From Thiocapsa bogorovii (lineage in GTDB: Bacteria; Pseudomonadota; Gammaproteobacteria; Chromatiales; Chromatiaceae): a stretch of DNA of 64,000 nucleotides. Shown one piece after another: positions 1 through 64,000 of the stretch. Position 1 is the first letter of the stretch. Each line of letters starts with the position of its first letter. The notes under the pieces were generated by a model. That model worked only from the letters and a program-made list of their open reading frames with translations. It did not search any database and was not told where the DNA came from. The translations under genes and the position numbers were made by a program. The stretch is taken from assembly GCF_021228795.1 (NCBI RefSeq), contig NZ_CP089309.1, positions 3,596,001 to 3,660,000 on the forward strand, in the 5' to 3' direction.

Positions 1-1
1 T

Positions 2-124
2 CTTGCCGGAGAGACGGTGCCGGTGGGTGTCCAGGGCAATCTGAAGGTTGGCGATGCGACCGTGTCGCAGTCGATCGTCGCCAAGAACGGCATCGTTCAT
101 GTCATCGATCGTGTGATGCTCTAA
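2..124 (+). CDS. Fasciclin (FAS1) domain protein, C-terminal end
   Basis: This is the 3' end of a gene that starts before the window; about 40 codons are visible, ending in TAA. The final residues, with NGIVHVIDRVML at the C-terminus, match the closing strand of a FAS1 domain, where an N-G-x-(I/V)-H-x-I-D core is typical. FAS1 proteins are usually secreted or membrane-anchored adhesion modules. Nothing can be said about the start, signal peptide or domain number from here. Confidence 0.75.
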   Translation, partial: LAGETVPVGVQGNLKVGDATVSQSIVAKNGIVHVIDRVML

Positions 125-173
125 AGCGCAAGATGATTTGAGTCAACGGGGCCGATCTCCAGCCCCGCGAACC

Positions 174-219
174 CGAAGGGCGTGCCGACGCGGTTCGAAA
201 GCGCGCGGTACGCCCTTCG
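174..219. terminator. Long hairpin between convergent genes, possible bidirectional terminator
   Basis: Two perfect 10-base arms (174-183 and 210-219) enclose 26 bases that can pair further. The hairpin lies between the stop of the fasciclin gene and the stop of the leftward GGDEF/EAL gene, where a shared terminator would be expected. There is no clear T-run on either side, so termination function is an inference. Confidence 0.4.
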
Positions 220-284
220 TCTATCGTCCGACCCGATAATCGACTTCCCTTCGGCCGTTTCGTTTTCAGCAGGCCGGTCGACGG

Positions 285-3200
285 TTACGGCCGCTGCTTC
301 GAACGCGGTTCCTTGCCCGATGCGTCTCCGTCGATGAGCTTATCGTCAGGCTCGATCACCTCTTCTCGAAGGAGCGACTCGATGCGATCGGCCGGTTCGG
401 GTCGGCAGAAGAGGTAGCCTTGCGCCTCCCGGCACCCGTGAGCAATCAGGAAGGTCCTCTGATCCTCTGTTTCGACCCCTTCGGCGATAACCTGAAGACC
501 GAGGTTCTCACCCAAGCCGATGATCGCCTTGACGATCGTTTCGGCCTGAGGTTCCGCGGGACCTCCGCTGCCGATCTCGGCGAGGAAGGAGCGGTCGATC
601 TTGAGGGCCTGCACCGGCAATCGGTTCAAGTAGCTCAACGAGGCGTAGCCAGTCCCGAAATCATCGATCGCAAGCTTAAACCCCAAGTCGCGCAGCTCCG
701 ACAAGACCTTGACCGCTTGGTCGATCGAGCGCATGGCGGCGCTCTCCGTGACCTCGATCTGCAAGAGCCGGGGATCGATACCGATCTCGCTCGCGGTCAT
801 CGCGATACGGCCCGCAAGCCCGTCCTGATAGAGCTCGGTGGCGCTGAGGTTGAATGCCACCGGTACCAGAGGAACGCCGGCACTGCGCCAGGCGACGATC
901 TGCTCGCAGACGAGTCGCACGACAATGGGTCCGACGAACAGGATCAAGCCGCTGGACTCGGCGACCGGGATGAAGCGGTCCGGCCGGATCAGCCCGAGCT
1001 CCGGATGGTTCCAGCGCACCAAGGCCTCCAAGCCCTGAATGCGGCCGGTGACGATGTCGATGCGCGGCTGGTAATGAAGAAGCAGCTCGTTGTGCTCGAT
1101 CGCGCGGCGCAGGGCCTGCTCGAGCCGAAATTGCTCCTGCAGATCATCGTTCAAGGCCGAGGTAAAGAACCGATGGAGCCCGCGGCCCTCCCGTTTTGCG
1201 CCGTGCAGTGCGGTGTCGGCATGACTGATCAGCTCTTCGGCCGTGCTCGCATCCTCCGGGTAGAGTGCGATGCCGATGCTGCAGCTCACAACGACGCCTT
1301 GCTCGCCGAGGACGATCGGTTTCGCCAAGGCGTTGTGGATCCGATCGGCAAGGCCGGAGGCATCCTCGACCTGCCGCAGGCCGGTGGCCAGGGCAATAAA
1401 GTTGTCGCCGCTGAACCGGGCGAGGGTATCCTCGTCCCGCAAGAGCGGCTGCCAGCGTTCGGACACGGCGCGCAAGAGCAGATCGCCCGCCGGGTGGCCG
1501 AGCGATTCGTTCACGGACCTCAGGTCGTCCAGGTCGATCGAGAGAAGCGCGAGAAGCGTGTCGGAATGTCGCGCGGCGATCAGGGCCTGCTCGACGCGCT
1601 CGCGCATCGATGTCCGATTGGGAAGGCCGGTGAGCGAATCGTATCGGGCTAGGTAACTGACCTGCTGCGAGAGCGCCTTGCGGTCGCTGATATCCTCCGC
1701 CAGCTTGACGTAATGAGTCACCAGGCCCTGCTCGTTGCGCAACGGAGTGATGTGGGCGTACTCCCAATAGGCCTCGCCCGACTTCTTGCGATTCTCGAAT
1801 TCCCCGGTCCAGACCTCGCCGTGTTGCAGCGTGCTCCAGATCTCCGAATCCTCATCCGCGGTGCGGGTCGTGGATCGCAGGATATCGACCGGTTGACCCA
1901 GGACCTCCTGTGGCCGATACCCGGTGCTCTCGCAGAAGCGCGCGTTGACGTATTCGATCGTCCCCGCGATGTCGGTGATCAGCACGATACTCGGGCTTTG
2001 CTCGACCACCAAGGCAAGCCGCTCGATCTCGGCCTCGCGCGACTTGTGCGCGGTGATGTCCAAGAGACCGCCGTAGAGTCGACGCAGCGCCGGGGCGGCC
2101 CCTTCGGCGACGCACTCGGTCGTGGCGCGGAGCCAGCACACCGCACCGTCCTTACGGTGCAGACGCAGCTCGCAATCGGCCCTGGCTCCCGGGGCAAGTC
2201 CTGCGACCTTGTCGGTGAAGATCACCCTATCCTGATCGATGACCAGACGACTCCAGCATCCCATCTTCCGCATCTCGGCCAAGCTGTAGCCGGTCAGTGC
2301 CTCGATCGACTCGGTCATCCAGTCGATCCGGAAACCTTCGCCGGGACGCTCCAAGCACGAGTAGGCGACGTCGCTCATCATCGCCGTGACGCGCCGATAG
2401 CGATTCTCGCTGGCTGCCAGGCCGACCTCCGATGCGGTCCGGAGCAAGGCCCCGGCGACCACCTCGCCGATCACCTGCAACATTCGAATCTCATCGGCGT
2501 TCCAGTCGTGTGACTGCGTGACCGTTTCGATCCCGAGCGCACCCCAGACCCGGCCGTGGCTGGACATGGGCACGGTCAAGGCCGACCGGACCGATTGACG
2601 TTCGAACTCCGCGCGTTCTGCCGCCGCCTCGTCCGGGAGCGCCGAGACGTCCGGGATCGAGACCGGAGTCCGGGTGTGCAGCCTTGCGGCCCACCAAGGA
2701 AAACGCTCGAGAGAGACCCCCTGGAACTCCTCGATGAAGGGCTGGATGCCCGCGGCGCACCACTCATGGCTCATGTCCATGCTCGTGTCGTCGTTCGTCA
2801 ATCGGAACAGGTAGCAGCGATCGACTTCGAGCACGGTGCCGATCCGCTCGAGTGCCCAGCCGACGATCGGCTTGAGTGTATCGCCGCCGGCGTCGATGAG
2901 GCGGGACGAGACCTCTGCGACCAGCGCCTGCAGATCCAGCTGGCGTTTAAGGCTCTGTTCTGCCTGTTCGCGCTCGGTAACATCGGTCACGATCCCGTGA
3001 AAATAGAGCAGTTGCCCGTCCGGCCCAAAAACCCCGCTCGTTTCCTCGTCCACCCATCGCTCGGAGCCGTCCGCCCAACAGACTCGATAGGTCTGCCGAA
3101 AAACTTCGCGGCCTTCTTGAGTAAAGCTCTCGAAAGCGGCGATCAGGCGGTCACGATCTTGGGGATGCACGAGATCGAGGTAGGTCAAGCGCCTCGCGAC

Positions 3201-4301
3201 GAGCTGCTCGGGCGGATAGCCCCAGCGGCGAACGTTCGGCGAGGCGTAGACGACCGGCCAACCCGGCTCCGGCGCCCAATGAAACGCGATCGTAGAGCTC
3301 GCATCGATGACCTCGGAGGCCATGCCGAGTGCCGTTTCAAGCGCGACCTTGTCGGTCACGTCCAGATTCGAGCCGCGGTGTCCGAGCGGGCGTCCGCTCT
3401 CGCCGGTGACCGGAACGCACAGATGCTCGATCCAGCGCAATTCCCCCGTGCGGGTGTAGATGCGAAACCGCATCGGCTTGAATCGATGGGTCGCGTGTGC
3501 GCCGTGAAGATGCGTGAGGTAGGCTTCCAGGTCTTCCGGATGGATGATCCGCGACAAGAGCTCCGCGTCCTTCAGGAAGGCCGCCGCCGGGTAGCCGGTG
3601 ATCCGCGCGCAGGCCGGGGAGACATAGCGGAAGCGTCCGTCTTCGCCCATCCAGTAGGCCCAGTCGGGCGCGAAGTCGGCAACGATGTGATAGCGTTCCT
3701 CCTGGATGCGCAGGCGCCGGTTGGCAGCGACCAGATCCTCGCGCTGAGCGACCTGCTCGGTCTGATCCACGAGGTTGCAGACGATCTCGGCATCGTGTTC
3801 GTCCATCTCGGGGAGACGGATCAGACGCAGGTCGGCGACCAGGAGGCCGTCCCCTTGGCCCCTCAGGGAAATCTCTCGACAATCCGCGCGGCCCGTCCTG
3901 CGGGCATCGAGCAGTGCGTTTTCGAGTGGTCTCGTCTGTCCTTCCACAGCAAGATGGATGAAGAGCCGACGATCGAGCGGCAGCAGTCGCTGGGCCGCCG
4001 CGTTGCCTTCCTTCACGCGTCCTTGCGCGTCGATCAGCAAGACCGGGAAGGGCAGCTCGCGATAGAGCCGGGTGAAGCGCGCGAGTGCGCGCTCGGTGAT
4101 CTGCTGGCTCTCGCGCAGTGCCTCCTGCTGGAGGTACAGCTCGGCATGAAAAATATGCAGCTCTTCGAGGAGCCTCTCGAAATCAAGATGACCCTGCTCG
4201 AAGGCCTCGATGGTCTCGTCGAAGGTATGGTCGCGAAGGATCCGGCGTGCGCGTTCACGCAGATCCGTCATCTCGGCGGCGTCCAATTTATGTGTCGTCA
4301 T
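285..4301 (-). CDS. Multi-PAS/GAF sensor with degenerate GGDEF and intact EAL domain
   Basis: A 1338-residue cytoplasmic c-di-GMP enzyme with no membrane segment. After a helical N-terminus come PAS domains at about 75-190, 205-330 and 335-450, a GAF domain at about 455-620, two more PAS domains at about 630-885, GGDEF at about 895-1050 and EAL at about 1065-1310. The cyclase motif reads SGDNF instead of GGDEF, so diguanylate cyclase activity is doubtful. The EAL domain keeps the expected residues (LEALVRW, EVTE, DDFG, LKIDRSF, AEGVE, QGYLF), so c-di-GMP phosphodiesterase activity is likely. The many sensor modules suggest control by redox, light or ligand signals, which cannot be specified. 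It lies 185 bases downstream of the Che/Kai operon and may be a separate unit. Confidence 0.9.
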   Translation of the reverse strand: MTTHKLDAAEMTDLRERARRILRDHTFDETIEAFEQGHLDFERLLEELHIFHAELYLQQEALRESQQITERALARFTRLYRELPFPVLLIDAQGRVKEGNAAAQRLLPLDRRLFIHLAVEGQTRPLENALLDARRTGRADCREISLRGQGDGLLVADLRLIRLPEMDEHDAEIVCNLVDQTEQVAQREDLVAANRRLRIQEERYHIVADFAPDWAYWMGEDGRFRYVSPACARITGYPAAAFLKDAELLSRIIHPEDLEAYLTHLHGAHATHRFKPMRFRIYTRTGELRWIEHLCVPVTGESGRPLGHRGSNLDVTDKVALETALGMASEVIDASSTIAFHWAPEPGWPVVYASPNVRRWGYPPEQLVARRLTYLDLVHPQDRDRLIAAFESFTQEGREVFRQTYRVCWADGSERWVDEETSGVFGPDGQLLYFHGIVTDVTEREQAEQSLKRQLDLQALVAEVSSRLIDAGGDTLKPIVGWALERIGTVLEVDRCYLFRLTNDDTSMDMSHEWCAAGIQPFIEEFQGVSLERFPWWAARLHTRTPVSIPDVSALPDEAAAERAEFERQSVRSALTVPMSSHGRVWGALGIETVTQSHDWNADEIRMLQVIGEVVAGALLRTASEVGLAASENRYRRVTAMMSDVAYSCLERPGEGFRIDWMTESIEALTGYSLAEMRKMGCWSRLVIDQDRVIFTDKVAGLAPGARADCELRLHRKDGAVCWLRATTECVAEGAAPALRRLYGGLLDITAHKSREAEIERLALVVEQSPSIVLITDIAGTIEYVNARFCESTGYRPQEVLGQPVDILRSTTRTADEDSEIWSTLQHGEVWTGEFENRKKSGEAYWEYAHITPLRNEQGLVTHYVKLAEDISDRKALSQQVSYLARYDSLTGLPNRTSMRERVEQALIAARHSDTLLALLSIDLDDLRSVNESLGHPAGDLLLRAVSERWQPLLRDEDTLARFSGDNFIALATGLRQVEDASGLADRIHNALAKPIVLGEQGVVVSCSIGIALYPEDASTAEELISHADTALHGAKREGRGLHRFFTSALNDDLQEQFRLEQALRRAIEHNELLLHYQPRIDIVTGRIQGLEALVRWNHPELGLIRPDRFIPVAESSGLILFVGPIVVRLVCEQIVAWRSAGVPLVPVAFNLSATELYQDGLAGRIAMTASEIGIDPRLLQIEVTESAAMRSIDQAVKVLSELRDLGFKLAIDDFGTGYASLSYLNRLPVQALKIDRSFLAEIGSGGPAEPQAETIVKAIIGLGENLGLQVIAEGVETEDQRTFLIAHGCREAQGYLFCRPEPADRIESLLREEVIEPDDKLIDGDASGKEPRSKQRP

Positions 4302-4486
4302 TGCGTCGTCACGCCTCGCCGAGCGGCCCCTACGGCCCTCGAAACAGGATGCTGCGGCTCTCCGACCGCTTCCGGGGGGTCAGATGCCGTACATCGGCCC
4401 GCCGGCCCGAGCCGGCACGGTTTGCGCAATGATAGCCCCATCGATGCCGATTCATGAACTGCCGGGGATGTTCTGCGACGGCCGAG

Positions 4487-6839
4487 TCAAGACAAGAGCC
4501 GAACGACCGCCTCCGGTGGCACCGCGGGGCTAAAGAGATAGCCTTGCGCGCGGTGGCAGCCGACCCCGAGCAGAAACCGCCGCTGAGCCTCCGTCTCGAC
4601 CCCTTCGGCTAGGACATCGAACCCGAGGCTGTTGCCGAGCGTCGTGATGGCAGTGACGATGGCGGCACTGGCGGGGTCGTCCGGGAGACCGACGATGAAG
4701 CTCCGATCGATCTTGAGTGTGTCGAACGGCAGCCCCTTGAGATAGGCGAGCGACGAATAGCTGGTGCCGAAATCATCCATCGCCAACGAGATCCCCAGGT
4801 GTTTGAGGTCGCAGAGGAGTCGCTGCGCGTCCTCGCGCAGATCCATGACGAAGGTTTCGGTGAGCTCGAGCTCGAGGCGTTCGGCACCCAGTCCGGTCTC
4901 GTGCAGGATGGATTCGAGCGTCCGTGCGAAATCGCTGCGCTGGATCTGAACACCGGAGACGTTCACCGCGATGCGCCCGAACGGGATCCCTGCCGCCTCC
5001 CATTCCCGGGCCTGGAGGCAGGCACGTCGCAACACCCATGCGCCGAGGGGGATGATGAGCCCGGTTTCTTCGGCCAACCGAATGAAGCTGTCAGGCAGGA
5101 CCATCCCGCGCTCGGGATGTTGCCAGCGCACCAACACCTCCAGCCCTGTCACCCGTGAGGTTCCGGTGTCGACCAGCGGCTGATAGTGCAGGCGCAGCTC
5201 GTCGCGCTCGATCGCGCGGTTGAGCTCCGAGGTCAAGGTGACGCGCTCGCGCGCGTAGTCCGTCAGAGCGCGTGCATAGTGGCGGTAGGTGTTGCCGCCG
5301 GCCTCGCGGGCTTGATAGAGGGCGGCATCGCAGTTCTGCATCAGCTCGGAGACGTTGGTGCCGTCCTCGGGATAGACGGCGATCCCGATGCTCGCGCTCA
5401 TGAAGAGCTCGGCGGTCTTGACCATGAAGGGCTTGTTCAGACTCTCGCGGACGCGCTCCGCCATCAGTGCGGCGCGGGTGTCGATGTCCTCGTCGCCCTC
5501 GATCAGCAGGGCGAGCTCGTCGCCGCTCAGCCGTGCCACCGTATCGTCGATGCGCACCAGATCGCTGAGGCGCTTGGCCACCTCCCGCAGCGCGATGTCG
5601 CCGACCGCGTGTCCGAGGCTGTCGTTGATATGCCGGAAGCCGTCGAGGTCGACCAGGAGCATCCCGACGCGGGCTCGGCTCGTGCTCGCGCGCAGCAGGG
5701 CCTGCTCCAAGCGGGTACGGAACAGCAGCCGGTTGGGGAGGTCGGTGAGCGGGTCGCGGTGCGCCAGGCGTTCGATCTGGGCCTCGGAGCGCTTGATGTC
5801 GCTTAGATCCGAGAAGACCCCGACATAATGTGTCGTTTTCCCCAGTTCCGAGCGCACGGCGTTGATGTTGACCCACTGCGGATAGATCTCGCCGTCCTTG
5901 CGCCGGTTCCAGACCTCGCCCCGCCAGTGACCACGGTCAAGCAGGGCCCGCCACATCGCCTCGTAGAAGGGCTGCTCGTGCCGTCCGGACTTGAGCAGGC
6001 TCGGGTTGCGGCCCATCACCTCCTCCGGGCGGTAGCCGTTGATCTCGGTGAAGGCCGGATTGACCGCGATGATCGACGGGGTCGTATCCGTGATGACGAC
6101 GCCCTCGCTGGTGCTCTCGAAGACGGCCGCCGAGAGACGCAGGCCCTCTTCTGCGGTCTTTCGCTCGGTGATGGTCCTGAAAGGCGCCTTCCACGTGGGT
6201 AATTCGACCCGCGACGTCACGCGCCGCGGCACCGATGGTTCTGACCCAGACCCGCCGGCCCCTCGCCGTGATGATCTGGAGCTCCTCGTCGTAGCCGACA
6301 CCCTCCCGCGCGCAGGCCGTGAAGACGCGCGTAATGCGCTCCCGCCATTCGGGGGCGTAGTAAGAGATGCCATCCTCGACGCGCACCACCGTGCCGGGCG
6401 GCTCCTCGTGGATTCGGCAGACCTCGTCCGACCAGGTCGCCCGGTTGGCGAGGAGGTCGACATCCCAGCCGCCGATCCGCGCGAGGTTTGCGGCCATCCG
6501 GATCAGACGGTCACGTTCGCTCAGCCTGGCCTCCACGAGCTTGTGCTCGGTGACGTCGCGCAGGTAGACCACGGACACCTCATGACCGTCCATGGCCATC
6601 TCGACGCAGCGCATGTCCGTCGACACGACCCCGCCTGCGCGCGGAATCTCGATCTCGGTCGGCTCGTCGGGGATCACGATGAAGCCGAAATCGGCACCCA
6701 GCAAGGCATCGACCGGACGAGCGAACAGAGACGAGGCGGCGGCATTCGCGTAACGGATGATACCGTGCCGGTCCAGCATCAGGATGGCATCCGATGCCAG
6801 TGCGACGATGCGCTCGAAGTCGACGCGGCCCGAAGCCAT
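4487..6839 (-). pseudogene. PAS-PAS-PAS-GGDEF-EAL protein interrupted by a +1 frameshift
   Basis: The N-terminal part begins MASGRVDFERIV at 6839, where the ATG overlaps the kaiB stop, and carries two PAS domains up to THVEGAFQD. The reading frame then shifts and the continuation (ITERKTAEE, a third PAS, GGDEF, EAL) lies in another frame to 4487. An extra G at 6173/6174 explains the shift: deleting it gives a continuous protein of about 783 residues. The cyclase motif is SGDEL and the EAL motif is EVL, with DDFGTSYSS, LKIDRSF, AEGVE and QGYLF retained, so a phosphodiesterase role is more likely than a cyclase role. It is the last gene of the Che/Kai operon. The shift may be a real mutation or a sequencing error; a shortened GGDEF-EAL product from an internal start is possible. 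Confidence 0.78.
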
Positions 6840-7120
6840 CAATCGACCCTGAGATCGAGACCGACCAAGACCTTCTCTCGCTCGGATAGGTCGCCGACGA
6901 CCCGTCGCATCGGCAGCGGCAGCTTCTTGATGACCACGGGGGTGGCGAGGATGCGCTCGTCCTCGGCGAGTTGCGGACGCTGGAGGATGTCGATCACCTC
7001 GACCTGGATCACCAGATCCGGCGTGGCGACCTCCACGGCGAGCCGTTCCAGGTTTTCTAAGGCGCGATTGGCTGCGGGCGTGCGCCCGGCGATATAAAGC
7101 CTCAGGAGGTGCGTCGTCAT
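6839..7120 (-). CDS. kaiB: KaiB-family clock protein
   Basis: A 93-residue thioredoxin-fold KaiB protein beginning MTTHLLRLYIAGRTP, with the family signatures LEVIDIL-like (VEVIDILQRP), LATPVVIKKLP and a VVGDLS C-terminal segment. In cyanobacteria KaiB binds phosphorylated KaiC and sequesters output partners. KaiA is absent here, as in most proteobacterial kaiBC loci, so a true circadian oscillator is not implied; hourglass or stress roles are known for such pairs. Its ATG overlaps the kaiC stop and its stop overlaps the next start, which points to translational coupling. Confidence 0.93.
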   Translation of the reverse strand: MTTHLLRLYIAGRTPAANRALENLERLAVEVATPDLVIQVEVIDILQRPQLAEDERILATPVVIKKLPLPMRRVVGDLSEREKVLVGLDLRVD

Positions 7121-8856
7121 GTGCGCCCTCGTCCGACCGCGGCGCGCGTGCGCTCGACACCCGCTAGGCGGCGCTCGATTTGGGCGACTTGACGGTCGAG
7201 ATCGGCCGTCTTGACCTCATGCTCGGCCCGCGCCAGACGCTCGTTGGCCGCCTGGATCTCGCTCAGCTCGGCGCGCATTTGGCGTGCGCGCTCGAGGTCG
7301 AGGTGCAGTTGGGCCATCGTCTCCTCGTCTTCCGCCTGACGCGCCATGCGCGCGGTGCCGTAGACGATGCCGCCCTCGCCGAGATAGGGGTCGACGATCC
7401 GCAGCCCGTCGCTGCCCATCCGAAACTCTTTGACCTGGTCCGATGTGGGCAAGCCGCGGGCCTTCACGACCGTGATCAGGCGGTTCATCTCACCGTTGTT
7501 TTCGTGTCGGCGCAGCTTGATCCAGACGTCGATGATGGAGGAGACATCCAGATGACTGACGCCCGAGCTGTCGTCGCCGAGCAGCTCGGTCGCCACCGTG
7601 GTGACGCCTTCTTCCTTGATCAGATAGAGCAGGCGCAGCAGCATCTCCTTGGCGACCGGATCGCGGCTGCGACCGGCCAAACCGCTGACCGGGTCCAGGA
7701 TGACGAGCGCCGGGCGATGCTGTCGCACCGAGCGGATGACGCGCATCAGATGCTCCTCCAGACCCAGCTCCACCGCGCGAACCGGCTGAAGCAGCAGGGC
7801 GCCGAGCCCGTCGACCGCGCGGCTGTCCGTGCGGTGATAGCGGGCGAGGTCGATGCCGATACTGTGCTGGTTGCGGATCAGCTCGTCCAGGCTCTCCTCG
7901 AAGCTGATGTAGAGGGTCGACAGCCCGGCCTCGCAGGCGGCGCGGGCAAAGCTGCAGGCGATGCTCGTCTTGCCGGTGCCGGCTTGGCCGGACAGCAGCG
8001 TGATCGAACCCCTATAGGGACCTTGGCCGCCCAGCATGGCGTCGAGACCGGGGATACCCGTGGAGAGACGCGCGTCGGACACCTTGGCGCTGAGGACGGA
8101 GCCGGTGACCGGGACCAGGAAGATCCCGCCGCGATCGAGCAGGAAGGGATTTTCGTTGGAGCCGTGCGCCGCACCTCGGCGTTTAACCACGCGCAGTACG
8201 CGCGTCATCACCCGGTTGTTGACCTCTTGGGTGAGGGCGATCACGCAATCGGCGATATAGTCCTCGAGTCCGTAGCGGGTGCTGAAGTCGGCATATTCGC
8301 CGACCGTAATGAGGCAGGTCACGGCGCGATCGCGGATCCAGTCGAAGACATGCGTCAGCTCGCCGCGCAGGCTGGGCAGATCGGCAAAACCGGTTTCCAT
8401 GCCGTCGACGGCGTCCATCACCAGACGGGTCGCACCCAGACTATCCAGCGCGAAACCGATGCGGGCGAGGATAGCGGTGAGCTCGATGGTCTCGCCGACT
8501 AGCACATCGTTGCGATCCGGACGCATGTCCAGGATGCGCAGACGTCCTTCGGCCAGATAGCGCCGGGCGGGAAAGCCGAAGCCCTCGGCGTGGCCGAGGA
8601 GCGCTTCCGGGGCCTCGTCGAAGGTCACGAAGACCGCGGTCTCGCCTGCCGCGATCCCTTGGCAGAGAAAGGTCAGCGCGATGACGGTCTTGCCGGTGCC
8701 CGCCGCGCCGCGCAGCAAGGTGGGTCGCCCGGACGGGAGACCACCTTGGAGGACGAAGTCGAGCCCTTCGATTCCGGTGGGGACCGGATGCCTCTGCATG
8801 GACTCTTCGGCCGAGTTCGATGCGGGGACGCCGACGTTGCTCCTGGGTATGGTCAT
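7117..8856 (-). CDS. kaiC: KaiC-family double RecA/P-loop ATPase
   Basis: 579 residues from the ATG at 8856 (MTIPRSNVG); an upstream in-frame ATG at 8880 is an alternative. Two RecA-like domains are clear: CI with GAAGTGKT and a catalytic-loop FDE, and CII with GQAGTGKT and ISFEES. At the position of the cyanobacterial Ser431-Thr432 autophosphorylation pair the sequence reads VSSIID, giving two serines. The C-terminus extends into a charged coiled coil of about 70 residues (LDLERARQMRAELSEIQ onward), unlike the short tail of cyanobacterial KaiC, so it is KaiC2/KaiC3-like. The reading frame stays open upstream into an EAL remnant, so a fused longer protein starting at 9393 cannot be excluded. 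It sits between the chemosensory genes and kaiB in one operon. Confidence 0.9.
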   Translation of the reverse strand: MTIPRSNVGVPASNSAEESMQRHPVPTGIEGLDFVLQGGLPSGRPTLLRGAAGTGKTVIALTFLCQGIAAGETAVFVTFDEAPEALLGHAEGFGFPARRYLAEGRLRILDMRPDRNDVLVGETIELTAILARIGFALDSLGATRLVMDAVDGMETGFADLPSLRGELTHVFDWIRDRAVTCLITVGEYADFSTRYGLEDYIADCVIALTQEVNNRVMTRVLRVVKRRGAAHGSNENPFLLDRGGIFLVPVTGSVLSAKVSDARLSTGIPGLDAMLGGQGPYRGSITLLSGQAGTGKTSIACSFARAACEAGLSTLYISFEESLDELIRNQHSIGIDLARYHRTDSRAVDGLGALLLQPVRAVELGLEEHLMRVIRSVRQHRPALVILDPVSGLAGRSRDPVAKEMLLRLLYLIKEEGVTTVATELLGDDSSGVSHLDVSSIIDVWIKLRRHENNGEMNRLITVVKARGLPTSDQVKEFRMGSDGLRIVDPYLGEGGIVYGTARMARQAEDEETMAQLHLDLERARQMRAELSEIQAANERLARAEHEVKTADLDRQVAQIERRLAGVERTRAAVGRGRT

Positions 8857-8880
8857 GGCGACCGGTGATTCTCTTCTCAT

Positions 8881-9393
8881 AGCCCTGTTTGAAATGTTAT
8901 CGGGAGTCGGGTTCGGGCTCGGATCCGCCGACAGGCGCTCGCCTGTATCCGTCACGGACCAACTCTCCAGGAAAGCACTTGTCGCCAAGGATCGACCATA
9001 CAGGTAACCCTGCCCTTCGTCACAGAATTCGTTGCGTAGGAAATCATGCTGCGCGCGTGTCTCAATGCCCTCGGCGATGACCCCGAGTCCGAGACTGCGC
9101 CCCAAGGCGATCACGGCGCGGGCGATCGCCTCGTCGTCGCGATCCTCGCCGTGCCGCTCCACGAATGACTTGTTCCCATTCGGTCGATTCAGGGGAAGCC
9201 GTTTCAGGTTTGGCCAATTGCAGCGCTTGGCCGTCGATGCGATGCCGGCCAGGATCTCGTCGGCGAGATCGAAGCGTCCGCTGTCGAGGGCCTCGGCCGC
9301 GCGCACGCGCACGCCATCGACAGTGTTCTGTCCGATTGGCGGCAGGGTGGCACTGCTCGCGCTTCCCGGGTTGCCGTTGCGACGGTCTGTCAT
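8881..9393 (-). pseudogene. Decayed gene: short N-terminus joined to C-terminal EAL fragment
   Basis: An ATG at 9393 overlaps the stop of the upstream cheW (ATGA), as expected for a functional operon gene, and opens MTDRRNGNPGS. After about 75 residues of unrecognised sequence the frame reads a recognisable EAL-domain tail: KSFVERHGEDRDDEAIA, VIAEGIET and DEGQGYLYGR. The EAL domain's N-terminal three quarters, including the EAL motif and DDFG, are missing, so no phosphodiesterase activity is possible. The frame then runs without a stop into kaiC. It looks like a gene that lost its centre by deletion; an alternative is a true in-frame fusion to KaiC. Confidence 0.6.
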
Positions 9394-9953
9394 GGTCCCT
9401 GTCGCCGTTGGTCGATCTCTGTGCGATCGCGCATCATCCGTGCGGGCGCCGCGATGCATGAGCCGACGGGCGTCGTGCAGGGGTCTCGCGGGAGCCGCAG
9501 AGGGTCGAGCAGGATCGCGAGGTCGCTCGCGTTCGTCGCCGAGAGTGCGACGAGCCCGCGTACGCAGGGCAGTGCAGACAGCGTCTCCATGAGTGCGGGG
9601 AGTGGATGGATCGCCTCGGCCGGTGCGCGCCGCAGCGAGACCGGCTCCTCGATGCGCACGTCCGTGGTTTGTGCCCCGTCCGACGCTCCGCCCTGCGACG
9701 TGTGCCTGAATCGGAGCAGACGCTCGCGCGTTCCATCCGTGTGGGCCGATGCCGGGTCGGGTCCACGCGCGAGGCCGAGCAGATCGGCCAATGCGGGCGC
9801 CCGTATGTCCGGCGTCTCGGCGAGATCGGCGATGCCCCGAATGCGCTCGGAGGCAACCGCGAACCTCAGCGCGCCGACGCTGAAGACCACCAAGTCGATC
9901 CCGGCGTCGTCGCCCTCGTTTCGAGGCTCTTGTCTGCACCCCATCCGCGTCAC
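9390..9953 (-). CDS. CheW-like coupling protein (first copy)
   Basis: 187 residues. The CheW core is visible in DLVVFSVGALRFAVASERI and the following ADLLGLARGP, and near the C-terminus in VRGLVALSATNASDLAILLD. CheW proteins link chemoreceptors to CheA. A charged insert of about 60 residues separates the two halves, making this a divergent copy. The start is GTG at 9953 overlapping the stop of the upstream cheW, with an ATG nine bases further in as an alternative. Two different CheW proteins are also typical of Wsp-type clusters (WspB and WspD). Confidence 0.82.
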   Translation of the reverse strand: MTRMGCRQEPRNEGDDAGIDLVVFSVGALRFAVASERIRGIADLAETPDIRAPALADLLGLARGPDPASAHTDGTRERLLRFRHTSQGGASDGAQTTDVRIEEPVSLRRAPAEAIHPLPALMETLSALPCVRGLVALSATNASDLAILLDPLRLPRDPCTTPVGSCIAAPARMMRDRTEIDQRRQGP

Positions 9954-10498
9954 CGCTGCTCGGGCACTAGGGTCTGAAACACCCGATCCAGATCGAGCAG
10001 CATCACGACGTGTCCCTGATGCTCGAACACCCCGGTTGCGAGCCCGCGCAGGGGCTCGGGCAAGCTGTCTGGCGGGGCTTGGATGGACGCCTCGGTCACG
10101 TCCAGAACGTCGACCACCCGATCGACCCGCAAGCCGCTGCGCACCTGCGTGCCCCGGGCGAGCAGGATGGCCGAGCGACGCGCGGACGGGGCATGCGTCA
10201 GGCCGAGCAGATCGCCGAGGCGGACCACCGAGGCGATATCGCCGCGGACATTGATGACGCCCTCCAAGGCCGGTGGGCAGCCGGGGACGAAATGGATGGT
10301 CGTGAGCGGAAGGATTTCCACCAACACGCGCGCCGGGAAGGCCAGCAACGCCTCGCCGACGACGAAGATCACGAGCTTGACCTTGGCGGTCTCCACCTCG
10401 ACGACCTGTGCGCCGGCTCCGCGTCGCCGATCCAGGATCATGTCCAGCTCATCGTGATCGGACGCGATGGTTTCCGATTCGGTTCGCTCAAGATCCAT
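9950..10498 (-). CDS. CheW-like coupling protein (second copy)
   Basis: 182 residues with a canonical CheW fold: KLVIFVVGEALLAFPARVLV, INVRGDIASVVRLGDLLGL, GLRVDRVVDVLDV and a C-terminal HVVMLLDLDRVF. An acidic N-terminal extension of about 40 residues precedes the domain. The ATG at 10498 overlaps the end of the diguanylate cyclase gene by 11 bases and is preceded by GGGGAC. Expected role: docking CheA to the receptor of this operon. Confidence 0.9.
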   Translation of the reverse strand: MDLERTESETIASDHDELDMILDRRRGAGAQVVEVETAKVKLVIFVVGEALLAFPARVLVEILPLTTIHFVPGCPPALEGVINVRGDIASVVRLGDLLGLTHAPSARRSAILLARGTQVRSGLRVDRVVDVLDVTEASIQAPPDSLPEPLRGLATGVFEHQGHVVMLLDLDRVFQTLVPEQR

Positions 10499-12275
10499 GG
10501 GATGTCCCCGTCGATTCAGGCGCAGGTTCGGGCAAGGCGTCTTCCGCCGCCGCGATCTCGACCCGGTTGCGACCGCCGTTCTTGGCTCGATAAAGCGCCC
10601 GATCGGCGGCTTCGGTCATGGCGTCCGGCGTGTCGAAGGTCGGAAAGTCCGACACCCCGACGCTGAAGGTGCAGCGGAATTCCTGTCCGTCGGAGAAGAA
10701 GGTGACATTCCAGAAGCTCGTGCGCAGGGCGTCGAGGATACGCTTGGCCTGCTCGGCGCCCACGCCGTTGAGGACCACCGCGAACTCCTCTCCGCCGTAT
10801 CGTCCGACCAGGTCGTCCTCGCGCAGGCGCAGGCGCAGCGTCCGGCTCAGCGCGATCAGGACCTGGTCGCCGGTCGGATGGCCGTAGGTGTCGTTGACCG
10901 CTTTGAAGTGATCGACGTCGATCATGGCGAAGCACAGGGGCTTCTCGGCACGGCGCGCGTTCGCCACGGCGACCCCCAGGAACTGCATAATCGCGTTGTG
11001 GTTGAAGAGTCCCGTCAGACCGTCGCGGACCATCAGGGAGTGCAGGATGCGCATCCGCTCGGCTCGCAGACCGACCTCCGCGATCAATCGGGCCGGTTCG
11101 ATCGGTTTGGTCAGAAAGCCGTCCGCCCCGACCGCGAGCGCCTTGTGCTGGCGCTCCACGTCGGTCTCGGAGGAAACATAGATGATCGGCAGGCTCACAT
11201 GACCCGGGATCTGGCGCAGGATCCGAGACAACTCCGGGCCGGAGCAGTCCGGCATGTACATGTCCATCAGCACGAGATCGGCATCGAAGGTGTCGAGCAG
11301 ACCCAGCACCTGTTCCGGATCGCTCACCGCCTTGGCGACCATGCCCGCCTCTTCCAGTACCGTTGCGTGGAACTGGGCCAGCTCGCGGTCGTCGTCCACC
11401 ACCAGGACGTTGATGGGCTCGGGCGGATGCGGGTTGGTGAGACGATCGAGGAATTCCAGCAGCTCGACCATCTTGATCGGCTTGGTGCAGTAGGCGTTGC
11501 CGCCGGCGCGCACCGCCTGGAGGCGCCCGCCGAAGTCGTCGCGGCAAGAGATGAAGATGCAGGGAATCGTCGCCTGCTTCCCGCTTCTGAGCTCGGCCAG
11601 CATCCTCGGCCCGGCGTTCTCGTCCTCCGGGAAAACGACGTCGAGGATCAATGCCGACGGGCGTTCGGCTTCGACTGCCTCGCGCAGATCGGGGAGGTTC
11701 GTGAAGGCCCGCACGCGATAGCCGAAGCATCCGAGCTGACCGGCCAGTTGCGCGGCGAGATCGGGGTCGTCGTCGCAGAGATAGACCATCCGCTGGCTGC
11801 GATCCGCCGATTGTCCGGGGCGTGCGTCTGACGGTTGTCCGGCTGCCGGCTCGGACCGAGGGAGCTCGAATCCGGGAGCCACGTCGGGGTCCACCTGCAC
11901 ATCGGCGGCCAGCGCCAGCGCGTCCAGATCGTCCATCATGCGTTCGAGCGCGTTCGGCAGCGCGGCCTCGACCGGAGCGCCCGAGTCCATGGCGTTCCGC
12001 ACGGTCTGCTCGGCGGCTTTGGCGGCGTCGCTGATCTGTCGGAAGCCGAAGGTGGCGCCCGAGCCCTTCAGGGTATGGAAGAGGATGTAGAGCGCGTCGA
12101 GATGTGCGTGATCGATCTCGCCCGGGCGCAGCTCGGCGACGGCGCGGCGGGCATCGGCAAGGCGCCCCGGCAACTGAGACAGAAAGGATGCGCGCAGCCG
12201 CGCCTTGCGGATCTGAAAGGATTCGGCCTTGTTCGGTGCTGCGGGCGCAGGGGCGTTTCCCCGTTCGGCGACCAT
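10488..12275 (-). CDS. Hpt-REC-REC-GGDEF response regulator, diguanylate cyclase
   Basis: 595 residues from the ATG at 12275, which has GAGGAC five bases upstream and starts 10 bases after the cheY stop. Order: Hpt domain at about 30-120 with FHTLKGSGATFGF, REC1 at about 160-280 (phospho-acceptor in LILDVVF), REC2 at about 290-405 (VLMDMYMPD, LTKPI) and GGDEF at about 420-585. The cyclase motif is an intact GGEEF, and an RxxD inhibitory site (REDD) lies five residues before it, so an active, product-inhibited c-di-GMP synthase is expected. It occupies the place of WspR, the output of Wsp systems, but with an extra Hpt and REC that would allow phosphorelay. This is the most likely output of the CheA in this operon. 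Confidence 0.93.
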   Translation of the reverse strand: MVAERGNAPAPAAPNKAESFQIRKARLRASFLSQLPGRLADARRAVAELRPGEIDHAHLDALYILFHTLKGSGATFGFRQISDAAKAAEQTVRNAMDSGAPVEAALPNALERMMDDLDALALAADVQVDPDVAPGFELPRSEPAAGQPSDARPGQSADRSQRMVYLCDDDPDLAAQLAGQLGCFGYRVRAFTNLPDLREAVEAERPSALILDVVFPEDENAGPRMLAELRSGKQATIPCIFISCRDDFGGRLQAVRAGGNAYCTKPIKMVELLEFLDRLTNPHPPEPINVLVVDDDRELAQFHATVLEEAGMVAKAVSDPEQVLGLLDTFDADLVLMDMYMPDCSGPELSRILRQIPGHVSLPIIYVSSETDVERQHKALAVGADGFLTKPIEPARLIAEVGLRAERMRILHSLMVRDGLTGLFNHNAIMQFLGVAVANARRAEKPLCFAMIDVDHFKAVNDTYGHPTGDQVLIALSRTLRLRLREDDLVGRYGGEEFAVVLNGVGAEQAKRILDALRTSFWNVTFFSDGQEFRCTFSVGVSDFPTFDTPDAMTEAADRALYRAKNGGRNRVEIAAAEDALPEPAPESTGTSHGS

Positions 12276-12285
12276 GGTGTCCTCG

Positions 12286-12636
12286 TTAAATCCCGGCGAC
12301 GGCTGCCGGCAAGGTGGCCTCGAGCGATGCATCCTTCGTCAGGCAGGCGGCAAGGCCGGGCACCTGCGCGCGCAACGGCTCCGGGTCGTCCCCGGTCAGC
12401 AGAACAAAGGGTGTGGCGATACCTCGATCGCGCATCTCCCGAAACAGGTCTAAACCGCTCAAGAGCGGCATGTGCATGTCCGAGATGATCAGGTCGAATC
12501 CGTTCTGCGCATCGCCGAGGGCCTCAAGGGCCTCGATGCCGCTCTCGACAAGCCTGCAGGTGTGTCCCTCTGCATCCAGAATGGCCTCGGCCATGGCTCC
12601 GGCGAAGGGGTCGTCGTCGACGATCAAGATACGCAT
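12286..12636 (-). CDS. Stand-alone CheY-like receiver
   Basis: 116 residues, a single REC domain: MRILIVDDDPFAG acid pocket, phospho-acceptor Asp in LIISDMHMP, a Thr in FVLLTGDD and a C-terminal Lys in CLTKDAS. No output domain. It lies between cheA and the Hpt-REC-REC-GGDEF gene, so it is a candidate phosphate sink or adaptor for CheA. Confidence 0.9.
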   Translation of the reverse strand: MRILIVDDDPFAGAMAEAILDAEGHTCRLVESGIEALEALGDAQNGFDLIISDMHMPLLSGLDLFREMRDRGIATPFVLLTGDDPEPLRAQVPGLAACLTKDASLEATLPAAVAGI

Positions 12637-12664
12637 AACAAGAAGTCCTAAAAACTGTGTGTGA

Positions 12665-14989
12665 TCAGCCGAGCAGATTCCGCAAAGTGTCGACTAGATT
12701 CGATTGGTCGAAATCGCCTTTGACGATGTAGGCGTCGGCGCCGACCTGGATGCCCCGCTGTTTGTCCTCGGGGGTCTGACGCGAGGTGACGATAATGATC
12801 GGCGTGGAACGGCATTTTTCGTTCTCGCGCAGCTTGGCGGTGAGTGAAAAGCCGTCCAACCCCGGCATCTCCACATCCGTCAGAATCGCGTCGAAGCGCC
12901 CGCCCACGGCCTTCTGCCAGCCGTCGAGACCGTCTTCGGCCAGGGTGACGCGGTAGCCGGACGCCTCCAGGACCTCCTTCTCGATCTCGCGCGTGTTCAG
13001 CGAGTCGTCCACCACCAGGACGCGCTGGCCCTGTTGTCCGGCGTGCCGCGGCGTCGAATCCTTCACCGCCGCCTTGATCGCCTCGCCGCGGATGCGTCGT
13101 GCCGCGTCCAGCAGGGCAGGGGCCTGAAGCAGGCTGACCAGCGCGTTGGTGCCGGTGACGACGACGCCGCCGACTAGGCCGCCGAAGGCACCGCGGCCGC
13201 GCATGTGCTCGGGCAGCGGCTTGAGGACCATGTCGCGTTCGTCAACGAGCTGATCTACGACCAGCCCCAGCTTCGCCTGGCGCACCCCGATGACGACGAC
13301 CAAGAGCGCCTCTTCGTCGACTCCGGGCCGCCGTCGTGCCGCCGGCTCGGCCGGCAAACCCAGAAGATCGGCCAGGCGAATGAGGGGGACCAGCTCGTTG
13401 CGAAGCACGACCGCCGGGCGTCCGGCGACCTGAATCGTCTCGGAGCGGGATGTGCGGATCAGCTCGGAGACGTGCGGCGCGGTCAACCCGAAGCAGTGCC
13501 CGGCCGTTTCGAACAGCAGGATGCGCATCACCGCCAGAGAGAGCGGGAGCTTGAGCGTCAGGGTGGTCCCGGCGCCCGGCCGAGAGTTGATCGAGACCGA
13601 TCCCTGCAGGTCGTCGGTGATGGCGCGCTTGACGACGTCCATCCCGACGCCGCGACCCGAGACCTCGGTGATCATGGTGCTGGTGCTGAAGCCGGGTTGG
13701 AAGAGGAGGTCGGCGACCTGCTCGTCGGTCAGCTCTTGCCCGGTCGCTTGGATGGCGGCGGTCTCGATCAGGCCCTTTTGGATTGCCTTCTCGAGGATGC
13801 GCGCGCGGTCGAGTCCGCGGCCGTCGTCGCTGATGGCGATCAGCACGGCACCGCCTTCCTGACGTGCCGCGAGACGAATCTGCCCGAGCGCCGGCTTGCC
13901 GGCGGCCAGACGCTCCTCGGCCGACTCGATGCCGTGGTCGACGGCGTTGCGCACCAGGTGGACCAATGCATCGCTGAGATGGTCGATGATCTGGCGGTCG
14001 AGCTCGATCTCGCTGCCGTCGATCTCGCACCGGATTTCCTTGCCGAGCGAGCGCCCGAGCTCGCGCGCCACCCGGGCGATCGGGTCCAGGACCGTACCCA
14101 GAGGCAGCATCCGCATGCCGAGTGTGCGGTCGTTGAGCTCGCCGACGAGCCGCTCCTGATCGAGCGTCAGGTCGCGCAGATCGAGCGTGAACCGGTGCAG
14201 CGCATGGGCCAGCTCTGCCGACGCGGATCCCGTCTCGGCGACGGCGCGGGCGGCAAGCGCCCCGGCCGCGGCATCGAGCCGGCGCGCCTCGCCCAGTACA
14301 TGACGGAGCCGCGCCTGATTGGAGACCATCTCGCCCATCAGTTTGACCAGTGCGTCGAGCTTGTCCGTGCGTACGCGCACGCTCTCGGGTGCGCGGATGA
14401 TTGGTGGGAACTCGGCGCCGGTCGGTCGGGGGGGCTTTGGCGTCGGGTGTGTCGCGGATGAGGTCGCGGGCGAGGGCTGCGCGGGGTCTCCGGGCGGGAT
14501 TCGGTCTTGGAGGGCGCCCGGCGTTGCGTGAGCATCGACAGCGGTCGCGACTGCGGTTTCGCCAATGGCCGGGGGACCCGGTTCCGACCAATCACCTGCA
14601 GCGGCCCGGGTGAGCCGCTCGCATAGGGCCTGATCGGGTGGTCCGGAGGCCGCGCCCGCGCCGGAAGCGGCGACCTCTTCGATCATTGCGCCGATCGCAT
14701 CGACGGCACGCATCAGCAGTGCCGCGAGTGCCGGGTCGGGTTGGATCTTGTCTTCGCGTAAGACCCCGAGCACGTCTTCGAGATGGTGTGCGGTCTCGGC
14801 GATGCTCGCGAGCTTGAGCATCCGCGCAGACCCTTTGATGGTGTGGGCGGATCGGAACAGGGCGTCGATGCCGTCCCGGCCCCCATCGCCCGCCGTCCCG
14901 AGCCTGGCGAGTCCGGTTTCGAGTCGGGCGATATGCTCGCGCGCCTCGTCGACGAAACGGCCGATGAATTTGGTGATGTCGAGTGCCAC
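12665..14989 (-). CDS. Hybrid CheA histidine kinase with C-terminal receiver
   Basis: 774 residues. Hpt at about 1-110 with the phospho-His in SAHTIKGSARML, a proline-rich linker at about 145-200, dimerisation helices (LVKLMGEMVSNQARL), a HATPase domain with LVRNAVDHGIES, SDDGRGL and GRGVGMDVV, a CheW-like domain at about 485-620 and a REC domain at about 645-770 with phospho-acceptor in ILTDVEMPG. The attached REC is characteristic of WspE/FrzE-type kinases rather than flagellar CheA. It would phosphorylate CheB, CheY and the GGDEF regulator. The start follows the cheR stop by 10 bases. Confidence 0.94.
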   Translation of the reverse strand: MALDITKFIGRFVDEAREHIARLETGLARLGTAGDGGRDGIDALFRSAHTIKGSARMLKLASIAETAHHLEDVLGVLREDKIQPDPALAALLMRAVDAIGAMIEEVAASGAGAASGPPDQALCERLTRAAAGDWSEPGPPAIGETAVATAVDAHATPGALQDRIPPGDPAQPSPATSSATHPTPKPPRPTGAEFPPIIRAPESVRVRTDKLDALVKLMGEMVSNQARLRHVLGEARRLDAAAGALAARAVAETGSASAELAHALHRFTLDLRDLTLDQERLVGELNDRTLGMRMLPLGTVLDPIARVARELGRSLGKEIRCEIDGSEIELDRQIIDHLSDALVHLVRNAVDHGIESAEERLAAGKPALGQIRLAARQEGGAVLIAISDDGRGLDRARILEKAIQKGLIETAAIQATGQELTDEQVADLLFQPGFSTSTMITEVSGRGVGMDVVKRAITDDLQGSVSINSRPGAGTTLTLKLPLSLAVMRILLFETAGHCFGLTAPHVSELIRTSRSETIQVAGRPAVVLRNELVPLIRLADLLGLPAEPAARRRPGVDEEALLVVVIGVRQAKLGLVVDQLVDERDMVLKPLPEHMRGRGAFGGLVGGVVVTGTNALVSLLQAPALLDAARRIRGEAIKAAVKDSTPRHAGQQGQRVLVVDDSLNTREIEKEVLEASGYRVTLAEDGLDGWQKAVGGRFDAILTDVEMPGLDGFSLTAKLRENEKCRSTPIIIVTSRQTPEDKQRGIQVGADAYIVKGDFDQSNLVDTLRNLLG

Positions 14990-14999
14990 GACGAGGTGC

Positions 15000-16511
15000 T
15001 CAGGCCGCGGTTTCGGCGAGACGGGCCAGGTGCGTCTCGCAAAGGAAGCGCAGATCCTTCACCGACAGGAGCGAGGGCAGCGCGCCCGTGTTCTGCATTG
15101 CGAGTGCATCGTTCTGCAGCTGGCGCAGCACGATCCGGTACTCGCGTCCTGCCGGCACGGGCTCGCCTCTCTGGCGATAGATTTCGGCGAGCTGGAAGTG
15201 GGCTCTCCAGCAGCCGGGTTTGTCGTACACCACCCGACGCAAGGCGCCGATCGCTTCCTGTGTGTCGCCGCGCAGAAGTGCGCAGCGCCCGAGCAAGAGG
15301 AGCGCTTCCAGTGACCAAGGATCTTGCGTCAAGGCCCGTCGTGCGGCCGCTTCCGCGCTGGCCGTGTCGCCGCGTTCGAGCAGCAGATGGGCTTGGAGCG
15401 AGAGATGCTCGGCGGCGGCGTCCCGGGGATCGCAGAGCGGGCCGAGATGGTGAAGCGCCTCTTCGAAACGCTCGGATCGGGCCGAGGCCAGGGCCCTCTC
15501 GTAGCGCTCTCGATCGACCGTGTTCGTGACCGGCGCGATCGAGCCGGCTGTTTCCGGGCGAAGGTCGATCGAGCCCGGATCACGTCGATCGGCCGAGTCG
15601 GATCGCACTGGGTCGGCTCGCGGCGGGCGGGCGCACGGCCGCGTCTTCCCGGCCGCGGCCGAGCGCCCACCGAGTCCCGGGTCCGCGATCCCTTGCAAGG
15701 GCTCGACCGGGGCCCGCTCGAACAGGAAGACGCCGTCCAGCGCCACCAGGCGCATCAGTCCGAAGTCGTTGGCGAGTGTCTCCGAGGCACCGACGATCAG
15801 ATGACCACGGGGCTTGAGCAGATCCCGCAACCGCGCGATGACCGCCTTGCGGGTTGTCGGGTCGAAGTAGATCGACACATTGCGGAAGAAGATGATGTCT
15901 TGTTCCTGCATCGCCGGCGGGTAGTCAGGCGCAAGCAGGTTCCAGGACATGAAATCGACCTGTTGGCGGATCGCCGCGTCGACGCGTCGGTGCGTCCCGT
16001 CAAGCGCCGAGAACCAGCGATCGCGAAGCTCGGCGGGCAGGGCCCGAAACGCGAACGGGCTGTAGACCGCCGTGCGGGCGCGCTCGAGTGCGGTTTCGTC
16101 GACATCGCCTGCCGTGATCCTAAACAGACGCCCCGCGAGATCGCCGTAACGCTCGCGCAAGGCGATGGCAATCGAATAGGGTTCCTCGCCGGTGGAGCAT
16201 CCCAAGGAGAGAATCCGGATCGGATTGCCCTTCTCGGCTTGGGTCAGGCGCGCCGGCACGAGCCGCTCCACGAGCAGATCGAGATGATCTGGCTCACGGT
16301 AGAAATAGGTCTCCTTGACCGTCAGCAAGCTGGTCAGGTGCCCGAGCTCGACCGGATCGGCCGCGACGGATTTCAGGTAGGCGTCGATCGATCCCGCGGC
16401 GGTTGCCGTCATCCTGCCCGCGAGGAGGGATCGGAGTCGTTCATCCGCGTCCGGGCCGAAGTGCAGCCCGAGGCGATCCTTGACGAAACCCTTGAAGGAC
16501 TGGAGGGGCAT
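15000..16511 (-). CDS. CheR methyltransferase with C-terminal TPR repeats
   Basis: 503 residues starting at the ATG at 16511, which overlaps the cheB stop (TGATG). CheR N-terminal helices are followed by the SAM-dependent methyltransferase domain with LSLGCSTGEEPYS and FFRNVSIYFD (usually FCRNVLIYFD). Residues from about 340 form TPR-like repeats (ALLLLGRCALLRGDTQEA and neighbours). The CheR-TPR arrangement is that of WspC and FrzF. It should methylate glutamates on the receptor encoded two genes upstream. Confidence 0.93.
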   Translation of the reverse strand: MPLQSFKGFVKDRLGLHFGPDADERLRSLLAGRMTATAAGSIDAYLKSVAADPVELGHLTSLLTVKETYFYREPDHLDLLVERLVPARLTQAEKGNPIRILSLGCSTGEEPYSIAIALRERYGDLAGRLFRITAGDVDETALERARTAVYSPFAFRALPAELRDRWFSALDGTHRRVDAAIRQQVDFMSWNLLAPDYPPAMQEQDIIFFRNVSIYFDPTTRKAVIARLRDLLKPRGHLIVGASETLANDFGLMRLVALDGVFLFERAPVEPLQGIADPGLGGRSAAAGKTRPCARPPRADPVRSDSADRRDPGSIDLRPETAGSIAPVTNTVDRERYERALASARSERFEEALHHLGPLCDPRDAAAEHLSLQAHLLLERGDTASAEAAARRALTQDPWSLEALLLLGRCALLRGDTQEAIGALRRVVYDKPGCWRAHFQLAEIYRQRGEPVPAGREYRIVLRQLQNDALAMQNTGALPSLLSVKDLRFLCETHLARLAETAA

Positions 16512-17602
16512 CAGGCAACCCCGGCGCCGATGGCAGCGCCACAACCAGCCAGCATGCAGAGCTTGTCCGCGATGAGATCGAGCGGCAGCGTCAGCTGCAC
16601 GCCGCCGGCGAGGATCGCCTCGCGGTTCATCCCGAAGATGACGGAAGTGGCTTCGTCTTGGGCGATGGTTGTCCCGCCGGCCTTCGCGAGCGCGAGCATC
16701 CCTTGTGCGCCGTCGCGCCCCATCCCGGTGAGGATCACGCCGACCGCATCGCGCCCGACCTGCGCCGCGACACTTGTCAGCAACCGATCGCAGCTCGGGC
16801 GATACACGTCGGACTCGGCGCGCTGCTCCAAGCGGATGCGCCGGCCGGCACCGAGCGTCATGTGGGTGATCGAATCGGCGATATAGACCCGCCCAGGCAG
16901 GAGCGCCTCGCCCTCGACGGGGATCTTGACCGGCAGCGCGCAGAGTTGATCCAACCAGTCGGCCATTGCCACGGCAAAGCCATCGGAGATGTGCTGTGCG
17001 ATCAGAACCGGGGCCGCAAAGTCTGCGGGGAGGTCCGGTAGGATTCGAGCGAGGGCCTGAGGCCCGCCGGTCGAGGAGGCGATGGCAACGACAGGCGAGC
17101 CGGGTCGGCTCGGCGGTGTGTCTCTTCGCGTCTCAGGCCAAGCCGAGAGTGTCGGATCGTCGGGCACGTCTTTGACGACGAGTGCGCCGTTGCGGCGGAT
17201 ATGGCGGATCACCGGAATCCGGGCCAGGATGCGCAGGCGCGACGCCAATCCCGCTCCCTCGTCGAAGGTCGGCTTGCGCGCGGCCTCGAGTGCACCGCGT
17301 GCCACCGCTGCCATTGCGTTGGCGGCGTCGGCCAGGTCGGAAAGGACCAAGATCGGCACGGCATGACGAGACATGATCTCCTCGATCGCCTGCATCCCGT
17401 CCATCTCGGGCATCTGAAGATCCATGGTGACGACGTCGGGCTTGAGTGCGAGGGTCTTTTCGACCGCCTCCCGACCGTCCGCGGCTTCGCCGCAGACGAC
17501 AAGCCCCGGCGCGGTTTCGATCAACGCGCGAATCAGGCTCCTTGCGGAGCGGCTGTCGTCGACCACCAGGACCCGTACGGGTGGCCTCGAGTGCTCGGTC
17601 AT
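16511..17602 (-). CDS. cheB: CheB receptor methylesterase
   Basis: 363 residues: a REC domain at 10-130 (VRVLVVDDSRSARSLI, VVTMDLQMPEMDG, VLSDLA) and a CheB esterase domain at about 165-350 with the catalytic triad Ser in ASSTGGPQA, His in IAQHISDGF and Asp in TGMGRDGAQG. Opposes CheR and may also deamidate the receptor. The ATG at 17602 overlaps the receptor stop. In the Wsp system the equivalent is WspF, whose loss switches c-di-GMP synthesis on. Confidence 0.94.
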   Translation of the reverse strand: MTEHSRPPVRVLVVDDSRSARSLIRALIETAPGLVVCGEAADGREAVEKTLALKPDVVTMDLQMPEMDGMQAIEEIMSRHAVPILVLSDLADAANAMAAVARGALEAARKPTFDEGAGLASRLRILARIPVIRHIRRNGALVVKDVPDDPTLSAWPETRRDTPPSRPGSPVVAIASSTGGPQALARILPDLPADFAAPVLIAQHISDGFAVAMADWLDQLCALPVKIPVEGEALLPGRVYIADSITHMTLGAGRRIRLEQRAESDVYRPSCDRLLTSVAAQVGRDAVGVILTGMGRDGAQGMLALAKAGGTTIAQDEATSVIFGMNREAILAGGVQLTLPLDLIADKLCMLAGCGAAIGAGVA

Positions 17603-19554
17603 GAGGACGCGCTCGACCCACCGGATGCGGCAGCCGGCGTGTTTGCTCCTTCGAGTACGAACTGATCCAGGCTGGACTGCAGCGCACCGGCGAGCTCGTT
17701 CATGTCCCGCGCGATATCGGCAATCTGGCGCACGGCACCGGCGGTTTCCGAGCTGGCGGTAACGATCTCGCGCAAGGCGACCACAACCTGACTACTGGCG
17801 GTGCGCTGTTGTTGCGTGGAGAGACTGATCTGCTGGGCGGAGGTCGAGGTCTCGCTCGCCGCCTCGACGATGGCTTGGAGGATGTCGGCCGTGCTGGCCG
17901 AGTCCGCGATTCCCTGCTGGATCCCGGTGGAGCCTTTTTCCGAGCTGATCACCAGCCGGTTGATCGACTCCTGGATCTCGGCGACCTTCCCGGTGATCTC
18001 TCCGGTGGATTCGGTCACCGAGTCGGCGAGCCGGCGGATCTCGGCGGCGACAACGCCGAAGCGTTTTCCGGCTTCACCCGCAGAGGATGCCTCCAAGGCA
18101 GCGTTGAAGGCGATCAACTTGGTTTGATCGGCCACCGTATCGATGATCTGCATGATCTTGGAGATCTCCTTGGAGCGGGTGCCGAGCTCGAGGATCTCGT
18201 TCAACGCCGTCTGATTGTCCTCGCCGATCCGTCGCATCTTCTCCACCAGACGCTGCATGGCATCCGAGCCGCGAAGGCTGTCGTCATAGGTCCGACCGGC
18301 GATGTTCACGACGGACTCGGAGTATTCCGCGATCTGGGTCGAGGAGGCGGAGAGCTCTTCCATCGTCGAGGTGATCTCGGCCACGGAGGCCGACATCTGA
18401 CTGGAGGTCGCGGCCTGTCCGTCGATCGCCTGCGCGATCTCGCGTGATGCCGCGTGGACCGAGAAGGCGGTCGTCTCCACGCCCGTCACCAACGCATTGA
18501 GATGCTCGCGCATGCCCGCGAGCGCGCGGGCGAGGTCCGCCAGCTCGTCCTTGCCGTCGATCGCGTCGCCACCGCTCAGATCGCCATTGGTCACACGATC
18601 GATCTCGTTGGTCAGCCGGCGGATCCGTGCGGTCATGGCGTGGGCCGTGATCAACGAGATCCCGATACTGAAGAGCGCGACCAGCACGCCGATGATCATG
18701 GCCTGCATGCGCGTCTCGTCGAGGGCCGCAACGTGCCGGGTGCGATCCATCGCTACCTCGACCACGCCGAGCGGTTTGCCCGAATAATCCGTAATCATCT
18801 CCGCGTAGGCCGCGGCCGGAGTTGTTCCGATCTCGATTTCCGCGACTTGGGGCTCTCCGGCGAACGCAGCGCTCAGCGCGTCCGGGCCGAGGAAGGGCTG
18901 ACCTTCATGGGTACTTGCAAAGGTCTCCGCCTCGCCGTCACGGAGAATATAGAGCGCCGCATCGACGCCGTAGCTTGCTTTGAAGTCGTCGAAGAAGTCT
19001 TGTCCGAACGACATGCCGAATTCGACCGAGCCGAGGTGGCGCCCCTCTCGGAACACCGGCACCACGCCGCGAGCGCCGAGACCCGCAACACCGAGCTCCA
19101 ACCCGCGGTGAGGCTTGCGATCGCGGTTGGTATCCACCACGGACTGACGGAAGCTCGAAAGGTCGTCGCCGAACTTCTCCAGCATGTGCAGCCGCAGAAA
19201 AGACGTGGCCGGGGCGGTGTGGAACTGGAACTGAACCGCACCGAAGTCGCGCGCGAGGGCCTCGAACGGCGGGTGAAGCTGCTCGACGAGCCAGCCGCGA
19301 TCGCCCGCGGCGAAGCGCGCCTGGACCTCCGGCATCTCGGCGACGAGGACGCTGAGTGCCTCCGCCAAGTCGACGTCATCGCGGATGCGTGCCTGAACCA
19401 TTGCCGCGAACTGACGCAGCTCGGACTCCTCCGAATGACGGCTTAGGGTCTCGAGATTGTGCAGGCTCACGAGCGTGAGCGTGGTGATGGCCAGGACAAT
19501 TGCGGCGCCGATCACCAGGAGAATGTTGGCCCACAGACGGATTTGCTTGAACAT
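17599..19554 (-). CDS. Methyl-accepting chemotaxis protein with periplasmic Cache sensor
   Basis: 651 residues from the ATG at 19554 (MFKQIRLWANILLVIG); an in-frame start 81 bases upstream exists. A first membrane helix at about 9-30 and a second at about 300-322 enclose a periplasmic sensor containing MLEKFGDDLSSFR and RGVVPVFREGRHLGSVEFG, which resembles the dCache_3 family. HAMP follows at about 325-375 and the signalling domain at about 390-650, with the hairpin tip region FNAALEASSAGEAGKRF and VVAAEIRRLADSV. No C-terminal CheR-tethering pentapeptide is seen. As first gene of the operon it is the input of the whole Che/Kai cassette, in the position of WspA. Confidence 0.93.
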   Translation of the reverse strand: MFKQIRLWANILLVIGAAIVLAITTLTLVSLHNLETLSRHSEESELRQFAAMVQARIRDDVDLAEALSVLVAEMPEVQARFAAGDRGWLVEQLHPPFEALARDFGAVQFQFHTAPATSFLRLHMLEKFGDDLSSFRQSVVDTNRDRKPHRGLELGVAGLGARGVVPVFREGRHLGSVEFGMSFGQDFFDDFKASYGVDAALYILRDGEAETFASTHEGQPFLGPDALSAAFAGEPQVAEIEIGTTPAAAYAEMITDYSGKPLGVVEVAMDRTRHVAALDETRMQAMIIGVLVALFSIGISLITAHAMTARIRRLTNEIDRVTNGDLSGGDAIDGKDELADLARALAGMREHLNALVTGVETTAFSVHAASREIAQAIDGQAATSSQMSASVAEITSTMEELSASSTQIAEYSESVVNIAGRTYDDSLRGSDAMQRLVEKMRRIGEDNQTALNEILELGTRSKEISKIMQIIDTVADQTKLIAFNAALEASSAGEAGKRFGVVAAEIRRLADSVTESTGEITGKVAEIQESINRLVISSEKGSTGIQQGIADSASTADILQAIVEAASETSTSAQQISLSTQQQRTASSQVVVALREIVTASSETAGAVRQIADIARDMNELAGALQSSLDQFVLEGANTPAAASGGSSASS

Positions 19555-19738
19555 CTGGACGCGTCTCTTATGTGGAAGCGAGCGCCCGATGTCGGTCCGG
19601 CGCGGAAAATACTTAGAAAGTGTAGCTGAATTCAAATCATCGACGGTGAGAACTCGCGAGCAATCCCGCGCGGCTTTTCGGCCGCGCTTTGGGTAGACTC
19701 ATGCTTTTTATTCCTCGCCCAGACTTTGGAGTCACGGC

Positions 19739-21244
19739 ATGCACCGCACCAGCGGCATTTTGCTTCACCCGACATCGCTGCCCGGCCCGTTCGGGATCGG
19801 CGATCTCGGGCACTCGGCTCGACGTTTCGTGGATTTTCTCGAGGCAGCGGGGCAGGGGTTGTGGCAGATGTTGCCGCTCGGGCCGACCGGATATGGCGAG
19901 TCGCCCTATCAGTGCACCTCCGCATTCGCCGGTAACCCCTTCTTGATCAGTCCGGAGCTCTTGGTGGACGCGGGTTGGCTCGACCCGGACGATCTCGATG
20001 TCCCGGATTTCTGGAGCGATCAGGTCGATTTCCATGCCGTCATCCCGTGGAAGCGGGCGCTGATTGCACGCGCGGTGCATGCTTTCCAGGAGCATGCGAG
20101 CGAGACCGATCGCGAGGACTATCTCCTGTTTCGGCGGGCGCATGCCGACTGGTTGGACGACTTTGCTCTCTATCATGCGCTGAAGGTTCACCATGGTCAT
20201 CGTCCCTGGACCGAGTGGCGTGCCGACCTGGCGCGACGCGAGCCGGAGGCCCTGGCCCGCTGGAGTAAGTCGCATGCGCGCGAGCTCGATGCCCAGCGCC
20301 TGATCCAATACTTCTTCTTCACGCAATGGTCCGGGCTACGCGCCTATGCCAACAGCCGGGGTGTTCGCCTCATCGGCGATATGCCGATCTTCGTTGCCCA
20401 TGATTCGAGCGAGGTCTGGACCCATCGGGAATGGTTTCAGCTCGACGAAGCGGGTCATCCGACGGTCGTCGCCGGTGTGCCTCCGGATTATTTCAGCGCG
20501 ACCGGGCAGCGTTGGGGCAATCCGCTTTACGATTGGCCGAAGGTGGCGGCCGACGGCTACAGCTTCTGGGTGCAGCGTCTGCGACGGGTCTTGGAGCTGG
20601 TCGACCTGGTGCGGATCGATCACTTCCGTGGGTTCGCCGGTTACTGGGAGATCCCGGCGGCGGAGGAGACCGCCGTCAACGGCCGATGGATGCCGGGTCC
20701 GGGGATGGCGCTCTTCGACGCATTGCGTGCGACGTTGGGGGAGGGGCTGCCGTTGATCGCCGAGGATCTCGGGGTCATCACCGAGGACGTGGAGGCCTTG
20801 CGCGACGGGCTCGACCTGCCCGGTATGGCGATCCTGCAATTCGGGTTCGAGGACACCGAGGGCGGATTCGGACGCTCGTCCTTCCTACCCCACAATCATC
20901 GTTCCAGCCTCGCGGTCTACACCGGGACACACGACAACAACACCTTGCTCGGATGGTGGGCGCTGCGCGACTCGGAGACCCGACACAACGCGATGCTTTA
21001 TCTCAACAGCGACGGCAGCGAAATCCATTGGGATTTCATTCGCAGCGCGCTCGGGTCGGTCGCAGCGCTTGCGCTCTTTCCGATGCAGGATGTCCTGGGT
21101 CTTGCCGAGGCGTGCATGAACCGTCCCGGCACCTCCGAGGGCAACTGGCTCTGGCGCTATCGCGACGACATGTTGACGGACGACGCAGCGGAGCGGCTGC
21201 GCGTGCTGAGCCGGATTTACGGTCGGTTGCCCTATCCGATCTGA
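19739..21244 (+). CDS. malQ: 4-alpha-glucanotransferase (amylomaltase)
   Basis: 501 residues, the usual length for the GH77 family. GH77 signatures: GILLHPTSLPGPFGIGDLG at the N-terminus, PYQCTSAFAGNP, GDMPIFVAHDSSEVW, catalytic nucleophile Asp in VRIDHFRGF, acid Glu in IAEDLGVIT and the third acid in YTGTHDNNT. It transfers maltooligosaccharide segments, in glycogen or maltodextrin turnover. The ATG is preceded by TGGAG at suitable spacing. It is divergent from the MCP operon with about 185 bases between, and no glycogen genes are adjacent. Confidence 0.95.
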   Translation: MHRTSGILLHPTSLPGPFGIGDLGHSARRFVDFLEAAGQGLWQMLPLGPTGYGESPYQCTSAFAGNPFLISPELLVDAGWLDPDDLDVPDFWSDQVDFHAVIPWKRALIARAVHAFQEHASETDREDYLLFRRAHADWLDDFALYHALKVHHGHRPWTEWRADLARREPEALARWSKSHARELDAQRLIQYFFFTQWSGLRAYANSRGVRLIGDMPIFVAHDSSEVWTHREWFQLDEAGHPTVVAGVPPDYFSATGQRWGNPLYDWPKVAADGYSFWVQRLRRVLELVDLVRIDHFRGFAGYWEIPAAEETAVNGRWMPGPGMALFDALRATLGEGLPLIAEDLGVITEDVEALRDGLDLPGMAILQFGFEDTEGGFGRSSFLPHNHRSSLAVYTGTHDNNTLLGWWALRDSETRHNAMLYLNSDGSEIHWDFIRSALGSVAALALFPMQDVLGLAEACMNRPGTSEGNWLWRYRDDMLTDDAAERLRVLSRIYGRLPYPI

Positions 21245-21388
21245 AGCTGCATGCTGCCAGCGGCGTCTTGTGCCTCGCTCGGCTCGGCACAATCCCGCGG
21301 TACGCTGATCCGCAGTTAGCGCTGGCGACAGTAAGCGCAACAGGCATCGGCGGAGCAGCGCGGCCTAGATTTTCAAAAGCTTTCGAAT

Positions 21389-21475
21389 CTAAACCGCGTC
21401 AGCTCCGACAGTCGTTGTTGCGGCCGTCGTCGATCCAATTCACAAACCAGACGTGCGGCTCCGGACGCGGTTTAG
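21389..21475. repeat. 87-bp inverted-repeat element 1
   Basis: Perfect 12-base inverted arms (21389-21400 and 21464-21475, CTAAACCGCGTC and complement) enclose 63 bases. The right arm contains the stop codon of the leftward dsrC-like gene. Two more elements of almost the same length occur at 28951-29037 and 35081-35168. Between malQ and this element (21366-21391) there is also an imperfect TAGATT...AATCTA palindrome. Confidence 0.7.
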
Positions 21476-21813
21476 CAGGAATGGCAGTAATACCGCGGCA
21501 ACCCGGCAAGACGACAGGCCTGCTTGCAGCCTCCGTTCGGAAAGAGTCCTTCCAGGTGCTTGCGCGAGCAGGGTGTATGGGGTGAGACATGCGCGCCGAC
21601 GGTCTTGATGATGACCTTCGGGGAGGGCGGCATCTCGTGGGTTGCGTAGTACTCGCGAAGGAAATTGATGACCGCCCAATGGCATTCGGTCAGGCTCAGA
21701 CCTTCCTCTTCGGCCAAGGCCGTCGCAACCGACGGCTCCCAATCGTCGAAATAGGCCAAATGGCCCTGCTTGTTGACCTCGAGCTGCCGTCCGGCGATCT
21801 GCATGGCTGACAT
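21472..21813 (-). CDS. DsrC/TusE-family sulfur carrier protein, cysteine-rich paralogue
   Basis: 113 residues from the ATG at 21813, chosen because GGAGGAG lies eight bases upstream. DsrC/TusE family: GHLAYFDDWEPSVA, LTECHWAVINFLREYY and KQACRLAGLP. DsrC carries sulfur as a trisulfide between two C-terminal cysteines in dissimilatory sulfur metabolism. Canonical DsrC has Cys-X10-Cys with a penultimate Cys; this protein ends QACRLAGLPRYYCHSC, giving X9 and X12 spacings, plus extra Cys in TPCS and NGGC. It is therefore a divergent paralogue, possibly regulatory or in another sulfur-relay step. It is not next to dsr genes in this window. Confidence 0.88.
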   Translation of the reverse strand: MSAMQIAGRQLEVNKQGHLAYFDDWEPSVATALAEEEGLSLTECHWAVINFLREYYATHEMPPSPKVIIKTVGAHVSPHTPCSRKHLEGLFPNGGCKQACRLAGLPRYYCHSC

Positions 21814-21908
21814 TGCGTGCTCCTCCACCCTGCGGGTGGCCTGATACTGCTTTGGTGGTTTTATGCCTGTCCGATGGCTTTTGGTCCGTGTTCGGGGTCG
21901 TTTCGGAC

Positions 21909-21939
21909 GTATCACTCGTCCGACTAGACAATTGTCAAT
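21909..21939 (-). promoter_or_regulatory. Possible sigma-70 promoter of the dsrC-like gene
   Basis: On the minus strand a perfect TTGACA (21934-21939) is followed after 18-19 bases by TGATAC/GTGATA (about 21909-21915). The -35 overlaps the palindrome GACAATTGTC (21927-21936), which could be an operator. It is about 95 bases upstream of the dsrC-like start. The spacing is slightly long. Confidence 0.35.
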
Positions 21940-22038
21940 GCAATTTCGCCTAATCATGGACCGAAATCCGGCAGATGCAACCGGATCCAGATCAACGGGA
22001 GGCCAAATTTCGATCCGAATCGCTCGCTCGTCGCTCGA

Positions 22039-23400
22039 TCAGCGCCGGGCCAGGACGACCAGATCATCGCCGCGCTGGACGCGCAGATTCAGGATGTCTC
22101 CGGTTTGGCGCAGGATCTGTACAACGTCTTGCAGGCTCGCGACCCGTTGGCCGTTGACCTGGAGCAGCCGATCGCCCTCGCGAAGACCGGCGTTCCATGC
22201 GGGGCTGCCGGGCTCGACGGTCCCGACCGGGAGTGCCGGTATACCGCCTCGGCGATCGAGCTCGCCGAGCAATGCTCCCGCCAGTTCGGGTGCGACACGA
22301 CGCCCCTCGACGAAGGCCTCGTAGGGGTCGGCGATGGTCCCTTTGATCCGGCGGGTCTTGCCCCCGCGCGAGATCTCGAGCTCTACTCGTGCGCCGACGC
22401 GCAACAAACCGAATCGGTTGCGCAGATCGTCGGCCCCTTTTACGGCGGCGCCGTTGACGGTAAGAATGACGTCGCCCTCCTGAAGGCCGGCCGCGGCGGC
22501 GGCCGAGTCGGGCTCCACCGCGTTGACCACGGCCCCGTCGCGTCCCGCGATGCCGAGCGCGGCGGAGAGCTCGGGCGTGAGATCCTGGATGGCAACGCCG
22601 AAAAGACCTCGGCGGACCGACCCGTGCTCCACGAGCTGCTCCATGACGGCCCCCGCCATGTTTGCCGGAATCGCGAAACCGATCCCGATATTTCCGCCGC
22701 CCGGCGCGAGAATCGCCGTGTTGACGCCGACTAGTTCCCCACGCAGGTTCACCAGCGGACCACCCGAGTTGCCGGGATTGATGGAGGCGTCGGTCTGGAT
22801 GAAGCTCTCGTAGCCTTCGATCCCCAGACCCGAGCGGCCGAGTCCACTGACGATGCCGGAGGTGACGGTCTGGCTCAGGCCGAAGGGATTGCCGATCGCG
22901 ACGACGAAGTCGCCGACCCTGAGCGCGTCGGAGTTCACCACTGGCAAGGCGACCAGGTCCTTGGCCGGGATGCGCAGGACCGCGATGTCGGTCTCGGAAT
23001 CCGCACCGATCAGCTCGGCCACCAGCGTTCGCCCGTCGTGCAGGGTCACCCGGATTTCGCGTGCCTTGGCGATGACGTGGTGGTTTGTCAGCACGAGGCC
23101 GCGCTCGGCATCGACGATGGTCCCCGAGCCCAGGCTGTTCTCTTCGCGATGCCGATGCTCGGGCGGGATCGTGAAGAAGTGGCGGAACCAGGGGTCGCGC
23201 ATCAGCGGATGCTCGGCCGCCTCGATTCGCGTGACGGTGGAGATATTGACGACGGCCGGTACGGTCTGCTCGAGCATTGGGGCGAGGCTCGGTAGGGGTT
23301 CACCCGCGACCTGAAGAGGCAGGGCCGCGCCGGCGCTGCCGGTGCCGCTGGAGAAGGCGAGCAAGATCCAGCATAGACGGATCGAAACGGAGAAACGCAT
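22039..23400 (-). CDS. DegQ/HtrA-type periplasmic serine protease
   Basis: 453 residues from the ATG at 23400; the N-terminus RFSVSIRLCWILLAF is a signal peptide ending near GSAGAA. The trypsin-like domain has the triad His in LTNHHVIA, Asp in DSETDIAVL and Ser in NPGNSGGPL. Two PDZ domains follow (about 270-360 and 385-450). This is the architecture of DegP/DegQ-family envelope quality-control proteases. The Q-linker loop is short, closer to DegQ/DegS than to DegP. Confidence 0.93.
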   Translation of the reverse strand: MRFSVSIRLCWILLAFSSGTGSAGAALPLQVAGEPLPSLAPMLEQTVPAVVNISTVTRIEAAEHPLMRDPWFRHFFTIPPEHRHREENSLGSGTIVDAERGLVLTNHHVIAKAREIRVTLHDGRTLVAELIGADSETDIAVLRIPAKDLVALPVVNSDALRVGDFVVAIGNPFGLSQTVTSGIVSGLGRSGLGIEGYESFIQTDASINPGNSGGPLVNLRGELVGVNTAILAPGGGNIGIGFAIPANMAGAVMEQLVEHGSVRRGLFGVAIQDLTPELSAALGIAGRDGAVVNAVEPDSAAAAAGLQEGDVILTVNGAAVKGADDLRNRFGLLRVGARVELEISRGGKTRRIKGTIADPYEAFVEGRRVAPELAGALLGELDRRGGIPALPVGTVEPGSPAWNAGLREGDRLLQVNGQRVASLQDVVQILRQTGDILNLRVQRGDDLVVLARR

Positions 23401-23563
23401 GGGTACGATCGTGATGTCGAGGGGTTGATCGAAGGGCTTATTTGAACCGCAAAGGCGCGAAGGGCGCAAAGGCTTTCAATCTGTCGGGTGATCGCGCGTC
23501 GGGCGGGAATCTTGCTCCTGACGGAAGCGCGTATCGGAGCCACGTCGCAGCGCGCACAAAAGT

Positions 23564-23590
23564 AAGCCGGGCGACAGCCCGGCTTGTTTT
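23564..23590 (-). terminator. Intrinsic terminator after the hsp20 gene
   Basis: A nine-base perfect stem (AAGCCGGGC with its complement) with a four-base loop at 23564-23585. On the minus strand it is followed by TTACTTTTG, and on the plus strand by a TTTT run, so it can work in both directions. It lies about 105 bases after the small heat-shock protein stop. The remaining 290-base gap also holds a low-complexity AAGGCGCGAAGGGCGCAAAG stretch. Confidence 0.75.
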
Positions 23591-23691
23591 ACGATCGAGC
23601 GAAGCCGCGCTCAGAGCGAGATGCTCACCGTCGAGTGAGCTCGACGGTTGATGCATCTATGGCCCTTAGCGTGGACGCTCCGCCTCACGAA

Positions 23692-24165
23692 TCAGGCAGC
23701 GGCCTGGGTCTTTTGAGGTTCGCCCTCGAGATATCGGCCCGTTTCGCCGCGGATCTCGATCTTGCGGGGCTTCATCGCCTCAGGGATCTCGCGACGCAGG
23801 TCGACATGCAGGAGGCCGTTTTCGAGTCGTGCATCCAGGACCCGCACATAGTCGGCGAGCTGGAATTTGCGCTCGAAGTTGCGGTTGGCGATCCCGCGAT
23901 AGAGGAACTTGGATTGACCCTTGTCCTCGTCATCCGGCCGGGCACCCGAAACGGTCAGGATGTTTTCCTTGACCTCAAGGGTGAGATCCTTCTCGGTGAA
24001 ACCGGCGACCGCCATGGTGATGCGGTAGTCGTTCTCGCCGCTGGCCTCGATGTTGTAAGGGGGATAGCCGCCGGGCTCGGAGCGGTAGGCCGTCTCCAAC
24101 GCGGACGACATCCGATCGAAGCCGATCATGGAGCGGAAGAGTGGTGAAAAGTCGATGTTTGTCAT
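23692..24165 (-). CDS. Small heat-shock protein (Hsp20/IbpA family)
   Basis: 157 residues, starting at the ATG at 24165 because GAGG lies eight bases upstream; an ATG at 24171 is too close to it. The IbpA-like N-terminus has FSPLFRSMIGFDRM, the alpha-crystallin domain covers about 35-135 (YPPYNIEASGENDYRI, VAGFTEKDLTLEV, ENGLLHVDLRREIPE) and a C-terminal tail follows. ATP-independent holdase that keeps unfolded proteins soluble. A sigma-70-like promoter and a hairpin hiding the ribosome binding site precede it, suggesting translational control by temperature. Confidence 0.94.
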   Translation of the reverse strand: MTNIDFSPLFRSMIGFDRMSSALETAYRSEPGGYPPYNIEASGENDYRITMAVAGFTEKDLTLEVKENILTVSGARPDDEDKGQSKFLYRGIANRNFERKFQLADYVRVLDARLENGLLHVDLRREIPEAMKPRKIEIRGETGRYLEGEPQKTQAAA

Positions 24166-24168
24166 TGA

Positions 24169-24191
24169 CATATCCTCGATTGAGCAATATG
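24169..24191 (-). promoter_or_regulatory. ROSE-like RNA thermometer hairpin at the hsp20 start
   Basis: The minus-strand leader folds CATATTGCTC against GAGGATATG with an AATC loop. The Shine-Dalgarno GAGG is fully paired, with a U-G pair and a single bulged G in the TTGCTC strand. A (U/C)UGCU strand opposite AGGA with a bulged G is the hallmark of ROSE elements in small heat-shock mRNAs. About 60 further leader bases upstream could form the extra hairpins usual in ROSE. Function is inferred from structure and gene identity. Confidence 0.65.
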
Positions 24192-24253
24192 GAAGTTGCG
24201 CGTTCTCGTGAACCGCGGTTTCTGCAGACCCCTTGCGAGCGTCTGCGTTATGT

Positions 24254-24282
24254 AAAGTAGAATCCGTCGCGGCGGATGTCAA
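24254..24282 (-). promoter_or_regulatory. Sigma-70-type promoter of hsp20
   Basis: Minus strand TTGACA at 24277-24282 and TACTTT at 24254-24259 with an exact 17-base spacer, placing transcription start about 80 bases before the hsp20 ATG. No clear sigma-32 consensus overlaps it, which fits control at the RNA level. Confidence 0.65.
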
Positions 24283-24336
24283 GTGGTGTCGCGAAAAATA
24301 TTATGTCAATTTATTTCCCAAGGCGTTGGGTCGCGG

Positions 24337-24744
24337 ATGTCGGGTGAAATTAAGTCAATGAACCCTCTCGAACGCTGCCCATGCGGCGCACCGGCGGAGT
24401 ATTCGGCCTGTTGCGGACGTTATTTGGACGCGGATCTGCGTCCGGACACCGCCGAGGCCCTGATGCGCTCGCGCTATGTCGCCTACGTCCGGGGGCGGTC
24501 GGATTATCTGTTGCGCACCTGGCATCCCTCGACGCGGCCGGCGATGCTTAATCTCGAGAGCGAGCCGCCACGCTGGCTCGGCCTTCAGGTGCGTCGCGTC
24601 CAGTCAGGCGGTGCGGGTGATCGGCACGGGATCGTCGAATTCGTGGCCCGCTACAAGGTCGGCGGCCGCGCACATCGTCTCCATGAAACCAGCCGGTTCG
24701 TGCGCGAGGAGGGTCGGTGGTTTTATGTGGATGCGGTGGTCTGA
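24337..24744 (+). CDS. YchJ-like SEC-C motif protein
   Basis: 135 residues if started at 24337; an in-frame ATG at 24358 (MNPLERCPCG) is equally plausible and neither has a strong ribosome binding site. The N-terminal SEC-C zinc motif CPCG...YSACCGRY is followed by the YchJ/UPF0225 domain (EALMRSRYVAYVRGRSDYLL, TWHPSTRP, VEFVARYK, HETSRFVREEGRWFYVDA). Molecular role unknown; SEC-C motifs bind zinc. Divergent from hsp20. Confidence 0.88.
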   Translation: MSGEIKSMNPLERCPCGAPAEYSACCGRYLDADLRPDTAEALMRSRYVAYVRGRSDYLLRTWHPSTRPAMLNLESEPPRWLGLQVRRVQSGGAGDRHGIVEFVARYKVGGRAHRLHETSRFVREEGRWFYVDAVV

Positions 24745-24771
24745 GTTTCGATGCCGGCGTCCGGTCGTTGC

Positions 24772-25623
24772 TCAGGCGCCGTTCGCCGACGCCCCGAAGA
24801 TCTCGGAATCCGAGGTGGCGCCGATCGCCAGTCGCAGCCATCGGCGTAATTGGTCGGGATCGACGCACTCCCGAACCGCTGCATGTTGCTCGGGGCCGAT
24901 GCTCAAGGCCCGCTGATCCAGGATCAGGACGAGTGCGTCGCGCAAGGCTGCCAGCTCGCCCTCGTGACGTCCCTCGGCTTTGACCTCTGCCTTGCCTTCC
25001 AGCTTGCCTTCTATCTTTCCGTCGTTGCGTACGTGCTCCAGATCACGGTAGCCCTTGCGTTGCAACAGATTTCGTAAGGTCACCTCATGCGCGGCGTCGC
25101 GGTCGAAGAGGGCCGCGACCGGTACGGGATTGCGCAGGATGCCGGGGGCTGCGAGCACCTCGCCGGGATAGGCGAGTTGCATCGCGCCCTCGGGTGAATG
25201 GATCTCGACGCGGTGCGGGCCGATCAGCCGCACGACCCAAATCAGGCGCGTTCCGGCGGCCAGTAGGTCGGCGATCTTGGCCGTCAACTCCGCTTCGTCG
25301 TGGCCGGTGTCCGCATACTCGATCGCCAACGGCGGTGCCGTGCCCTTCAGCCAGCCCGGCGCGTCGGTGACATTGCCTACCGCGACATCCGGCGCGCGGA
25401 GGGTGTCGGGCGTCAGTGCGAAGCCGGTGTCGATACCGGCGGATTCGACGTCGGGATCGGTGTCGAGGATGGTGGCGCCGATCAGATTGGCCCGCGAGCC
25501 GCGTCCCCCGACCGGCAGGCACGCGATGGGGTGTCCCCCCGAGAGCTCGTAGGGGTCGCCGGGCTTGAGCTGATCCGTCCGGAAGGGGCCGGGGAGGTTG
25601 AAGCCGGCAAGCTTTCGGGTCAT
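24772..25623 (-). CDS. Uma2-family (DUF820) restriction-endonuclease-fold protein
   Basis: 283 residues from the ATG at 25623, with GGAG nine bases before it. The Uma2 core is visible: DTGFALT, RAPDVAVG, PPLAIEYADTGHDEAELTAK, GTRLIWVVRL and VEIHSPEGA, with the PD-(D/E)xK-like acidic residues in APDVAV and AIEYA. The C-terminal part has a Lys/Glu/Gly-rich repeat (GKIEGKLEGKAEVKAEG) and helices. Uma2 proteins are abundant in cyanobacteria and purple bacteria and have no firmly known function. It is divergent from the hox operon. Confidence 0.85.
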   Translation of the reverse strand: MTRKLAGFNLPGPFRTDQLKPGDPYELSGGHPIACLPVGGRGSRANLIGATILDTDPDVESAGIDTGFALTPDTLRAPDVAVGNVTDAPGWLKGTAPPLAIEYADTGHDEAELTAKIADLLAAGTRLIWVVRLIGPHRVEIHSPEGAMQLAYPGEVLAAPGILRNPVPVAALFDRDAAHEVTLRNLLQRKGYRDLEHVRNDGKIEGKLEGKAEVKAEGRHEGELAALRDALVLILDQRALSIGPEQHAAVRECVDPDQLRRWLRLAIGATSDSEIFGASANGA

Positions 25624-25866
25624 GGCGCGCGACTCCGTCAATGAGGATGTGCGATTTGCGTGTCGAGGGTCGAGGTCGTGCCGGTTTGCCGGAGCCGATG
25701 CTTCCGGAAGTGAACGTGGTCGGGGCGATGCGTCTCGGCTTCTACTGTCCGGGTCGCCCGGCGCGATCGGCCGAGCCGGACGGCCGTAAGGCCTCGTCAC
25801 CATGTTCTATACTGCCATGAGGCAGCACGATGTCCAGCCCGATGCTCAAGCTCGCGGGAGGTGCCG

Positions 25867-27699
25867 ATGAATGCGTCCGCAACCGTCACGGTCGAGGGTT
25901 TCGTGGCGGAGTCGCTTGCAACCCATGGCCGAGATCCGCGGCACCTGCTCCAGCATCTGATCCGCGTCCAGCAGCGTTTTTCCTATGTGCCCGACGCGGC
26001 CGTCGAGGCCTTGTCCGTGGCATTGGATGTCACGCGCACCCAGGTGCGCGCTGCCATCGCCTTCTACGCCTTCCTGCACGACCGTCCTCGCGGCGCCTTC
26101 GAGATCCGTTTCAGCGACAACATCACCGACCGGATGCTGGGCAGCCGGCGTCTGATCCGTCTGTTGATCGAGCGTCTCGGCTTGACGGGTTTGCCGGCGT
26201 GGGGCCGCGACCTGGTCCGCCCGGACGGGCGCGCGAGCGTCGGTCTCGCCTCCTGTACCGGGATGTGCGACCAAGGCCCCGCACTCCTGGTCAACGGCCA
26301 AGCCGTCACCAACCTGGATGCGCAGCGGGTCGATCGCATCGCGGATCTGGTGCAGGAGGGCATCCCGCTCGAGCGTTGGCCGGGCGAGTTCTTCCGGGTC
26401 GAAAACAACATCCGTCGGCGCGGACTGCTCCTGGGTAATCCGGCGACCGACGGCGCCGCCGTTCGTCGACTTCTCGATGCGGGTGCGGAAGCGGCGCTCG
26501 CCGAGGTCGAGCGCTCGGGGCTGCGCGGACGCGGCGGGGCGGGTTTCACGACCGCACTCAAATGGCGCTTTTGCCGCGAGGCCCCGGGGACCGATCGTTA
26601 CGTCGTCTGCAACGCGGACGAGGGCGAGCCCGGCACCTTCAAGGATCGCGTCCTGCTGACCGACTACACGGACCTGGTCATCGAGGGCATGACGGTCTGC
26701 GCCGGGGTTATCGGGGCCCGTCGCGGCTTCCTCTATCTCCGCGGCGAGTATCGTTACCTTTTGCCGCATCTCGAGTCGGTCCTCCAGCGCCGCCGCGCCG
26801 AAGGTCTGCTCGGCACGCGCATCCTCGGTGCGGACGGCTTCGACTTCGACATCGAGATTCACCTGGGTGCGGGCGCCTACATCTGCGGCGAGGAGTCGGC
26901 GTTGATCGAGTCGCTCGAGGGTAAGCGCGGTGTGACGCGTAAGCGCCCGCCCTTTCCGGTGACCAGCGGCTTCGACGATCAGCCCACCGTGGTCAACAAC
27001 GTCGAGACCTTCCTCGCCGCCGCGCGGGTGGTTCAGTGGGGCGGCTATTGGCTCCGCGGGGAAGGCACCGATCAGTCCGCCGGCAGCAAGATCCTTTCGG
27101 TCAGCGGCGATTGCGCGCGCCCCGGTATCTACGAGTATCCCTTCGGCACGCCGGTCCATCAGGTCCTCTCCGATTGCGGTGCGGAGAATACCCAGGCGGT
27201 TCAGATCTCGGGTGCCGCGGGTGCGACCCTCTCGCCGGCCGACTTCGATCGCATCATCGCCTTCGAGGACCTGCCGACCGCCGGCTCCTTCATGATCTTC
27301 GATCACAGCCGCGACCTGCTCGACATGGTCCGCAACTTCGCGGCCTTCTTCGCACACGAGAGCTGCGGCTTCTGTACCCCCTGTCGGGTCGGCGGGGCGC
27401 TCCTGCGCAACCTGGTCGAGAAGGTGGCCGCGGGCCAGGGCTCGGAATACGACCTGAGCGAGATGCGCCGGATCGGCACCGTGATGCGTCGCGCGAGCTA
27501 CTGCGGTTTGGGTCATACGGCGCCAAACCATGTGGTCAACACGCTCGACAAATTCCCGCTGATCTACGGTCGGCGCCTAGCGCGCGCGTCACACACCCCG
27601 TCCTTCGATCTGGACGCGGCGCTGTCGCAGGCCCGCGCACTCACGGGTCGAGACGACATCGGGGCCCATATCGGCGACGGCTCGGAGGTGTCCGCATGA
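25867..27699 (+). CDS. hoxF: NAD-reducing hydrogenase diaphorase large subunit HoxF
   Basis: 610 residues; the ATG at 25867 has GGGAGG five bases upstream. Residues 1-160 are a NuoE-like domain (VQQRFSYVPDAAVEAL, SCTGMCDQGPALLVNG), the rest is NuoF-like: GRGGAGFTTALKWRF for FMN/NADH, NADEGEPGTFKDR, GAGAYICGEESALIESLEG and the 4Fe-4S site SCGFCTPCRVG plus YCGLG. It oxidises or reduces NAD(H) and passes electrons through HoxU to the hydrogenase. The NuoE-NuoF fusion matches Ralstonia-type HoxF and explains why no separate hoxE is present, as in the Hox2 type described in Thiocapsa. Confidence 0.95.
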   Translation: MNASATVTVEGFVAESLATHGRDPRHLLQHLIRVQQRFSYVPDAAVEALSVALDVTRTQVRAAIAFYAFLHDRPRGAFEIRFSDNITDRMLGSRRLIRLLIERLGLTGLPAWGRDLVRPDGRASVGLASCTGMCDQGPALLVNGQAVTNLDAQRVDRIADLVQEGIPLERWPGEFFRVENNIRRRGLLLGNPATDGAAVRRLLDAGAEAALAEVERSGLRGRGGAGFTTALKWRFCREAPGTDRYVVCNADEGEPGTFKDRVLLTDYTDLVIEGMTVCAGVIGARRGFLYLRGEYRYLLPHLESVLQRRRAEGLLGTRILGADGFDFDIEIHLGAGAYICGEESALIESLEGKRGVTRKRPPFPVTSGFDDQPTVVNNVETFLAAARVVQWGGYWLRGEGTDQSAGSKILSVSGDCARPGIYEYPFGTPVHQVLSDCGAENTQAVQISGAAGATLSPADFDRIIAFEDLPTAGSFMIFDHSRDLLDMVRNFAAFFAHESCGFCTPCRVGGALLRNLVEKVAAGQGSEYDLSEMRRIGTVMRRASYCGLGHTAPNHVVNTLDKFPLIYGRRLARASHTPSFDLDAALSQARALTGRDDIGAHIGDGSEVSA

Positions 27700-28415
27700 G
27701 CAAGACCTTTAAGCTCGACGGCCGCGAGATCCCCTTCGAGACCGGCCAGACCATCATGGATGCGGCGCTCGCCGCCGGGGTTTACATCCCGCACCTATGC
27801 CATAACCCGGAGTTTGCGCCGCACGGCAGTTGCCGTGTCTGCGTGGTCGACATCGGCGGTCGTCAGGTCTCGGCCTGCACCGCCGCGGCGAGCGAAGGCC
27901 TGGAGGTCGACAACAGCTCCGAGGCGATTCAGGAGACGCGCCGGGCCATCCTGCAGATGCTCTTCGTTGAGGGTAACCACGTCTGCCCCGCCTGCGAGAA
28001 GAGCGGGGCCTGTCAGCTCCAAGCGGTCGCCTACTACACCGGGATGCTCGCGCCGCACTTCACCCACTTCTTCCCGCGCCGATCGGTCGATGCCTCGCAC
28101 CCGGACGTCGTCATCGACTTCAACCGCTGCATCCTCTGCGAGCTGTGCGTGCGGGCCAGCCGCGATCACGACGGCAAGCGTGTCTTCGCCATCAGCGGTC
28201 GGGGCCTCGAGAGCCATCTGGTGATCGACTCGCACAGTGGCCTGTTGGGCGATTCCAGCTTTGCCGCGACCGACAAGGCGGCCCATGTCTGTCCCACCGG
28301 TGCCATCCTGCCGAAGGGCCGAGGCTACGAGACCCCGATCGGCGAGCGTCTCTACGACCGCGAGCCCATCAGCATCGTCGGCGACGTCCGGGCACACGAG
28401 GAGGAGGTGGTCTGA
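27696..28415 (+). CDS. hoxU: NAD-reducing hydrogenase diaphorase small subunit HoxU
   Basis: 239 residues; the ATG overlaps the hoxF stop. Similar to the N-terminus of NuoG: a ferredoxin-like 2Fe-2S domain (CHNPEFAPHGSCRVC and SACTAAA), the His-Cys cluster region HVCPACEKSGACQLQ and a 4Fe-4S region CILCELC with VCPTGAI. Conducts electrons between HoxF and HoxY in the cytoplasmic enzyme. Translationally coupled to both neighbours. Confidence 0.95.
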   Translation: MSKTFKLDGREIPFETGQTIMDAALAAGVYIPHLCHNPEFAPHGSCRVCVVDIGGRQVSACTAAASEGLEVDNSSEAIQETRRAILQMLFVEGNHVCPACEKSGACQLQAVAYYTGMLAPHFTHFFPRRSVDASHPDVVIDFNRCILCELCVRASRDHDGKRVFAISGRGLESHLVIDSHSGLLGDSSFAATDKAAHVCPTGAILPKGRGYETPIGERLYDREPISIVGDVRAHEEEVV

Positions 28416-28954
28416 TGGCCGAGAAGCCCCGTGTCGCGACCGCCTCGCTCTGCGGCTGCTTCGGCTGTCATATGTCCCTTTTGGACATCGACGAGCGCAT
28501 CCTGCAGCTGGTCGATCTGGTCACCTTCGATCGCACCCCGTTGACCGACATCAAGACACTCGGCGACTGCGATCTGGGTCTGATCGAGGGCGGGGTCGCC
28601 AACGCCGAGAATGTCGAAGTGTTGCGCGAGTTTCGGCGTCGCTGCAAGACCCTGGTCGCCGTCGGCGCCTGTGCGGTCAACGGCGGGATCCCGGCGATGC
28701 GCAACCAGTTCAGTCTCGCCGAGTGCCTGCGCGAGTCCTACTGCGACGGCGTCGGGGTGCACAATCCGGGCATCCCGAACGACCCCGAGATCCCGCTGCT
28801 CCTCAACCAGGTGCATCCGATCCACGAGGTGGTTGCGATCGACTACTTCTTGCCCGGGTGCCCGCCCTCGGCCGATGCCATCTGGACCTTCCTCACCGAG
28901 TTTTTGGAGGGGAGGCCGATCGCGTTTCCCTACACGCAGATTCATTTCGATTAA
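28415..28954 (+). CDS. hoxY: [NiFe]-hydrogenase small subunit HoxY
   Basis: 179 residues; the ATG overlaps the hoxU stop (TGATG) with GGAGGTGG upstream. Ligands for the proximal 4Fe-4S cluster: CGCFGCHMS, VGACAVNGG and LPGCPPSADA. The short form without a Tat signal or extra clusters is typical of cytoplasmic group 3d hydrogenases. Forms the hydrogenase module with HoxH. Its TAA lies in an inverted-repeat element. Confidence 0.95.
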   Translation: MAEKPRVATASLCGCFGCHMSLLDIDERILQLVDLVTFDRTPLTDIKTLGDCDLGLIEGGVANAENVEVLREFRRRCKTLVAVGACAVNGGIPAMRNQFSLAECLRESYCDGVGVHNPGIPNDPEIPLLLNQVHPIHEVVAIDYFLPGCPPSADAIWTFLTEFLEGRPIAFPYTQIHFD

Positions 28955-29037
28955 ACCGCGCACTGCGCGGTATGCGACGTTATTGGATGGGATCGGCCCC
29001 GGCAGACCTGACGAGCGTTGGAGTCGGCGCGGTTTAA
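28951..29037. repeat. 87-bp inverted-repeat element 2
   Basis: Perfect 10-base arms TTAAACCGCG (28951-28960) and CGCGGTTTAA (29028-29037) enclose 67 bases; the hoxY stop codon is part of the left arm. It separates hoxY from hoxH, which are usually adjacent. The TAAACCGCG end motif recurs at 29060, followed by CCCGCTAAG, and on the minus strand at 36703. Confidence 0.7.
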
Positions 29038-29176
29038 GACATTGAAAAATAATTTATTGTAAACCGCGTTCCCGCTAAGGGTTGTGGATGAACGAAACGT
29101 CGAGATCACTCGAAAATGAGCGTCTCGCTCTGGAATCGGTTCAGAGGGTGAGGTCGGGGGTCCAGTAACCTCAATG

Positions 29177-29204
29177 CCGAACCCCGAACCCCGAACCCCG
29201 AACC
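29177..29204. repeat. Short tandem repeat (CCGAACC)4
   Basis: Four exact head-to-tail copies of a seven-base unit, ending 16 bases before the hoxH ATG. A copy-number-variable repeat here could influence hoxH translation, but this is only a position-based guess. Confidence 0.85.
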
Positions 29205-29220
29205 CGCCCGAGTTTTTACC

Positions 29221-30705
29221 ATGACTAAGAATCTGGAGACCGCCCGGCACCCCGAGACCCTCAAGCGGGTCTGTATCGAGCCTCTGACCCGCGTCGAGGG
29301 TCACGGGAAGGTGACCCTGTTGCTCGACGAGGACGACCACGTCAAACAGGCGCGGCTGCATATCGTCGAGTTTCGTGGCTTCGAGAAATTCATCCAGGGC
29401 CGGCCCTATTGGGAGCTCCCGGTGCTGGTGCAGCGTCTGTGCGGGATCTGTCCGGTCAGCCACCATTTGGCCGCGGCCAAGGCGTGCGATCGTCTCATCG
29501 GTGTGGATCGCTTGACGCCGACGGCGGAGAAGGTGCGCCGCCTGATGCATCTGGGGCAGGTGCTCCAATCCCACGCGCTGCATTTCTTCCATCTCTCCTC
29601 GCCCGATCTGCTGTTCGGCATCGACGACGCGGTGGCCCACCGCAACATCGTCGGCGTGATCCGAGATCATCCCGAGATCGCCATGGAGGGCGTGTTGCTG
29701 CGCAAATTCGGTCAAGAGGTCATTCGCGTGACCTCGGGCAAACGGGTCCACGGTACGGGTGCATTGCCGGGCGGGGTCAACAAGAACGTGAGCCTCGAGG
29801 AGCGTGATTTCCTCCTGGCCGACATCGACCGCATCGTCGACTGGGCCGAGAAGGGGGTTCAGCTTATCAAGCGCATCATCCTCACGCGCGCCGACTTTCA
29901 CTATCGCTTTGCCAACGTGGATGCCAATACGCTGAGTCTCGTCTCCCCGGACGGCGGCTTCGAGCTCTACGACGGCGGGCTGCGCGCGCGCGGCCCGCAG
30001 GGCGAGACCCTCTTCGATCATGCGGACGATCAGGGTTACGCGGAGCTGCTCCACGAGGAGATCAAGTCCTGGAGCTACATGAAATTTCCGTTCATCGTCG
30101 CGCTGGGGCCGGAGAAGGGCTGGTATCGGGTCGGACCGCTCGCGCGCGTCAACAACTGCGAGCGTTTCCATACACCGCTCGCCGAGCAGGAGCGTCAGGA
30201 CTTCGCGGCCGCCGGCGAGGGTCGCCCGCTTCAGGCGGCGCTGACGACGCACTGGGCGCGGATGATCGAGTTGCTGCACTGCGCCGAGGCGATCCGCGAG
30301 CTGCTCGCCGATCCCGACCTGCAGGGCACCGACCTGCGCCGCGAGGGCGAGCTGCAAACCACCGGCATCGGCGTGCTGGAGGCCCCGCGCGGGACGCTCT
30401 TCCATCACTACGAGATCGATTCCGATGGGCTGGTGACCCGCGCCAACCTCATCGTGTCCACCACCAACAACAACCAGGCGATGAACGAGTCCATCCGCCG
30501 CGTTGCGGCCGACGATCTCGACGGGCATGCGCTCACCGAGCCTTTGCTCAACCGTATCGAGGTCGCGATCCGGGCCTACGATCCCTGTTTGTCCTGCGCG
30601 ACCCATGCGATCGGTCAGATGCCCCTGGAGCTCGAGCTGCTCGATGCAGAGGGACGGCGCATCGGACGGCTGGTGCGGCACGCCGACGGTTCGATCGACG
30701 CCTGA
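29221..30705 (+). CDS. hoxH: [NiFe]-hydrogenase large subunit HoxH
   Basis: 494 residues. Ni-Fe site motifs: L1 RLCGICPVSHH and L2 DPCLSCATHAIG near the C-terminus, followed by a 27-residue tail that a HoxW-type endopeptidase would remove after the His. Other family signatures: IEPLTRVEGHGKV and TTNNNQAMNES. It holds the bimetallic site for reversible H2 oxidation coupled to NAD. No clear Shine-Dalgarno is seen, and 266 bases separate it from hoxY. No maturation gene follows, so hyp and protease functions must be encoded elsewhere. Confidence 0.95.
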   Translation: MTKNLETARHPETLKRVCIEPLTRVEGHGKVTLLLDEDDHVKQARLHIVEFRGFEKFIQGRPYWELPVLVQRLCGICPVSHHLAAAKACDRLIGVDRLTPTAEKVRRLMHLGQVLQSHALHFFHLSSPDLLFGIDDAVAHRNIVGVIRDHPEIAMEGVLLRKFGQEVIRVTSGKRVHGTGALPGGVNKNVSLEERDFLLADIDRIVDWAEKGVQLIKRIILTRADFHYRFANVDANTLSLVSPDGGFELYDGGLRARGPQGETLFDHADDQGYAELLHEEIKSWSYMKFPFIVALGPEKGWYRVGPLARVNNCERFHTPLAEQERQDFAAAGEGRPLQAALTTHWARMIELLHCAEAIRELLADPDLQGTDLRREGELQTTGIGVLEAPRGTLFHHYEIDSDGLVTRANLIVSTTNNNQAMNESIRRVAADDLDGHALTEPLLNRIEVAIRAYDPCLSCATHAIGQMPLELELLDAEGRRIGRLVRHADGSIDA

Positions 30706-30882
30706 AGACGCATCGAGCGCAATGGCGCCGACGGGCCGCAACCTGCCCCGCGTTGCCGTGTGACTCGCGGGGCTCGGCATTACCCACGACACCGAGAGGC
30801 AGCCGTCGGTCGGCCCTTGCGAGACGCTCTTCCTCGGTGCATGCTCCGCGCCCAATCACACGCACACCTGGAGCAACGACGC

Positions 30883-31641
30883 ATGAGCAAGATCCATTTC
30901 ATCGGCGGGGAGAAGGGCGGGGTCGGTAAATCCGTGCTCGCCCGTTTGTTGGCGCAGCACCATATCGACAGCAACCAACCCTTTACGGTCTTCGACACCG
31001 ACCAATCCCACGGGGCGATGCTCCGATTCTACGGCGACTATTCCAGATCCGTCCTGCTGGATTCCTTCGAGGATGCCGACCAGCTGATGGAGGCTGCGCT
31101 TGCGGCGCCTCAGAATGTATTGGTGGACCTGGCGGCCCAGACCTCGGCCCCCTTGTTCCGCTGGATCGATCAGAACGACTTCCTGACGCTCGCCGCGGAC
31201 GAAGGGGTCGGAGTCGTCTTTTGGCATGTTATGGACGACGGTGCCGACGGTATCGGTCTGCTCCAGCGGCTCGTCGACCGCTACGGTGACGCGGCTGACT
31301 ATGTTGTGGTGCAGAACTACGGTCGCGGGAAGGATTTTTCGGCGTTTCGGAACTCTCAGGCCCGAGCAGCTGCGGAGGCCGTCGGCGCCCGTTTCATCGA
31401 GCTCCCCGAGCTGCACGCGGCCACGATGCGCAAGGTCGATCACCTGGCAGCGAGCTTCTGGGCCGCCGGCCAGAGCCGACCGGGCGGGCTGGGTCTGATG
31501 GACCGCCAGCGCCTTAAGGTTTGGATGCGCAAGGCCAACGAGCAGATCGCTTCCTTGGGTCCGGTCCTCGCCGTGAGCTCGCCGGTCGAGCCCGTTCCGG
31601 CTTGGCTGACCGGTGCAACCGACGAGACATCACCTGGATGA
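30883..31641 (+). CDS. ParA/MinD-like P-loop ATPase
   Basis: 252 residues from an ATG with GGAG ten bases upstream. Starts KIHFIGGEKGGVGKSVLAR, a deviant Walker A motif with the signature lysine of ParA/MinD proteins, followed by FTVFDTDQSHG and NVLVDLAAQ. It resembles mobilisation-protein MobD-type ATPases encoded on plasmids more than chromosome-partition ParA. No ParB or centromere-like repeats accompany it. It lies 177 bases after hoxH; whether it shares that transcript is unclear. Confidence 0.8.
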   Translation: MSKIHFIGGEKGGVGKSVLARLLAQHHIDSNQPFTVFDTDQSHGAMLRFYGDYSRSVLLDSFEDADQLMEAALAAPQNVLVDLAAQTSAPLFRWIDQNDFLTLAADEGVGVVFWHVMDDGADGIGLLQRLVDRYGDAADYVVVQNYGRGKDFSAFRNSQARAAAEAVGARFIELPELHAATMRKVDHLAASFWAAGQSRPGGLGLMDRQRLKVWMRKANEQIASLGPVLAVSSPVEPVPAWLTGATDETSPG

Positions 31642-31774
31642 CCGGATATCCGGCTGACGGTCGGTGCGATCGCCGCCCCGGAATCCGGCAGGTCGAAGCC
31701 GTTATCGAACATCGAAACTACCCTAAGAAGCGCTAGCAACGGTATTATAGGGAGCCAAAATTTCGGAGAGAGTC

Positions 31775-34312
31775 ATGGCGCAGGCGACACGATACGGGCA
31801 GTTGACGTTCAGCGACTACGTGGAGCGAGCGCTCCGCGAGGGCGCCATGTGGACCCTCATGGTCGTGGCGCTCTATCTGGTGCTTGCCCTGGCCAGCTAC
31901 TCCCCCGATGACCCGGGTTGGTCCTATGTCGGCGATGTGTCGCAGGTCAGCAACGCGGCCGGCCGGGCCGGGGCCTGGTTTGCCGATGTCACGCTCTTTC
32001 TGTTCGGGTTCTTCGCCTATCTGCTCCCGGTGATGGTCGGCTGGAGCGCCTGGCTGGTGTTTCGCGGTCGCGGCGAGGAGCCGGCGCCTCGCACCTGGAT
32101 CTTGGCGTTGCGCTGGATCGGGTTCTTCATCACCATCCTGGCCGGGTGCGGTTATGCCGCGATTCACCTCGCGGACCTCGGCGTCGATCTGCCGAACGGG
32201 GCCGGCGGTGGTCTGGGCCTGCTCGTGAGCGACAACATGCGCGCAGCCTTCAACACGACGGGCACCGATCTGCTGCTCGGTGGCGCCCTTTTTGTGGGCG
32301 TCACGCTGTTCTCCGGGATCTCCTGGCTGAGGGTGGTCGACAATACGGGCGCTGCCGTTTTGCAGGCTGCGGGCTGGATCACGGGTGTCGTGCAGGGCGC
32401 CCGGAGGGGGCTGGTGTTGCGTCGGCAGGCTGCCGCAGCAGGGGAGTCATCCGGGCTTCCCGAGGCATTGAACCTGATCGATGCCCCGACGCCATCGGAT
32501 GGACGATCGATGCGTTCGCAGCATGCGTCCGGTTCCGAAGCGCCGAGCTCCGAAGCGCCGGGGCACAAGGCCGGCGAGCGGCCCGATCGTCGTTTAGAGG
32601 GATTGCCGCGGCGTGTCCGTGAGGCCATGGCGGAGCCCGAGACCCTCTCACTCGAGGATCTCAAGCGTGGTCAGAAACCCGTGCCGGCGGAGGCACCGCG
32701 GATCAAGACGGTCCCGCGCCCGGTGAGCAGGCCGGAGCTGTCGATTCCCGCCGCCCCGGCCCCTTCGATACGGGCGCCATCGGTCGCCCACGCAGCAACC
32801 GGCCGGACCGACGAGATCAGTCTTCCGCCGCTGGACCTGCTCGATCTGCCGCGTCCGAGCGGGCGAGCCTACTCGGACGAGCAGATCGAGGATCTATCGC
32901 GACAGGTCGAGCTCAAGCTCGCCGATTTCGGCGTCCAGGTCCAGGTCGTGGCCGTCTACCCTGGTCCCGTCGTCACACTCTTCGAGCTGGAGCTTGCGCC
33001 CGGCATCAAGGTCAGCAAGATCACAGGATTGGCGAAGGATCTGGCGCGCGCCCTCTCGACCATCAGTGTACGCGTGGTAGAGGTCATCCCGGGCAAGTCG
33101 GTGATCGGCATCGAGATCCCCAATCAGCAGCGCGAGACGGTCTTTCTACGTCAGACCTTCGGCTCGGCGACCTATCAGGATGCCAAGTCGCCCCTGACTT
33201 TGGGTCTGGGTAGCGACATCTCCGGTCTGCCGGTGGTCGTGGATCTGGCCAAGATGCCGCACGTCCTGATTGCCGGCACGACCGGCTCGGGTAAATCGGT
33301 GGCCATCAATGCCATGATCCTGAGCCTGCTCTACAAGGCCGGGCCGCAGGACGTGCGGCTCATCATGGTCGATCCGAAGATGCTCGAGCTGTCGGTCTAC
33401 GAGGGCATCCCCCATCTGCTCACACCTGTCGTGACCGACATGAAGGAAGCGGCCAATGCGCTGCGCTGGTGTGTCGGGGAGATGGAACGCCGCTATCGCC
33501 TGATGGCGAAGCTCGGGGTGCGCAATATCGGCGGTTACAACCGCCAGATTGCCGAAGCGGCGGCACAAGGGCAAACCATCCCGGATCCCACCATCGCCGC
33601 CGATTTCGCTGCGGAGCAGGGTATCGAGGTGCCGGCCCTGGAGCATCTGCCCTACATCGTCGTGGTGATCGACGAGCTGGCAGACATGATGATGGTCGTC
33701 GGCAAGAAGGTTGAGGAGCTGATCGCACGTCTGGCGCAGAAGGCGCGTGCGTCCGGCATCCATCTCCTGCTCGCCACACAGAGGCCGTCAGTCGACGTCC
33801 TGACCGGGCTGATCAAGGCCAATATCCCGACCCGCATCGCCTTCCAGGTCTCATCACGGATCGACTCGCGCACCGTCCTGGATCAGATGGGCGCCGAGCA
33901 GCTGCTCGGGAACGGCGATATGCTCTATCTCCCGCCCGGCGGCAACATCCCGCAGCGCGTACATGGCGCCTTCGTCGACGATCACGAGGTGCATCGGATC
34001 GTCGAGCACCTCAAGCAGTTCGGTGCGCCCCAGTATCTGCAGGACGTGCTGCGCGAGCCGACCGAAGTGCTGCCGGGTATCGACCCCGAGCCGCGCGGCG
34101 ACACCGAGGACACGGATCCCCTGTTCGACGAGGCGGTCCAGATCGTCGTGGAGAGCAGGCGGGCCTCTATCTCGGGGGTACAACGGCGTTTGAAGATCGG
34201 CTACAACCGAGCCGCTCGTATGATCGAGGAGATGGAGCGCATCGGGATCGTGGGCGCCGCGGAGACCAACGGTAACCGCGAGGTCCTCGCGCCGCCGCCT
34301 ATCGAGGATTGA
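31775..34312 (+). CDS. ftsK: DNA translocase FtsK
   Basis: 845 residues with GGAGAGAG before the ATG. Several N-terminal membrane helices (for example [16 protein letters not shown] and [16 protein letters not shown]) up to about residue 190, a variable linker at about 200-360, the motor domain with [12 protein letters not shown] and [11 protein letters not shown], and a C-terminal winged-helix gamma domain ([17 protein letters not shown]) that reads KOPS sequences. Moves chromosome dimers and termini at the septum. Followed by lolA and rarA in the order common in gammaproteobacteria. Confidence 0.97.
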
Positions 34313-34376
34313 TTTTGAATCTTCGGTGGTTTTTCGTGTCTTCCGTGATTCAAACAGCTGTATTGCAGGATTTGAT

Positions 34377-35084
34377 ATGACAGATTCCGTCCCAGCGGTC
34401 GATCGACCCGGCCACCCCCCGAGGCGGCTGCAATCCCACGGTCGACCATCGTGCTTGCGAGCCGTCCTATTCACCTTGTTCTTCCCGCTGATCCTCCTGT
34501 GCGGGACGACAACCGCAAACGCCGCCGACGGTGCGAAGCGGGTCAACGACTACCTCGCCGGACTCAGCAGCCTGCGCGCGGACTTCGAGCAGTTCACCTT
34601 CAATGCCGAGCGCACCCGGATGATGGAGTCGCGCGGCACCCTTTACCTACAGCGTCCCGGCCGGTTCCGCTGGGAATACAGCACGCCGAATCGGCAAGTC
34701 ATCATCGCCGACGGCAGCCGCGTCTATCTCCACGATCTGGAGCTCAAGCAAGTCTCGCATCAGAGCCAGAGCCGCGCGCTGAGCGGAACCCCGGCCCTGC
34801 TTCTGGCCGACGGCGGGCCGATCGAGAAACACTTCGAGGCGTCGCCGATGGAAAGTACGGACGGCCGGACTTGGGTCGAGCTGATCCCCAAGGCACAGGA
34901 TACCGACGTGGTTCGGATCGAGCTCGGATTCGGCAAGGACAACCTGGAAAGCCTCATCATGGAGGACAGCTTCGGACAAACGACCCGGCTGAATTTCACG
35001 GGGGCGGAGCGCAACGCCAAACTCAGTTCGGATCTGTTCAAGATGGAGCAGGGGGCGATGGACGATTTCCTCTCCTTCGACTGA
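34377..35084 (+). CDS. lolA: Outer-membrane lipoprotein carrier LolA
   Basis: 235 residues from the ATG at 34377 with AGGA upstream. A long arginine-containing n-region precedes the signal core VLFTLFFPLILLCG, cleaved after TANA. The mature part has LolA signatures LSSLRADFEQFTF, GTLYLQRPGRFRWEY, VYLHDLELKQV and TPALLLAD. Periplasmic shuttle carrying lipoproteins from LolCDE to LolB. Its TGA lies in an inverted-repeat element. Confidence 0.94.
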   Translation: MTDSVPAVDRPGHPPRRLQSHGRPSCLRAVLFTLFFPLILLCGTTTANAADGAKRVNDYLAGLSSLRADFEQFTFNAERTRMMESRGTLYLQRPGRFRWEYSTPNRQVIIADGSRVYLHDLELKQVSHQSQSRALSGTPALLLADGGPIEKHFEASPMESTDGRTWVELIPKAQDTDVVRIELGFGKDNLESLIMEDSFGQTTRLNFTGAERNAKLSSDLFKMEQGAMDDFLSFD

Positions 35085-35168
35085 AGCGCGTCCGGTCCGG
35101 TATGCGCTGTTGATCGTTTGCGATCGGTATTGCGGGGTTCAACCGGCGTCGGCGGGGACGCGCTTCAG
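35081..35168. repeat. 88-bp inverted-repeat element 3
   Basis: Perfect 13-base arms CTGAAGCGCGTCC (35081-35093) and its complement (35156-35168) enclose 62 bases; the lolA stop is in the left arm. Length, stop-codon position and internal GGTATGCG...GATCGG pieces match element 2. Confidence 0.7.
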
Positions 35169-35272
35169 GAGATTCATTTTGTTTCTGAACACCGTTCGCC
35201 GCAAAGATCTTGCGTACTGCCGAATGTCAGACACCAGCGAACCGGTCTCTACCGCTTTGGTCGTGGTTCAGA

Positions 35273-36565
35273 ATGACTGATGCACCACTCGCCGAGCGGA
35301 TGCGCCCGGCCACGTTGGAGGGATTCTTCGGTCAGCAGCACCTGCTTGCGCCGGGCAAGCCCTTGCGTGAGGCGATCGAATCGGGCCAACTCCATTCGAT
35401 GATCTTCTGGGGGCCGCCCGGCTCGGGCAAGACCACGCTCGCGCGTCTCATCTCGCGGGTCTCCGGTGCCCATTTCCTCAGTCTGTCCGCCGTACTCGCG
35501 GGCGTGAAGGATATCCGCGATGCCGTTGCGACGGCGCGAGCGGTACGCGATCGGGAGCAGCGACCCACGCTGCTCTTCATCGATGAGGTGCACCGTTTCA
35601 ACAAGGCCCAGCAGGACGCCTTCCTGCCGCATGTCGAAGACGGCACCCTCACGTTTATCGGGGCCACGACCGAGAATCCGTCCTTCGCGCTGAACAATGC
35701 ACTGCTGTCGCGTGCGCGCGTCTATTTGCTTCATGCCCTGGACACCGAAGAGATCGAGCGCGTCCTGGCTCGTGCCCTCGCGGACCCCGTTCAAGGGCTC
35801 GGCGACCGTCGATTGCGTGTAACCGACGAGGCCGCTCATCTGCTCGCCCGCAGTGCCGACGGCGACGCCCGTCGCGCGCTTAACCTGCTTGAGCTGGCGG
35901 TCGGTATGACAGCAGGCGAGGAGATCGCGCCGGGCACCATCGCCGAGGTCATCGCCGGCAGCGTGCGACGCTTCGACAAGGGCGGTGATATCTTCTACGA
36001 CCAGATCTCTGCACTGCATAAGTCCGTGCGTGGGTCGGACCCGAACGCGGCGCTCTATTGGCTGGCCCGGATGATCGACGGTGGCTGTGATCCACTTTAC
36101 GTGGCGCGGCGCATCGTGCGGATGGCCAGCGAGGACATCGGCAACGCGGATCCGCGCGCGCTGGACCTGGCGCTCAATGCCTGGGAGGCTCAAGAGCGTC
36201 TCGGCTCGCCGGAGGGCGAATTGGCGCTCGCCCAAGCGGTCGTCTATCTGGCCTGCGCAGCCAAAAGCAATGCGGTCTGTCTGGCCTGGAACGAGGCGCT
36301 GGCCGATGCACGGTCGTCCGGCTCGCTCGATGTGCCGGTTCATCTGCGCAATGCCCCGACCAAGCTGCTCAAGGCGCTGGGACATGGACGGGCCTATCGC
36401 TATGCCCACGACGAGCCGGAGGGTTACGCGGCCGGAGAGACCTATCTCCCGGATGCCTTAGCGGGGCGACGCTATTACAGGCCGGTCGATCGCGGCCTCG
36501 AGATCAGGATCCGCGAGAAGCTGGAGCGTCTGAAGACGCTGGACGAGGCAGCGGGACGAGACTGA
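35273..36565 (+). CDS. rarA: Replication-associated recombination protein A (MgsA-like AAA ATPase)
   Basis: 430 residues starting [21 protein letters not shown]. Walker [13 protein letters not shown], Walker [11 protein letters not shown], sensor 1 GATTENPSF, then the RarA C-terminal domain ([19 protein letters not shown] and [11 protein letters not shown]). Acts at stalled forks and gaps, interacting with SSB. An in-frame ATG 63 bases upstream exists, but the homologous N-terminus begins at 35273. The seryl-tRNA synthetase gene often found next is absent. Confidence 0.95.
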
Positions 36566-36624
36566 GCGTGGCGCAGTCATGTGGGCGACTTAGGCGATTT
36601 CCGGGAATCGACATCCCAACTGCA

Positions 36625-36681
36625 CATCCGATTGGCCGGACGTGACGCCGCTTCGCGACGTTGCTTCCGGCCAATCGGATG
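36625..36681. repeat. 16-bp perfect inverted repeat between convergent genes
   Basis: CATCCGATTGGCCGGA (36625-36640) and its exact complement (36666-36681) enclose 25 bases. It lies between rarA and the leftward attachment-protein gene. There is no T-run on either strand, so it looks more like a REP-type palindrome than a standard terminator. A 20-base motif beginning TAAACCGCG adjoins it (36684-36703, minus strand). Confidence 0.7.
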
Positions 36682-36700
36682 GGCTTAGCGGGTGCGCGGT

Positions 36701-37132
36701 TTAGAGGAAGTCCGGCAGACTCTTGCGGATTGCCTCGGGGCTATGGGTTGTCAGGTTTTTGTCGATCTCCCCGGCAACCAACTGTTTGAGCGGAGGGGAC
36801 TGATGTTTGCGCAGCATCCCGAGGAAAGCCGGGGCAGCGATGACGTAGAGTTTCTGGAGCTCCCCTTTGTTGCGCGCGTTCTCCAGCGTTTCGCAGACCA
36901 GGCCGGCGAAGCGTTCGGCATTCTCCTGCTTGTGCGCCTCCTCGCCGTTGATACCGTGTGCCCCCGACATGGGGTCGTGACCGCGACCGCCCTTGTCGGT
37001 TGTCAGATCGCCCTCGTGAAGCCGGCCTTCCGGGAAGGCCAGGGTGTGGATCTCGCGCAGCGCGCCTGCTGATTTATCGGTGGCGAAGATGCGTGCGCGG
37101 CTGTTGTCGGCGGCCAGTATCCAAGTCAACAT
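36701..37132 (-). CDS. Host attachment family protein (PF10116-like)
   Basis: 143 residues with AAGGTGAC before the ATG. Family features: TWILAADNSRARIF, GRGHDPMSGAHGI, FAGLVCETLENARNKGE, LYVIAAPAFLGMLR and THSPEAIRKSLPDFL. The family name comes from an Agrobacterium protein linked to attachment; the fold resembles the eRF1/pelota-like domain and the biochemical role is unknown. Cytoplasmic, no signal peptide. Confidence 0.88.
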   Translation of the reverse strand: MLTWILAADNSRARIFATDKSAGALREIHTLAFPEGRLHEGDLTTDKGGRGHDPMSGAHGINGEEAHKQENAERFAGLVCETLENARNKGELQKLYVIAAPAFLGMLRKHQSPPLKQLVAGEIDKNLTTHSPEAIRKSLPDFL

Positions 37133-37291
37133 GATGTCACCTTACTCCCGTGCTGAGCCCGGCCGCGATGCGGTCGGAACCTTGGGTGCGACGGGAAGAT
37201 CACCTTCGGGATGCGGGGTGATGCGGTGTCGGGCCCCGCCCTGTATCGGTCAACTCCCGTCTCTTTTAGTGTAACAGGCCCGTCACGGAAA

Positions 37292-37738
37292 TCAGTGGCC
37301 CGGCCGACTCGCGACGGCAGCGCGTTCGACGCACTCGAGGTAGCTCGCGGCGTCGAAGGAAGCTTCGTTGCGTTGCAGCGTCCAGAGCGCCTCGGCGAGG
37401 CATTCCATGATGCGATGCTCGGTCTCGTGCGGATCCCCGGTGATCTGCATGAGGCGGCTATAGAGCCCACGGATGCCCGCCGGTTGATCGATGCTCAACT
37501 GCTCGAGGATAGCGATGTGCAGGCCCATGTGCAGGAATGGATTGGACTCGCCGTGTTCGGGGAGATAGTCGCGCTCCAGGGTCTTGTCCGTATCGGTCAT
37601 GAGCCGGTGATATTCCGGGTGTCGGCGCAGGACCTCGACGATCTGTGCCTCGACCGGCTCCAAGGGTTGGCCGGATTGGGCCTTCTCCCAAGCCGTGATG
37701 AAGGTGCGACGATGACTCTCACGATCGTTTGCAGGCAT
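37292..37738 (-). CDS. DUF1841 family protein
   Basis: 148 residues. The DUF1841 hallmark ESNPFLHMGLHIAILEQLSI and the segments TFITAWEKAQSGQPLEPVE and HRIMECLAEALW are clear. Function unknown; the gene commonly sits beside nth in gammaproteobacteria, as here (86 bases downstream of nth). Confidence 0.88.
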   Translation of the reverse strand: MPANDRESHRRTFITAWEKAQSGQPLEPVEAQIVEVLRRHPEYHRLMTDTDKTLERDYLPEHGESNPFLHMGLHIAILEQLSIDQPAGIRGLYSRLMQITGDPHETEHRIMECLAEALWTLQRNEASFDAASYLECVERAAVASRPGH

Positions 37739-37823
37739 GGTGTCGAGGATCTCGGTGGGTGCAGGGATTCGGGCTCGGCAAAGCCTTCGACGGGCCTTGC
37801 TGCGATTGCGTTCGATGCTTGCG

Positions 37824-38462
37824 TCATTGCGGCGGCGTCTTGTCGCGATAGTCGCAGAGATCGGCGATCGGGCACTCGGGGCAGCGCGGTTTACGTGCGA
37901 GACAGACGTAGCGTCCGTGCAGGATCAGCCAGTGGTGGGCATCCTTCAGAAAAACCTTGGGGACATGCCGCAGCAATCCCTGCTCGACCGCGAGCGGGGT
38001 TTTTCCGGGCGCGAGGCCGGTGCGGTTGGCAACGCGGAAGATATGGGTGTCGACGGCCATCGTCGGCTCGCCGAAGGCGGTATTGAGAACCACGTTGGCC
38101 GTCTTGCGTCCGACGCCGGGGAGCGCCTCCAGCGCTTTGCGCTCGCGCGGGACCTGACCACTGTGCGCCGCGACAAGGATCGCGCAGGTCTTGATGATGT
38201 TGGCGGCCTTGCTGTTGAAGAGTCCGATGGTCCGAATATGGGCCTTGAGGCCCTCTTCGCCGAGGGCGAGCATCTTCTCCGGTGTATCGGCAACCGCGAA
38301 AAGATGCGCCGTGGCCTTGTTGACCCCTTTGTCGGTTGCCTGTGCCGACAAGATCACCGCGACCAGAAGCTCGAAGGGTGTGCGATACACCAGCTCCGTC
38401 GTCGGCGCCGGATTGGCGGCGCGAAGACGCTCGAAGATGCGATTGCGCTTTTCCTTGTTCAT
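37824..38462 (-). CDS. nth: Endonuclease III
   Basis: 212 residues. Helix-hairpin-helix [12 protein letters not shown] with the catalytic lysine, catalytic Asp in AVDTHIFRV, and a C-terminal 4Fe-4S cluster with the C-X6-C-X2-C-X5-C pattern ([17 protein letters not shown]). Removes oxidised pyrimidines in base-excision repair. It diverges from lexA across a 62-base gap holding a LexA box. Confidence 0.97.
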
Positions 38463-38482
38463 CGATGGATAATCCGGGGCGA

Positions 38483-38498
38483 CTGTCTAAAATGACAG
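38483..38498. promoter_or_regulatory. LexA box upstream of lexA
   Basis: CTGT-N8-ACAG within a larger perfect GACTGTC/GACAGTC palindrome (38481-38500). It lies 26 bases before the lexA ATG and about 10 bases after a GATAAT that could be the -10, the right place for autorepression. It is also within 40 bases of the nth start, so SOS control of nth is possible. Confidence 0.85.
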
Positions 38499-38524
38499 TC
38501 CATTTCGTCGAGCGATGTTCCGAT

Positions 38525-39190
38525 ATGAGCAATGACCTGACCCTCCGGCAACAGCAAATCCTGGAGCTGATCAGGTCGCATATCCGTGAGACCGGGGTGC
38601 CGCCGACACGCGCCGAGATCGCGCGGACCTTCGGCTTTCGGTCCGCCAACGCTGCCGAAGATCATCTACGGGCCTTGGCCCGGCACGGCGCGATTGAGCT
38701 GACGCGAGGTCGTTCGCGCGGCATCCGGCTCGTCGATCAGGCCGCCCGTGAGGTCGAGCTTCCGATCATCGGGCGTGTTGCCGCCGGCAGTCCTATCCTG
38801 GCCGCAGCGCATATCGAGGACTGGTGTCAGGTCAATCCGGACCTGTTTCGTCCCCGCGCCGACTATCTTCTCCGGGTTCGCGGCAACAGCATGTGCGATG
38901 CCTGCATCCTCGACGGCGATCTGCTCGCGGTGCATATCACCTCCGAGGTCTTCGACGGCCAGATCGTGGTGGCACGGTTGGGTGACGAGGTCACGGTCAA
39001 GCGCCTGCACTGGCAAGGGCAAGGGGCCAACCGTGCTTACCTGTTGCCGGAGAATCCGAGCTTTGAGCCGATCCCAGTCGATCTGCGCACACAACAGCTG
39101 GTCATCGAAGGATTGGGGGTCGGCGTGATTCGCCGTTTCGCGGGGGGCAGGACTCAAGGGACGACCAGCGTGACGCCAGGCATCAACTGA
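38525..39190 (+). CDS. lexA: LexA SOS repressor
   Basis: 221 residues. N-terminal winged helix with [27 protein letters not shown] and [18 protein letters not shown]; Ala-Gly self-cleavage site in GRVAAGSP; S24 peptidase domain with catalytic Ser in [16 protein letters not shown] and Lys in EVTVKRL. The cysteines in the CDAC loop (usually DxGI) are unusual but the catalytic residues are intact. The last 37 bases overlap tail-to-tail with the LysM-protein gene. Confidence 0.95.
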
Positions 39191-39927
39191 TTGGGGTCTT
39201 CGAGGACATGGCGGTTGGCCTCGAACAGCGCACGCCATTGACTACTGTCGCCGTAGCAGCGGCTGCTGATCAGGGCCAGTGAGTCGCTGGGCCGAATCCG
39301 ATAGGCGCCTTGCGCATCGAGTACCCGTGCCAGGGCGAGTTGATTCCGATGCAACAGTTTCTCGAAGGCAGTGATCGCCTGCTCGGCGGTCGCATCCCGT
39401 TTACTCTCTGGAATCCGCAGCGTTTCGCGCAGCTTTTCGTACGCATCGCGGGCAGCCTGGCGCGCCTGGTCCGCGTCGAGTGTGCCGCCGTCTTGTCGCG
39501 GAACCCGTGCGCGGAGCGCGTCGAAGCGGCGTTCGAGCGCCTCGTGGGCAGTGGTCAGCGAGAGTCGGCTGGCATCGAGCTCGGAGAGTTGTCGGTCGCG
39601 CTCGCTCAGGGTCTGCTCAAGCTCGAGCAGTGCCTCTCTGAGCCGCTGTACCTCACCGTTCAGGCGCTCAATCTCCTGGCTCCCCTCCGCAAGCCGACGC
39701 TCCGCCTCCATGCGGGCTTGGTCTGCGCTTTTGCGCGCATGGGCCGACTCCTTGAGTTTCCCCTCCATGCCGAGGAGGCGCAGCGTCATCGCTTCGATCT
39801 CGGCATCGGGAGCGACCGTCGGCTCGGGATCTGCCGACGGATCCTCGGCCCCCCAAGCTGAAGCTGCAACGAGCAGTATCAGGATTACGGAGAAGGGGCC
39901 GGTGTGCCGAGAACGATCCCGGGTCAT
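39154..39927 (-). CDS. Secreted coiled-coil protein with C-terminal LysM-like domain
   Basis: 257 residues. Signal peptide ([16 protein letters not shown]), a long coiled coil at about 45-145 (rich in [16 protein letters not shown]-type heptads), and a C-terminal LysM/FimV-like module [18 protein letters not shown]...[12 protein letters not shown]...PGVTLVVP. Likely periplasmic and peptidoglycan-associated. Its 3' end overlaps the 3' end of lexA on the opposite strand. Confidence 0.82.
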
Positions 39928-39973
39928 CTGATTCTCCTGGCGTCGTCTCGGCTAGAGGTCCGATGCCCCGGAT

Positions 39974-41335
39974 CTAAGCGACGCTCGGAAGCCCCGACAG
40001 GGCCATCGCGACCTCGTCCTCGGCATAGGTCAGGTCCTTCAGCTTGCCGGCCAAGTAATCCGTATAGGCCTGCATGTCGAAGTTGCCGTGCCCGCAGAGG
40101 TTGAAGAGGATGGTCTTGGACTCGCCCGACTCCCGACACTTCTCGGCCTCGACGATCGCGGCCTTCACGGCGTGGTTGGCCTCGGGCGCCGGGACGATGC
40201 CCTCGGCCTTGGCGAACTGGATGCCGGCGGCGAAACAATCCAACTGATTATAGGAGGTCGGCGTGATGTAGCCGAGCTTGGTCAGATGGCTGATTTGCGG
40301 CGCCATGCCATGATAACGGAGGCCCCCCGCGTGAAAGCCCGGCGGCACAAAGCTGGAACCGAGCGTATACATCTTGACCAGCGGGGTGAGCTTGGCGGTA
40401 TCGCCGTAGTCGTAGGCGAAGAGACCTTTCGTCAGCGTCGGGCAGGCCGATGGCTCGACGGCGATCAGCTCGATGTCGCGTCCGCCGCGCAGCTTCTCGC
40501 CCAAGAAGGGGAAGGCGATGCCGGCGAAGTTGCTGCCGCCGCCGGTGCAGCCGATGATCATGTCTGGGTAGTCTCCGGCCATTTCCAACTGCTGTTGTGC
40601 CTCGAGGCCGATGACGGTCTGATGCAGCAGGACGTGGTTCAGCACGCTGCCGAGCGCGTACTTGGTGTCGTCACGCTGGGCGGCCAGCTCGACGGCCTCG
40701 CTGATGGCGATGCCGAGACTGCCGGTGCTGTCGGGATGCTCCGCGAGGATGGCCCGTCCGGACGCGGTGGTTTCGCTCGGACTGGCGATGCACTGAGCCC
40801 CGAAGGTCTCCATGAACGCGCGTCGGTATGGCTTGTGGTTGAAGCTCACCTTGACCATGTAGACCACGATCTCTAGGCCGAACATGGATCCGGCCAAGGC
40901 GAGCGACGAGCCCCATTGACCCGCCCCGGTCTCGGTGGTGATCCGTTTCACGCCTTCCTGCTTGTTGTAGAAGGCCTGCGGGATGGCGGTGTTGGGTTTG
41001 TGGCTGCCGGCCGGGCTGACACCCTCGTACTTGTAGTAGATCTTCGCCGGGGTGTTGAGCGCCTTCTCCAGTCGACGTGCCCTGTAGAGCGGGGATGGTC
41101 GCCATTGCCGGTAGACCTCGCGCACCGGCTCCGGGATCTCGATCTCGCGCTCGGTGCTCATTTCCTGCTCGATCACGGCCCGCGGGAAGATCACCGCCAG
41201 ATCGTCCGGTGTAATCGGCTGTTGGGTGCCGGGGTGCAGGACCGGATCGAGAGGCCTCGGAAGATCGGCGTTGATGTTGTACCAGGTACGCGGGAGATGC
41301 TGCTCGTCGAGCAGATACTTGACTGAGTCGCTCAT
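39974..41335 (-). CDS. TrpB2-type tryptophan synthase beta-like protein
   Basis: 453 residues from [12 protein letters not shown] at 41335, with GAGG upstream. PLP-dependent beta-family enzyme: the Schiff-base lysine is in [12 protein letters not shown], the phosphate-binding loop is [11 protein letters not shown], and [11 protein letters not shown] precedes. The extended N-terminus and the KPYRR segment mark it as TrpB2, found beside or instead of TrpB1 in many archaea and bacteria. No trpA is nearby, consistent with a stand-alone indole-using enzyme. Confidence 0.92.
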
Positions 41336-41457
41336 GCTGTAGTCGGACCTCAGGGTGAATGGGTAACCGGCTGTCGTTGCGGCCGGTCTCTTGCGTCCGT
41401 CGACAAGTGTGCCAGTTTTGTGACCGATCTTGAATCCCATCAGGCGTGACGAACGCC

Positions 41458-41895
41458 CTAGCGACGCCTGAACCGCAGACCGGCGGTGGCGAGCATGACC
41501 TCGCGCAGGAAAAAAATCAGGGCTGCGATGAACGCGAGCATCGCGGCAATGAAGATGAGCGCCACCAATACAGCCGCGTCGAAGGTCAGAAAGGCACCGA
41601 GGAAGAGGATCGCAATCACCGCCGAGATCAGCAAGGCGGTAACGGTGCAGAGTCCGATCGAGAGCCCGATCAGCTTTGCGCGACGCGACAAGCGCTTGAG
41701 CTCGGAATCCGGCGCGGTTGGGTCTAGAGCCTTTTCAGCAGCTTCGCCTTCGACCCGGCGAGCCCGGTCTACGATGCGCCCGAGCCGATTGGTCATAACC
41801 GCAAGCATCGCACCGATACCCGAAAGCAGGAATACCGGCGCGACCGCAAGCTGGATGATCTGCGCGATATCGGTGATAGGGGATTCCTGAATCAC
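41458..41895 (-). CDS. DUF2721 membrane protein
   Basis: 145 residues with three predicted membrane helices ([37 protein letters not shown] and [19 protein letters not shown]) and the DUF2721 motif [14 protein letters not shown] after the first helix. Function unknown. Same strand as the der cluster; a separate promoter may lie in the 83 bases upstream. Confidence 0.85.
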
Positions 41896-41978
41896 GTTGA
41901 TCCTCGGTCGAGCGCGGCGCGGCCGGTAGGGGAATCCAATCGGCGTCTTTCTTCATGGCCGGTGAACGATACGGCAGG

Positions 41979-43589
41979 TCAGTAGGCGAGCTCGTGGGCC
42001 CCGATATCATAAGCACCCCGTTGCGGCAGACCTGTTCCGTAAAAATCTCGGGTGCCGGTCGATAACCCCAGCAGCGCTTTCAGATCGATTCCGCGATTGA
42101 CGAGCGGTGAGTTTGTTTTTAAGCGATAGTCCAGCATCTTGTTCAACCTATTCGGGTTTCCGATGGTTCCGCCGAGTCCGGGATTCACTAGCCCGGGATC
42201 AACAGCGAGTCCAGTGGAAACACCGTTGAGCGTTTCTTGGCCGGTGACTCGGAAGGCCGAGAGGCTCGAGTAGCGGGTCGGCCCCCAGTAGATCTTGAAT
42301 GGGGACCCATTTGACCAATAGTTGTTGCCTTGAATCGCTAGCCCTTTTTGGCCGCCAGCAACACAAAGAAGAGGAGCGCCGGAGGTCGTGGAGATGATGT
42401 TGTTGCGAATGCTCAATGAAGAGGTCTGGGATGCCACCCTGATTCCGCAAACGTTTCCGGTCGGCGACGGAGAGAGATAGATGGTGTTGTTGTAAATGTG
42501 GCTGTTGGAGATCTCCAGCGGTGCCTTGCTCCAGACCACGATCCCGCCAGACCTGTTGCGGCGCCCGTCGTTCTCGGAGATGTTGTATCGAATGACGTTG
42601 TTCTTGAACGAAGGGGCCGAGTCGTATTGGGCAAAAAGATATCCTGCGCCGTCGTTGTCGTGCGAGTAGGTGTACTGCAGTGTCGAGTTCGTGACACCGC
42701 CGTCGAGATCGAAGCCACCGCCGTCGGCGGCTCCCGACGTCGTACGGTTTCCGTATGACTCACTGAATTGGATGGTGATTCGGTTCGTGCGCCATGCCCA
42801 AATTCCGATCGGGCCGCTGCTCGATGTGTTGCGCTCACCGTTGGAATGGGCCACGCATCGCGCGATCCGGCCACCATCCACATTCGACATGACGATGCCG
42901 TTGCCGGTTGGCTCTCTCACACCGGAAACCCCCGGGTTTCGGTACGCGAAGCTTCCGGTAATGTAGACCTTGGCATGGGCGTAGCCCTTGAAACCGGGTG
43001 CATCATATCCCCAGACGTTGATCCCGTTGCGCGCGTTGTCGTATGCACGTACGCGGTCGATGGAGACATTCGTAAACCCGGCTGTTCCGTTCCACGCGCC
43101 GATCTCGACCCCTGCATGATGAAACCCGCTTGCATCGATCTTGTTCAAGGTGACGCCCTTGAGCTTCACGCCACCCGGAAGGTCGGTGTAGAAGATGATC
43201 CCGGCACCATCGTTGACATCCGCTCCCGAACCCCTGAGGTTGAGATTGGAAATGACGAACCCGGCTGTGTTGTAGGCCAAGATGCCGTCGCCGTCGCCGG
43301 CCAGTATGGTCGCTCTACCGGTTCCATAAGAGCCGATCCGGATCGGGGACGCCGCCGTTCCTCGATCAAACGCGTCGAAAAAGAGACTGCCGGAAAAGTT
43401 GTCGCCGCCGCGCAGGAACACGCGATCGCCGGGATCAAGAATCAAATCATTGATTTTGTTTAAGGACCGCCAGGGGGCTTGCGAAGAGCTTCCGGAGTTG
43501 GTGTCCCGGCCGGCGGCACTCAGGTAGTAATCGGCGCCGAAGGAGCCCGTAGGCAGCAGGAGCAGTGCGAACAGCAATCGGTCGAACAT
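41979..43589 (-). CDS. Secreted right-handed parallel beta-helix protein
   Basis: 536 residues from the ATG at 43589 with GGAG eight bases upstream. A short signal peptide (FDRLLFALLLLPTGSFGA) precedes ADYYLSAAGRDTNSGSSS, a common start of pectate-lyase-like beta-helix proteins (PWRSLNKIN, LILDPGDRVFLRGG). Repeated N-x-I/V-x-x-N turns (SFKNNVIRYNISEND, ISNSHIYNNTIYLS, LSIRNNIIS) form the coils. A polysaccharide-binding or lyase role is possible, but no catalytic set is recognised. It begins 44 bases after der ends and interrupts an otherwise housekeeping operon. Confidence 0.83.
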   Translation of the reverse strand: MFDRLLFALLLLPTGSFGADYYLSAAGRDTNSGSSSQAPWRSLNKINDLILDPGDRVFLRGGDNFSGSLFFDAFDRGTAASPIRIGSYGTGRATILAGDGDGILAYNTAGFVISNLNLRGSGADVNDGAGIIFYTDLPGGVKLKGVTLNKIDASGFHHAGVEIGAWNGTAGFTNVSIDRVRAYDNARNGINVWGYDAPGFKGYAHAKVYITGSFAYRNPGVSGVREPTGNGIVMSNVDGGRIARCVAHSNGERNTSSSGPIGIWAWRTNRITIQFSESYGNRTTSGAADGGGFDLDGGVTNSTLQYTYSHDNDGAGYLFAQYDSAPSFKNNVIRYNISENDGRRNRSGGIVVWSKAPLEISNSHIYNNTIYLSPSPTGNVCGIRVASQTSSLSIRNNIISTTSGAPLLCVAGGQKGLAIQGNNYWSNGSPFKIYWGPTRYSSLSAFRVTGQETLNGVSTGLAVDPGLVNPGLGGTIGNPNRLNKMLDYRLKTNSPLVNRGIDLKALLGLSTGTRDFYGTGLPQRGAYDIGAHELAY

Positions 43590-43633
43590 CCATCGTCTCC
43601 ACAGGTGGTCGCCTTGCCTGTCTTCGACATCCG

Positions 43634-45034
43634 CTATCGCTTGCGATTGACGAACGTTTTGAGGCGCTGACGGTGTTTGATCTGATGAGGGGTGAGTTTG
43701 TTGCGGCGCCCTTCGAAAGGATTGGTGCCGCTCTTGAACTCGATCCGTAGGGGGGTACCGAGAAGCTTGAGCTCGCGTCTGAAGCGATTGATGAGATAGC
43801 GCCGGTAGGTGTCCGGGACCGCATCGGTCTGGTTGCCGTGGATGATGATGATGGGCGGGTTGCGTCCGCCCTGATGGGCATAGCGAAGCTTGATGCGTCT
43901 TCCGTGCACCAGGGGCGGTTGATGCTCTTGGACGGCAGCCTCGAGCAGTCGCGTCAGCTCGGGGGTCGAGAGGTTGCGGGTGGCGTTGGCGTAGGCCTTC
44001 TCGACCTCGTCGAGCAGGAGGCCGACACCGCTGCCGTGCAGGGCGGAGACCAGGTGCATCTTGGCGAAGTCGAGGAAGGCGAGCTTGCGCGCGAACTGTG
44101 TCTTGATCTGCTCGCGTTCGTCGGGGGCCAACCCATCCCACTTGTTGATTGCGACCACAAGCGCCCGCCCGCGCTCGATGATGTGTCCCGCGAGGGTGGC
44201 GTCTTGTTCGCCGACACCCTCATGTGCGTCGAGCACCAGGATGACGACATTGGCGGCGTCGATCGCCTGCAGGGTTTTGATGACGCTGAATTTTTCGATG
44301 ACGTCGTCGATCCGGGCGCGGCGGCGCATGCCCGCTGTGTCGATCAGCGTGTAGTGGCGACCCTGTTGCTCGAAGGGGACGAAGATGCTGTCGCGTGTGG
44401 TGCCGGGGCTGTCGAAGGTGACCAGTCGGTCGTCGCCGAGGATGCGGTTGATGAGAGTCGACTTGCCTGCGTTCGGGCGCCCGACGATTGCGACGCGGAC
44501 GCCTTCCTTGGTCTCTGCGGCACCGATCCCATCGTGGTCGGTCGTCGGGAATACGGCAAAGACGGCGTCGATGAGATCCTGCACGCCGCGTCCATGTGTG
44601 GCCGAGACCGCCATCGGCGCACCGAGGCCGAGTCGATGGAAGTCAGCGGTGGCCAGCACCGGGTCCATGGTGTCGCTCTTGTTGACCACCAGACTGACTG
44701 GCTTGCCCATACGGCGCAGGCGTGCGGCGATCTCGATGTCGCCCGGTGTGCAGCCGTCGCGGGCATCGACGAGGAAGAGCAGATGGTCGGCTTCCTCGAT
44801 GGCGAGCCGGACCTGCCGTTCCATCAAGGCCTCGACACCGTCGATGGCCTGGCTGATGCCGCCGGTGTCGACGATGACATAACGGCTCGGTCCCACGACG
44901 CCGATTCCGTACTGACGATCGCGGGTCAGGCCGGGAAAATCCGCAACCAGCGCATCACGCGTGTGCGTGAGGCGATTGAAGAGTGTCGACTTGCCGACGT
45001 TGGGCCGGCCGATCAGGGTGATGACGGGCAGCAT
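43634..45034 (-). CDS. der: Ribosome-assembly GTPase Der (EngA)
   Basis: 466 residues with two tandem G domains: [20 protein letters not shown] and NKSD, then [22 protein letters not shown] and NKWDG, and a C-terminal KH-like domain ([15 protein letters not shown]) with a basic tail. Needed for 50S subunit assembly. Starts five bases after the bamB stop, as in other gammaproteobacteria. Confidence 0.97.
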
Positions 45035-45039
45035 GCCGT

Positions 45040-46341
45040 TCAGGGGCTGGACTCCGGTGGCGCCGATCCCGGCGAATCGGCCGGTGCGGTGTCGACATCG
45101 CGCGAGGCAGCGCCTGCATCGGCGGGCGCGCTACCACGGAGACCCATCTTCGCGGAAGGTGCAGCGCCGACGGACAAGGCGGCCAAGGTGCCGTCGTCGG
45201 CGAAGACATAAAGACGGTTGCCGACGACCAAGGGGCGTGCCGTGATCGCGCCTTTCCCGGTCACGCGGGTACGCCCGACCAAACGGCCGTCCGAGCGCGC
45301 GAGCAGGTGGACATAGCCGTCTAGGTCGCCGACCGCGATGAGATTGCCGACCAGCGCGGGCGCGGTCACCTGACGGTAGCGCAGACCCTCTTGGCGCCAA
45401 CGTCCGGCGCCGTCGCTCGGGTCCGCACCCCAGATCTGGTCGCTCGAGTCCGTGACGAAGAGATCGGAGGTGTCGGCGGCGAGCCCGGCGTGGGCCGAGA
45501 GCTCGCGCCGCCAGATCACGGTGCCCGTCGTGATATCGACGGCGGCTAGATCGCCGTTGTAGGAGCCGACGAAGGCAATGGTCCCGATCACGACTGGATC
45601 GGCATCGATGTCGGCGATGCGCGAAAGCTCCGAGCGCCCGCTCGGGCGGGTGATGGCGACTTCCCAGAGTGGGGTGCCGTCAGGCGGGTCGAGGTTTAGG
45701 AGCTTCCCGCCGGAAAGACCGACGAGGATCCCGGCGGGGGTGACGACCGGGCTGCTGCTGCCGCGCAGCGTGAGGACGGGTGCAGGATAGTTGAGGCGCC
45801 ATTGTTGGGCGCCGGTGTTGGCGTCGATCCCGTAGATGCTGTCGTCCAGGGTGTGGACGATCACTTGGGCCGTGTCGGTGAGGCGCGGAACGGAGAGGAC
45901 CTCGCTGCCGAGCTGTGTTCGCCAAAGCTCATTGCCGTCCCTGCTGGAGAAGGCGACGAGCTCGCCCCGGCTGGTGCCGATGACCAGACGCTCGCCCTTG
46001 ACGTCGGGGCCGCCGCTGAAATGCAGATCGGTATCGCGCTCCCAGAGAACTCGCCCGCTGTCGGCGGCGACGGCGACCAGCCGACCGCGTGAATCGGCGA
46101 CAAAGATGCGATTTTCGGAGATGACCGGGACCAGGTAGAGCCGCCGTTCCCGGGTGCCGCGCGTGACCCGCTCGGACCAAAGGGTGTTCAAGCCGACCGT
46201 CTGTACGATCTCGGTGAGCTTGGTCGGCGGGGTGGGGTCTTTGTCGGCGCCGAGCCAGGGGAACATTCCGCAACCGCCCAACAATCCGGCGAGCAGCAGC
46301 GTCCCGAGACGGGCGGCGCCCGCTGTCGATTGCGTGACCAT
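45040..46341 (-). CDS. bamB: Outer-membrane assembly lipoprotein BamB
   Basis: 433 residues from the ATG at 46341; lipobox LLGGC in the signal peptide. The mature protein is an eight-bladed PQQ-like beta-propeller with repeated WRxxL/[19 protein letters not shown] strands (for example [17 protein letters not shown] and [14 protein letters not shown]). Part of the BAM complex. The Pro/Ala/Asp-rich C-terminal tail is an extension beyond the usual BamB length of about 390. Confidence 0.95.
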
Positions 46342-46358
46342 TGGCGGCTCTTTGACCA

Positions 46359-46985
46359 CTATCCGGCTGCGGGGAGGTTGTCGAGCTTGAGGCGGAGCAA
46401 CTGCGAGAATCCGGTCCCCTCGGCGAGCGCCCGTTCGTAGGCCTTGCGTGCCGCGACCGTGTCCCCGCGTGCCGCTGCGATATCGCCCTGCACCGCAGCA
46501 AAGTCACCGGCAAACTCCGGGCTGGTGTCGTGATCAGCAACAGTCTTTTCCGCATCGTCGAGTTTCCCCTCCGCAACCTGGATCCGCGCCAGGCGAAGCG
46601 CCGCGATGCGAGCCATGGCCGGATCCGGGGCGTCGTTGATCACCCCCGTTAAGGCAGTCATGGCCGCCTCGGCTTGGCCGGATTCGTAGAGCGCCTTCGC
46701 TTCGACCAGCTTGCCGAGTGCGGCATAGGGGGTCGATGAGAAGTCCTCGTTCAGCATCCGGGCTTGGGTCACGACCGCCTCGGTTTGACCGGTGGCGGCG
46801 TTCGCGAGGACCTGGTCGAAGACTGTCGATCCCTGAGCAGCGACGCTGTCGCGGTAATCGCCCCAGTAACGCCAGCCGACGATCGCGCCTAGTCCGATGG
46901 CGATGCCCATGACGATCGCCACACCGTTCTCTTTCCACCAGGCCTTGATGGCTTCGACCTTTTCGTCGTCGGTTTCGTAACTCAC
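46359..46985 (-). CDS. yfgM: YfgM-like inner-membrane TPR protein
   Basis: 208 residues: a cytoplasmic start YETDDEKVEAIKAWWKENG, one membrane helix (VAIVMGIAIGLGAIVGW) and a periplasmic TPR domain (ALGKLVEAKALYESGQAE). YfgM is an ancillary SecYEG subunit working with PpiD in periplasmic chaperone transfer. Its place between hisS and bamB is conserved. Confidence 0.93.
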   Translation of the reverse strand: MSYETDDEKVEAIKAWWKENGVAIVMGIAIGLGAIVGWRYWGDYRDSVAAQGSTVFDQVLANAATGQTEAVVTQARMLNEDFSSTPYAALGKLVEAKALYESGQAEAAMTALTGVINDAPDPAMARIAALRLARIQVAEGKLDDAEKTVADHDTSPEFAGDFAAVQGDIAAARGDTVAARKAYERALAEGTGFSQLLRLKLDNLPAAG

Positions 46986-47046
46986 TGCTCTCTCCGTGGT
47001 GACGTGGATTCGCGTGCGGCTCGACTGAAGTCGTCGCCCGCAGCCA

Positions 47047-48321
47047 TCAATCCGGGCTCGCGATCTCGCGGGTCAGGAAATCGACCAAATCGTCGAAACC
47101 AAGCTCCTGTTGACCGCTCTCGTCGCGTAAGGGTTTGACGCCGACAATCCCTTGCGCCAACTCCGCCTCGCCGAGGATGAGCGCGAAGGTTGCGCCGCTT
47201 CTGTCGGCCTTCTTGAACTGGCTCTTGAAGCTGCCCCCGCCGCAATGGGCCATGAGGCGCAGACGGGGCAGGGCATCGCGAAGGCGCTCGGCCAGAAGCG
47301 GGGCCTCGAGCTGTGCCTGATCGCCGACCGCGACCAGGTAGGCGTGCACTGCAGGCTCGCCGGAATGGCCTCCGAGCGCGAGCAGCTCCACCAGTCGCTC
47401 GAGTCCCAAGGCGAAGCCGACTGCAGGTGTCGATCGGCCACCGAGCTGCTCGACCAAACCGTCGTAGCGACCGCCGGCACAAACGGTGCCTTGGGCGCCG
47501 AGATCTTCGGTGATCCACTCGAAGACCGTGCGATTGTAGTAATCCAGACCCCGCACCAGCCGCGGATTGAGTCTATACGGGATGCCCGCCTGATCCAGAC
47601 CGTGACGGATGCCCTGAAAGTGCGCCAGGCAATCGTCGCTGAGGTGATCCATCAGCGTCGGTGCATCCGCGACGACCTTCTGTGTCTCCGGATGTTTCGA
47701 GTCCAGGACGCGCAACGGGTTGGTGTAGAGACGTCGGAGACTCTCGGCGTCCAGATGCTCCCGCCGCGCTTCCAGATAGGTGACCAGCTGTTCGCGATAG
47801 AGCCGACGTTCATCCGGGTCCCCGAGACTGTTGATCTCCAGGCGCAGACCCTGCAGTCCGAGCGCGCGCCACAGGCGCGCGGTGAGCAGGATCAGCTCGA
47901 GATCGATGTCCGGTCCCGTGAGCCCGAAGACCTCGGCGCCGATCTGATTGAACTGCCGGTAACGGCCGCGTTGCGGGCGCTCATGGCGGAACATCGGGCC
48001 GCGATACCACAGGCGCTGAGGCTGGACGATCAGCCCGTGCTCGACCGCCGCGCGCACGCAGCTGGCGGTACCCTCCGGCCGCAGGCTCAAGCTCTCGCCG
48101 TTGCGGTCGTCGAAGCTGTACATCTCCTTTTCGACGATGTCGGTGACCTCGCCGATGGAGCGTTTGAACAGATCCGTGACCTCGAGGATCGGAGTGCGGA
48201 TCTCGGCATAGCCGTACCCCGCAAGAATCGTTCGCGCGGTGTCCTCGATACGATGCCAGATGGGGACGGCCTCGGGCAGGATGTCGTGCATCCCGCGGAT
48301 CGCCTGAATGTGTTTACCCAT
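47047..48321 (-). CDS. hisS: Histidyl-tRNA synthetase
   Basis: 424 residues, class II synthetase. Motif 2 [16 protein letters not shown], HisA motif [14 protein letters not shown], motif 3 [11 protein letters not shown] and the C-terminal anticodon-binding domain. The upstream gene in this position is normally ispG; here rodZ lies only 57 bases upstream. Confidence 0.97.
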
Positions 48322-48378
48322 GTTCCCCGGCTCGATGTGTGCGGGCGAGATTCGGCGTGGTTCGGCCCGAGCGAGCCG

Positions 48379-49488
48379 TCACTCGGGTGACTCCGGGTCG
48401 AGCGAGAAGCGCGCCACGTTGCCGCGCGAACGGGCCTCCAGATCAAAGGGTTTGCCGTCGACAGTCATGCTGCTGTTGTTGACCCGTCCCACCGTGAACC
48501 GAAACGGGCCCTGCCCGGTGACCTCGCGCCGATCTCCGGCCTTCATCTCGCCGACGATGAGGCGCTCCCCGGCTGCATCGCGCACTTCGAGCCACGAGGG
48601 GCCCGTAAACTCCAGAACAATCCCTTTCTCTGACGCCGTAGGCTCGGCGAAAGCGGGGGGATCGACCTGCGGCTGACTCGGCGTCCGATCGGGTAACTCG
48701 CTTGTCGATTGCACCGGGGGATCGCCAGCAAGGCTCGGCGCGATCTCGGGGAGCGGGGGCGGTGCTGCCTCCGAGGACGGTTCGACCTCCGGGTCGGCTG
48801 CCGACGAGGCTAGCGTCGCCGGTGTCTGCTGTGGAGCCGTTTCGGAAGGATCCGCGGGCGGAGGCTCCGAGGTCTCGGAAAAATCGGCGCTCGTTCGGTC
48901 CGTCCGGTCGGCCGGCTCGGACGCTGTGTCAGCTGTTTCGGCATCGGCGCCGGAGACGCTTGCATCCACCGAATTAGACGCCGGATCGAGCGCGATCTCG
49001 TCCGGCTCGACTCCGGCCGTTTCAGTCTCGAGCTCCGGCGCTACCTCGGGTCGATCGTGCCACCAGAGCGCGATTACGGCGATGACTGCAGCCGCCAGGG
49101 CAAAACTGACAAGGCGCACCAGAATGCGGGTTCCGCCCGAATCGAGCTCCGAGCCCGCGCCCGAGCCCGACATACGGCGTGACGGCAAGACGGCGTCCGT
49201 GCTTTCGGCATGGGACTGGTAGGCCGCGATCAGAGGTGCCGGGTCGAGCCCGAGCGCACGCGCGTAGTTACGCAGATAGCCGGTGACGAAGACCGGGCCG
49301 GGCAAGAGGTCGAATCGGTCCTGTTCGAGCGACTCGATGACCTCGGGCTTGAGGTGCAGCTGTGTCGCGATCCGCTCGATCGCCAGGCCACGCGATTGGC
49401 GTTGGACCCGGAGGCGTCGCCCCGGGCTATCGCCGAACTCGACTACGTTCTGGTCGTTCGGGTCGGTGGATTGTGTCTGGTTAGTCAC
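48379..49488 (-). CDS. rodZ: Cell-shape protein RodZ
   Basis: 369 residues. N-terminal HTH_25 domain at about 20-90 (GRRLRVQRQSRGLAIERIA, LEQDRFDLLPGPVFVTGYLRNYA), a membrane helix at about 122-142 (LVRLVSFALAAAVIAVIAL), a Pro/Ser/Glu-rich periplasmic linker and a C-terminal DUF4115 domain at about 290-365 (LEFTGPSWLEVRDAAGERL). Links MreB to the peptidoglycan elongation machinery. Confidence 0.94.
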   Translation of the reverse strand: MTNQTQSTDPNDQNVVEFGDSPGRRLRVQRQSRGLAIERIATQLHLKPEVIESLEQDRFDLLPGPVFVTGYLRNYARALGLDPAPLIAAYQSHAESTDAVLPSRRMSGSGAGSELDSGGTRILVRLVSFALAAAVIAVIALWWHDRPEVAPELETETAGVEPDEIALDPASNSVDASVSGADAETADTASEPADRTDRTSADFSETSEPPPADPSETAPQQTPATLASSAADPEVEPSSEAAPPPLPEIAPSLAGDPPVQSTSELPDRTPSQPQVDPPAFAEPTASEKGIVLEFTGPSWLEVRDAAGERLIVGEMKAGDRREVTGQGPFRFTVGRVNNSSMTVDGKPFDLEARSRGNVARFSLDPESPE

Positions 49489-49499
49489 TCGTGAGGTCC

Positions 49500-50294
49500 C
49501 TACAGCTCGCGGGTCTCGGGTGTATCGGGAAAGCTCGCGCGCAACGCCTTCTCGTACTCGGCTGCGCGGGCTCGGTTACCTAGTGCGCGTTCGGTTGTGA
49601 CCGCGGCGGCGAGTGCCTCGCGGGCCGTTGCCGGGGTGCGCAAGGTCGTCGGCTCGAAAAAGCGATCCAGATAGAGCTTCGCCCCCTGCATGTTGCCGCG
49701 TTTGAGCTCGATCTCCGCGAGCTTCACCAGCGCCGGGCCGAAACCCGGGTTGGCGCCGACCGCAGCGCGATAGTAGCGTTCCGCCTTGGCCGCGTCACCG
49801 GCACTGCTCGCACAAGTGGCTGCGTTGGTCATCGCGACCCAAGGCGTTGCGTAGAGTGGATTCTCAAGTGCCTTTTTGAAGTAGACGTCCGCCTCTGCGT
49901 AGTGTCTTTGTCGACACTGATAGGCCCCGAACGCGTAGAGGACATCCGAGTTGTTCGGGGCGAGCTTGACGGCGCGCTCGTAGTGCGTCGCCGCGAGGTC
50001 CGGCTTGCCCATCTCCTCGTACATGAAGGCGAGCCACACGTGGGCCTTGGGATTCTTTCTGTCGGCCTCGATCGCCTGTTGGGCGCGACGGAAGGCGACC
50101 TCGGTCTGGCCGCGATTGTAGTACTCCTCGGCCATTTCGACGTAGAGGGTGGCGGGGCTGTCCTGCGGATCCAGCCCGAGCGGGTCGGTGTCTTGTCGGT
50201 TGGCTTTGCTCGCGCAGCCGAACAAGCCCAAACAGAGCGCGCTCGGGACCATGACGGCATGCGTGACGAGGCGGACGGCGAGATGACTCGTCAT
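49500..50294 (-). CDS. pilW: Type IV pilus assembly lipoprotein PilW/PilF
   Basis: 264 residues; signal peptide with lipobox LFGC, then TPR repeats (YYNRGQTEVAFRRAQQAIEA, AHVWLAFMYEEMGKPDLAA, AEADVYFKKALENPLYATPW). The pilotin places the PilQ secretin in the outer membrane. The ATG overlaps the rlmN stop. The location after rlmN is conserved in gammaproteobacteria. Confidence 0.92.
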   Translation of the reverse strand: MTSHLAVRLVTHAVMVPSALCLGLFGCASKANRQDTDPLGLDPQDSPATLYVEMAEEYYNRGQTEVAFRRAQQAIEADRKNPKAHVWLAFMYEEMGKPDLAATHYERAVKLAPNNSDVLYAFGAYQCRQRHYAEADVYFKKALENPLYATPWVAMTNAATCASSAGDAAKAERYYRAAVGANPGFGPALVKLAEIELKRGNMQGAKLYLDRFFEPTTLRTPATAREALAAAVTTERALGNRARAAEYEKALRASFPDTPETREL

Positions 50295-51421
50295 GAGTTC
50301 GCCGCCTTCCCGGCCCGGAAACTGCCGTCCAATGGGCTCTCCGACGGAATCGGGACCGCGACGCGCCCGAGCCGACGGGTGCGATCCTCGACCCGCCCAA
50401 CGAGCTGTCCGCAGGCAGCGGCGATCTCGTCGCCGCGTGTCTTGCGGGTCATGGTGAAGATGCCGGCCCCGGCGAGGCGCGCGCGAAAGGCCTCGATGCG
50501 TTCGGGCGGCGAGGTGCCGTACTGGTTGCCGGGGAACGGGTTGAACGGGATCAGGTTGACCTTCGACGGGATCCCCTCGAGCAAGCGGATCATCTGCTTG
50601 GCATGCGCTAGGCTGTCGTTGATGCCGTCGAGCATCACATACTCCCAGGTGATGCGGCGGCGTTTGTCGGCACCCACGTAAGCCTTGCAGGCCGGCAGCA
50701 GCTCGGCGAGCGGGTACTTGCGGTTGATCGGCACCAACTGGTCGCGCAGGGTATCGTTCGGCGCATGCAACGACACGGCCAGCGAGACGTCGCTGACCTC
50801 GCGCAGCTTGTAGATATTCGGGACGATGCCCGAGGTGCTGAGCGTCAGGCGTGTCTTCGCGATCATGTAAGCGAAGTCGTCTTGCATGATCGCCATCGCC
50901 TTGACGACGGCATCGAAATTGGCCAGCGGCTCGCCCATGCCCATCATGACGACGTTCGAAGGCGCGGTGCCGATTTGTCGTGTCGCATGCCAGATCTGAC
51001 CGGCGATCTCGCCGACCGTCAGGTTGCGGTTGAAGCCTTGTGTGGCGGTGGCGCAGAAGGAGCAGTTAAGCGCGCACCCTACCTGCGAGGAGACGCAGAT
51101 GGTCGTGCGGCGTCCCTCCGGGATGAAGACGGTCTCGATGCGCTGGCCGTCTTCCAGTTCCATGATCCATTTGATGGTTCCGTCTGCCGAGGGTTGATCG
51201 TAGATGATTCGGGGCAGTCGGATCTCGACGCTCTCGCGCAGTGCATCGCGCAACGCCCTGGAGAGGTCCGTCATGGCGTCGTAATCGACGACGCCATGCT
51301 TGTGGATCCATTTGAAGAGGCTGCGGCCGTGAAACGCCTTGAAACCGAGCCCGAGCACCAGTCTCTCGCAGTCGGCAAGATCCAGGTCGAGGACATTGGG
51401 CTTGAGCTCGGCGTTGGTCAC
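50291..51421 (-). CDS. rlmN: Dual-specificity 23S rRNA/tRNA adenine-C2 methyltransferase RlmN
   Basis: 376 residues. Radical-SAM motif CALNCSFCATATQGFNRNL, MGMGEPLANFDAV, STSGIVPNI, and the catalytic cysteine in RKTRGDEIAAACGQL. Methylates A2503 of 23S rRNA and A37 of some tRNAs. Eight bases separate it from ndk. Confidence 0.96.
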   Translation of the reverse strand: MTNAELKPNVLDLDLADCERLVLGLGFKAFHGRSLFKWIHKHGVVDYDAMTDLSRALRDALRESVEIRLPRIIYDQPSADGTIKWIMELEDGQRIETVFIPEGRRTTICVSSQVGCALNCSFCATATQGFNRNLTVGEIAGQIWHATRQIGTAPSNVVMMGMGEPLANFDAVVKAMAIMQDDFAYMIAKTRLTLSTSGIVPNIYKLREVSDVSLAVSLHAPNDTLRDQLVPINRKYPLAELLPACKAYVGADKRRRITWEYVMLDGINDSLAHAKQMIRLLEGIPSKVNLIPFNPFPGNQYGTSPPERIEAFRARLAGAGIFTMTRKTRGDEIAAACGQLVGRVEDRTRRLGRVAVPIPSESPLDGSFRAGKAANS

Positions 51422-51429
51422 GGGGATCC

Positions 51430-51858
51430 TCAGCGGGTGCGCGGGCAGACGCCTTCCGGGAAGAAGAAGGCGATCTCGACGGCCGCGGTATCCACGGCAT
51501 CGGAGCCGTGTGCCGCGTTTTCGGTGAATGAATCGGCAAAGTCCGCACGAATGGTGCCCGGCGCGGCATTGGCCGGGTTGGTCGCGCCCATGATGTCGCG
51601 ATTCTTCGCGACCGCGTCTTCCCCTTCGAGCACCTGGACCATCACCGGACCGGAGGTCATGAATTCGACCAACTCGTCGAAGAAGGGCTTGCCTTGGTGG
51701 ATCCCGTAGAAGGCCGATGCCTGTTCCTTGCTCATGTGAAGCATTCGCGCGGCGACGATGCGCAGCCCGGCGGCTTCGAAACGGCTCAAAATGGCGCCGA
51801 TGGCGTTCTTCGCCACGGCGTTGGGCTTGATGATAGACAGGGTCTGCTCGATGGCCAT
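51430..51858 (-). CDS. ndk: Nucleoside diphosphate kinase
   Basis: 142 residues from [15 protein letters not shown] with GGAACC before the ATG. Catalytic His in [10 protein letters not shown]; nucleotide site [13 protein letters not shown]. Transfers phosphate between NTPs and NDPs. First gene of the ndk-rlmN-pilW-rodZ-hisS-yfgM-bamB-der run. Confidence 0.97.
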
Positions 51859-52148
51859 GTTGGTTCCAAATAGAGGATTCGAAAAGAGGTTGGGTCGGAT
51901 CGGCGGAATCGCGAGCTGAGTTCCCCGGGACAATCTGCCCGTTGGCTCGCCACGCGGCCCGACCCCGTCGGAGACTTGAGTGGATTGCAAAGTCTACCGA
52001 TCACGAACGCCTCGAGCAACGCCGGCAAAGCCGTGTTCGGCGTGAACGGCGTTGCGAGGCGTCATGAATGGCGGATGCGGATTTGGACCGGTCGGGCGAT
52101 TGGGCGGATAATCATCTGACATCCATCTGCACGCAAACGGTTTTCCAG

Positions 52149-53105
52149 ATGAGTCAATACGATGTCTTCAACGGCGACGCCGACGGTCTCTGTGCTCTGC
52201 AGCAGCTGCGTCTGGCCGAGCCGATCGAGAGCATCCTGGTCACCGGGGTCAAACGCGACATTGCCCTGCTCGATCGGGTCGAGGCGGTCGACGGCGATCG
52301 GGTGACTGCGCTCGATATCTCGTTCGACAAGAATCGCAGTGCGGTCGAGCGTTTGCTCGGGCAGGGTGCGCGCATTCGCTATTTCGATCACCACTTTGCC
52401 GGCGAGATCCCGGTCCACCCGTCGCTCGACGTTCACATCGAGACGCTGCCCGACAAAGGGACCAGTCTGCTGGTCGATGACTATCTACAGGGTTCCCAAC
52501 GCGCGTGGGCCGTGGTCGGGACCTTCGGGGATAACTTCGACGCGTCCGCGCGTCGTGCCGCTGAGCCTTTGGATCTGACCGAAGGCGAGCTCGGGCTGTT
52601 GCGCGACCTCGGTATCTACCTCAACTACAACGGTTACGGTGAGACGGTAGACGACCTCTTGTTTGCCCCGGACGTCCTTTTCCGCAGCTTGCAGCCCTAC
52701 GCAGATCCCTTGGCCTTCATCGTCGAGGATCCGACGTTCGCGGCCTTGCGTGACGGCTATGCCGACGATATGGCCCGTGCCCGTGCCGTTGACCCCGCGT
52801 TCGAGAGCGAGCGGCATCGTCTCTTTGTCCTGCCGGCCGAGCCTTGGTCCCGCCGCGCCAGCGGCGTTTTCGCCAACGAGCTGGCCGGGCAGGCGCCCGA
52901 GCAGGCTCACGCCATGCTGACACGGTTGGCCGGGGGCGGATTTCTCGTCAGTGTCCGTGCCCCGCTCGCGCGCCCGGACGGGGCGGACGCGCTCTGCCGC
53001 AGTTTTCCGACCGGCGGTGGGCGCAAGGCGGCAGCCGGGATCAACCTGCTGCCCGAGGCCGAATACGAAACCTTTCTGGAGCGGTTCCGCGCCGCGTTCT
53101 CATAA
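52149..53105 (+). CDS. DHH-family phosphoesterase-like protein
   Basis: 318 residues. Metal-binding motifs NGDADGLCALQQL, TALDISFDKN and RYFDHHFAG are those of the DHH superfamily. Substrate unknown: relatives cleave phosphodiester or pyrophosphate bonds in oligonucleotides or cyclic dinucleotides. The C-terminal GGGRKAAAG motif matches the DHHA1 substrate-binding domain. The start at 52149 has a weak ribosome binding site; an ATG 81 bases upstream is an alternative. Divergent from ndk. Confidence 0.82.
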   Translation: MSQYDVFNGDADGLCALQQLRLAEPIESILVTGVKRDIALLDRVEAVDGDRVTALDISFDKNRSAVERLLGQGARIRYFDHHFAGEIPVHPSLDVHIETLPDKGTSLLVDDYLQGSQRAWAVVGTFGDNFDASARRAAEPLDLTEGELGLLRDLGIYLNYNGYGETVDDLLFAPDVLFRSLQPYADPLAFIVEDPTFAALRDGYADDMARARAVDPAFESERHRLFVLPAEPWSRRASGVFANELAGQAPEQAHAMLTRLAGGGFLVSVRAPLARPDGADALCRSFPTGGGRKAAAGINLLPEAEYETFLERFRAAFS

Positions 53106-53111
53106 CGAAAA

Positions 53112-53141
53112 GTCGCAGCGCCTCCAAGGAGGCGCTGCGAC
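53112..53141 (-). terminator. Strong intrinsic terminator
   Basis: A perfect 14-base stem (53112-53125 with 53128-53141) and tiny loop. On the minus strand it is followed by TTTTCGTT, so it ends the leftward Fn3 gene 25 bases away; it can also act as a hairpin for the rightward DHH gene. Confidence 0.85.
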
Positions 53142-53166
53142 ATCGGGCACGGGCTCGGTGCGGGGC

Positions 53167-54423
53167 CTATTCGACGTCGGCGACGAAGTAACCGACCTCC
53201 TCGAACACGTGCGTCCTCTCCCGATCGCGCGACTGCTCTTCTTGGACCCGCAGCTCCACGGAGTCGACGTTCAGATTATCCCACCGCAGGGCTGCCGTAT
53301 CGTCGCCGTGTGTCGTCTGCATGTCGGCGACGAGCACCGGAGGCCGTACGAACGCGGTTTGGTAGACCAGGTTGTGCGCCTCGTGGTCGACGTTGCGTCC
53401 GGTGCGTCCGACCTCGTATCGCATCCCGTCGACGACACCCGTGGAGGCCTCCCAGGCGATGAAGTCGACACGTTCGGGTCGATGCCGTTGGCTATTGGCC
53501 TCTTGCTCGCGCAGTCCGACCTCGAAGCCGTCGGACGCGATCGCGTGCAACCGTGCCGTCACGGCATCGCTCTCGTTGAAACTGACGACGCTCGCGAAGA
53601 CAACCGGGGCGTCTGCAAAGGACGCTCTGAAGGTCTGGCGTTGGAAGGCCAGCGTCGTTCCGGTGATCAGCGATCCGGCCTCGATCTGAGCTCCGTTGGC
53701 CAGTTGATGGCGCCCGCGCTCCATCACCACGTACGAGACCGTTTCCAAGTCGTGTGCGCCGTCGAGAGAGTCCCATTCCTGCACGCGAATCGAGAAGCCG
53801 TTGGCGTTGATCGCGTCGACCCGGACGATCGCCGGCTCGGTGTCTTAGTTACTCAACGCCTTGACCACGACGACCGGGTCTACGAACGCGCGCTGGAATT
53901 CGACCCATTGCCATTCCTGATTGATCTCCACCTCGCCGATCTCGATGGCCGGACGAGTTGCTGAGAGGGTGTTATCGGCGGCGACCGAGGCCGACCGCCG
54001 AGCGGATCGAGCATTCGCCGCCGCGCGCATGGTCACGACCCCGGATGCCGAATGCGGCGTCCCCGGAATATCGACATTCACCTCGTTGGAGAAGGCGCTG
54101 CAGAGCTCCCCGTCGCTCGTGCATGCCCGCGTTGCGAAGAAGTATTGCGAGCCGCCCTCCAAGCCGGAGACGGTCGCCGATGCGGTGGTGACTTGAACGT
54201 TCGAATCGTAGGTCTTGCTGGCGGTCCCGTAGTGCACCTCGTAGCGAGCGACCCGACTGTCGTTCACCGCATTCCATACGAGTTTGACCTCGCTGCCGGT
54301 CGTGGCTCCGGACAAGCCGCTTGCCGATGACAACAAGAGCAGAAGGAAGAGCTGCGCAAACAGAACTAGGCCGAGGTAGATGTCGGTCCGAAGGTGAACT
54401 TGGAGTGCCCGAGTGCGTCGCAT
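53167..54423 (-). pseudogene. Secreted Fn3 / H-type-lectin-like protein split by in-frame stop
   Basis: Starts at the ATG at 54423 with GGGGAA upstream. Hydrophobic signal region YLGLVLFAQLFLLLLLSS, then a fibronectin type III domain at about 35-125 (VKLVWNAVNDSRVARYEVHY, ATVSGLEGGSQYFFATRAC), then beta-rich modules (WVEFQRAFVDPVVVVKAL). A TAA at 53845-53847 interrupts the frame; the same frame continues immediately (DTEPAIVRVDAINANGFS, VSYVVMERGRHQL, ELRVQEEQSRD, FEEVGYFVA) to 53167. Read through, it would be about 418 residues. The modules resemble H-type-lectin-like repeats in secreted proteins, but this assignment is tentative. It may be an adhesion or matrix protein now truncated, or a sequencing error. 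Confidence 0.72.
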
Positions 54424-54847
54424 GGCGTTCCCCGTGTCGGTTCGAGTGACGAGGCCGGGTCTCGGAATCACTCTCTACTCAGCGCGTGTCGGAGGGGCTC
54501 CGAGGGCTCGGGAACCGAATCGGATGGTTTGTCCCGGGTTGAGCCCCTCGTTGACTCCGGTACCCTTTGAGCTGAGTTAACCAGCTACGCAGGGGCGGTT
54601 CTGCGACCTAGGCGTCAAAACACGGGTGACGAGGGCGGCGCGTGGAACGAAGTGTGCGGTGGGTCACATTGCCGACGACATGCCGAGAGCGGGTTGCGGG
54701 GAGTGCCGAGACCAAGGGAGCCGTCTTTGCGTGTGCGAAGCTCAATGCGCGGATGTCGCCGGACCGCGGTTGCCGGCGTCTTCGGGCCGCGTGAAGGGGC
54801 AAGCGTGAGCGGGATGGGCCAGGCGCACTCGGGCGGCGCGCAGCGAT
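54424..54847. other. 424-bp region without a recognisable gene
   Basis: Leader region of the Fn3 gene and downstream region of the 5'-nucleotidase gene. It contains a long imperfect hairpin (54492-54549). Short open frames at 54608-54808 lack plausible protein sequence and ribosome binding sites. Confidence 0.6.
54492..54549. other. Large imperfect hairpin in the Fn3 gene leader
   Basis: GAGGGGCTC (54492-54500) pairs perfectly with GAGCCCCTC (54541-54549), and GGGCTCGGGA pairs with TCCCGGGTT inside, leaving an 18-base loop. It is 70-125 bases before the Fn3 start on the minus strand. It could be a leader structure or a terminator of the upstream gene; there is no T-run. Confidence 0.45.
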
Positions 54848-56356
54848 TCAGCGTCGCAGGATCCGCCCGTCTGTTGCGACGCTCACCGGGCTATCGGTGC
54901 GAAAACCCTCGATCACCATGTCCGAAATCAGGCGTCCGGTCATGACGGGTTCGGTCATCTCCGCGAGCATCGCGTAGCCGTCTCCGCCGGCCGCGAGAAA
55001 ATCGGAGGTCACGATCCGATAGCGGCGTGCGGGATCGATGGGGATGTCGCCGATCGTGGCATTCGCAAGTCGTCCGTCCGCGATGATGTTGCGCACCCCG
55101 GAGACCTGGAGAAAGCCGCCGGGGTTCTCCGACGGGTCCAGCGCCGCGCTGCGCTCGAGCGCAGCGAGCAGTCGAGCGCCGGTCAGTTCACCCAAAACCA
55201 GCTCGTTTCGGAAGGGGAAGGCCTGATAGATCGACTTGAGGGTGACGGGCCCGGCGGGGATGCTGGCCCGAAAGCCGCCCCCGTTGAATAGGGCGACATC
55301 CGCCAGGGTGATTTCGCGGGCCAGATCGGCCACGAAGTTGCCGAACGGGGCTTCTTCGCGACGAATCAGCTCGCGCCAGGCGCTGAGCTCCTGCGCACTG
55401 AGACCCACCTCCTTATTGAGCTCCCGCTCGGCGTCCAGCGTGATGCGTTGGACCTCTTCGGCGATCTCCGGATCCTCCGGGCTCGCGGCGTCGATGGGAA
55501 TCAAGGCGTACTCGTCGGGCGTGAGTCGACCCTCGAGACAGCTGAAATCCATGCGTCCCAGCCAGCCGCCGCGCTCGCCGGCCTGGACGATGGGCACGTT
55601 ATCCGTCAACACCGGCGTCTCGTAGAGGTTGTGGGTGTGGCCGCCCACGATCAGGTCGATGCCGGACACGGATTCGGCCAGCCGGCGGTCGTCCGCGATT
55701 CCCATGTGTGAGAGGACCACCACCAGATCGGCGTCTTCCCTCAGCGCAGGCAGCAGGCGTCCGGCGACTGCGATCGGCTCTTCCACGCTGATGCCCTCGA
55801 TGTTTCGCGGATGGGTGGCGGTGGTCAGCTCCGGTGTGGTGAGTCCCAGGACCGCGATCTTCGGTTCACCCGGCCGTCCGATCACGATGGAAGACAGCAC
55901 CGGCAGCGGCTCCGGGTCGGACGCCACATTGGCGGTCAGGAAAGGGAAGGCGGCTTCTTCGGTCAAACCGCGGAACACCTCTTGACCATAGTCCAGCTCG
56001 TGATTCCCCATGACCGCGGCGTCCACACCCATGCGCTCGAACAGCACCAGGTCGGGCACGCCTAGGAAGAGACTTGAGGTCAGTGTCCCTTGCAGGAGGT
56101 CGCCCGCGAACAACAGCACGACCGGGCGGCTCGGATCTTCCGCCCGAACCTCGGCGACGGTCGCGGCAAGGCGGGCGATGCCGCCGCGCTCGGTTCCGTC
56201 GCGCGGGTCGGTGTAGGGCTCCAGCTGGCCGTGGAAGTCGTTGAAATGCAGGAGTGTCAGGGCGTCTCCCGGCTCGCAGGCGGCTCCGGAAAGGGAGGGG
56301 CCCAGAACAAGGAGGAGAAGCCACGACCAACGGTGGATGGGCCTTACGGACTGCAT
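54848..56356 (-). CDS. Secreted 5'-nucleotidase / metallophosphatase (UshA family)
   Basis: 502 residues from the ATG at 56356 with AAGGAA upstream; signal peptide WSWLLLLVLGPSLSGAA. Metallophosphoesterase domain: LLHFNDFHGQLEP, FAGDLLQGT, VMGNHELDYG, LSHMGIADD and GGHTHNLYE; C-terminal 5'-nucleotidase domain with APFGNFVADLAR, FNGGGFRASIPAG, AFPFRNELV and FLAAGGDGYAML. Periplasmic release of phosphate and nucleoside from nucleotides. Confidence 0.93.
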   Translation of the reverse strand: MQSVRPIHRWSWLLLLVLGPSLSGAACEPGDALTLLHFNDFHGQLEPYTDPRDGTERGGIARLAATVAEVRAEDPSRPVVLLFAGDLLQGTLTSSLFLGVPDLVLFERMGVDAAVMGNHELDYGQEVFRGLTEEAAFPFLTANVASDPEPLPVLSSIVIGRPGEPKIAVLGLTTPELTTATHPRNIEGISVEEPIAVAGRLLPALREDADLVVVLSHMGIADDRRLAESVSGIDLIVGGHTHNLYETPVLTDNVPIVQAGERGGWLGRMDFSCLEGRLTPDEYALIPIDAASPEDPEIAEEVQRITLDAERELNKEVGLSAQELSAWRELIRREEAPFGNFVADLAREITLADVALFNGGGFRASIPAGPVTLKSIYQAFPFRNELVLGELTGARLLAALERSAALDPSENPGGFLQVSGVRNIIADGRLANATIGDIPIDPARRYRIVTSDFLAAGGDGYAMLAEMTEPVMTGRLISDMVIEGFRTDSPVSVATDGRILRR

Positions 56357-56505
56357 GTCGTGTTCCTTGGGTTGAACCGACGGACGGTGAGTTGGGTCGT
56401 TGAGGTCGGACACCAAACGGCGCGACGGCGGCGAGGCCGCGTCATCGCAATCGATCCGAGTGGCTGCCCCGAGCCATCGCCGTGATTGCGACGGGGCTCA
56501 CCGCT

Positions 56506-57375
56506 TCATCGCAATCGATATGCGATCGGTACCACGATCTCCAGCCTAGACCGACCCATGCTTGCCGGGATCGCAGGCATCGGGGATGCCCGTCTCAAAA
56601 GCTCCGATGCGGCACGGTCGAGCGCAGTATGGCCGGAGCTTGATTCAATGCGATGTGAGATGACCTTCCCGTTGCGGTCGATCACGAAACGGACCCTGAC
56701 GATGCCTTCCTGGCGCAGCTTTCGGGCTTGGGATGGATAGCGTTTGTGTCGCTCCAGCCAGGCTGCGAGCTGTGCGTAGTAACGGTCTTTGGATTTGCCC
56801 CCGTCAGCCTTTCCGGCCGTTCCGCCGCTGCCCGCTCCGGCCGCTGATGCGGCGTCTCCGCCGCCCGAGCCAGGTTTGGCGCTGGCTTTGCCGGCCGCTT
56901 TCGCATCGACGGAAGCTGTCTTGGCGCCGCTCGTTGGGGGCTTTGTTGTTTGGGCTCTCTTCTCGGGTTTCGGCTCAGGGGCGGCCCGAGCGGTTCGTGC
57001 CGGCGGGGTCTTAGGGGCGCGGACGCTCTCGGCTTTCGGCTTCGGGCTCGCGGGCTCCACGGCAGTGATCGGTGGAGGCGGTTGGGGCTCGGCAGCCCGG
57101 ATCGTCTCGGTGGCCGTGACGAGGGCGGAGGCGCCGATGGCCTGGATCGCGGTCGCCTCCAAGGTCGCGGCCGGGGGGATGTTTGCCTCGATGGACTCGA
57201 TCCCATCTGCTGCGCCCTCGCCACCGGCAGCCCCGGCCCCTCCGAGAGCGATGCGGATGCCGGGATCGTTTACTGCGATCGGTGCAGCCGGTTCGAGCAG
57301 CTTCGCGAGGGCGAGATGGACAGCGAGGGCGAAGAGGAGCGCAAGCATCCACTGATAACGTCGCAGTTCCATCAC
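56506..57375 (-). CDS. tonB: TonB-family energy transducer
   Basis: 289 residues: an N-terminal membrane anchor (WMLALLFALAVHLALAKLL), a long Pro/Ala/Lys-rich periplasm-spanning region at about 60-200 and a C-terminal TonB domain at about 200-289 (YYAQLAAWLERHKRYPSQAR, GIVRVRFVIDRNGKV, ALDRAASELLRRASPMP). Transmits proton-motive force to outer-membrane transporters. Its ATG overlaps the exbD stop. The direct repeat TCATCGCAATCGAT occurs at its stop (56506-56519) and at 56442-56455. Confidence 0.93.
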   Translation of the reverse strand: MMELRRYQWMLALLFALAVHLALAKLLEPAAPIAVNDPGIRIALGGAGAAGGEGAADGIESIEANIPPAATLEATAIQAIGASALVTATETIRAAEPQPPPPITAVEPASPKPKAESVRAPKTPPARTARAAPEPKPEKRAQTTKPPTSGAKTASVDAKAAGKASAKPGSGGGDAASAAGAGSGGTAGKADGGKSKDRYYAQLAAWLERHKRYPSQARKLRQEGIVRVRFVIDRNGKVISHRIESSSGHTALDRAASELLRRASPMPAIPASMGRSRLEIVVPIAYRLR

Positions 57376-57776
57376 TCCTCTCGCGCCAAGGTCAAAAGGT
57401 CGATGTCTTCGGCCCCGGCGGCGCGCAACCGGTCGAGCAGTTCGACCACGCGAAGCGCTTCGAGGGTCGCGTCGGCCTTGATCTGTAGGTGCGGAGGGCC
57501 GTTCGCGAGCCGTTCGGCAACCCGCTCGGCGAGGGTCGTCTCTTCGAGCAGCTCGCCGTCGAGGCTCATCTGTCCCGTTCGGTCGACCAGCAGGATCAGC
57601 GGCGTCGCGCGTGCGCTCTGCGGGCTATCCGAGCGCGGGGGAGCCAAGGCGGCCGAGTCGGTCGGGGCGAGTCGGCCGGCCAACATGAAGAAGATCAGCA
57701 GCAGAAAGACGACATTGATCAGCGGGATCAGATTAGCCTCGCTGTCGGCTGCTGGTTTGGGCCGTTTCAATCGCAT
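57372..57776 (-). CDS. exbD: ExbD-family biopolymer transport protein (second copy)
   Basis: 134 residues starting MRLKRPKPAADSEANLIPLIN, with the ExbD/TolR helix INVVFLLLIFFMLAG; the essential Asp of the helix (usually LIDVVF) is replaced by Asn here (LINVVF). The periplasmic domain follows (ILLVDRTGQMSLDGELL). It sits between the first exbD and tonB. Confidence 0.9.
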   Translation of the reverse strand: MRLKRPKPAADSEANLIPLINVVFLLLIFFMLAGRLAPTDSAALAPPRSDSPQSARATPLILLVDRTGQMSLDGELLEETTLAERVAERLANGPPHLQIKADATLEALRVVELLDRLRAAGAEDIDLLTLAREE

Positions 57777-57781
57777 GGGAT

Positions 57782-58171
57782 TCAGAGGCGCAGGAGGGTC
57801 AGGTCTGTTGCGCCGGCGTCGCGCAGGAGATCCAGGGCGTCGACCAATCGCTGGAGGCTGACGCCCGCCGCGGGCTGGATCAGGATCCGTTGCGACGGGT
57901 CTTCGGCGATCCGCGAGGCGACTCGTCGGGAGAGCTCGGCGGCGGCGATCGCCTCCGCGTTGAGATCCAGGCCCTCGGGTCGCACGCGCACCAGCCAAGC
58001 GCCGACCAACGAGGTCCCGGCGGTCGCCGAGGCCGGCGCGCCCATCTCGACAGCTTGCCATTTGATGAGGCTCGATGCGAGCATGAAGAAGACGAGCAGG
58101 ATGAAGACCACGTCGATCAACGGGGTCAGGCCGATCAGTCGGCGACGGGGTGCGGGCGACTCAAACCGCAT
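57782..58171 (-). CDS. exbD: ExbD-family biopolymer transport protein (first copy)
   Basis: 129 residues with the canonical helix LTPLIDVVFILLVFFMLAS, retaining the proton-path Asp. The periplasmic domain is short. Overlaps the end of exbB by 11 bases. With ExbB it forms the proton channel that energises TonB. Confidence 0.92.
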   Translation of the reverse strand: MRFESPAPRRRLIGLTPLIDVVFILLVFFMLASSLIKWQAVEMGAPASATAGTSLVGAWLVRVRPEGLDLNAEAIAAAELSRRVASRIAEDPSQRILIQPAAGVSLQRLVDALDLLRDAGATDLTLLRL

Positions 58172-58973
58172 GCCGGATCCGAGGCGCGAGAACGGGCGGT
58201 TGTTGTGACGACACGAGCGGGCCGTCGAGCTGCAGGCCTCCGGTGAAGACGCGGGTCACCTGATCCTCCAAGCGACGCGTCACTCCTTCGAGGATGCGCT
58301 CGAGCCAATTCAGCGCGACGACGGTCGGGATGGCGACCGACAGTCCCGCGGCCGTGGTCAGCAGTGCGACCCAGATTCCACCGGACAGCACCGAGGGATC
58401 GACCTGATTTCCGGCCGCCTCGAGGGCGCGAAAGGCGTCGATCATCCCGATCACGGTTCCCAGCAGACCGAGCAGCGGACTGAGGCTGGCGATCACCTCA
58501 AGCCCGCGTAGATGGCTACGCAAGGCCGTGATCACCCCCTGAGCTCGGCGTTCGACCTCTTCGCGCAGAGCCGCCGGATCGTTCGCGTGAAGACTGCCGA
58601 GCATAGCGGTCCGAACCACCCCGGCGAGTGGGTTGTCCGCGAGGGCGAGCCTCTCGACCGCCTCGCCCCATCGACCGGCCTGCCAGTCGTTCAGCGCGCT
58701 CTCGACGCGCTCGGCGCCGCCCTTTCGCAAGCGAGAAAACTGCCAGAGCTTGATCAGGACGATGGTCAGGGCGAAGACCGACATCGCAGCCAGGATCAGC
58801 ATCACCGGGCCACCGGCGTCGATCAGTGCGCGCAGCGGCTCGGGAATCGCAGTCGCGATCGGGGACGGTACGATCATACCGAGCCAGGATCCCGTTGCCG
58901 CCACCGGATCAGGTATTTCGGAACCTACAGCGGTTAGCGGGGCGAATGCGGCGGCGGTCGCGGTTTCAGACAT
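58161..58973 (-). CDS. exbB: ExbB-family (MotA/TolQ/ExbB) proton-channel protein
   Basis: 270 residues. A periplasmic N-terminal extension of about 45 residues, then three membrane helices: GPVMLILAAMSVFALTIVLI, VIASLSPLLGLLGTVIGMI and VALLTTAAGLSVAIPTVVAL, the last two with the conserved T-G-x-x-A and LGLLGTVxGMI motifs. First gene of the exbB-exbD-exbD-tonB operon. Confidence 0.93.
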   Translation of the reverse strand: MSETATAAAFAPLTAVGSEIPDPVAATGSWLGMIVPSPIATAIPEPLRALIDAGGPVMLILAAMSVFALTIVLIKLWQFSRLRKGGAERVESALNDWQAGRWGEAVERLALADNPLAGVVRTAMLGSLHANDPAALREEVERRAQGVITALRSHLRGLEVIASLSPLLGLLGTVIGMIDAFRALEAAGNQVDPSVLSGGIWVALLTTAAGLSVAIPTVVALNWLERILEGVTRRLEDQVTRVFTGGLQLDGPLVSSQQPPVLAPRIRHAV

Positions 58974-59019
58974 CGGGTCTCTTCTCGGGGCTGGCCTCGG
59001 CGCGGCGCGGCATTTACGG

Positions 59020-59445
59020 TCACTTTACCAGAGGCGTCTCGGCGCGCGTCGACAGTGTCAGGCGCTCGATGCAATCGGAGTGCGGGCCCTCGGCATCGCG
59101 ACACTCGAGCACCTCGTTGATCAGGATGCGACCGATGTCGGTGCAGTCGAGATCAGGAATATCGAACAGCTTCACGGTGGTCTTCGCCGCCCGTAGAGGT
59201 GCGGTGTCGACGGCAAGCCGCCGAGCGATCACCCCGGCTTGATCGAACAGGATCAGATCCAGTTGCAGCGCCTCGATCGCCGGTCCGCCGCTGGTGTCGA
59301 AGACCAGATAGGCGCGACAGGCCTTCGTCTCGGGCTGGGGCTCCAACTTGTTGAGCTCGAGCTTGATCTCCTGTGCGCTGCCGATTCCGGCGCAGGTGCC
59401 GATGGTCAGGAGCAGGAAGGCCTGTAGAAGGTTGCGTTGAGTCAT
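59020..59445 (-). CDS. Small secreted protein of unknown function linked to the TonB operon
   Basis: 141 residues from MTQRNLLQAFLLLTIG at 59445; an upstream start would add 20 residues. Signal peptide cleaved near GSAQ. Mature part has four cysteines (ACRAYL, DLDCTDIG, LECRDAE, SDCIERL) in a short beta-rich domain. I do not recognise the family with certainty. It ends 46 bases before exbB and probably shares its transcript, suggesting an envelope role connected to TonB-dependent uptake. Confidence 0.7.
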   Translation of the reverse strand: MTQRNLLQAFLLLTIGTCAGIGSAQEIKLELNKLEPQPETKACRAYLVFDTSGGPAIEALQLDLILFDQAGVIARRLAVDTAPLRAAKTTVKLFDIPDLDCTDIGRILINEVLECRDAEGPHSDCIERLTLSTRAETPLVK

Positions 59446-59565
59446 CCGATGGAACCGATCAGCTATCCAGCTGGAGATCTTCGCCGCCCTCGGGGCATGG
59501 GTCAATCGGGGACGATCGAATTTCGAGATACAGCGGGGCCCCGGATCCGGCGGACGCGGGTGTGA

Positions 59566-60126
59566 TCAGTCGACCACGCTCACAAGATCGCCGATCTTCA
59601 TGCGCTCGAATAGGAAGCGCGCATCCTTCTCGCCGACGCGCACGCAGCCGTGCGAATCCGGATAGCCCGGAAGCCAGCCCTCATGCAGAAAATAGTGGCC
59701 GTAGAATTGAATGGAGTAGGGCATCCAGGCCTGCATGCCGAGCTGATTGGTATAGCGGGAAGAGACCTTGTCCTTCTGCTTGCTGAGCACCGAGAAGGTG
59801 CCGCGAGGCGTTCCGTACCCCTCGCGTCCGGAAGAAATGGGGCCTGTGCGGACGACTTGATCGTCCTCCGCGTAGATAAACGACTGGCTGCCGATCTGGA
59901 TCGTCAAAGAACGCTTTGCCTGTTCCGTGGCCGGAGCGTCTACGGACTCTGCGGCAGAATCACTCCCGGCAAGGCCCGTTTCCGGCTCTGCCGCGCGCGC
60001 GCCGTTGTCGCTCTCGACGACCTCGCCCGGCTGACGTTCGGGCGCCGGTCTCGTCGGGGATTGAGCGCAGCCCACGATCAAGGCGGCCGCGATGAACAAG
60101 GGTAAGATCCGGAGCAAGAAAACCAT
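59566..60126 (-). CDS. L,D-transpeptidase (YkuD domain) lipoprotein
   Basis: 186 residues. Lipobox LIVGC after the signal peptide, an acidic linker, then the YkuD domain: YEED-like SFIYAEDDQVVRTGP, SSGREGYGTPRGTFSVL, and the active-site His and Cys in HEGWLPGYPDSHGCVRV. Cross-links or edits peptidoglycan, or anchors proteins to it. About 205 non-coding bases separate it from the ampG-like gene. Confidence 0.92.
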   Translation of the reverse strand: MVFLLRILPLFIAAALIVGCAQSPTRPAPERQPGEVVESDNGARAAEPETGLAGSDSAAESVDAPATEQAKRSLTIQIGSQSFIYAEDDQVVRTGPISSGREGYGTPRGTFSVLSKQKDKVSSRYTNQLGMQAWMPYSIQFYGHYFLHEGWLPGYPDSHGCVRVGEKDARFLFERMKIGDLVSVVD

Positions 60127-60331
60127 GAGATGCGAGGGCTCCTGTCGTCGGACACCTGTCCCGTAACCCGCCTATATGAGGTTGCGGTCGTCTCGACACC
60201 ACCATCGGAGGGTCAAACGCAGGGCACTCCGCCATCGGATTCCGGAATCCCCGGACATTCACCGGCATGCAGCCCGAACGTGGGGGCGTCGTGGTTCGAG
60301 CAGCTCCGGTTGTCCACGGCGGTACTCGGTC

Positions 60332-61912
60332 TCACGCGACGGCTGCGGCGGCGGCTTCTCGTGCCCGATCGTCGATCGCCAGGCTGCGTCCGGCCAACCA
60401 GACCAGGACCACCACCGGGACGCCGATCAAGGTCGTAAAGACGAAGAAACCGGGATAACCGATCCCGTCGACGATCGAGCCCGAATAACCGCCCAGGACC
60501 TTAGGCAAGAGTGTCATGAGCGAGCTGAAGATGGCGTACTGGACGGCGGTGAAAGAGACGCTGGTCAGGCTCGACAGGAAGGCGACGAAGGCCGCGCTGG
60601 CAAGTCCAGCGGCGAGGTTGTCGGCTGCGACAGCGATGTAAAGCCAGGTCAGTTCAGGTCCCGCGAGCGCCAAGACAACGAAAATGAGGTTGGTCGCCGC
60701 GGACAGGATGGCCCCGAGCATGAGTATCCGCATGACCCCGTAGCGGGTTGCCATCAGCCCGCCGAGGAGCCCGCCGAGGATGCTCACGACGACCCCGAAG
60801 GTCTTCACAGCGGTCGCGATCTGCGGCTTCGAGAAGCCGATGTCTTGATAGAAGACATTGGAAATGACACCGAGGACGATGTCCGAGATCCGATAAAGCC
60901 CGACCAGGGCCAACAGGAGTAGGGCGGTCTTCAGTCCGTAGCGGCGGAAGAAATCCAGTGCCGGCTCGAGCCAGGTCTCACGCGCCATCACGGCGTTCAC
61001 CGCCCCGGCCGCCACCAACAGCCAGCCGGCCGCGACCGCAGCCGAAACGGCCACGGCGAAATGAAGTGTCTCCAGCAGAAAGCCGGTGATGGGTCCTCCG
61101 CCCGCCCCTGCCTTGAGCCACGAGAAGGCCGCTGCGGAGACGAAGAACCCGCCGGCAAAGGCAGTCGCGGCCACAAGGAAGACGCCGACCAGTCGCAGAT
61201 AGTCCGTTGCGCTGTAGACATGGGCGTCGGGACGCCGTGTCTCGGGCTCGGGGATCAGCAGTGTCGTCAGCACCCCGATCAGCATGGTGGAGGCCATGAT
61301 CAGATAGGTGTGCTGCCAGGCGCGGAAGCTGTAGTTGCCCGCCTCGGATCCGAAGAGCGCGGCGAGATAGAGCGCACCGGCACCGGCGACGACCATCCCG
61401 ATCCGATAGCCCGCGATATAGGTCGATGACATGAGCCCCTGCAAGCGCGGCGCGGCGGATTCGATCCGGTAGGCGTCGATCACAATGTCTTGGGTCGCCG
61501 CCGAGAAGCCGAGCAGGACGGCCGCGATCGCCATGCGCGTGACATGGCCGGTGCCGGTTGCCGGATCGACCAGTGCCATCCCGACGATGGCGGAGATGAT
61601 CGCGAGCTGCGAGACCAGCAGCCACGCGCGCCGCCGTCCGAGTCGACGGGTCAGCAAGGGCAGAGGCAACTTGTCGATCAAGGGCGCCCAGACGAACTTG
61701 AAGGAATAGCCCAGTGCGGCCCAGCTGAAGAAGGTCACCGCCTGACGCTCGACGCCGGCCTCGCGCAGCCACAGCGAGAGCGAGGAGAAGATCAACAGAA
61801 GCGGGATCCCGGCGGAGAAGCCGAGAAAGAGCATCGAAAGCACTCTTGGATTGGAGAGCTCGCGCGCCGTTGTCTTCCATCCCCCGGTGTTGCTGGTGTC
61901 GACTGACGTCAT
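60332..61912 (-). CDS. ampG: AmpG-like muropeptide permease (MFS)
   Basis: 526 residues from MTSVDTSNTGGWKTTAREL with GAGAG before the ATG. MFS transporter with about 14 membrane helices. AmpG signatures: LFLGFSAGIPLLLIFSSLSLWL, LGYSFKFVWAPLIDKL, RRLGRRRAWLL and VIDAYRIE. Imports anhydromuropeptides for cell-wall recycling. Its proximity to the L,D-transpeptidase gene fits a peptidoglycan theme. Confidence 0.92.
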   Translation of the reverse strand: MTSVDTSNTGGWKTTARELSNPRVLSMLFLGFSAGIPLLLIFSSLSLWLREAGVERQAVTFFSWAALGYSFKFVWAPLIDKLPLPLLTRRLGRRRAWLLVSQLAIISAIVGMALVDPATGTGHVTRMAIAAVLLGFSAATQDIVIDAYRIESAAPRLQGLMSSTYIAGYRIGMVVAGAGALYLAALFGSEAGNYSFRAWQHTYLIMASTMLIGVLTTLLIPEPETRRPDAHVYSATDYLRLVGVFLVAATAFAGGFFVSAAAFSWLKAGAGGGPITGFLLETLHFAVAVSAAVAAGWLLVAAGAVNAVMARETWLEPALDFFRRYGLKTALLLLALVGLYRISDIVLGVISNVFYQDIGFSKPQIATAVKTFGVVVSILGGLLGGLMATRYGVMRILMLGAILSAATNLIFVVLALAGPELTWLYIAVAADNLAAGLASAAFVAFLSSLTSVSFTAVQYAIFSSLMTLLPKVLGGYSGSIVDGIGYPGFFVFTTLIGVPVVVLVWLAGRSLAIDDRAREAAAAAVA

Positions 61913-62173
61913 GGGGCTCTCGATGGCGTCCTGCCGGCCGGAGCCGGCTCGGCAGCGATTGGAAACGGGCAAAACGCCGGGGAGGATACCGTTCGGCGCG
62001 TCCTCCGCTCAAGGTCGAACGGGACAGTCTTCGCCTGACGTCGGGCCGCGGACGTACTACCATGGTCTGCGTGCGGGAACCGACCTCGCAGGCGCGTTCA
62101 GCCGGCAGGCGGGTCGACCTCGTACAATGCAAGCCGCGACTCGCGTGAAGGACAACCATTAGGAGACTCAAAC

Positions 62174-62743
62174 GTGTCGAATGCAAACCAACCTAGTCTG
62201 ACCCAACCCGACGATGGCCGGCGCAGCGGCCTCGCTCGTCTCATGCTGGAGCAATGGCCCTATGTTCTTCTCTTTGTGGCTGTGATCGCGGGCGTCGCCT
62301 TCACCGATATGCGGTTGGAATTTGCGCTGCTCTACTGGCAGATCCTGATCCCGGTCTTCGGCCTGGTCTCGCTGGCCATCGGCTGGAACAGCGTGGGCGA
62401 TGACGGCAAGGGGCGGACAAGTCTGATCATCACGACCATCCTGCATTGGGGCGCCCTGTTTGTCTTGGTTTGGATCCTCTATCTGCCGCAGCTCAAGGAT
62501 GTCCTCAACGCCGAGCTCACCGGATTGCAGATCATCTTTCTGCTCGGCCTGACGGCGTTCCTCTCGGGGGTTCACGGCAATCCGCGGATGTCGATCATCG
62601 GTGTCTTTCTGATCGTCAGCGGCATCGTCGTCGCGTTTCTGGACGACGCAGCGCTCATGATGTCCGTGCTCGCCGTCGCGGTGCTGGTCGGATTGATCTT
62701 GTGGCAGAAATTTGCGGGCGGGAAATCCGCGTCTGCTCGTTAA
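62174..62743 (+). CDS. Small multi-pass membrane protein, unknown function
   Basis: 189 residues from a GTG at 62174 with AGGAGA eight bases upstream; the ATG nine bases further would break the spacing. Five or six hydrophobic helices (WPYVLLFVAVIAGVAF, LIPVFGLVSLAIGWNSV, ILHWGALFVLVWILYL, GLQIIFLLGLTAFLSGV, MSIIGVFLIVSGIVVAFL). No family recognised with confidence. Divergent from ampG. Confidence 0.8.
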   Translation: MSNANQPSLTQPDDGRRSGLARLMLEQWPYVLLFVAVIAGVAFTDMRLEFALLYWQILIPVFGLVSLAIGWNSVGDDGKGRTSLIITTILHWGALFVLVWILYLPQLKDVLNAELTGLQIIFLLGLTAFLSGVHGNPRMSIIGVFLIVSGIVVAFLDDAALMMSVLAVAVLVGLILWQKFAGGKSASAR

Positions 62744-62780
62744 AGACCCGTCGCCACAGGTATCGATTCGGGTGAGAGGC

Positions 62781-62809
62781 GGCCACTGCAACCGACGGTT
62801 GCAGTGGCC
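62781..62809. terminator. 13-bp hairpin after the membrane-protein gene
   Basis: GGCCACTGCAACC pairs exactly with GGTTGCAGTGGCC around a three-base loop, 37 bases after the stop at 62743. No T-run follows, so termination strength is uncertain. Confidence 0.55.
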
Positions 62810-63095
62810 TACGCCGGACCCGTGCGCGAGGAGCTGTGCGTCCTCGGCGGAACCGCCTTGGGACTCCCTGCTCACGAGCCCGAACGTTGAAAGGGCAGAT
62901 TCACATCCCTGAAACTGCCCACATCCCGTGAATATCAGTTTTCGTGCCAGAGCGTGATCCACGGCCCGGCAGGCCCCACGCGACCGGTCGCTGGACCGAC
63001 TCTGACCTACCCTGTCATGAGGTGACGGTTTCCGGCTCTGTGCCGTCGTCGGGTCAATTCGTCGTCTGATGTTTTTCAACGCAATGATCAGCCAA

Positions 63096-63138
63096 TAAAA
63101 AGGCCATCGTGCTCGCCTTGGCGAATCACGATGGCCTA
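63096..63138 (-). terminator. Strong leftward intrinsic terminator
   Basis: GGCCATCGTG (63103-63112) pairs with CACGATGGCC (63128-63137), with an inner CGCC-TT-GGCG stem. On the minus strand it is followed by TTTTTATTGG. No leftward protein gene lies directly upstream. Confidence 0.8.
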
Positions 63139-63583
63139 AGTGTCGGAGGCGGGCGGAGGAGGGGACCCGACCCCGAGTGCTTGCTTGGCTTGGCTGAATG
63201 TCGCCGTTCGGGGTGGGTTCGGACCACGTCTCCGATCGGTCACGTTGTGTGCGTCCCTCGGCGTCTGCGAAGCTGTCCCCTTCGGGGCGCCTCTGACCGT
63301 GTTTCCGATGACTCCAATCGCCGTTGTTCGGGGGCGCGTCGCCCGGTTCTAGCGACCGACGCGCCGATGCTCCATGCGTGCTTCCTGCGCGGTACCGTCC
63401 TGGTCCCTGTCGAGTCCCTTGGGCTCCTGTCAACTCGTGGTTTCTGCTTTCGCCTTCGTATACGCAGTGGACGTGCCAATGTTCGATTGCGTGCGACGCT
63501 GGGCCGGGCTCGCCGATCGGACGGTATCGTAGATCGTTTGCCGTACAGCGTTGAACGAATATAAAGCGCTGAAATCGATGAAA

Positions 63584-63610
63584 ATAAAAAACTGCCCAAT
63601 GGCGGGCGGT
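63584..63610 (-). terminator. Intrinsic terminator of maeB
   Basis: A seven-base stem (63591-63597 with 63604-63610, one G-T pair) followed on the minus strand by AGTTTTTTATTTT. It lies about 110 bases after the maeB stop. Confidence 0.75.
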
Positions 63611-63722
63611 TCTTTCTTCGGCAGCAACCGAAGTCGTCCTGCGAGGCGGGCGGTGGACACCGATGCGCGATGCCCGGGTCCGTCTTGGATGACCTAGGTC
63701 GTCATCTGATGACCCGTTTCGG

Positions 63723-64000
63723 TCACTCAGCCTGCACCGCGGCCAAAGCTGTCATATTGAGGAGTCCTCGTACGGAGGTGCTCGGCGTCACGATATGGGC
63801 GGCACGGTCTGCACCGAGCAGCATCGGGCCGAAGGCGCCGCCTTCGTTGATGGTGCGCAGCAGGTTGAAGGCGATGTTGGCCGCGTCCTGGTTCGGCATG
63901 ATCAGGAGATTTGCGCGACCGCTCAGCTTCGAGTCAGGGAAACGCGCCTCGCGCACGACGGCGTCCAGTGCCAGGTTGGCGTGCATCTCGCCTTCGACCT
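63723..64000 (-). CDS. maeB: NADP-dependent malic enzyme, C-terminal end (phosphotransacetylase-like domain)
   Basis: About 92 C-terminal residues; the gene continues beyond the window. GEMHANLALDAVVREARFP, LSGRANLLIMPNQDAANIA, GAFGPMLLGADRAAHIVTP and VRGLLNMTALAAV match the Pta-like C-terminal domain of MaeB-type malic enzymes. A stand-alone phosphate acetyltransferase would look similar here, but the GEMHAN and SVRGLLNMTALA tail is typical of MaeB. Confidence 0.82.
   Translation of the reverse strand, partial: VEGEMHANLALDAVVREARFPDSKLSGRANLLIMPNQDAANIAFNLLRTINEGGAFGPMLLGADRAAHIVTPSTSVRGLLNMTALAAVQAE

Follow-up and report, generated by a model that had tools for sequence, protein, structure and literature searches.

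The window, a stretch of 64,000 nucleotides, is part of the complete genome of Thiocapsa bogorovii BBS, which belongs to a genus of purple sulfur bacteria. It carries one run of genes on the (-) strand, in the order MCP, CheB, CheR-TPR, CheA-REC, CheY, Hpt-REC-REC-GGDEF, CheW1, CheW2, PGE2, KaiC, KaiB, PGE and PGE_up:

17599..19554, (-), MCP receptor, dCache_3-HAMP-MCPsignal (Pfam)
16511..17602, (-), CheB, REC-methylesterase (Pfam)
15000..16511, (-), CheR methyltransferase with a TPR tail (Pfam)
12665..14989, (-), CheA-REC hybrid kinase, Hpt/dimer/HATPase/CheW/REC (Pfam)
12286..12636, (-), CheY-like single receiver (Pfam)
10488..12275, (-), Hpt-REC-REC-GGDEF regulator (Pfam, PDB search)
9950..10498, (-), CheW1 adaptor (Pfam)
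9390..9953, (-), CheW2, divergent, CheW-like (hhalign, AlphaFold2, Foldseek; no family match)
8857..9393, (-), PGE2 remnant, a decayed PAS-GGDEF-EAL gene (Pfam EAL, intact relatives)
7117..8856, (-), KaiC (Pfam, PDB search, NCBIfam)
6839..7120, (-), KaiB (Pfam, PDB search)
4487..6839, (-), PGE, PAS-PAS-PAS-GGDEF-EAL, frameshifted (Pfam, comparison with relatives)
285..4301, (-), PGE_up, PAS-GAF-GGDEF-EAL (Pfam, tree)

A preliminary description of this DNA had recognized a c-di-GMP-type chemosensory cluster closely packed with kaiC-kaiB and genes of c-di-GMP turnover. Pfam searches bore this out and confirmed the order and domains of nine genes (MCP, CheB, CheR-TPR, CheA-REC, CheY, Hpt-REC-REC-GGDEF, CheW1, KaiC and KaiB). 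The list of twelve genes was in the right order but missed the thirteenth, PGE_up, 185 bases past PGE. The tight packing held for two blocks, MCP through CheW2 and KaiC through PGE, in which gaps were no longer than 28 bases and MCP/CheB, CheW1/CheW2 and KaiC/KaiB overlapped by 4 bases. Between the blocks, however, cheW2 and kaiC are separated by 533 bases with PGE2. The cheW2 stop overlaps the PGE2 start (ATGA), and cheW2 does not abut kaiC.

No consensus sigma-70 site turned up when positions 4200-20000 were scanned, against 1.5 expected. Neither such a site nor a terminator-like one was seen between cheW2 and kaiC, which speaks weakly for a single transcript. Overall, the terminator scan gave 9 sites against 7.3 expected and was uninformative.

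The reading frame at 4487-6463, described earlier as a PAS-GGDEF-EAL gene, is the C-terminal part, in the right frame, of a longer gene. PGE starts at 6839, where it shares TGATG with KaiB, and a single additional C at 6173-6174, absent from four relatives, disrupts its frame. Its EAL site is intact, in the EVL form. In PGE2, an internal deletion, read directly from the sequences of the remnant and its intact relatives, has fused the N-terminus to the last third of EAL, so that the Pfam EAL match covers positions 159-235 only. The remnant frame reads into KaiC without a stop (ORF 7117-9939). PGE2 is intact in five relatives in the genus.

These two lesions, together with losses in the Kai/phosphodiesterase block in genomes G123, G149 and G139, would be expected if the block in BBS were functionless and on its way out. 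We consider this unlikely. KaiC and KaiB are intact, with dN/dS of 0.12-0.20 and 0.15-0.24, respectively, against four relatives (CheB versus L036 was left out of the dN/dS comparison). The part of PGE past the frameshift has dN/dS of 0.12-0.16 against two relatives; the break is therefore recent or a sequencing error. kaiC, kaiB and the catalytic part of PGE are under purifying selection.

KaiC has two ATPase domains, a Ser-Ser phosphosite pair and a C-terminal extension. Its best match in the PDB was Rhodobacter KaiC (8dba), to which both the Ser-Ser pair and the extension aligned. It passed NCBIfam NF006799 and failed TIGR02655. KaiB was identified by Pfam (74.1 bits, cut-off 27) and by the PDB search, and scored under both NCBIfam KaiB cut-offs. 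According to the available text of PMC10076222, Rhodobacter KaiC works in an hourglass mechanism, and the Rhodobacter sphaeroides KaiBC hourglass has the same Ser-Ser sites, C-terminal extension and KaiB. KaiC here is ~40% identical to that of Cereibacter sphaeroides.

Wsp systems have a domain make-up like that of the chemosensory half: MCP, two CheW-type adaptors, CheR-TPR, CheA-REC, CheB and a GGDEF regulator. The preliminary description had noted this composition, and we found all of it, the second CheW by profile and fold only. CheW2 itself had no Pfam or NCBIfam match, and none of the 16 aligned sequences of its orthologues matched CheW in Pfam. A profile comparison with CheW1 (hhalign, 95.0%) and a Foldseek search with an AlphaFold2 model support a CheW-like fold. 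Both the gene order and the architecture of the regulator led us to reject membership of the Wsp group. The order here is MCP-CheB-CheR-CheA-CheY-DGC-CheW-CheW, whereas that of Wsp in Pseudomonas is wspABCDEFR (PMC8552884, available part). The regulator is Hpt-REC-REC-GGDEF, in contrast to the REC-GGDEF fusion WspR (PMC3447774, available part). Unlike Wsp, the locus has a separate CheY and adjoining GGDEF-EAL and kai genes. The ACF clusters in the accessible text of PMC3447774 likewise combine CheR-TPR with multidomain response regulators including GGDEF and Hpt, and are described there without kai genes. Placed by CheR-TPR and the multidomain regulator alone, our che operon appears to be of the ACF type, which would be widespread in the family.

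The GGEEF motif of the regulator is intact, and among solved structures PleD came closest to its C-terminal half. CheA-REC was the only CheA detected in the T. bogorovii genome, and FlhA had no match in 10 of the 11 genus genomes, T. bogorovii among them. With one CheA and no flagellar FlhA detected, the output of the operon is probably c-di-GMP rather than swimming.

We compared the locus across genomes, recounting gene presence by tblastn, since longer overlapping frames had masked several genes, such as CheB in L056, L170, L179 and L180. Conservation of the che-kai linkage in related genomes, taken earlier as a means of judging it, held within the genus but was not supported beyond it (0 of 14 loci fetched). 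Nine of the 11 Thiocapsa genomes searched bear che, and seven of these keep the linkage, partly damaged, so that the block is more than a chance arrangement. MCP orthologues (72-91%) were present in all eight other che loci of the genus. In other genera of the family, all 14 che loci fetched (22 found) lacked kai. The che cluster also stands without kai in G148 and in G123, which has lost most of PGE2-kaiCB-PGE and kept che; che therefore does not need kai. In G149, KaiC is reduced to a C-terminal fragment. Conversely, kaiC-kaiB-PGE occurs without che in G044, G032 and Thioalkalivibrio (L066).

The two flanking GGDEF-EAL genes differ in descent. In the tree, PGE grouped with KaiB-linked PGEs including those of Thioalkalivibrio (100/98), and PGE_up with post-che PGEs (100/100). 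The label 'KaiB-linked' did not form one clade (3 changes), and the long branches L042 and L051 are placed unsurely. By descent, PGE_up is the tail of the che cluster, whereas the GGDEF/EAL gene directly past kaiB is co-inherited with kaiC-kaiB and is the one frameshifted in BBS. Because PGE and PGE_up fall in separate groups, the che/c-di-GMP cluster is most likely the older element and the kai cassette a later arrival in it.

The cassette might, then, be a passenger to which the che operon offers no more than an insertion site and a promoter, with timer and chemosensing independent of each other. Each module exists without the other, as above, and kaiCB has been exchanged as a unit. Linkage alone is weak evidence, because local gene order is conserved anyway; malQ, for example, also adjoins che in G033, G027 and G104. 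The presence of c-di-GMP enzymes in both modules, however, speaks against mere hitchhiking, as does the retention in seven of nine genomes of an insertion amid closely spaced, partly overlapping genes. We regard independence as a real but lesser possibility.

The preliminary description had also suggested that Kai proteins might gate the receptor pathway. In its direct form, KaiC or KaiB would bind CheA, CheY or the GGDEF regulator. Co-location alone favors it, but che loci without kai have the same set of Che proteins. Moreover, in G146/G023 kaiCB was replaced as a unit while most che genes changed much less, which argues against a close Kai-Che fit. Between the window and G146, KaiC and KaiB are ~76% and ~70% alike, whereas the adjoining MCP, CheA, CheW1 and regulator are 85-91% alike. 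Direct Kai-Che coevolution was not supported, since the kaiCB alleles diverge far more than most of the neighboring Che proteins, and we hold direct gating to be very improbable.

We also asked about che-kai neighbors beyond Thiocapsa. Of 80 non-Thiocapsa loci (the best 80 of 579 confirmed relatives, several on short contigs), one had a multi-gene che set next to kaiC (Bradyrhizobium STM3843, L068), as did one of 20 phylum neighborhoods (MAG G263, L200), taken one each from 20 of the 25 further genomes that had a match. In the family of STM3843, another 24 loci yielded none (flanks of at most 1.5 kb; L143, the STM3843 locus itself, left out). A rough estimate by hand, given 1-2 che clusters per 4-5 Mb genome, is ~1 multi-gene neighbor per ~100 loci by chance. 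The two cases are not clearly above this, and a general che-kai system was rejected. Each arrangement was seen in one genome. Both resemble our locus in having several che genes just upstream of kai on one strand, but they have other che sets, and their kai genes are partnered by HWE or HisKA kinases instead of c-di-GMP enzymes. CheB-CheR-PAS fusion proteins were encoded near kaiC in L086, L125 and L129, with a single CheB gene also in L125; lone MCPs were near kaiC in L131 and L198, and a short MCP-like match was near KaiC in L051.

kaiC-kaiB followed by GGDEF/EAL genes has already been described (PMC3164672), and kaiCBB adjoins a cyclase gene in Thiodictyon (PMC5944118). As far as the available parts of these two papers go, those contexts share with ours the GGDEF/EAL gene beside kaiC-kaiB and the SS phosphosite class, but no chemosensory operon is described around kai. 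A search of titles and abstract openings, with subscription literature mostly outside its reach, found no publication on a che-kai operon.

Our best reading, to which we give an even chance, is that a KaiBC-timed phosphodiesterase opposes a receptor-driven cyclase. The recipient would be the ACF-type operon common in the family, whose last gene in some genera is a GGDEF-EAL gene (PGE_up). A kaiC-kaiB-PAS-GGDEF-EAL cassette would have been inserted between cheW2 and PGE_up in an ancestor shared by most Thiocapsa, and we infer a shared transcript. The dCache receptor would control CheA-REC, which would phosphorylate Hpt-REC-REC-GGDEF and raise c-di-GMP (synthesis arm). KaiC would autophosphorylate on its Ser-Ser pair in response to the ATP/ADP state, be reset by KaiB and serve as an hourglass timer governing how active the adjoining EAL enzyme is (degradation arm). 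Receptor and timer would converge on the c-di-GMP pool without protein contact. The arrangement suggests a c-di-GMP switch common to a sensor and a simple timer, a switch that may govern attachment, slime or aggregation in this phototroph without detected FlhA. The degradation arm would be weaker in BBS because of the PGE frameshift and the PGE2 deletion. When c-di-GMP was added to S. elongatus Kai proteins in vitro, it had no direct effect on them, according to the available part of PMC13001216, and this counts against a joint switch.

At this locus, timer genes and a GGDEF-EAL gene lie within an operon, the chemosensory half of which is expected to promote c-di-GMP synthesis. Few outputs of KaiBC timers are known outside cyanobacteria. 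A cultured phototroph with a complete genome and one detectable CheA is suited to asking whether KaiBC timing acts through c-di-GMP, and the relatives missing part or all of the Kai half are natural comparisons. More tentatively, and with rather less confidence than in the reading above, we propose that a putatively KaiA-less KaiBC hourglass (phosphodiesterase arm) and the sole detected chemosensory pathway (cyclase arm), in one operon, may set a single c-di-GMP switch and so time, in a phototroph presumed to lack flagella, a daily alternation of attached or aggregated and dispersed life.

On the minus strand of the window, which comes from the single-contig genome (5,649,927 bases) of the purple sulfur bacterium Thiocapsa bogorovii BBS, the order of products is MCP, CheB, CheR-TPR, CheA-REC, CheY, Hpt-REC-REC-GGDEF, CheW1, CheW2, the remnant of a PAS-GGDEF-EAL gene (PGE2), KaiC, KaiB, a PAS-GGDEF-EAL protein (PGE) and a further PAS-GAF-GGDEF-EAL protein (PGE_up). 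The cluster is likely to be one transcript, judging from its gene overlaps. The table of the genome paper enters 0 under 'Motility and chemotaxis' (PMC10892978); the che cluster is nonetheless present. Genes for malQ (4-alpha-glucanotransferase), a DsrC-like protein and a trypsin-PDZ protease flank the cluster (window 19739-23469), and malQ adjoins che in other genera, too.

The domains named in the preliminary description were recovered in Pfam for all proteins but the second CheW, which had no family match in Pfam or NCBIfam. CheW2 aligned with CheW1 with an HHalign probability of 95.0% (E 4e-8), and the top 18 Foldseek matches of its predicted model (mean pLDDT 75.6, pTM 0.66) were CheW and CheA chains (TM 0.39-0.50 by query length).

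A CheA orthologue was present in 9 of the 11 Thiocapsa genomes searched, each of the nine with one CheA dimer domain; genome G148 had a second CheA-like match at 35% identity. Besides the window, eight Thiocapsa loci were fetched, and each of the eight che proteins was matched in all of them. FlhA was found in G148 only (1 of 11 genomes), and Thiocapsa cells are reported as non-motile (PMC8767323). The linkage of che with kai was conserved within the genus: kai followed che in seven of the nine che-bearing genomes (window, G071, G139, G102, G146, G023 and G149). KaiC was one open frame in the first five of these. It was a C-terminal fragment in G149 and split in G023, where CheR and CheA were also broken; this 10.4-Mb assembly is perhaps error-prone. 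G148 had che without kai. G123 retained che, had no KaiC or KaiB, and had PGE2 and PGE reduced to short pieces, one short frame (L057:4279-5265) combining the PGE2 N-terminus with part of the EAL domain of PGE. Five genomes (G071, G102, G023, G146 and G149) had a whole PGE2; in G139, as in the window, it was reduced to a remnant. Because the Kai/phosphodiesterase block is damaged in several genomes that kept che, we conclude that it is dispensable to che.

Beyond the genus, conservation of the linkage was not borne out. CheA orthologues (E 1e-120 or better) occurred in 22 genomes of other genera among the 146 searched in the family, and 14 of these 22 che loci were fetched. MCP, CheB, CheR, CheA, CheY, Hpt-REC-REC-GGDEF and CheW1 were found in all 14, counting two loci (L176 and L177) with partial alignments and a different gene order, and CheW2 in 10; KaiC and KaiB were in none of the 14. 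In G033, G104 and G027, a GGDEF-EAL gene followed CheW2; these clusters shared with that of the window a flanking malQ. Conversely, KaiC orthologues (69-73% identity) preceded KaiB and PGE in G044 and G032, where about 19 kb of sequence contained no match to che. In a contig scan, the best 80 of 579 confirmed relatives included KaiC from Ectothiorhodospira at 63-64% identity, from an Ectothiorhodospiraceae MAG at 61% and from Thioalkalivibrio at 51% (there with KaiB, then PGE), with no che in the available flanks.

Other neighborhoods of kai were also seen. In Bradyrhizobium STM3843, cheW-cheY-cheB-cheR immediately precedes kaiC-kaiB and a gene for an HWE kinase (L068:44-6826). MAG G263 has STAS-cheY-cheA-cheW-cheB, then a kinase, two receivers, kaiB, kaiC and kinases on a single strand (L200:402-13648). 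CheB-CheR-PAS fusion proteins lie <10 kb from kaiC-kaiB at three unrelated loci (L086:14695-17442, L125:14903-17647 and L129:14149-18546), one of them also with kinase and receivers. In G283, a GGDEF-EAL gene is directly upstream of a KaiC gene (L199:6692-10115).

A tree built from 30 GGDEF-EAL domain pairs placed the window PGE with the PGEs linked to KaiB in the genus and in G044 and G032 (100/100), and with the Thioalkalivibrio PGE (100/98). PGE_up clustered with the genes that come after che in G033, G104 and G027 (100/100). The cluster anatomy and its origin from two modules are well supported. In the simplest history, a kaiC-kaiB-PGE cassette, perhaps accompanied by PGE2, was inserted once between cheW2 and PGE_up, and losses came afterwards.

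In L058, L182 (G146) and L041 (G023), this site holds another, divergent allele of kaiC-kaiB, with most flanking genes alike. The G146 and G023 alleles were 92% (KaiC) and 96% (KaiB) alike, with about 76% and about 70% identity, respectively, to the window. Between G146 and the window, identity was 85-91% for MCP, CheA, CheW1 and the GGDEF regulator, 80% for CheR and 67% for CheW2; dS was 0.81 for kaiC and 0.84 for kaiB versus 0.30-0.40 for the genes of the former four. The divergent stretch ended near the PGE start in G146 and within the PAS part in G023. In G146 and G023, then, kaiC and kaiB were exchanged at a later time, in place and as a unit.

In BBS itself, the PGE2 remnant retains the N-terminal end and the final third of EAL, with the middle deleted. 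It (ATG 9393) shares a frame with KaiC with no stop between (window 7117-9393), so that a KaiC carrying an EAL-derived extension of ~180 residues could be made. PGE is broken by one extra C at window 6173-6174, absent from L036, L037, L182 and L041. As the genome was made with Nanopore and Illumina correction (PMC10892978), this could be a real mutation or a residual sequencing error.

KaiC passed NCBIfam NF006799 (508.6 vs 408) and failed TIGR02655 (245.6 vs 546.25); KaiB was under both NCBIfam KaiB cut-offs (95.5 vs 110; 89.8 vs 145.3) and above Pfam's. The best PDB match of KaiC was Rhodobacter KaiC (8dba), with the Ser-Ser pair aligned. This KaiC belongs to a class extended at the C-terminus by about 50 residues, and it is described as forming with KaiB an hourglass that is driven by the ratio of ATP to ADP (PMC10076222). 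Purifying selection was detected on kaiC, kaiB and the PGE catalytic part (dN/dS 0.12-0.24), and was looser on CheW2 (0.58, one comparison).

The Hpt-REC-REC-GGDEF regulator retained GGEEF, with an RxxD site upstream that we take to be the I-site. The PGE EAL domain aligned over its length with solved EAL proteins. The GGDEF motif reads SGDEL in PGE and SGDNF in PGE_up, and both are therefore more likely phosphodiesterases.

A histidine kinase or GGDEF/EAL gene is reported to follow most non-cyanobacterial kaiC-kaiB pairs (PMC3164672); in Thiodictyon, a kaiCBB cluster adjoins a cyclase gene, and a buoyancy-timing idea was proposed (PMC5944118); in S. elongatus, altered c-di-GMP is reported to shift the clock, though not by acting directly on the Kai proteins, as judged in vitro (PMC13001216). 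The link between Kai and c-di-GMP is, therefore, already known. Its location within a chemosensory operon seems to be new, as far as the literature searched shows. KaiC/KaiB had been proposed to feed into or gate a receptor-driven c-di-GMP switch; direct gating of the chemosensory proteins was not supported, and a joint c-di-GMP switch would fit the enzymes encoded.
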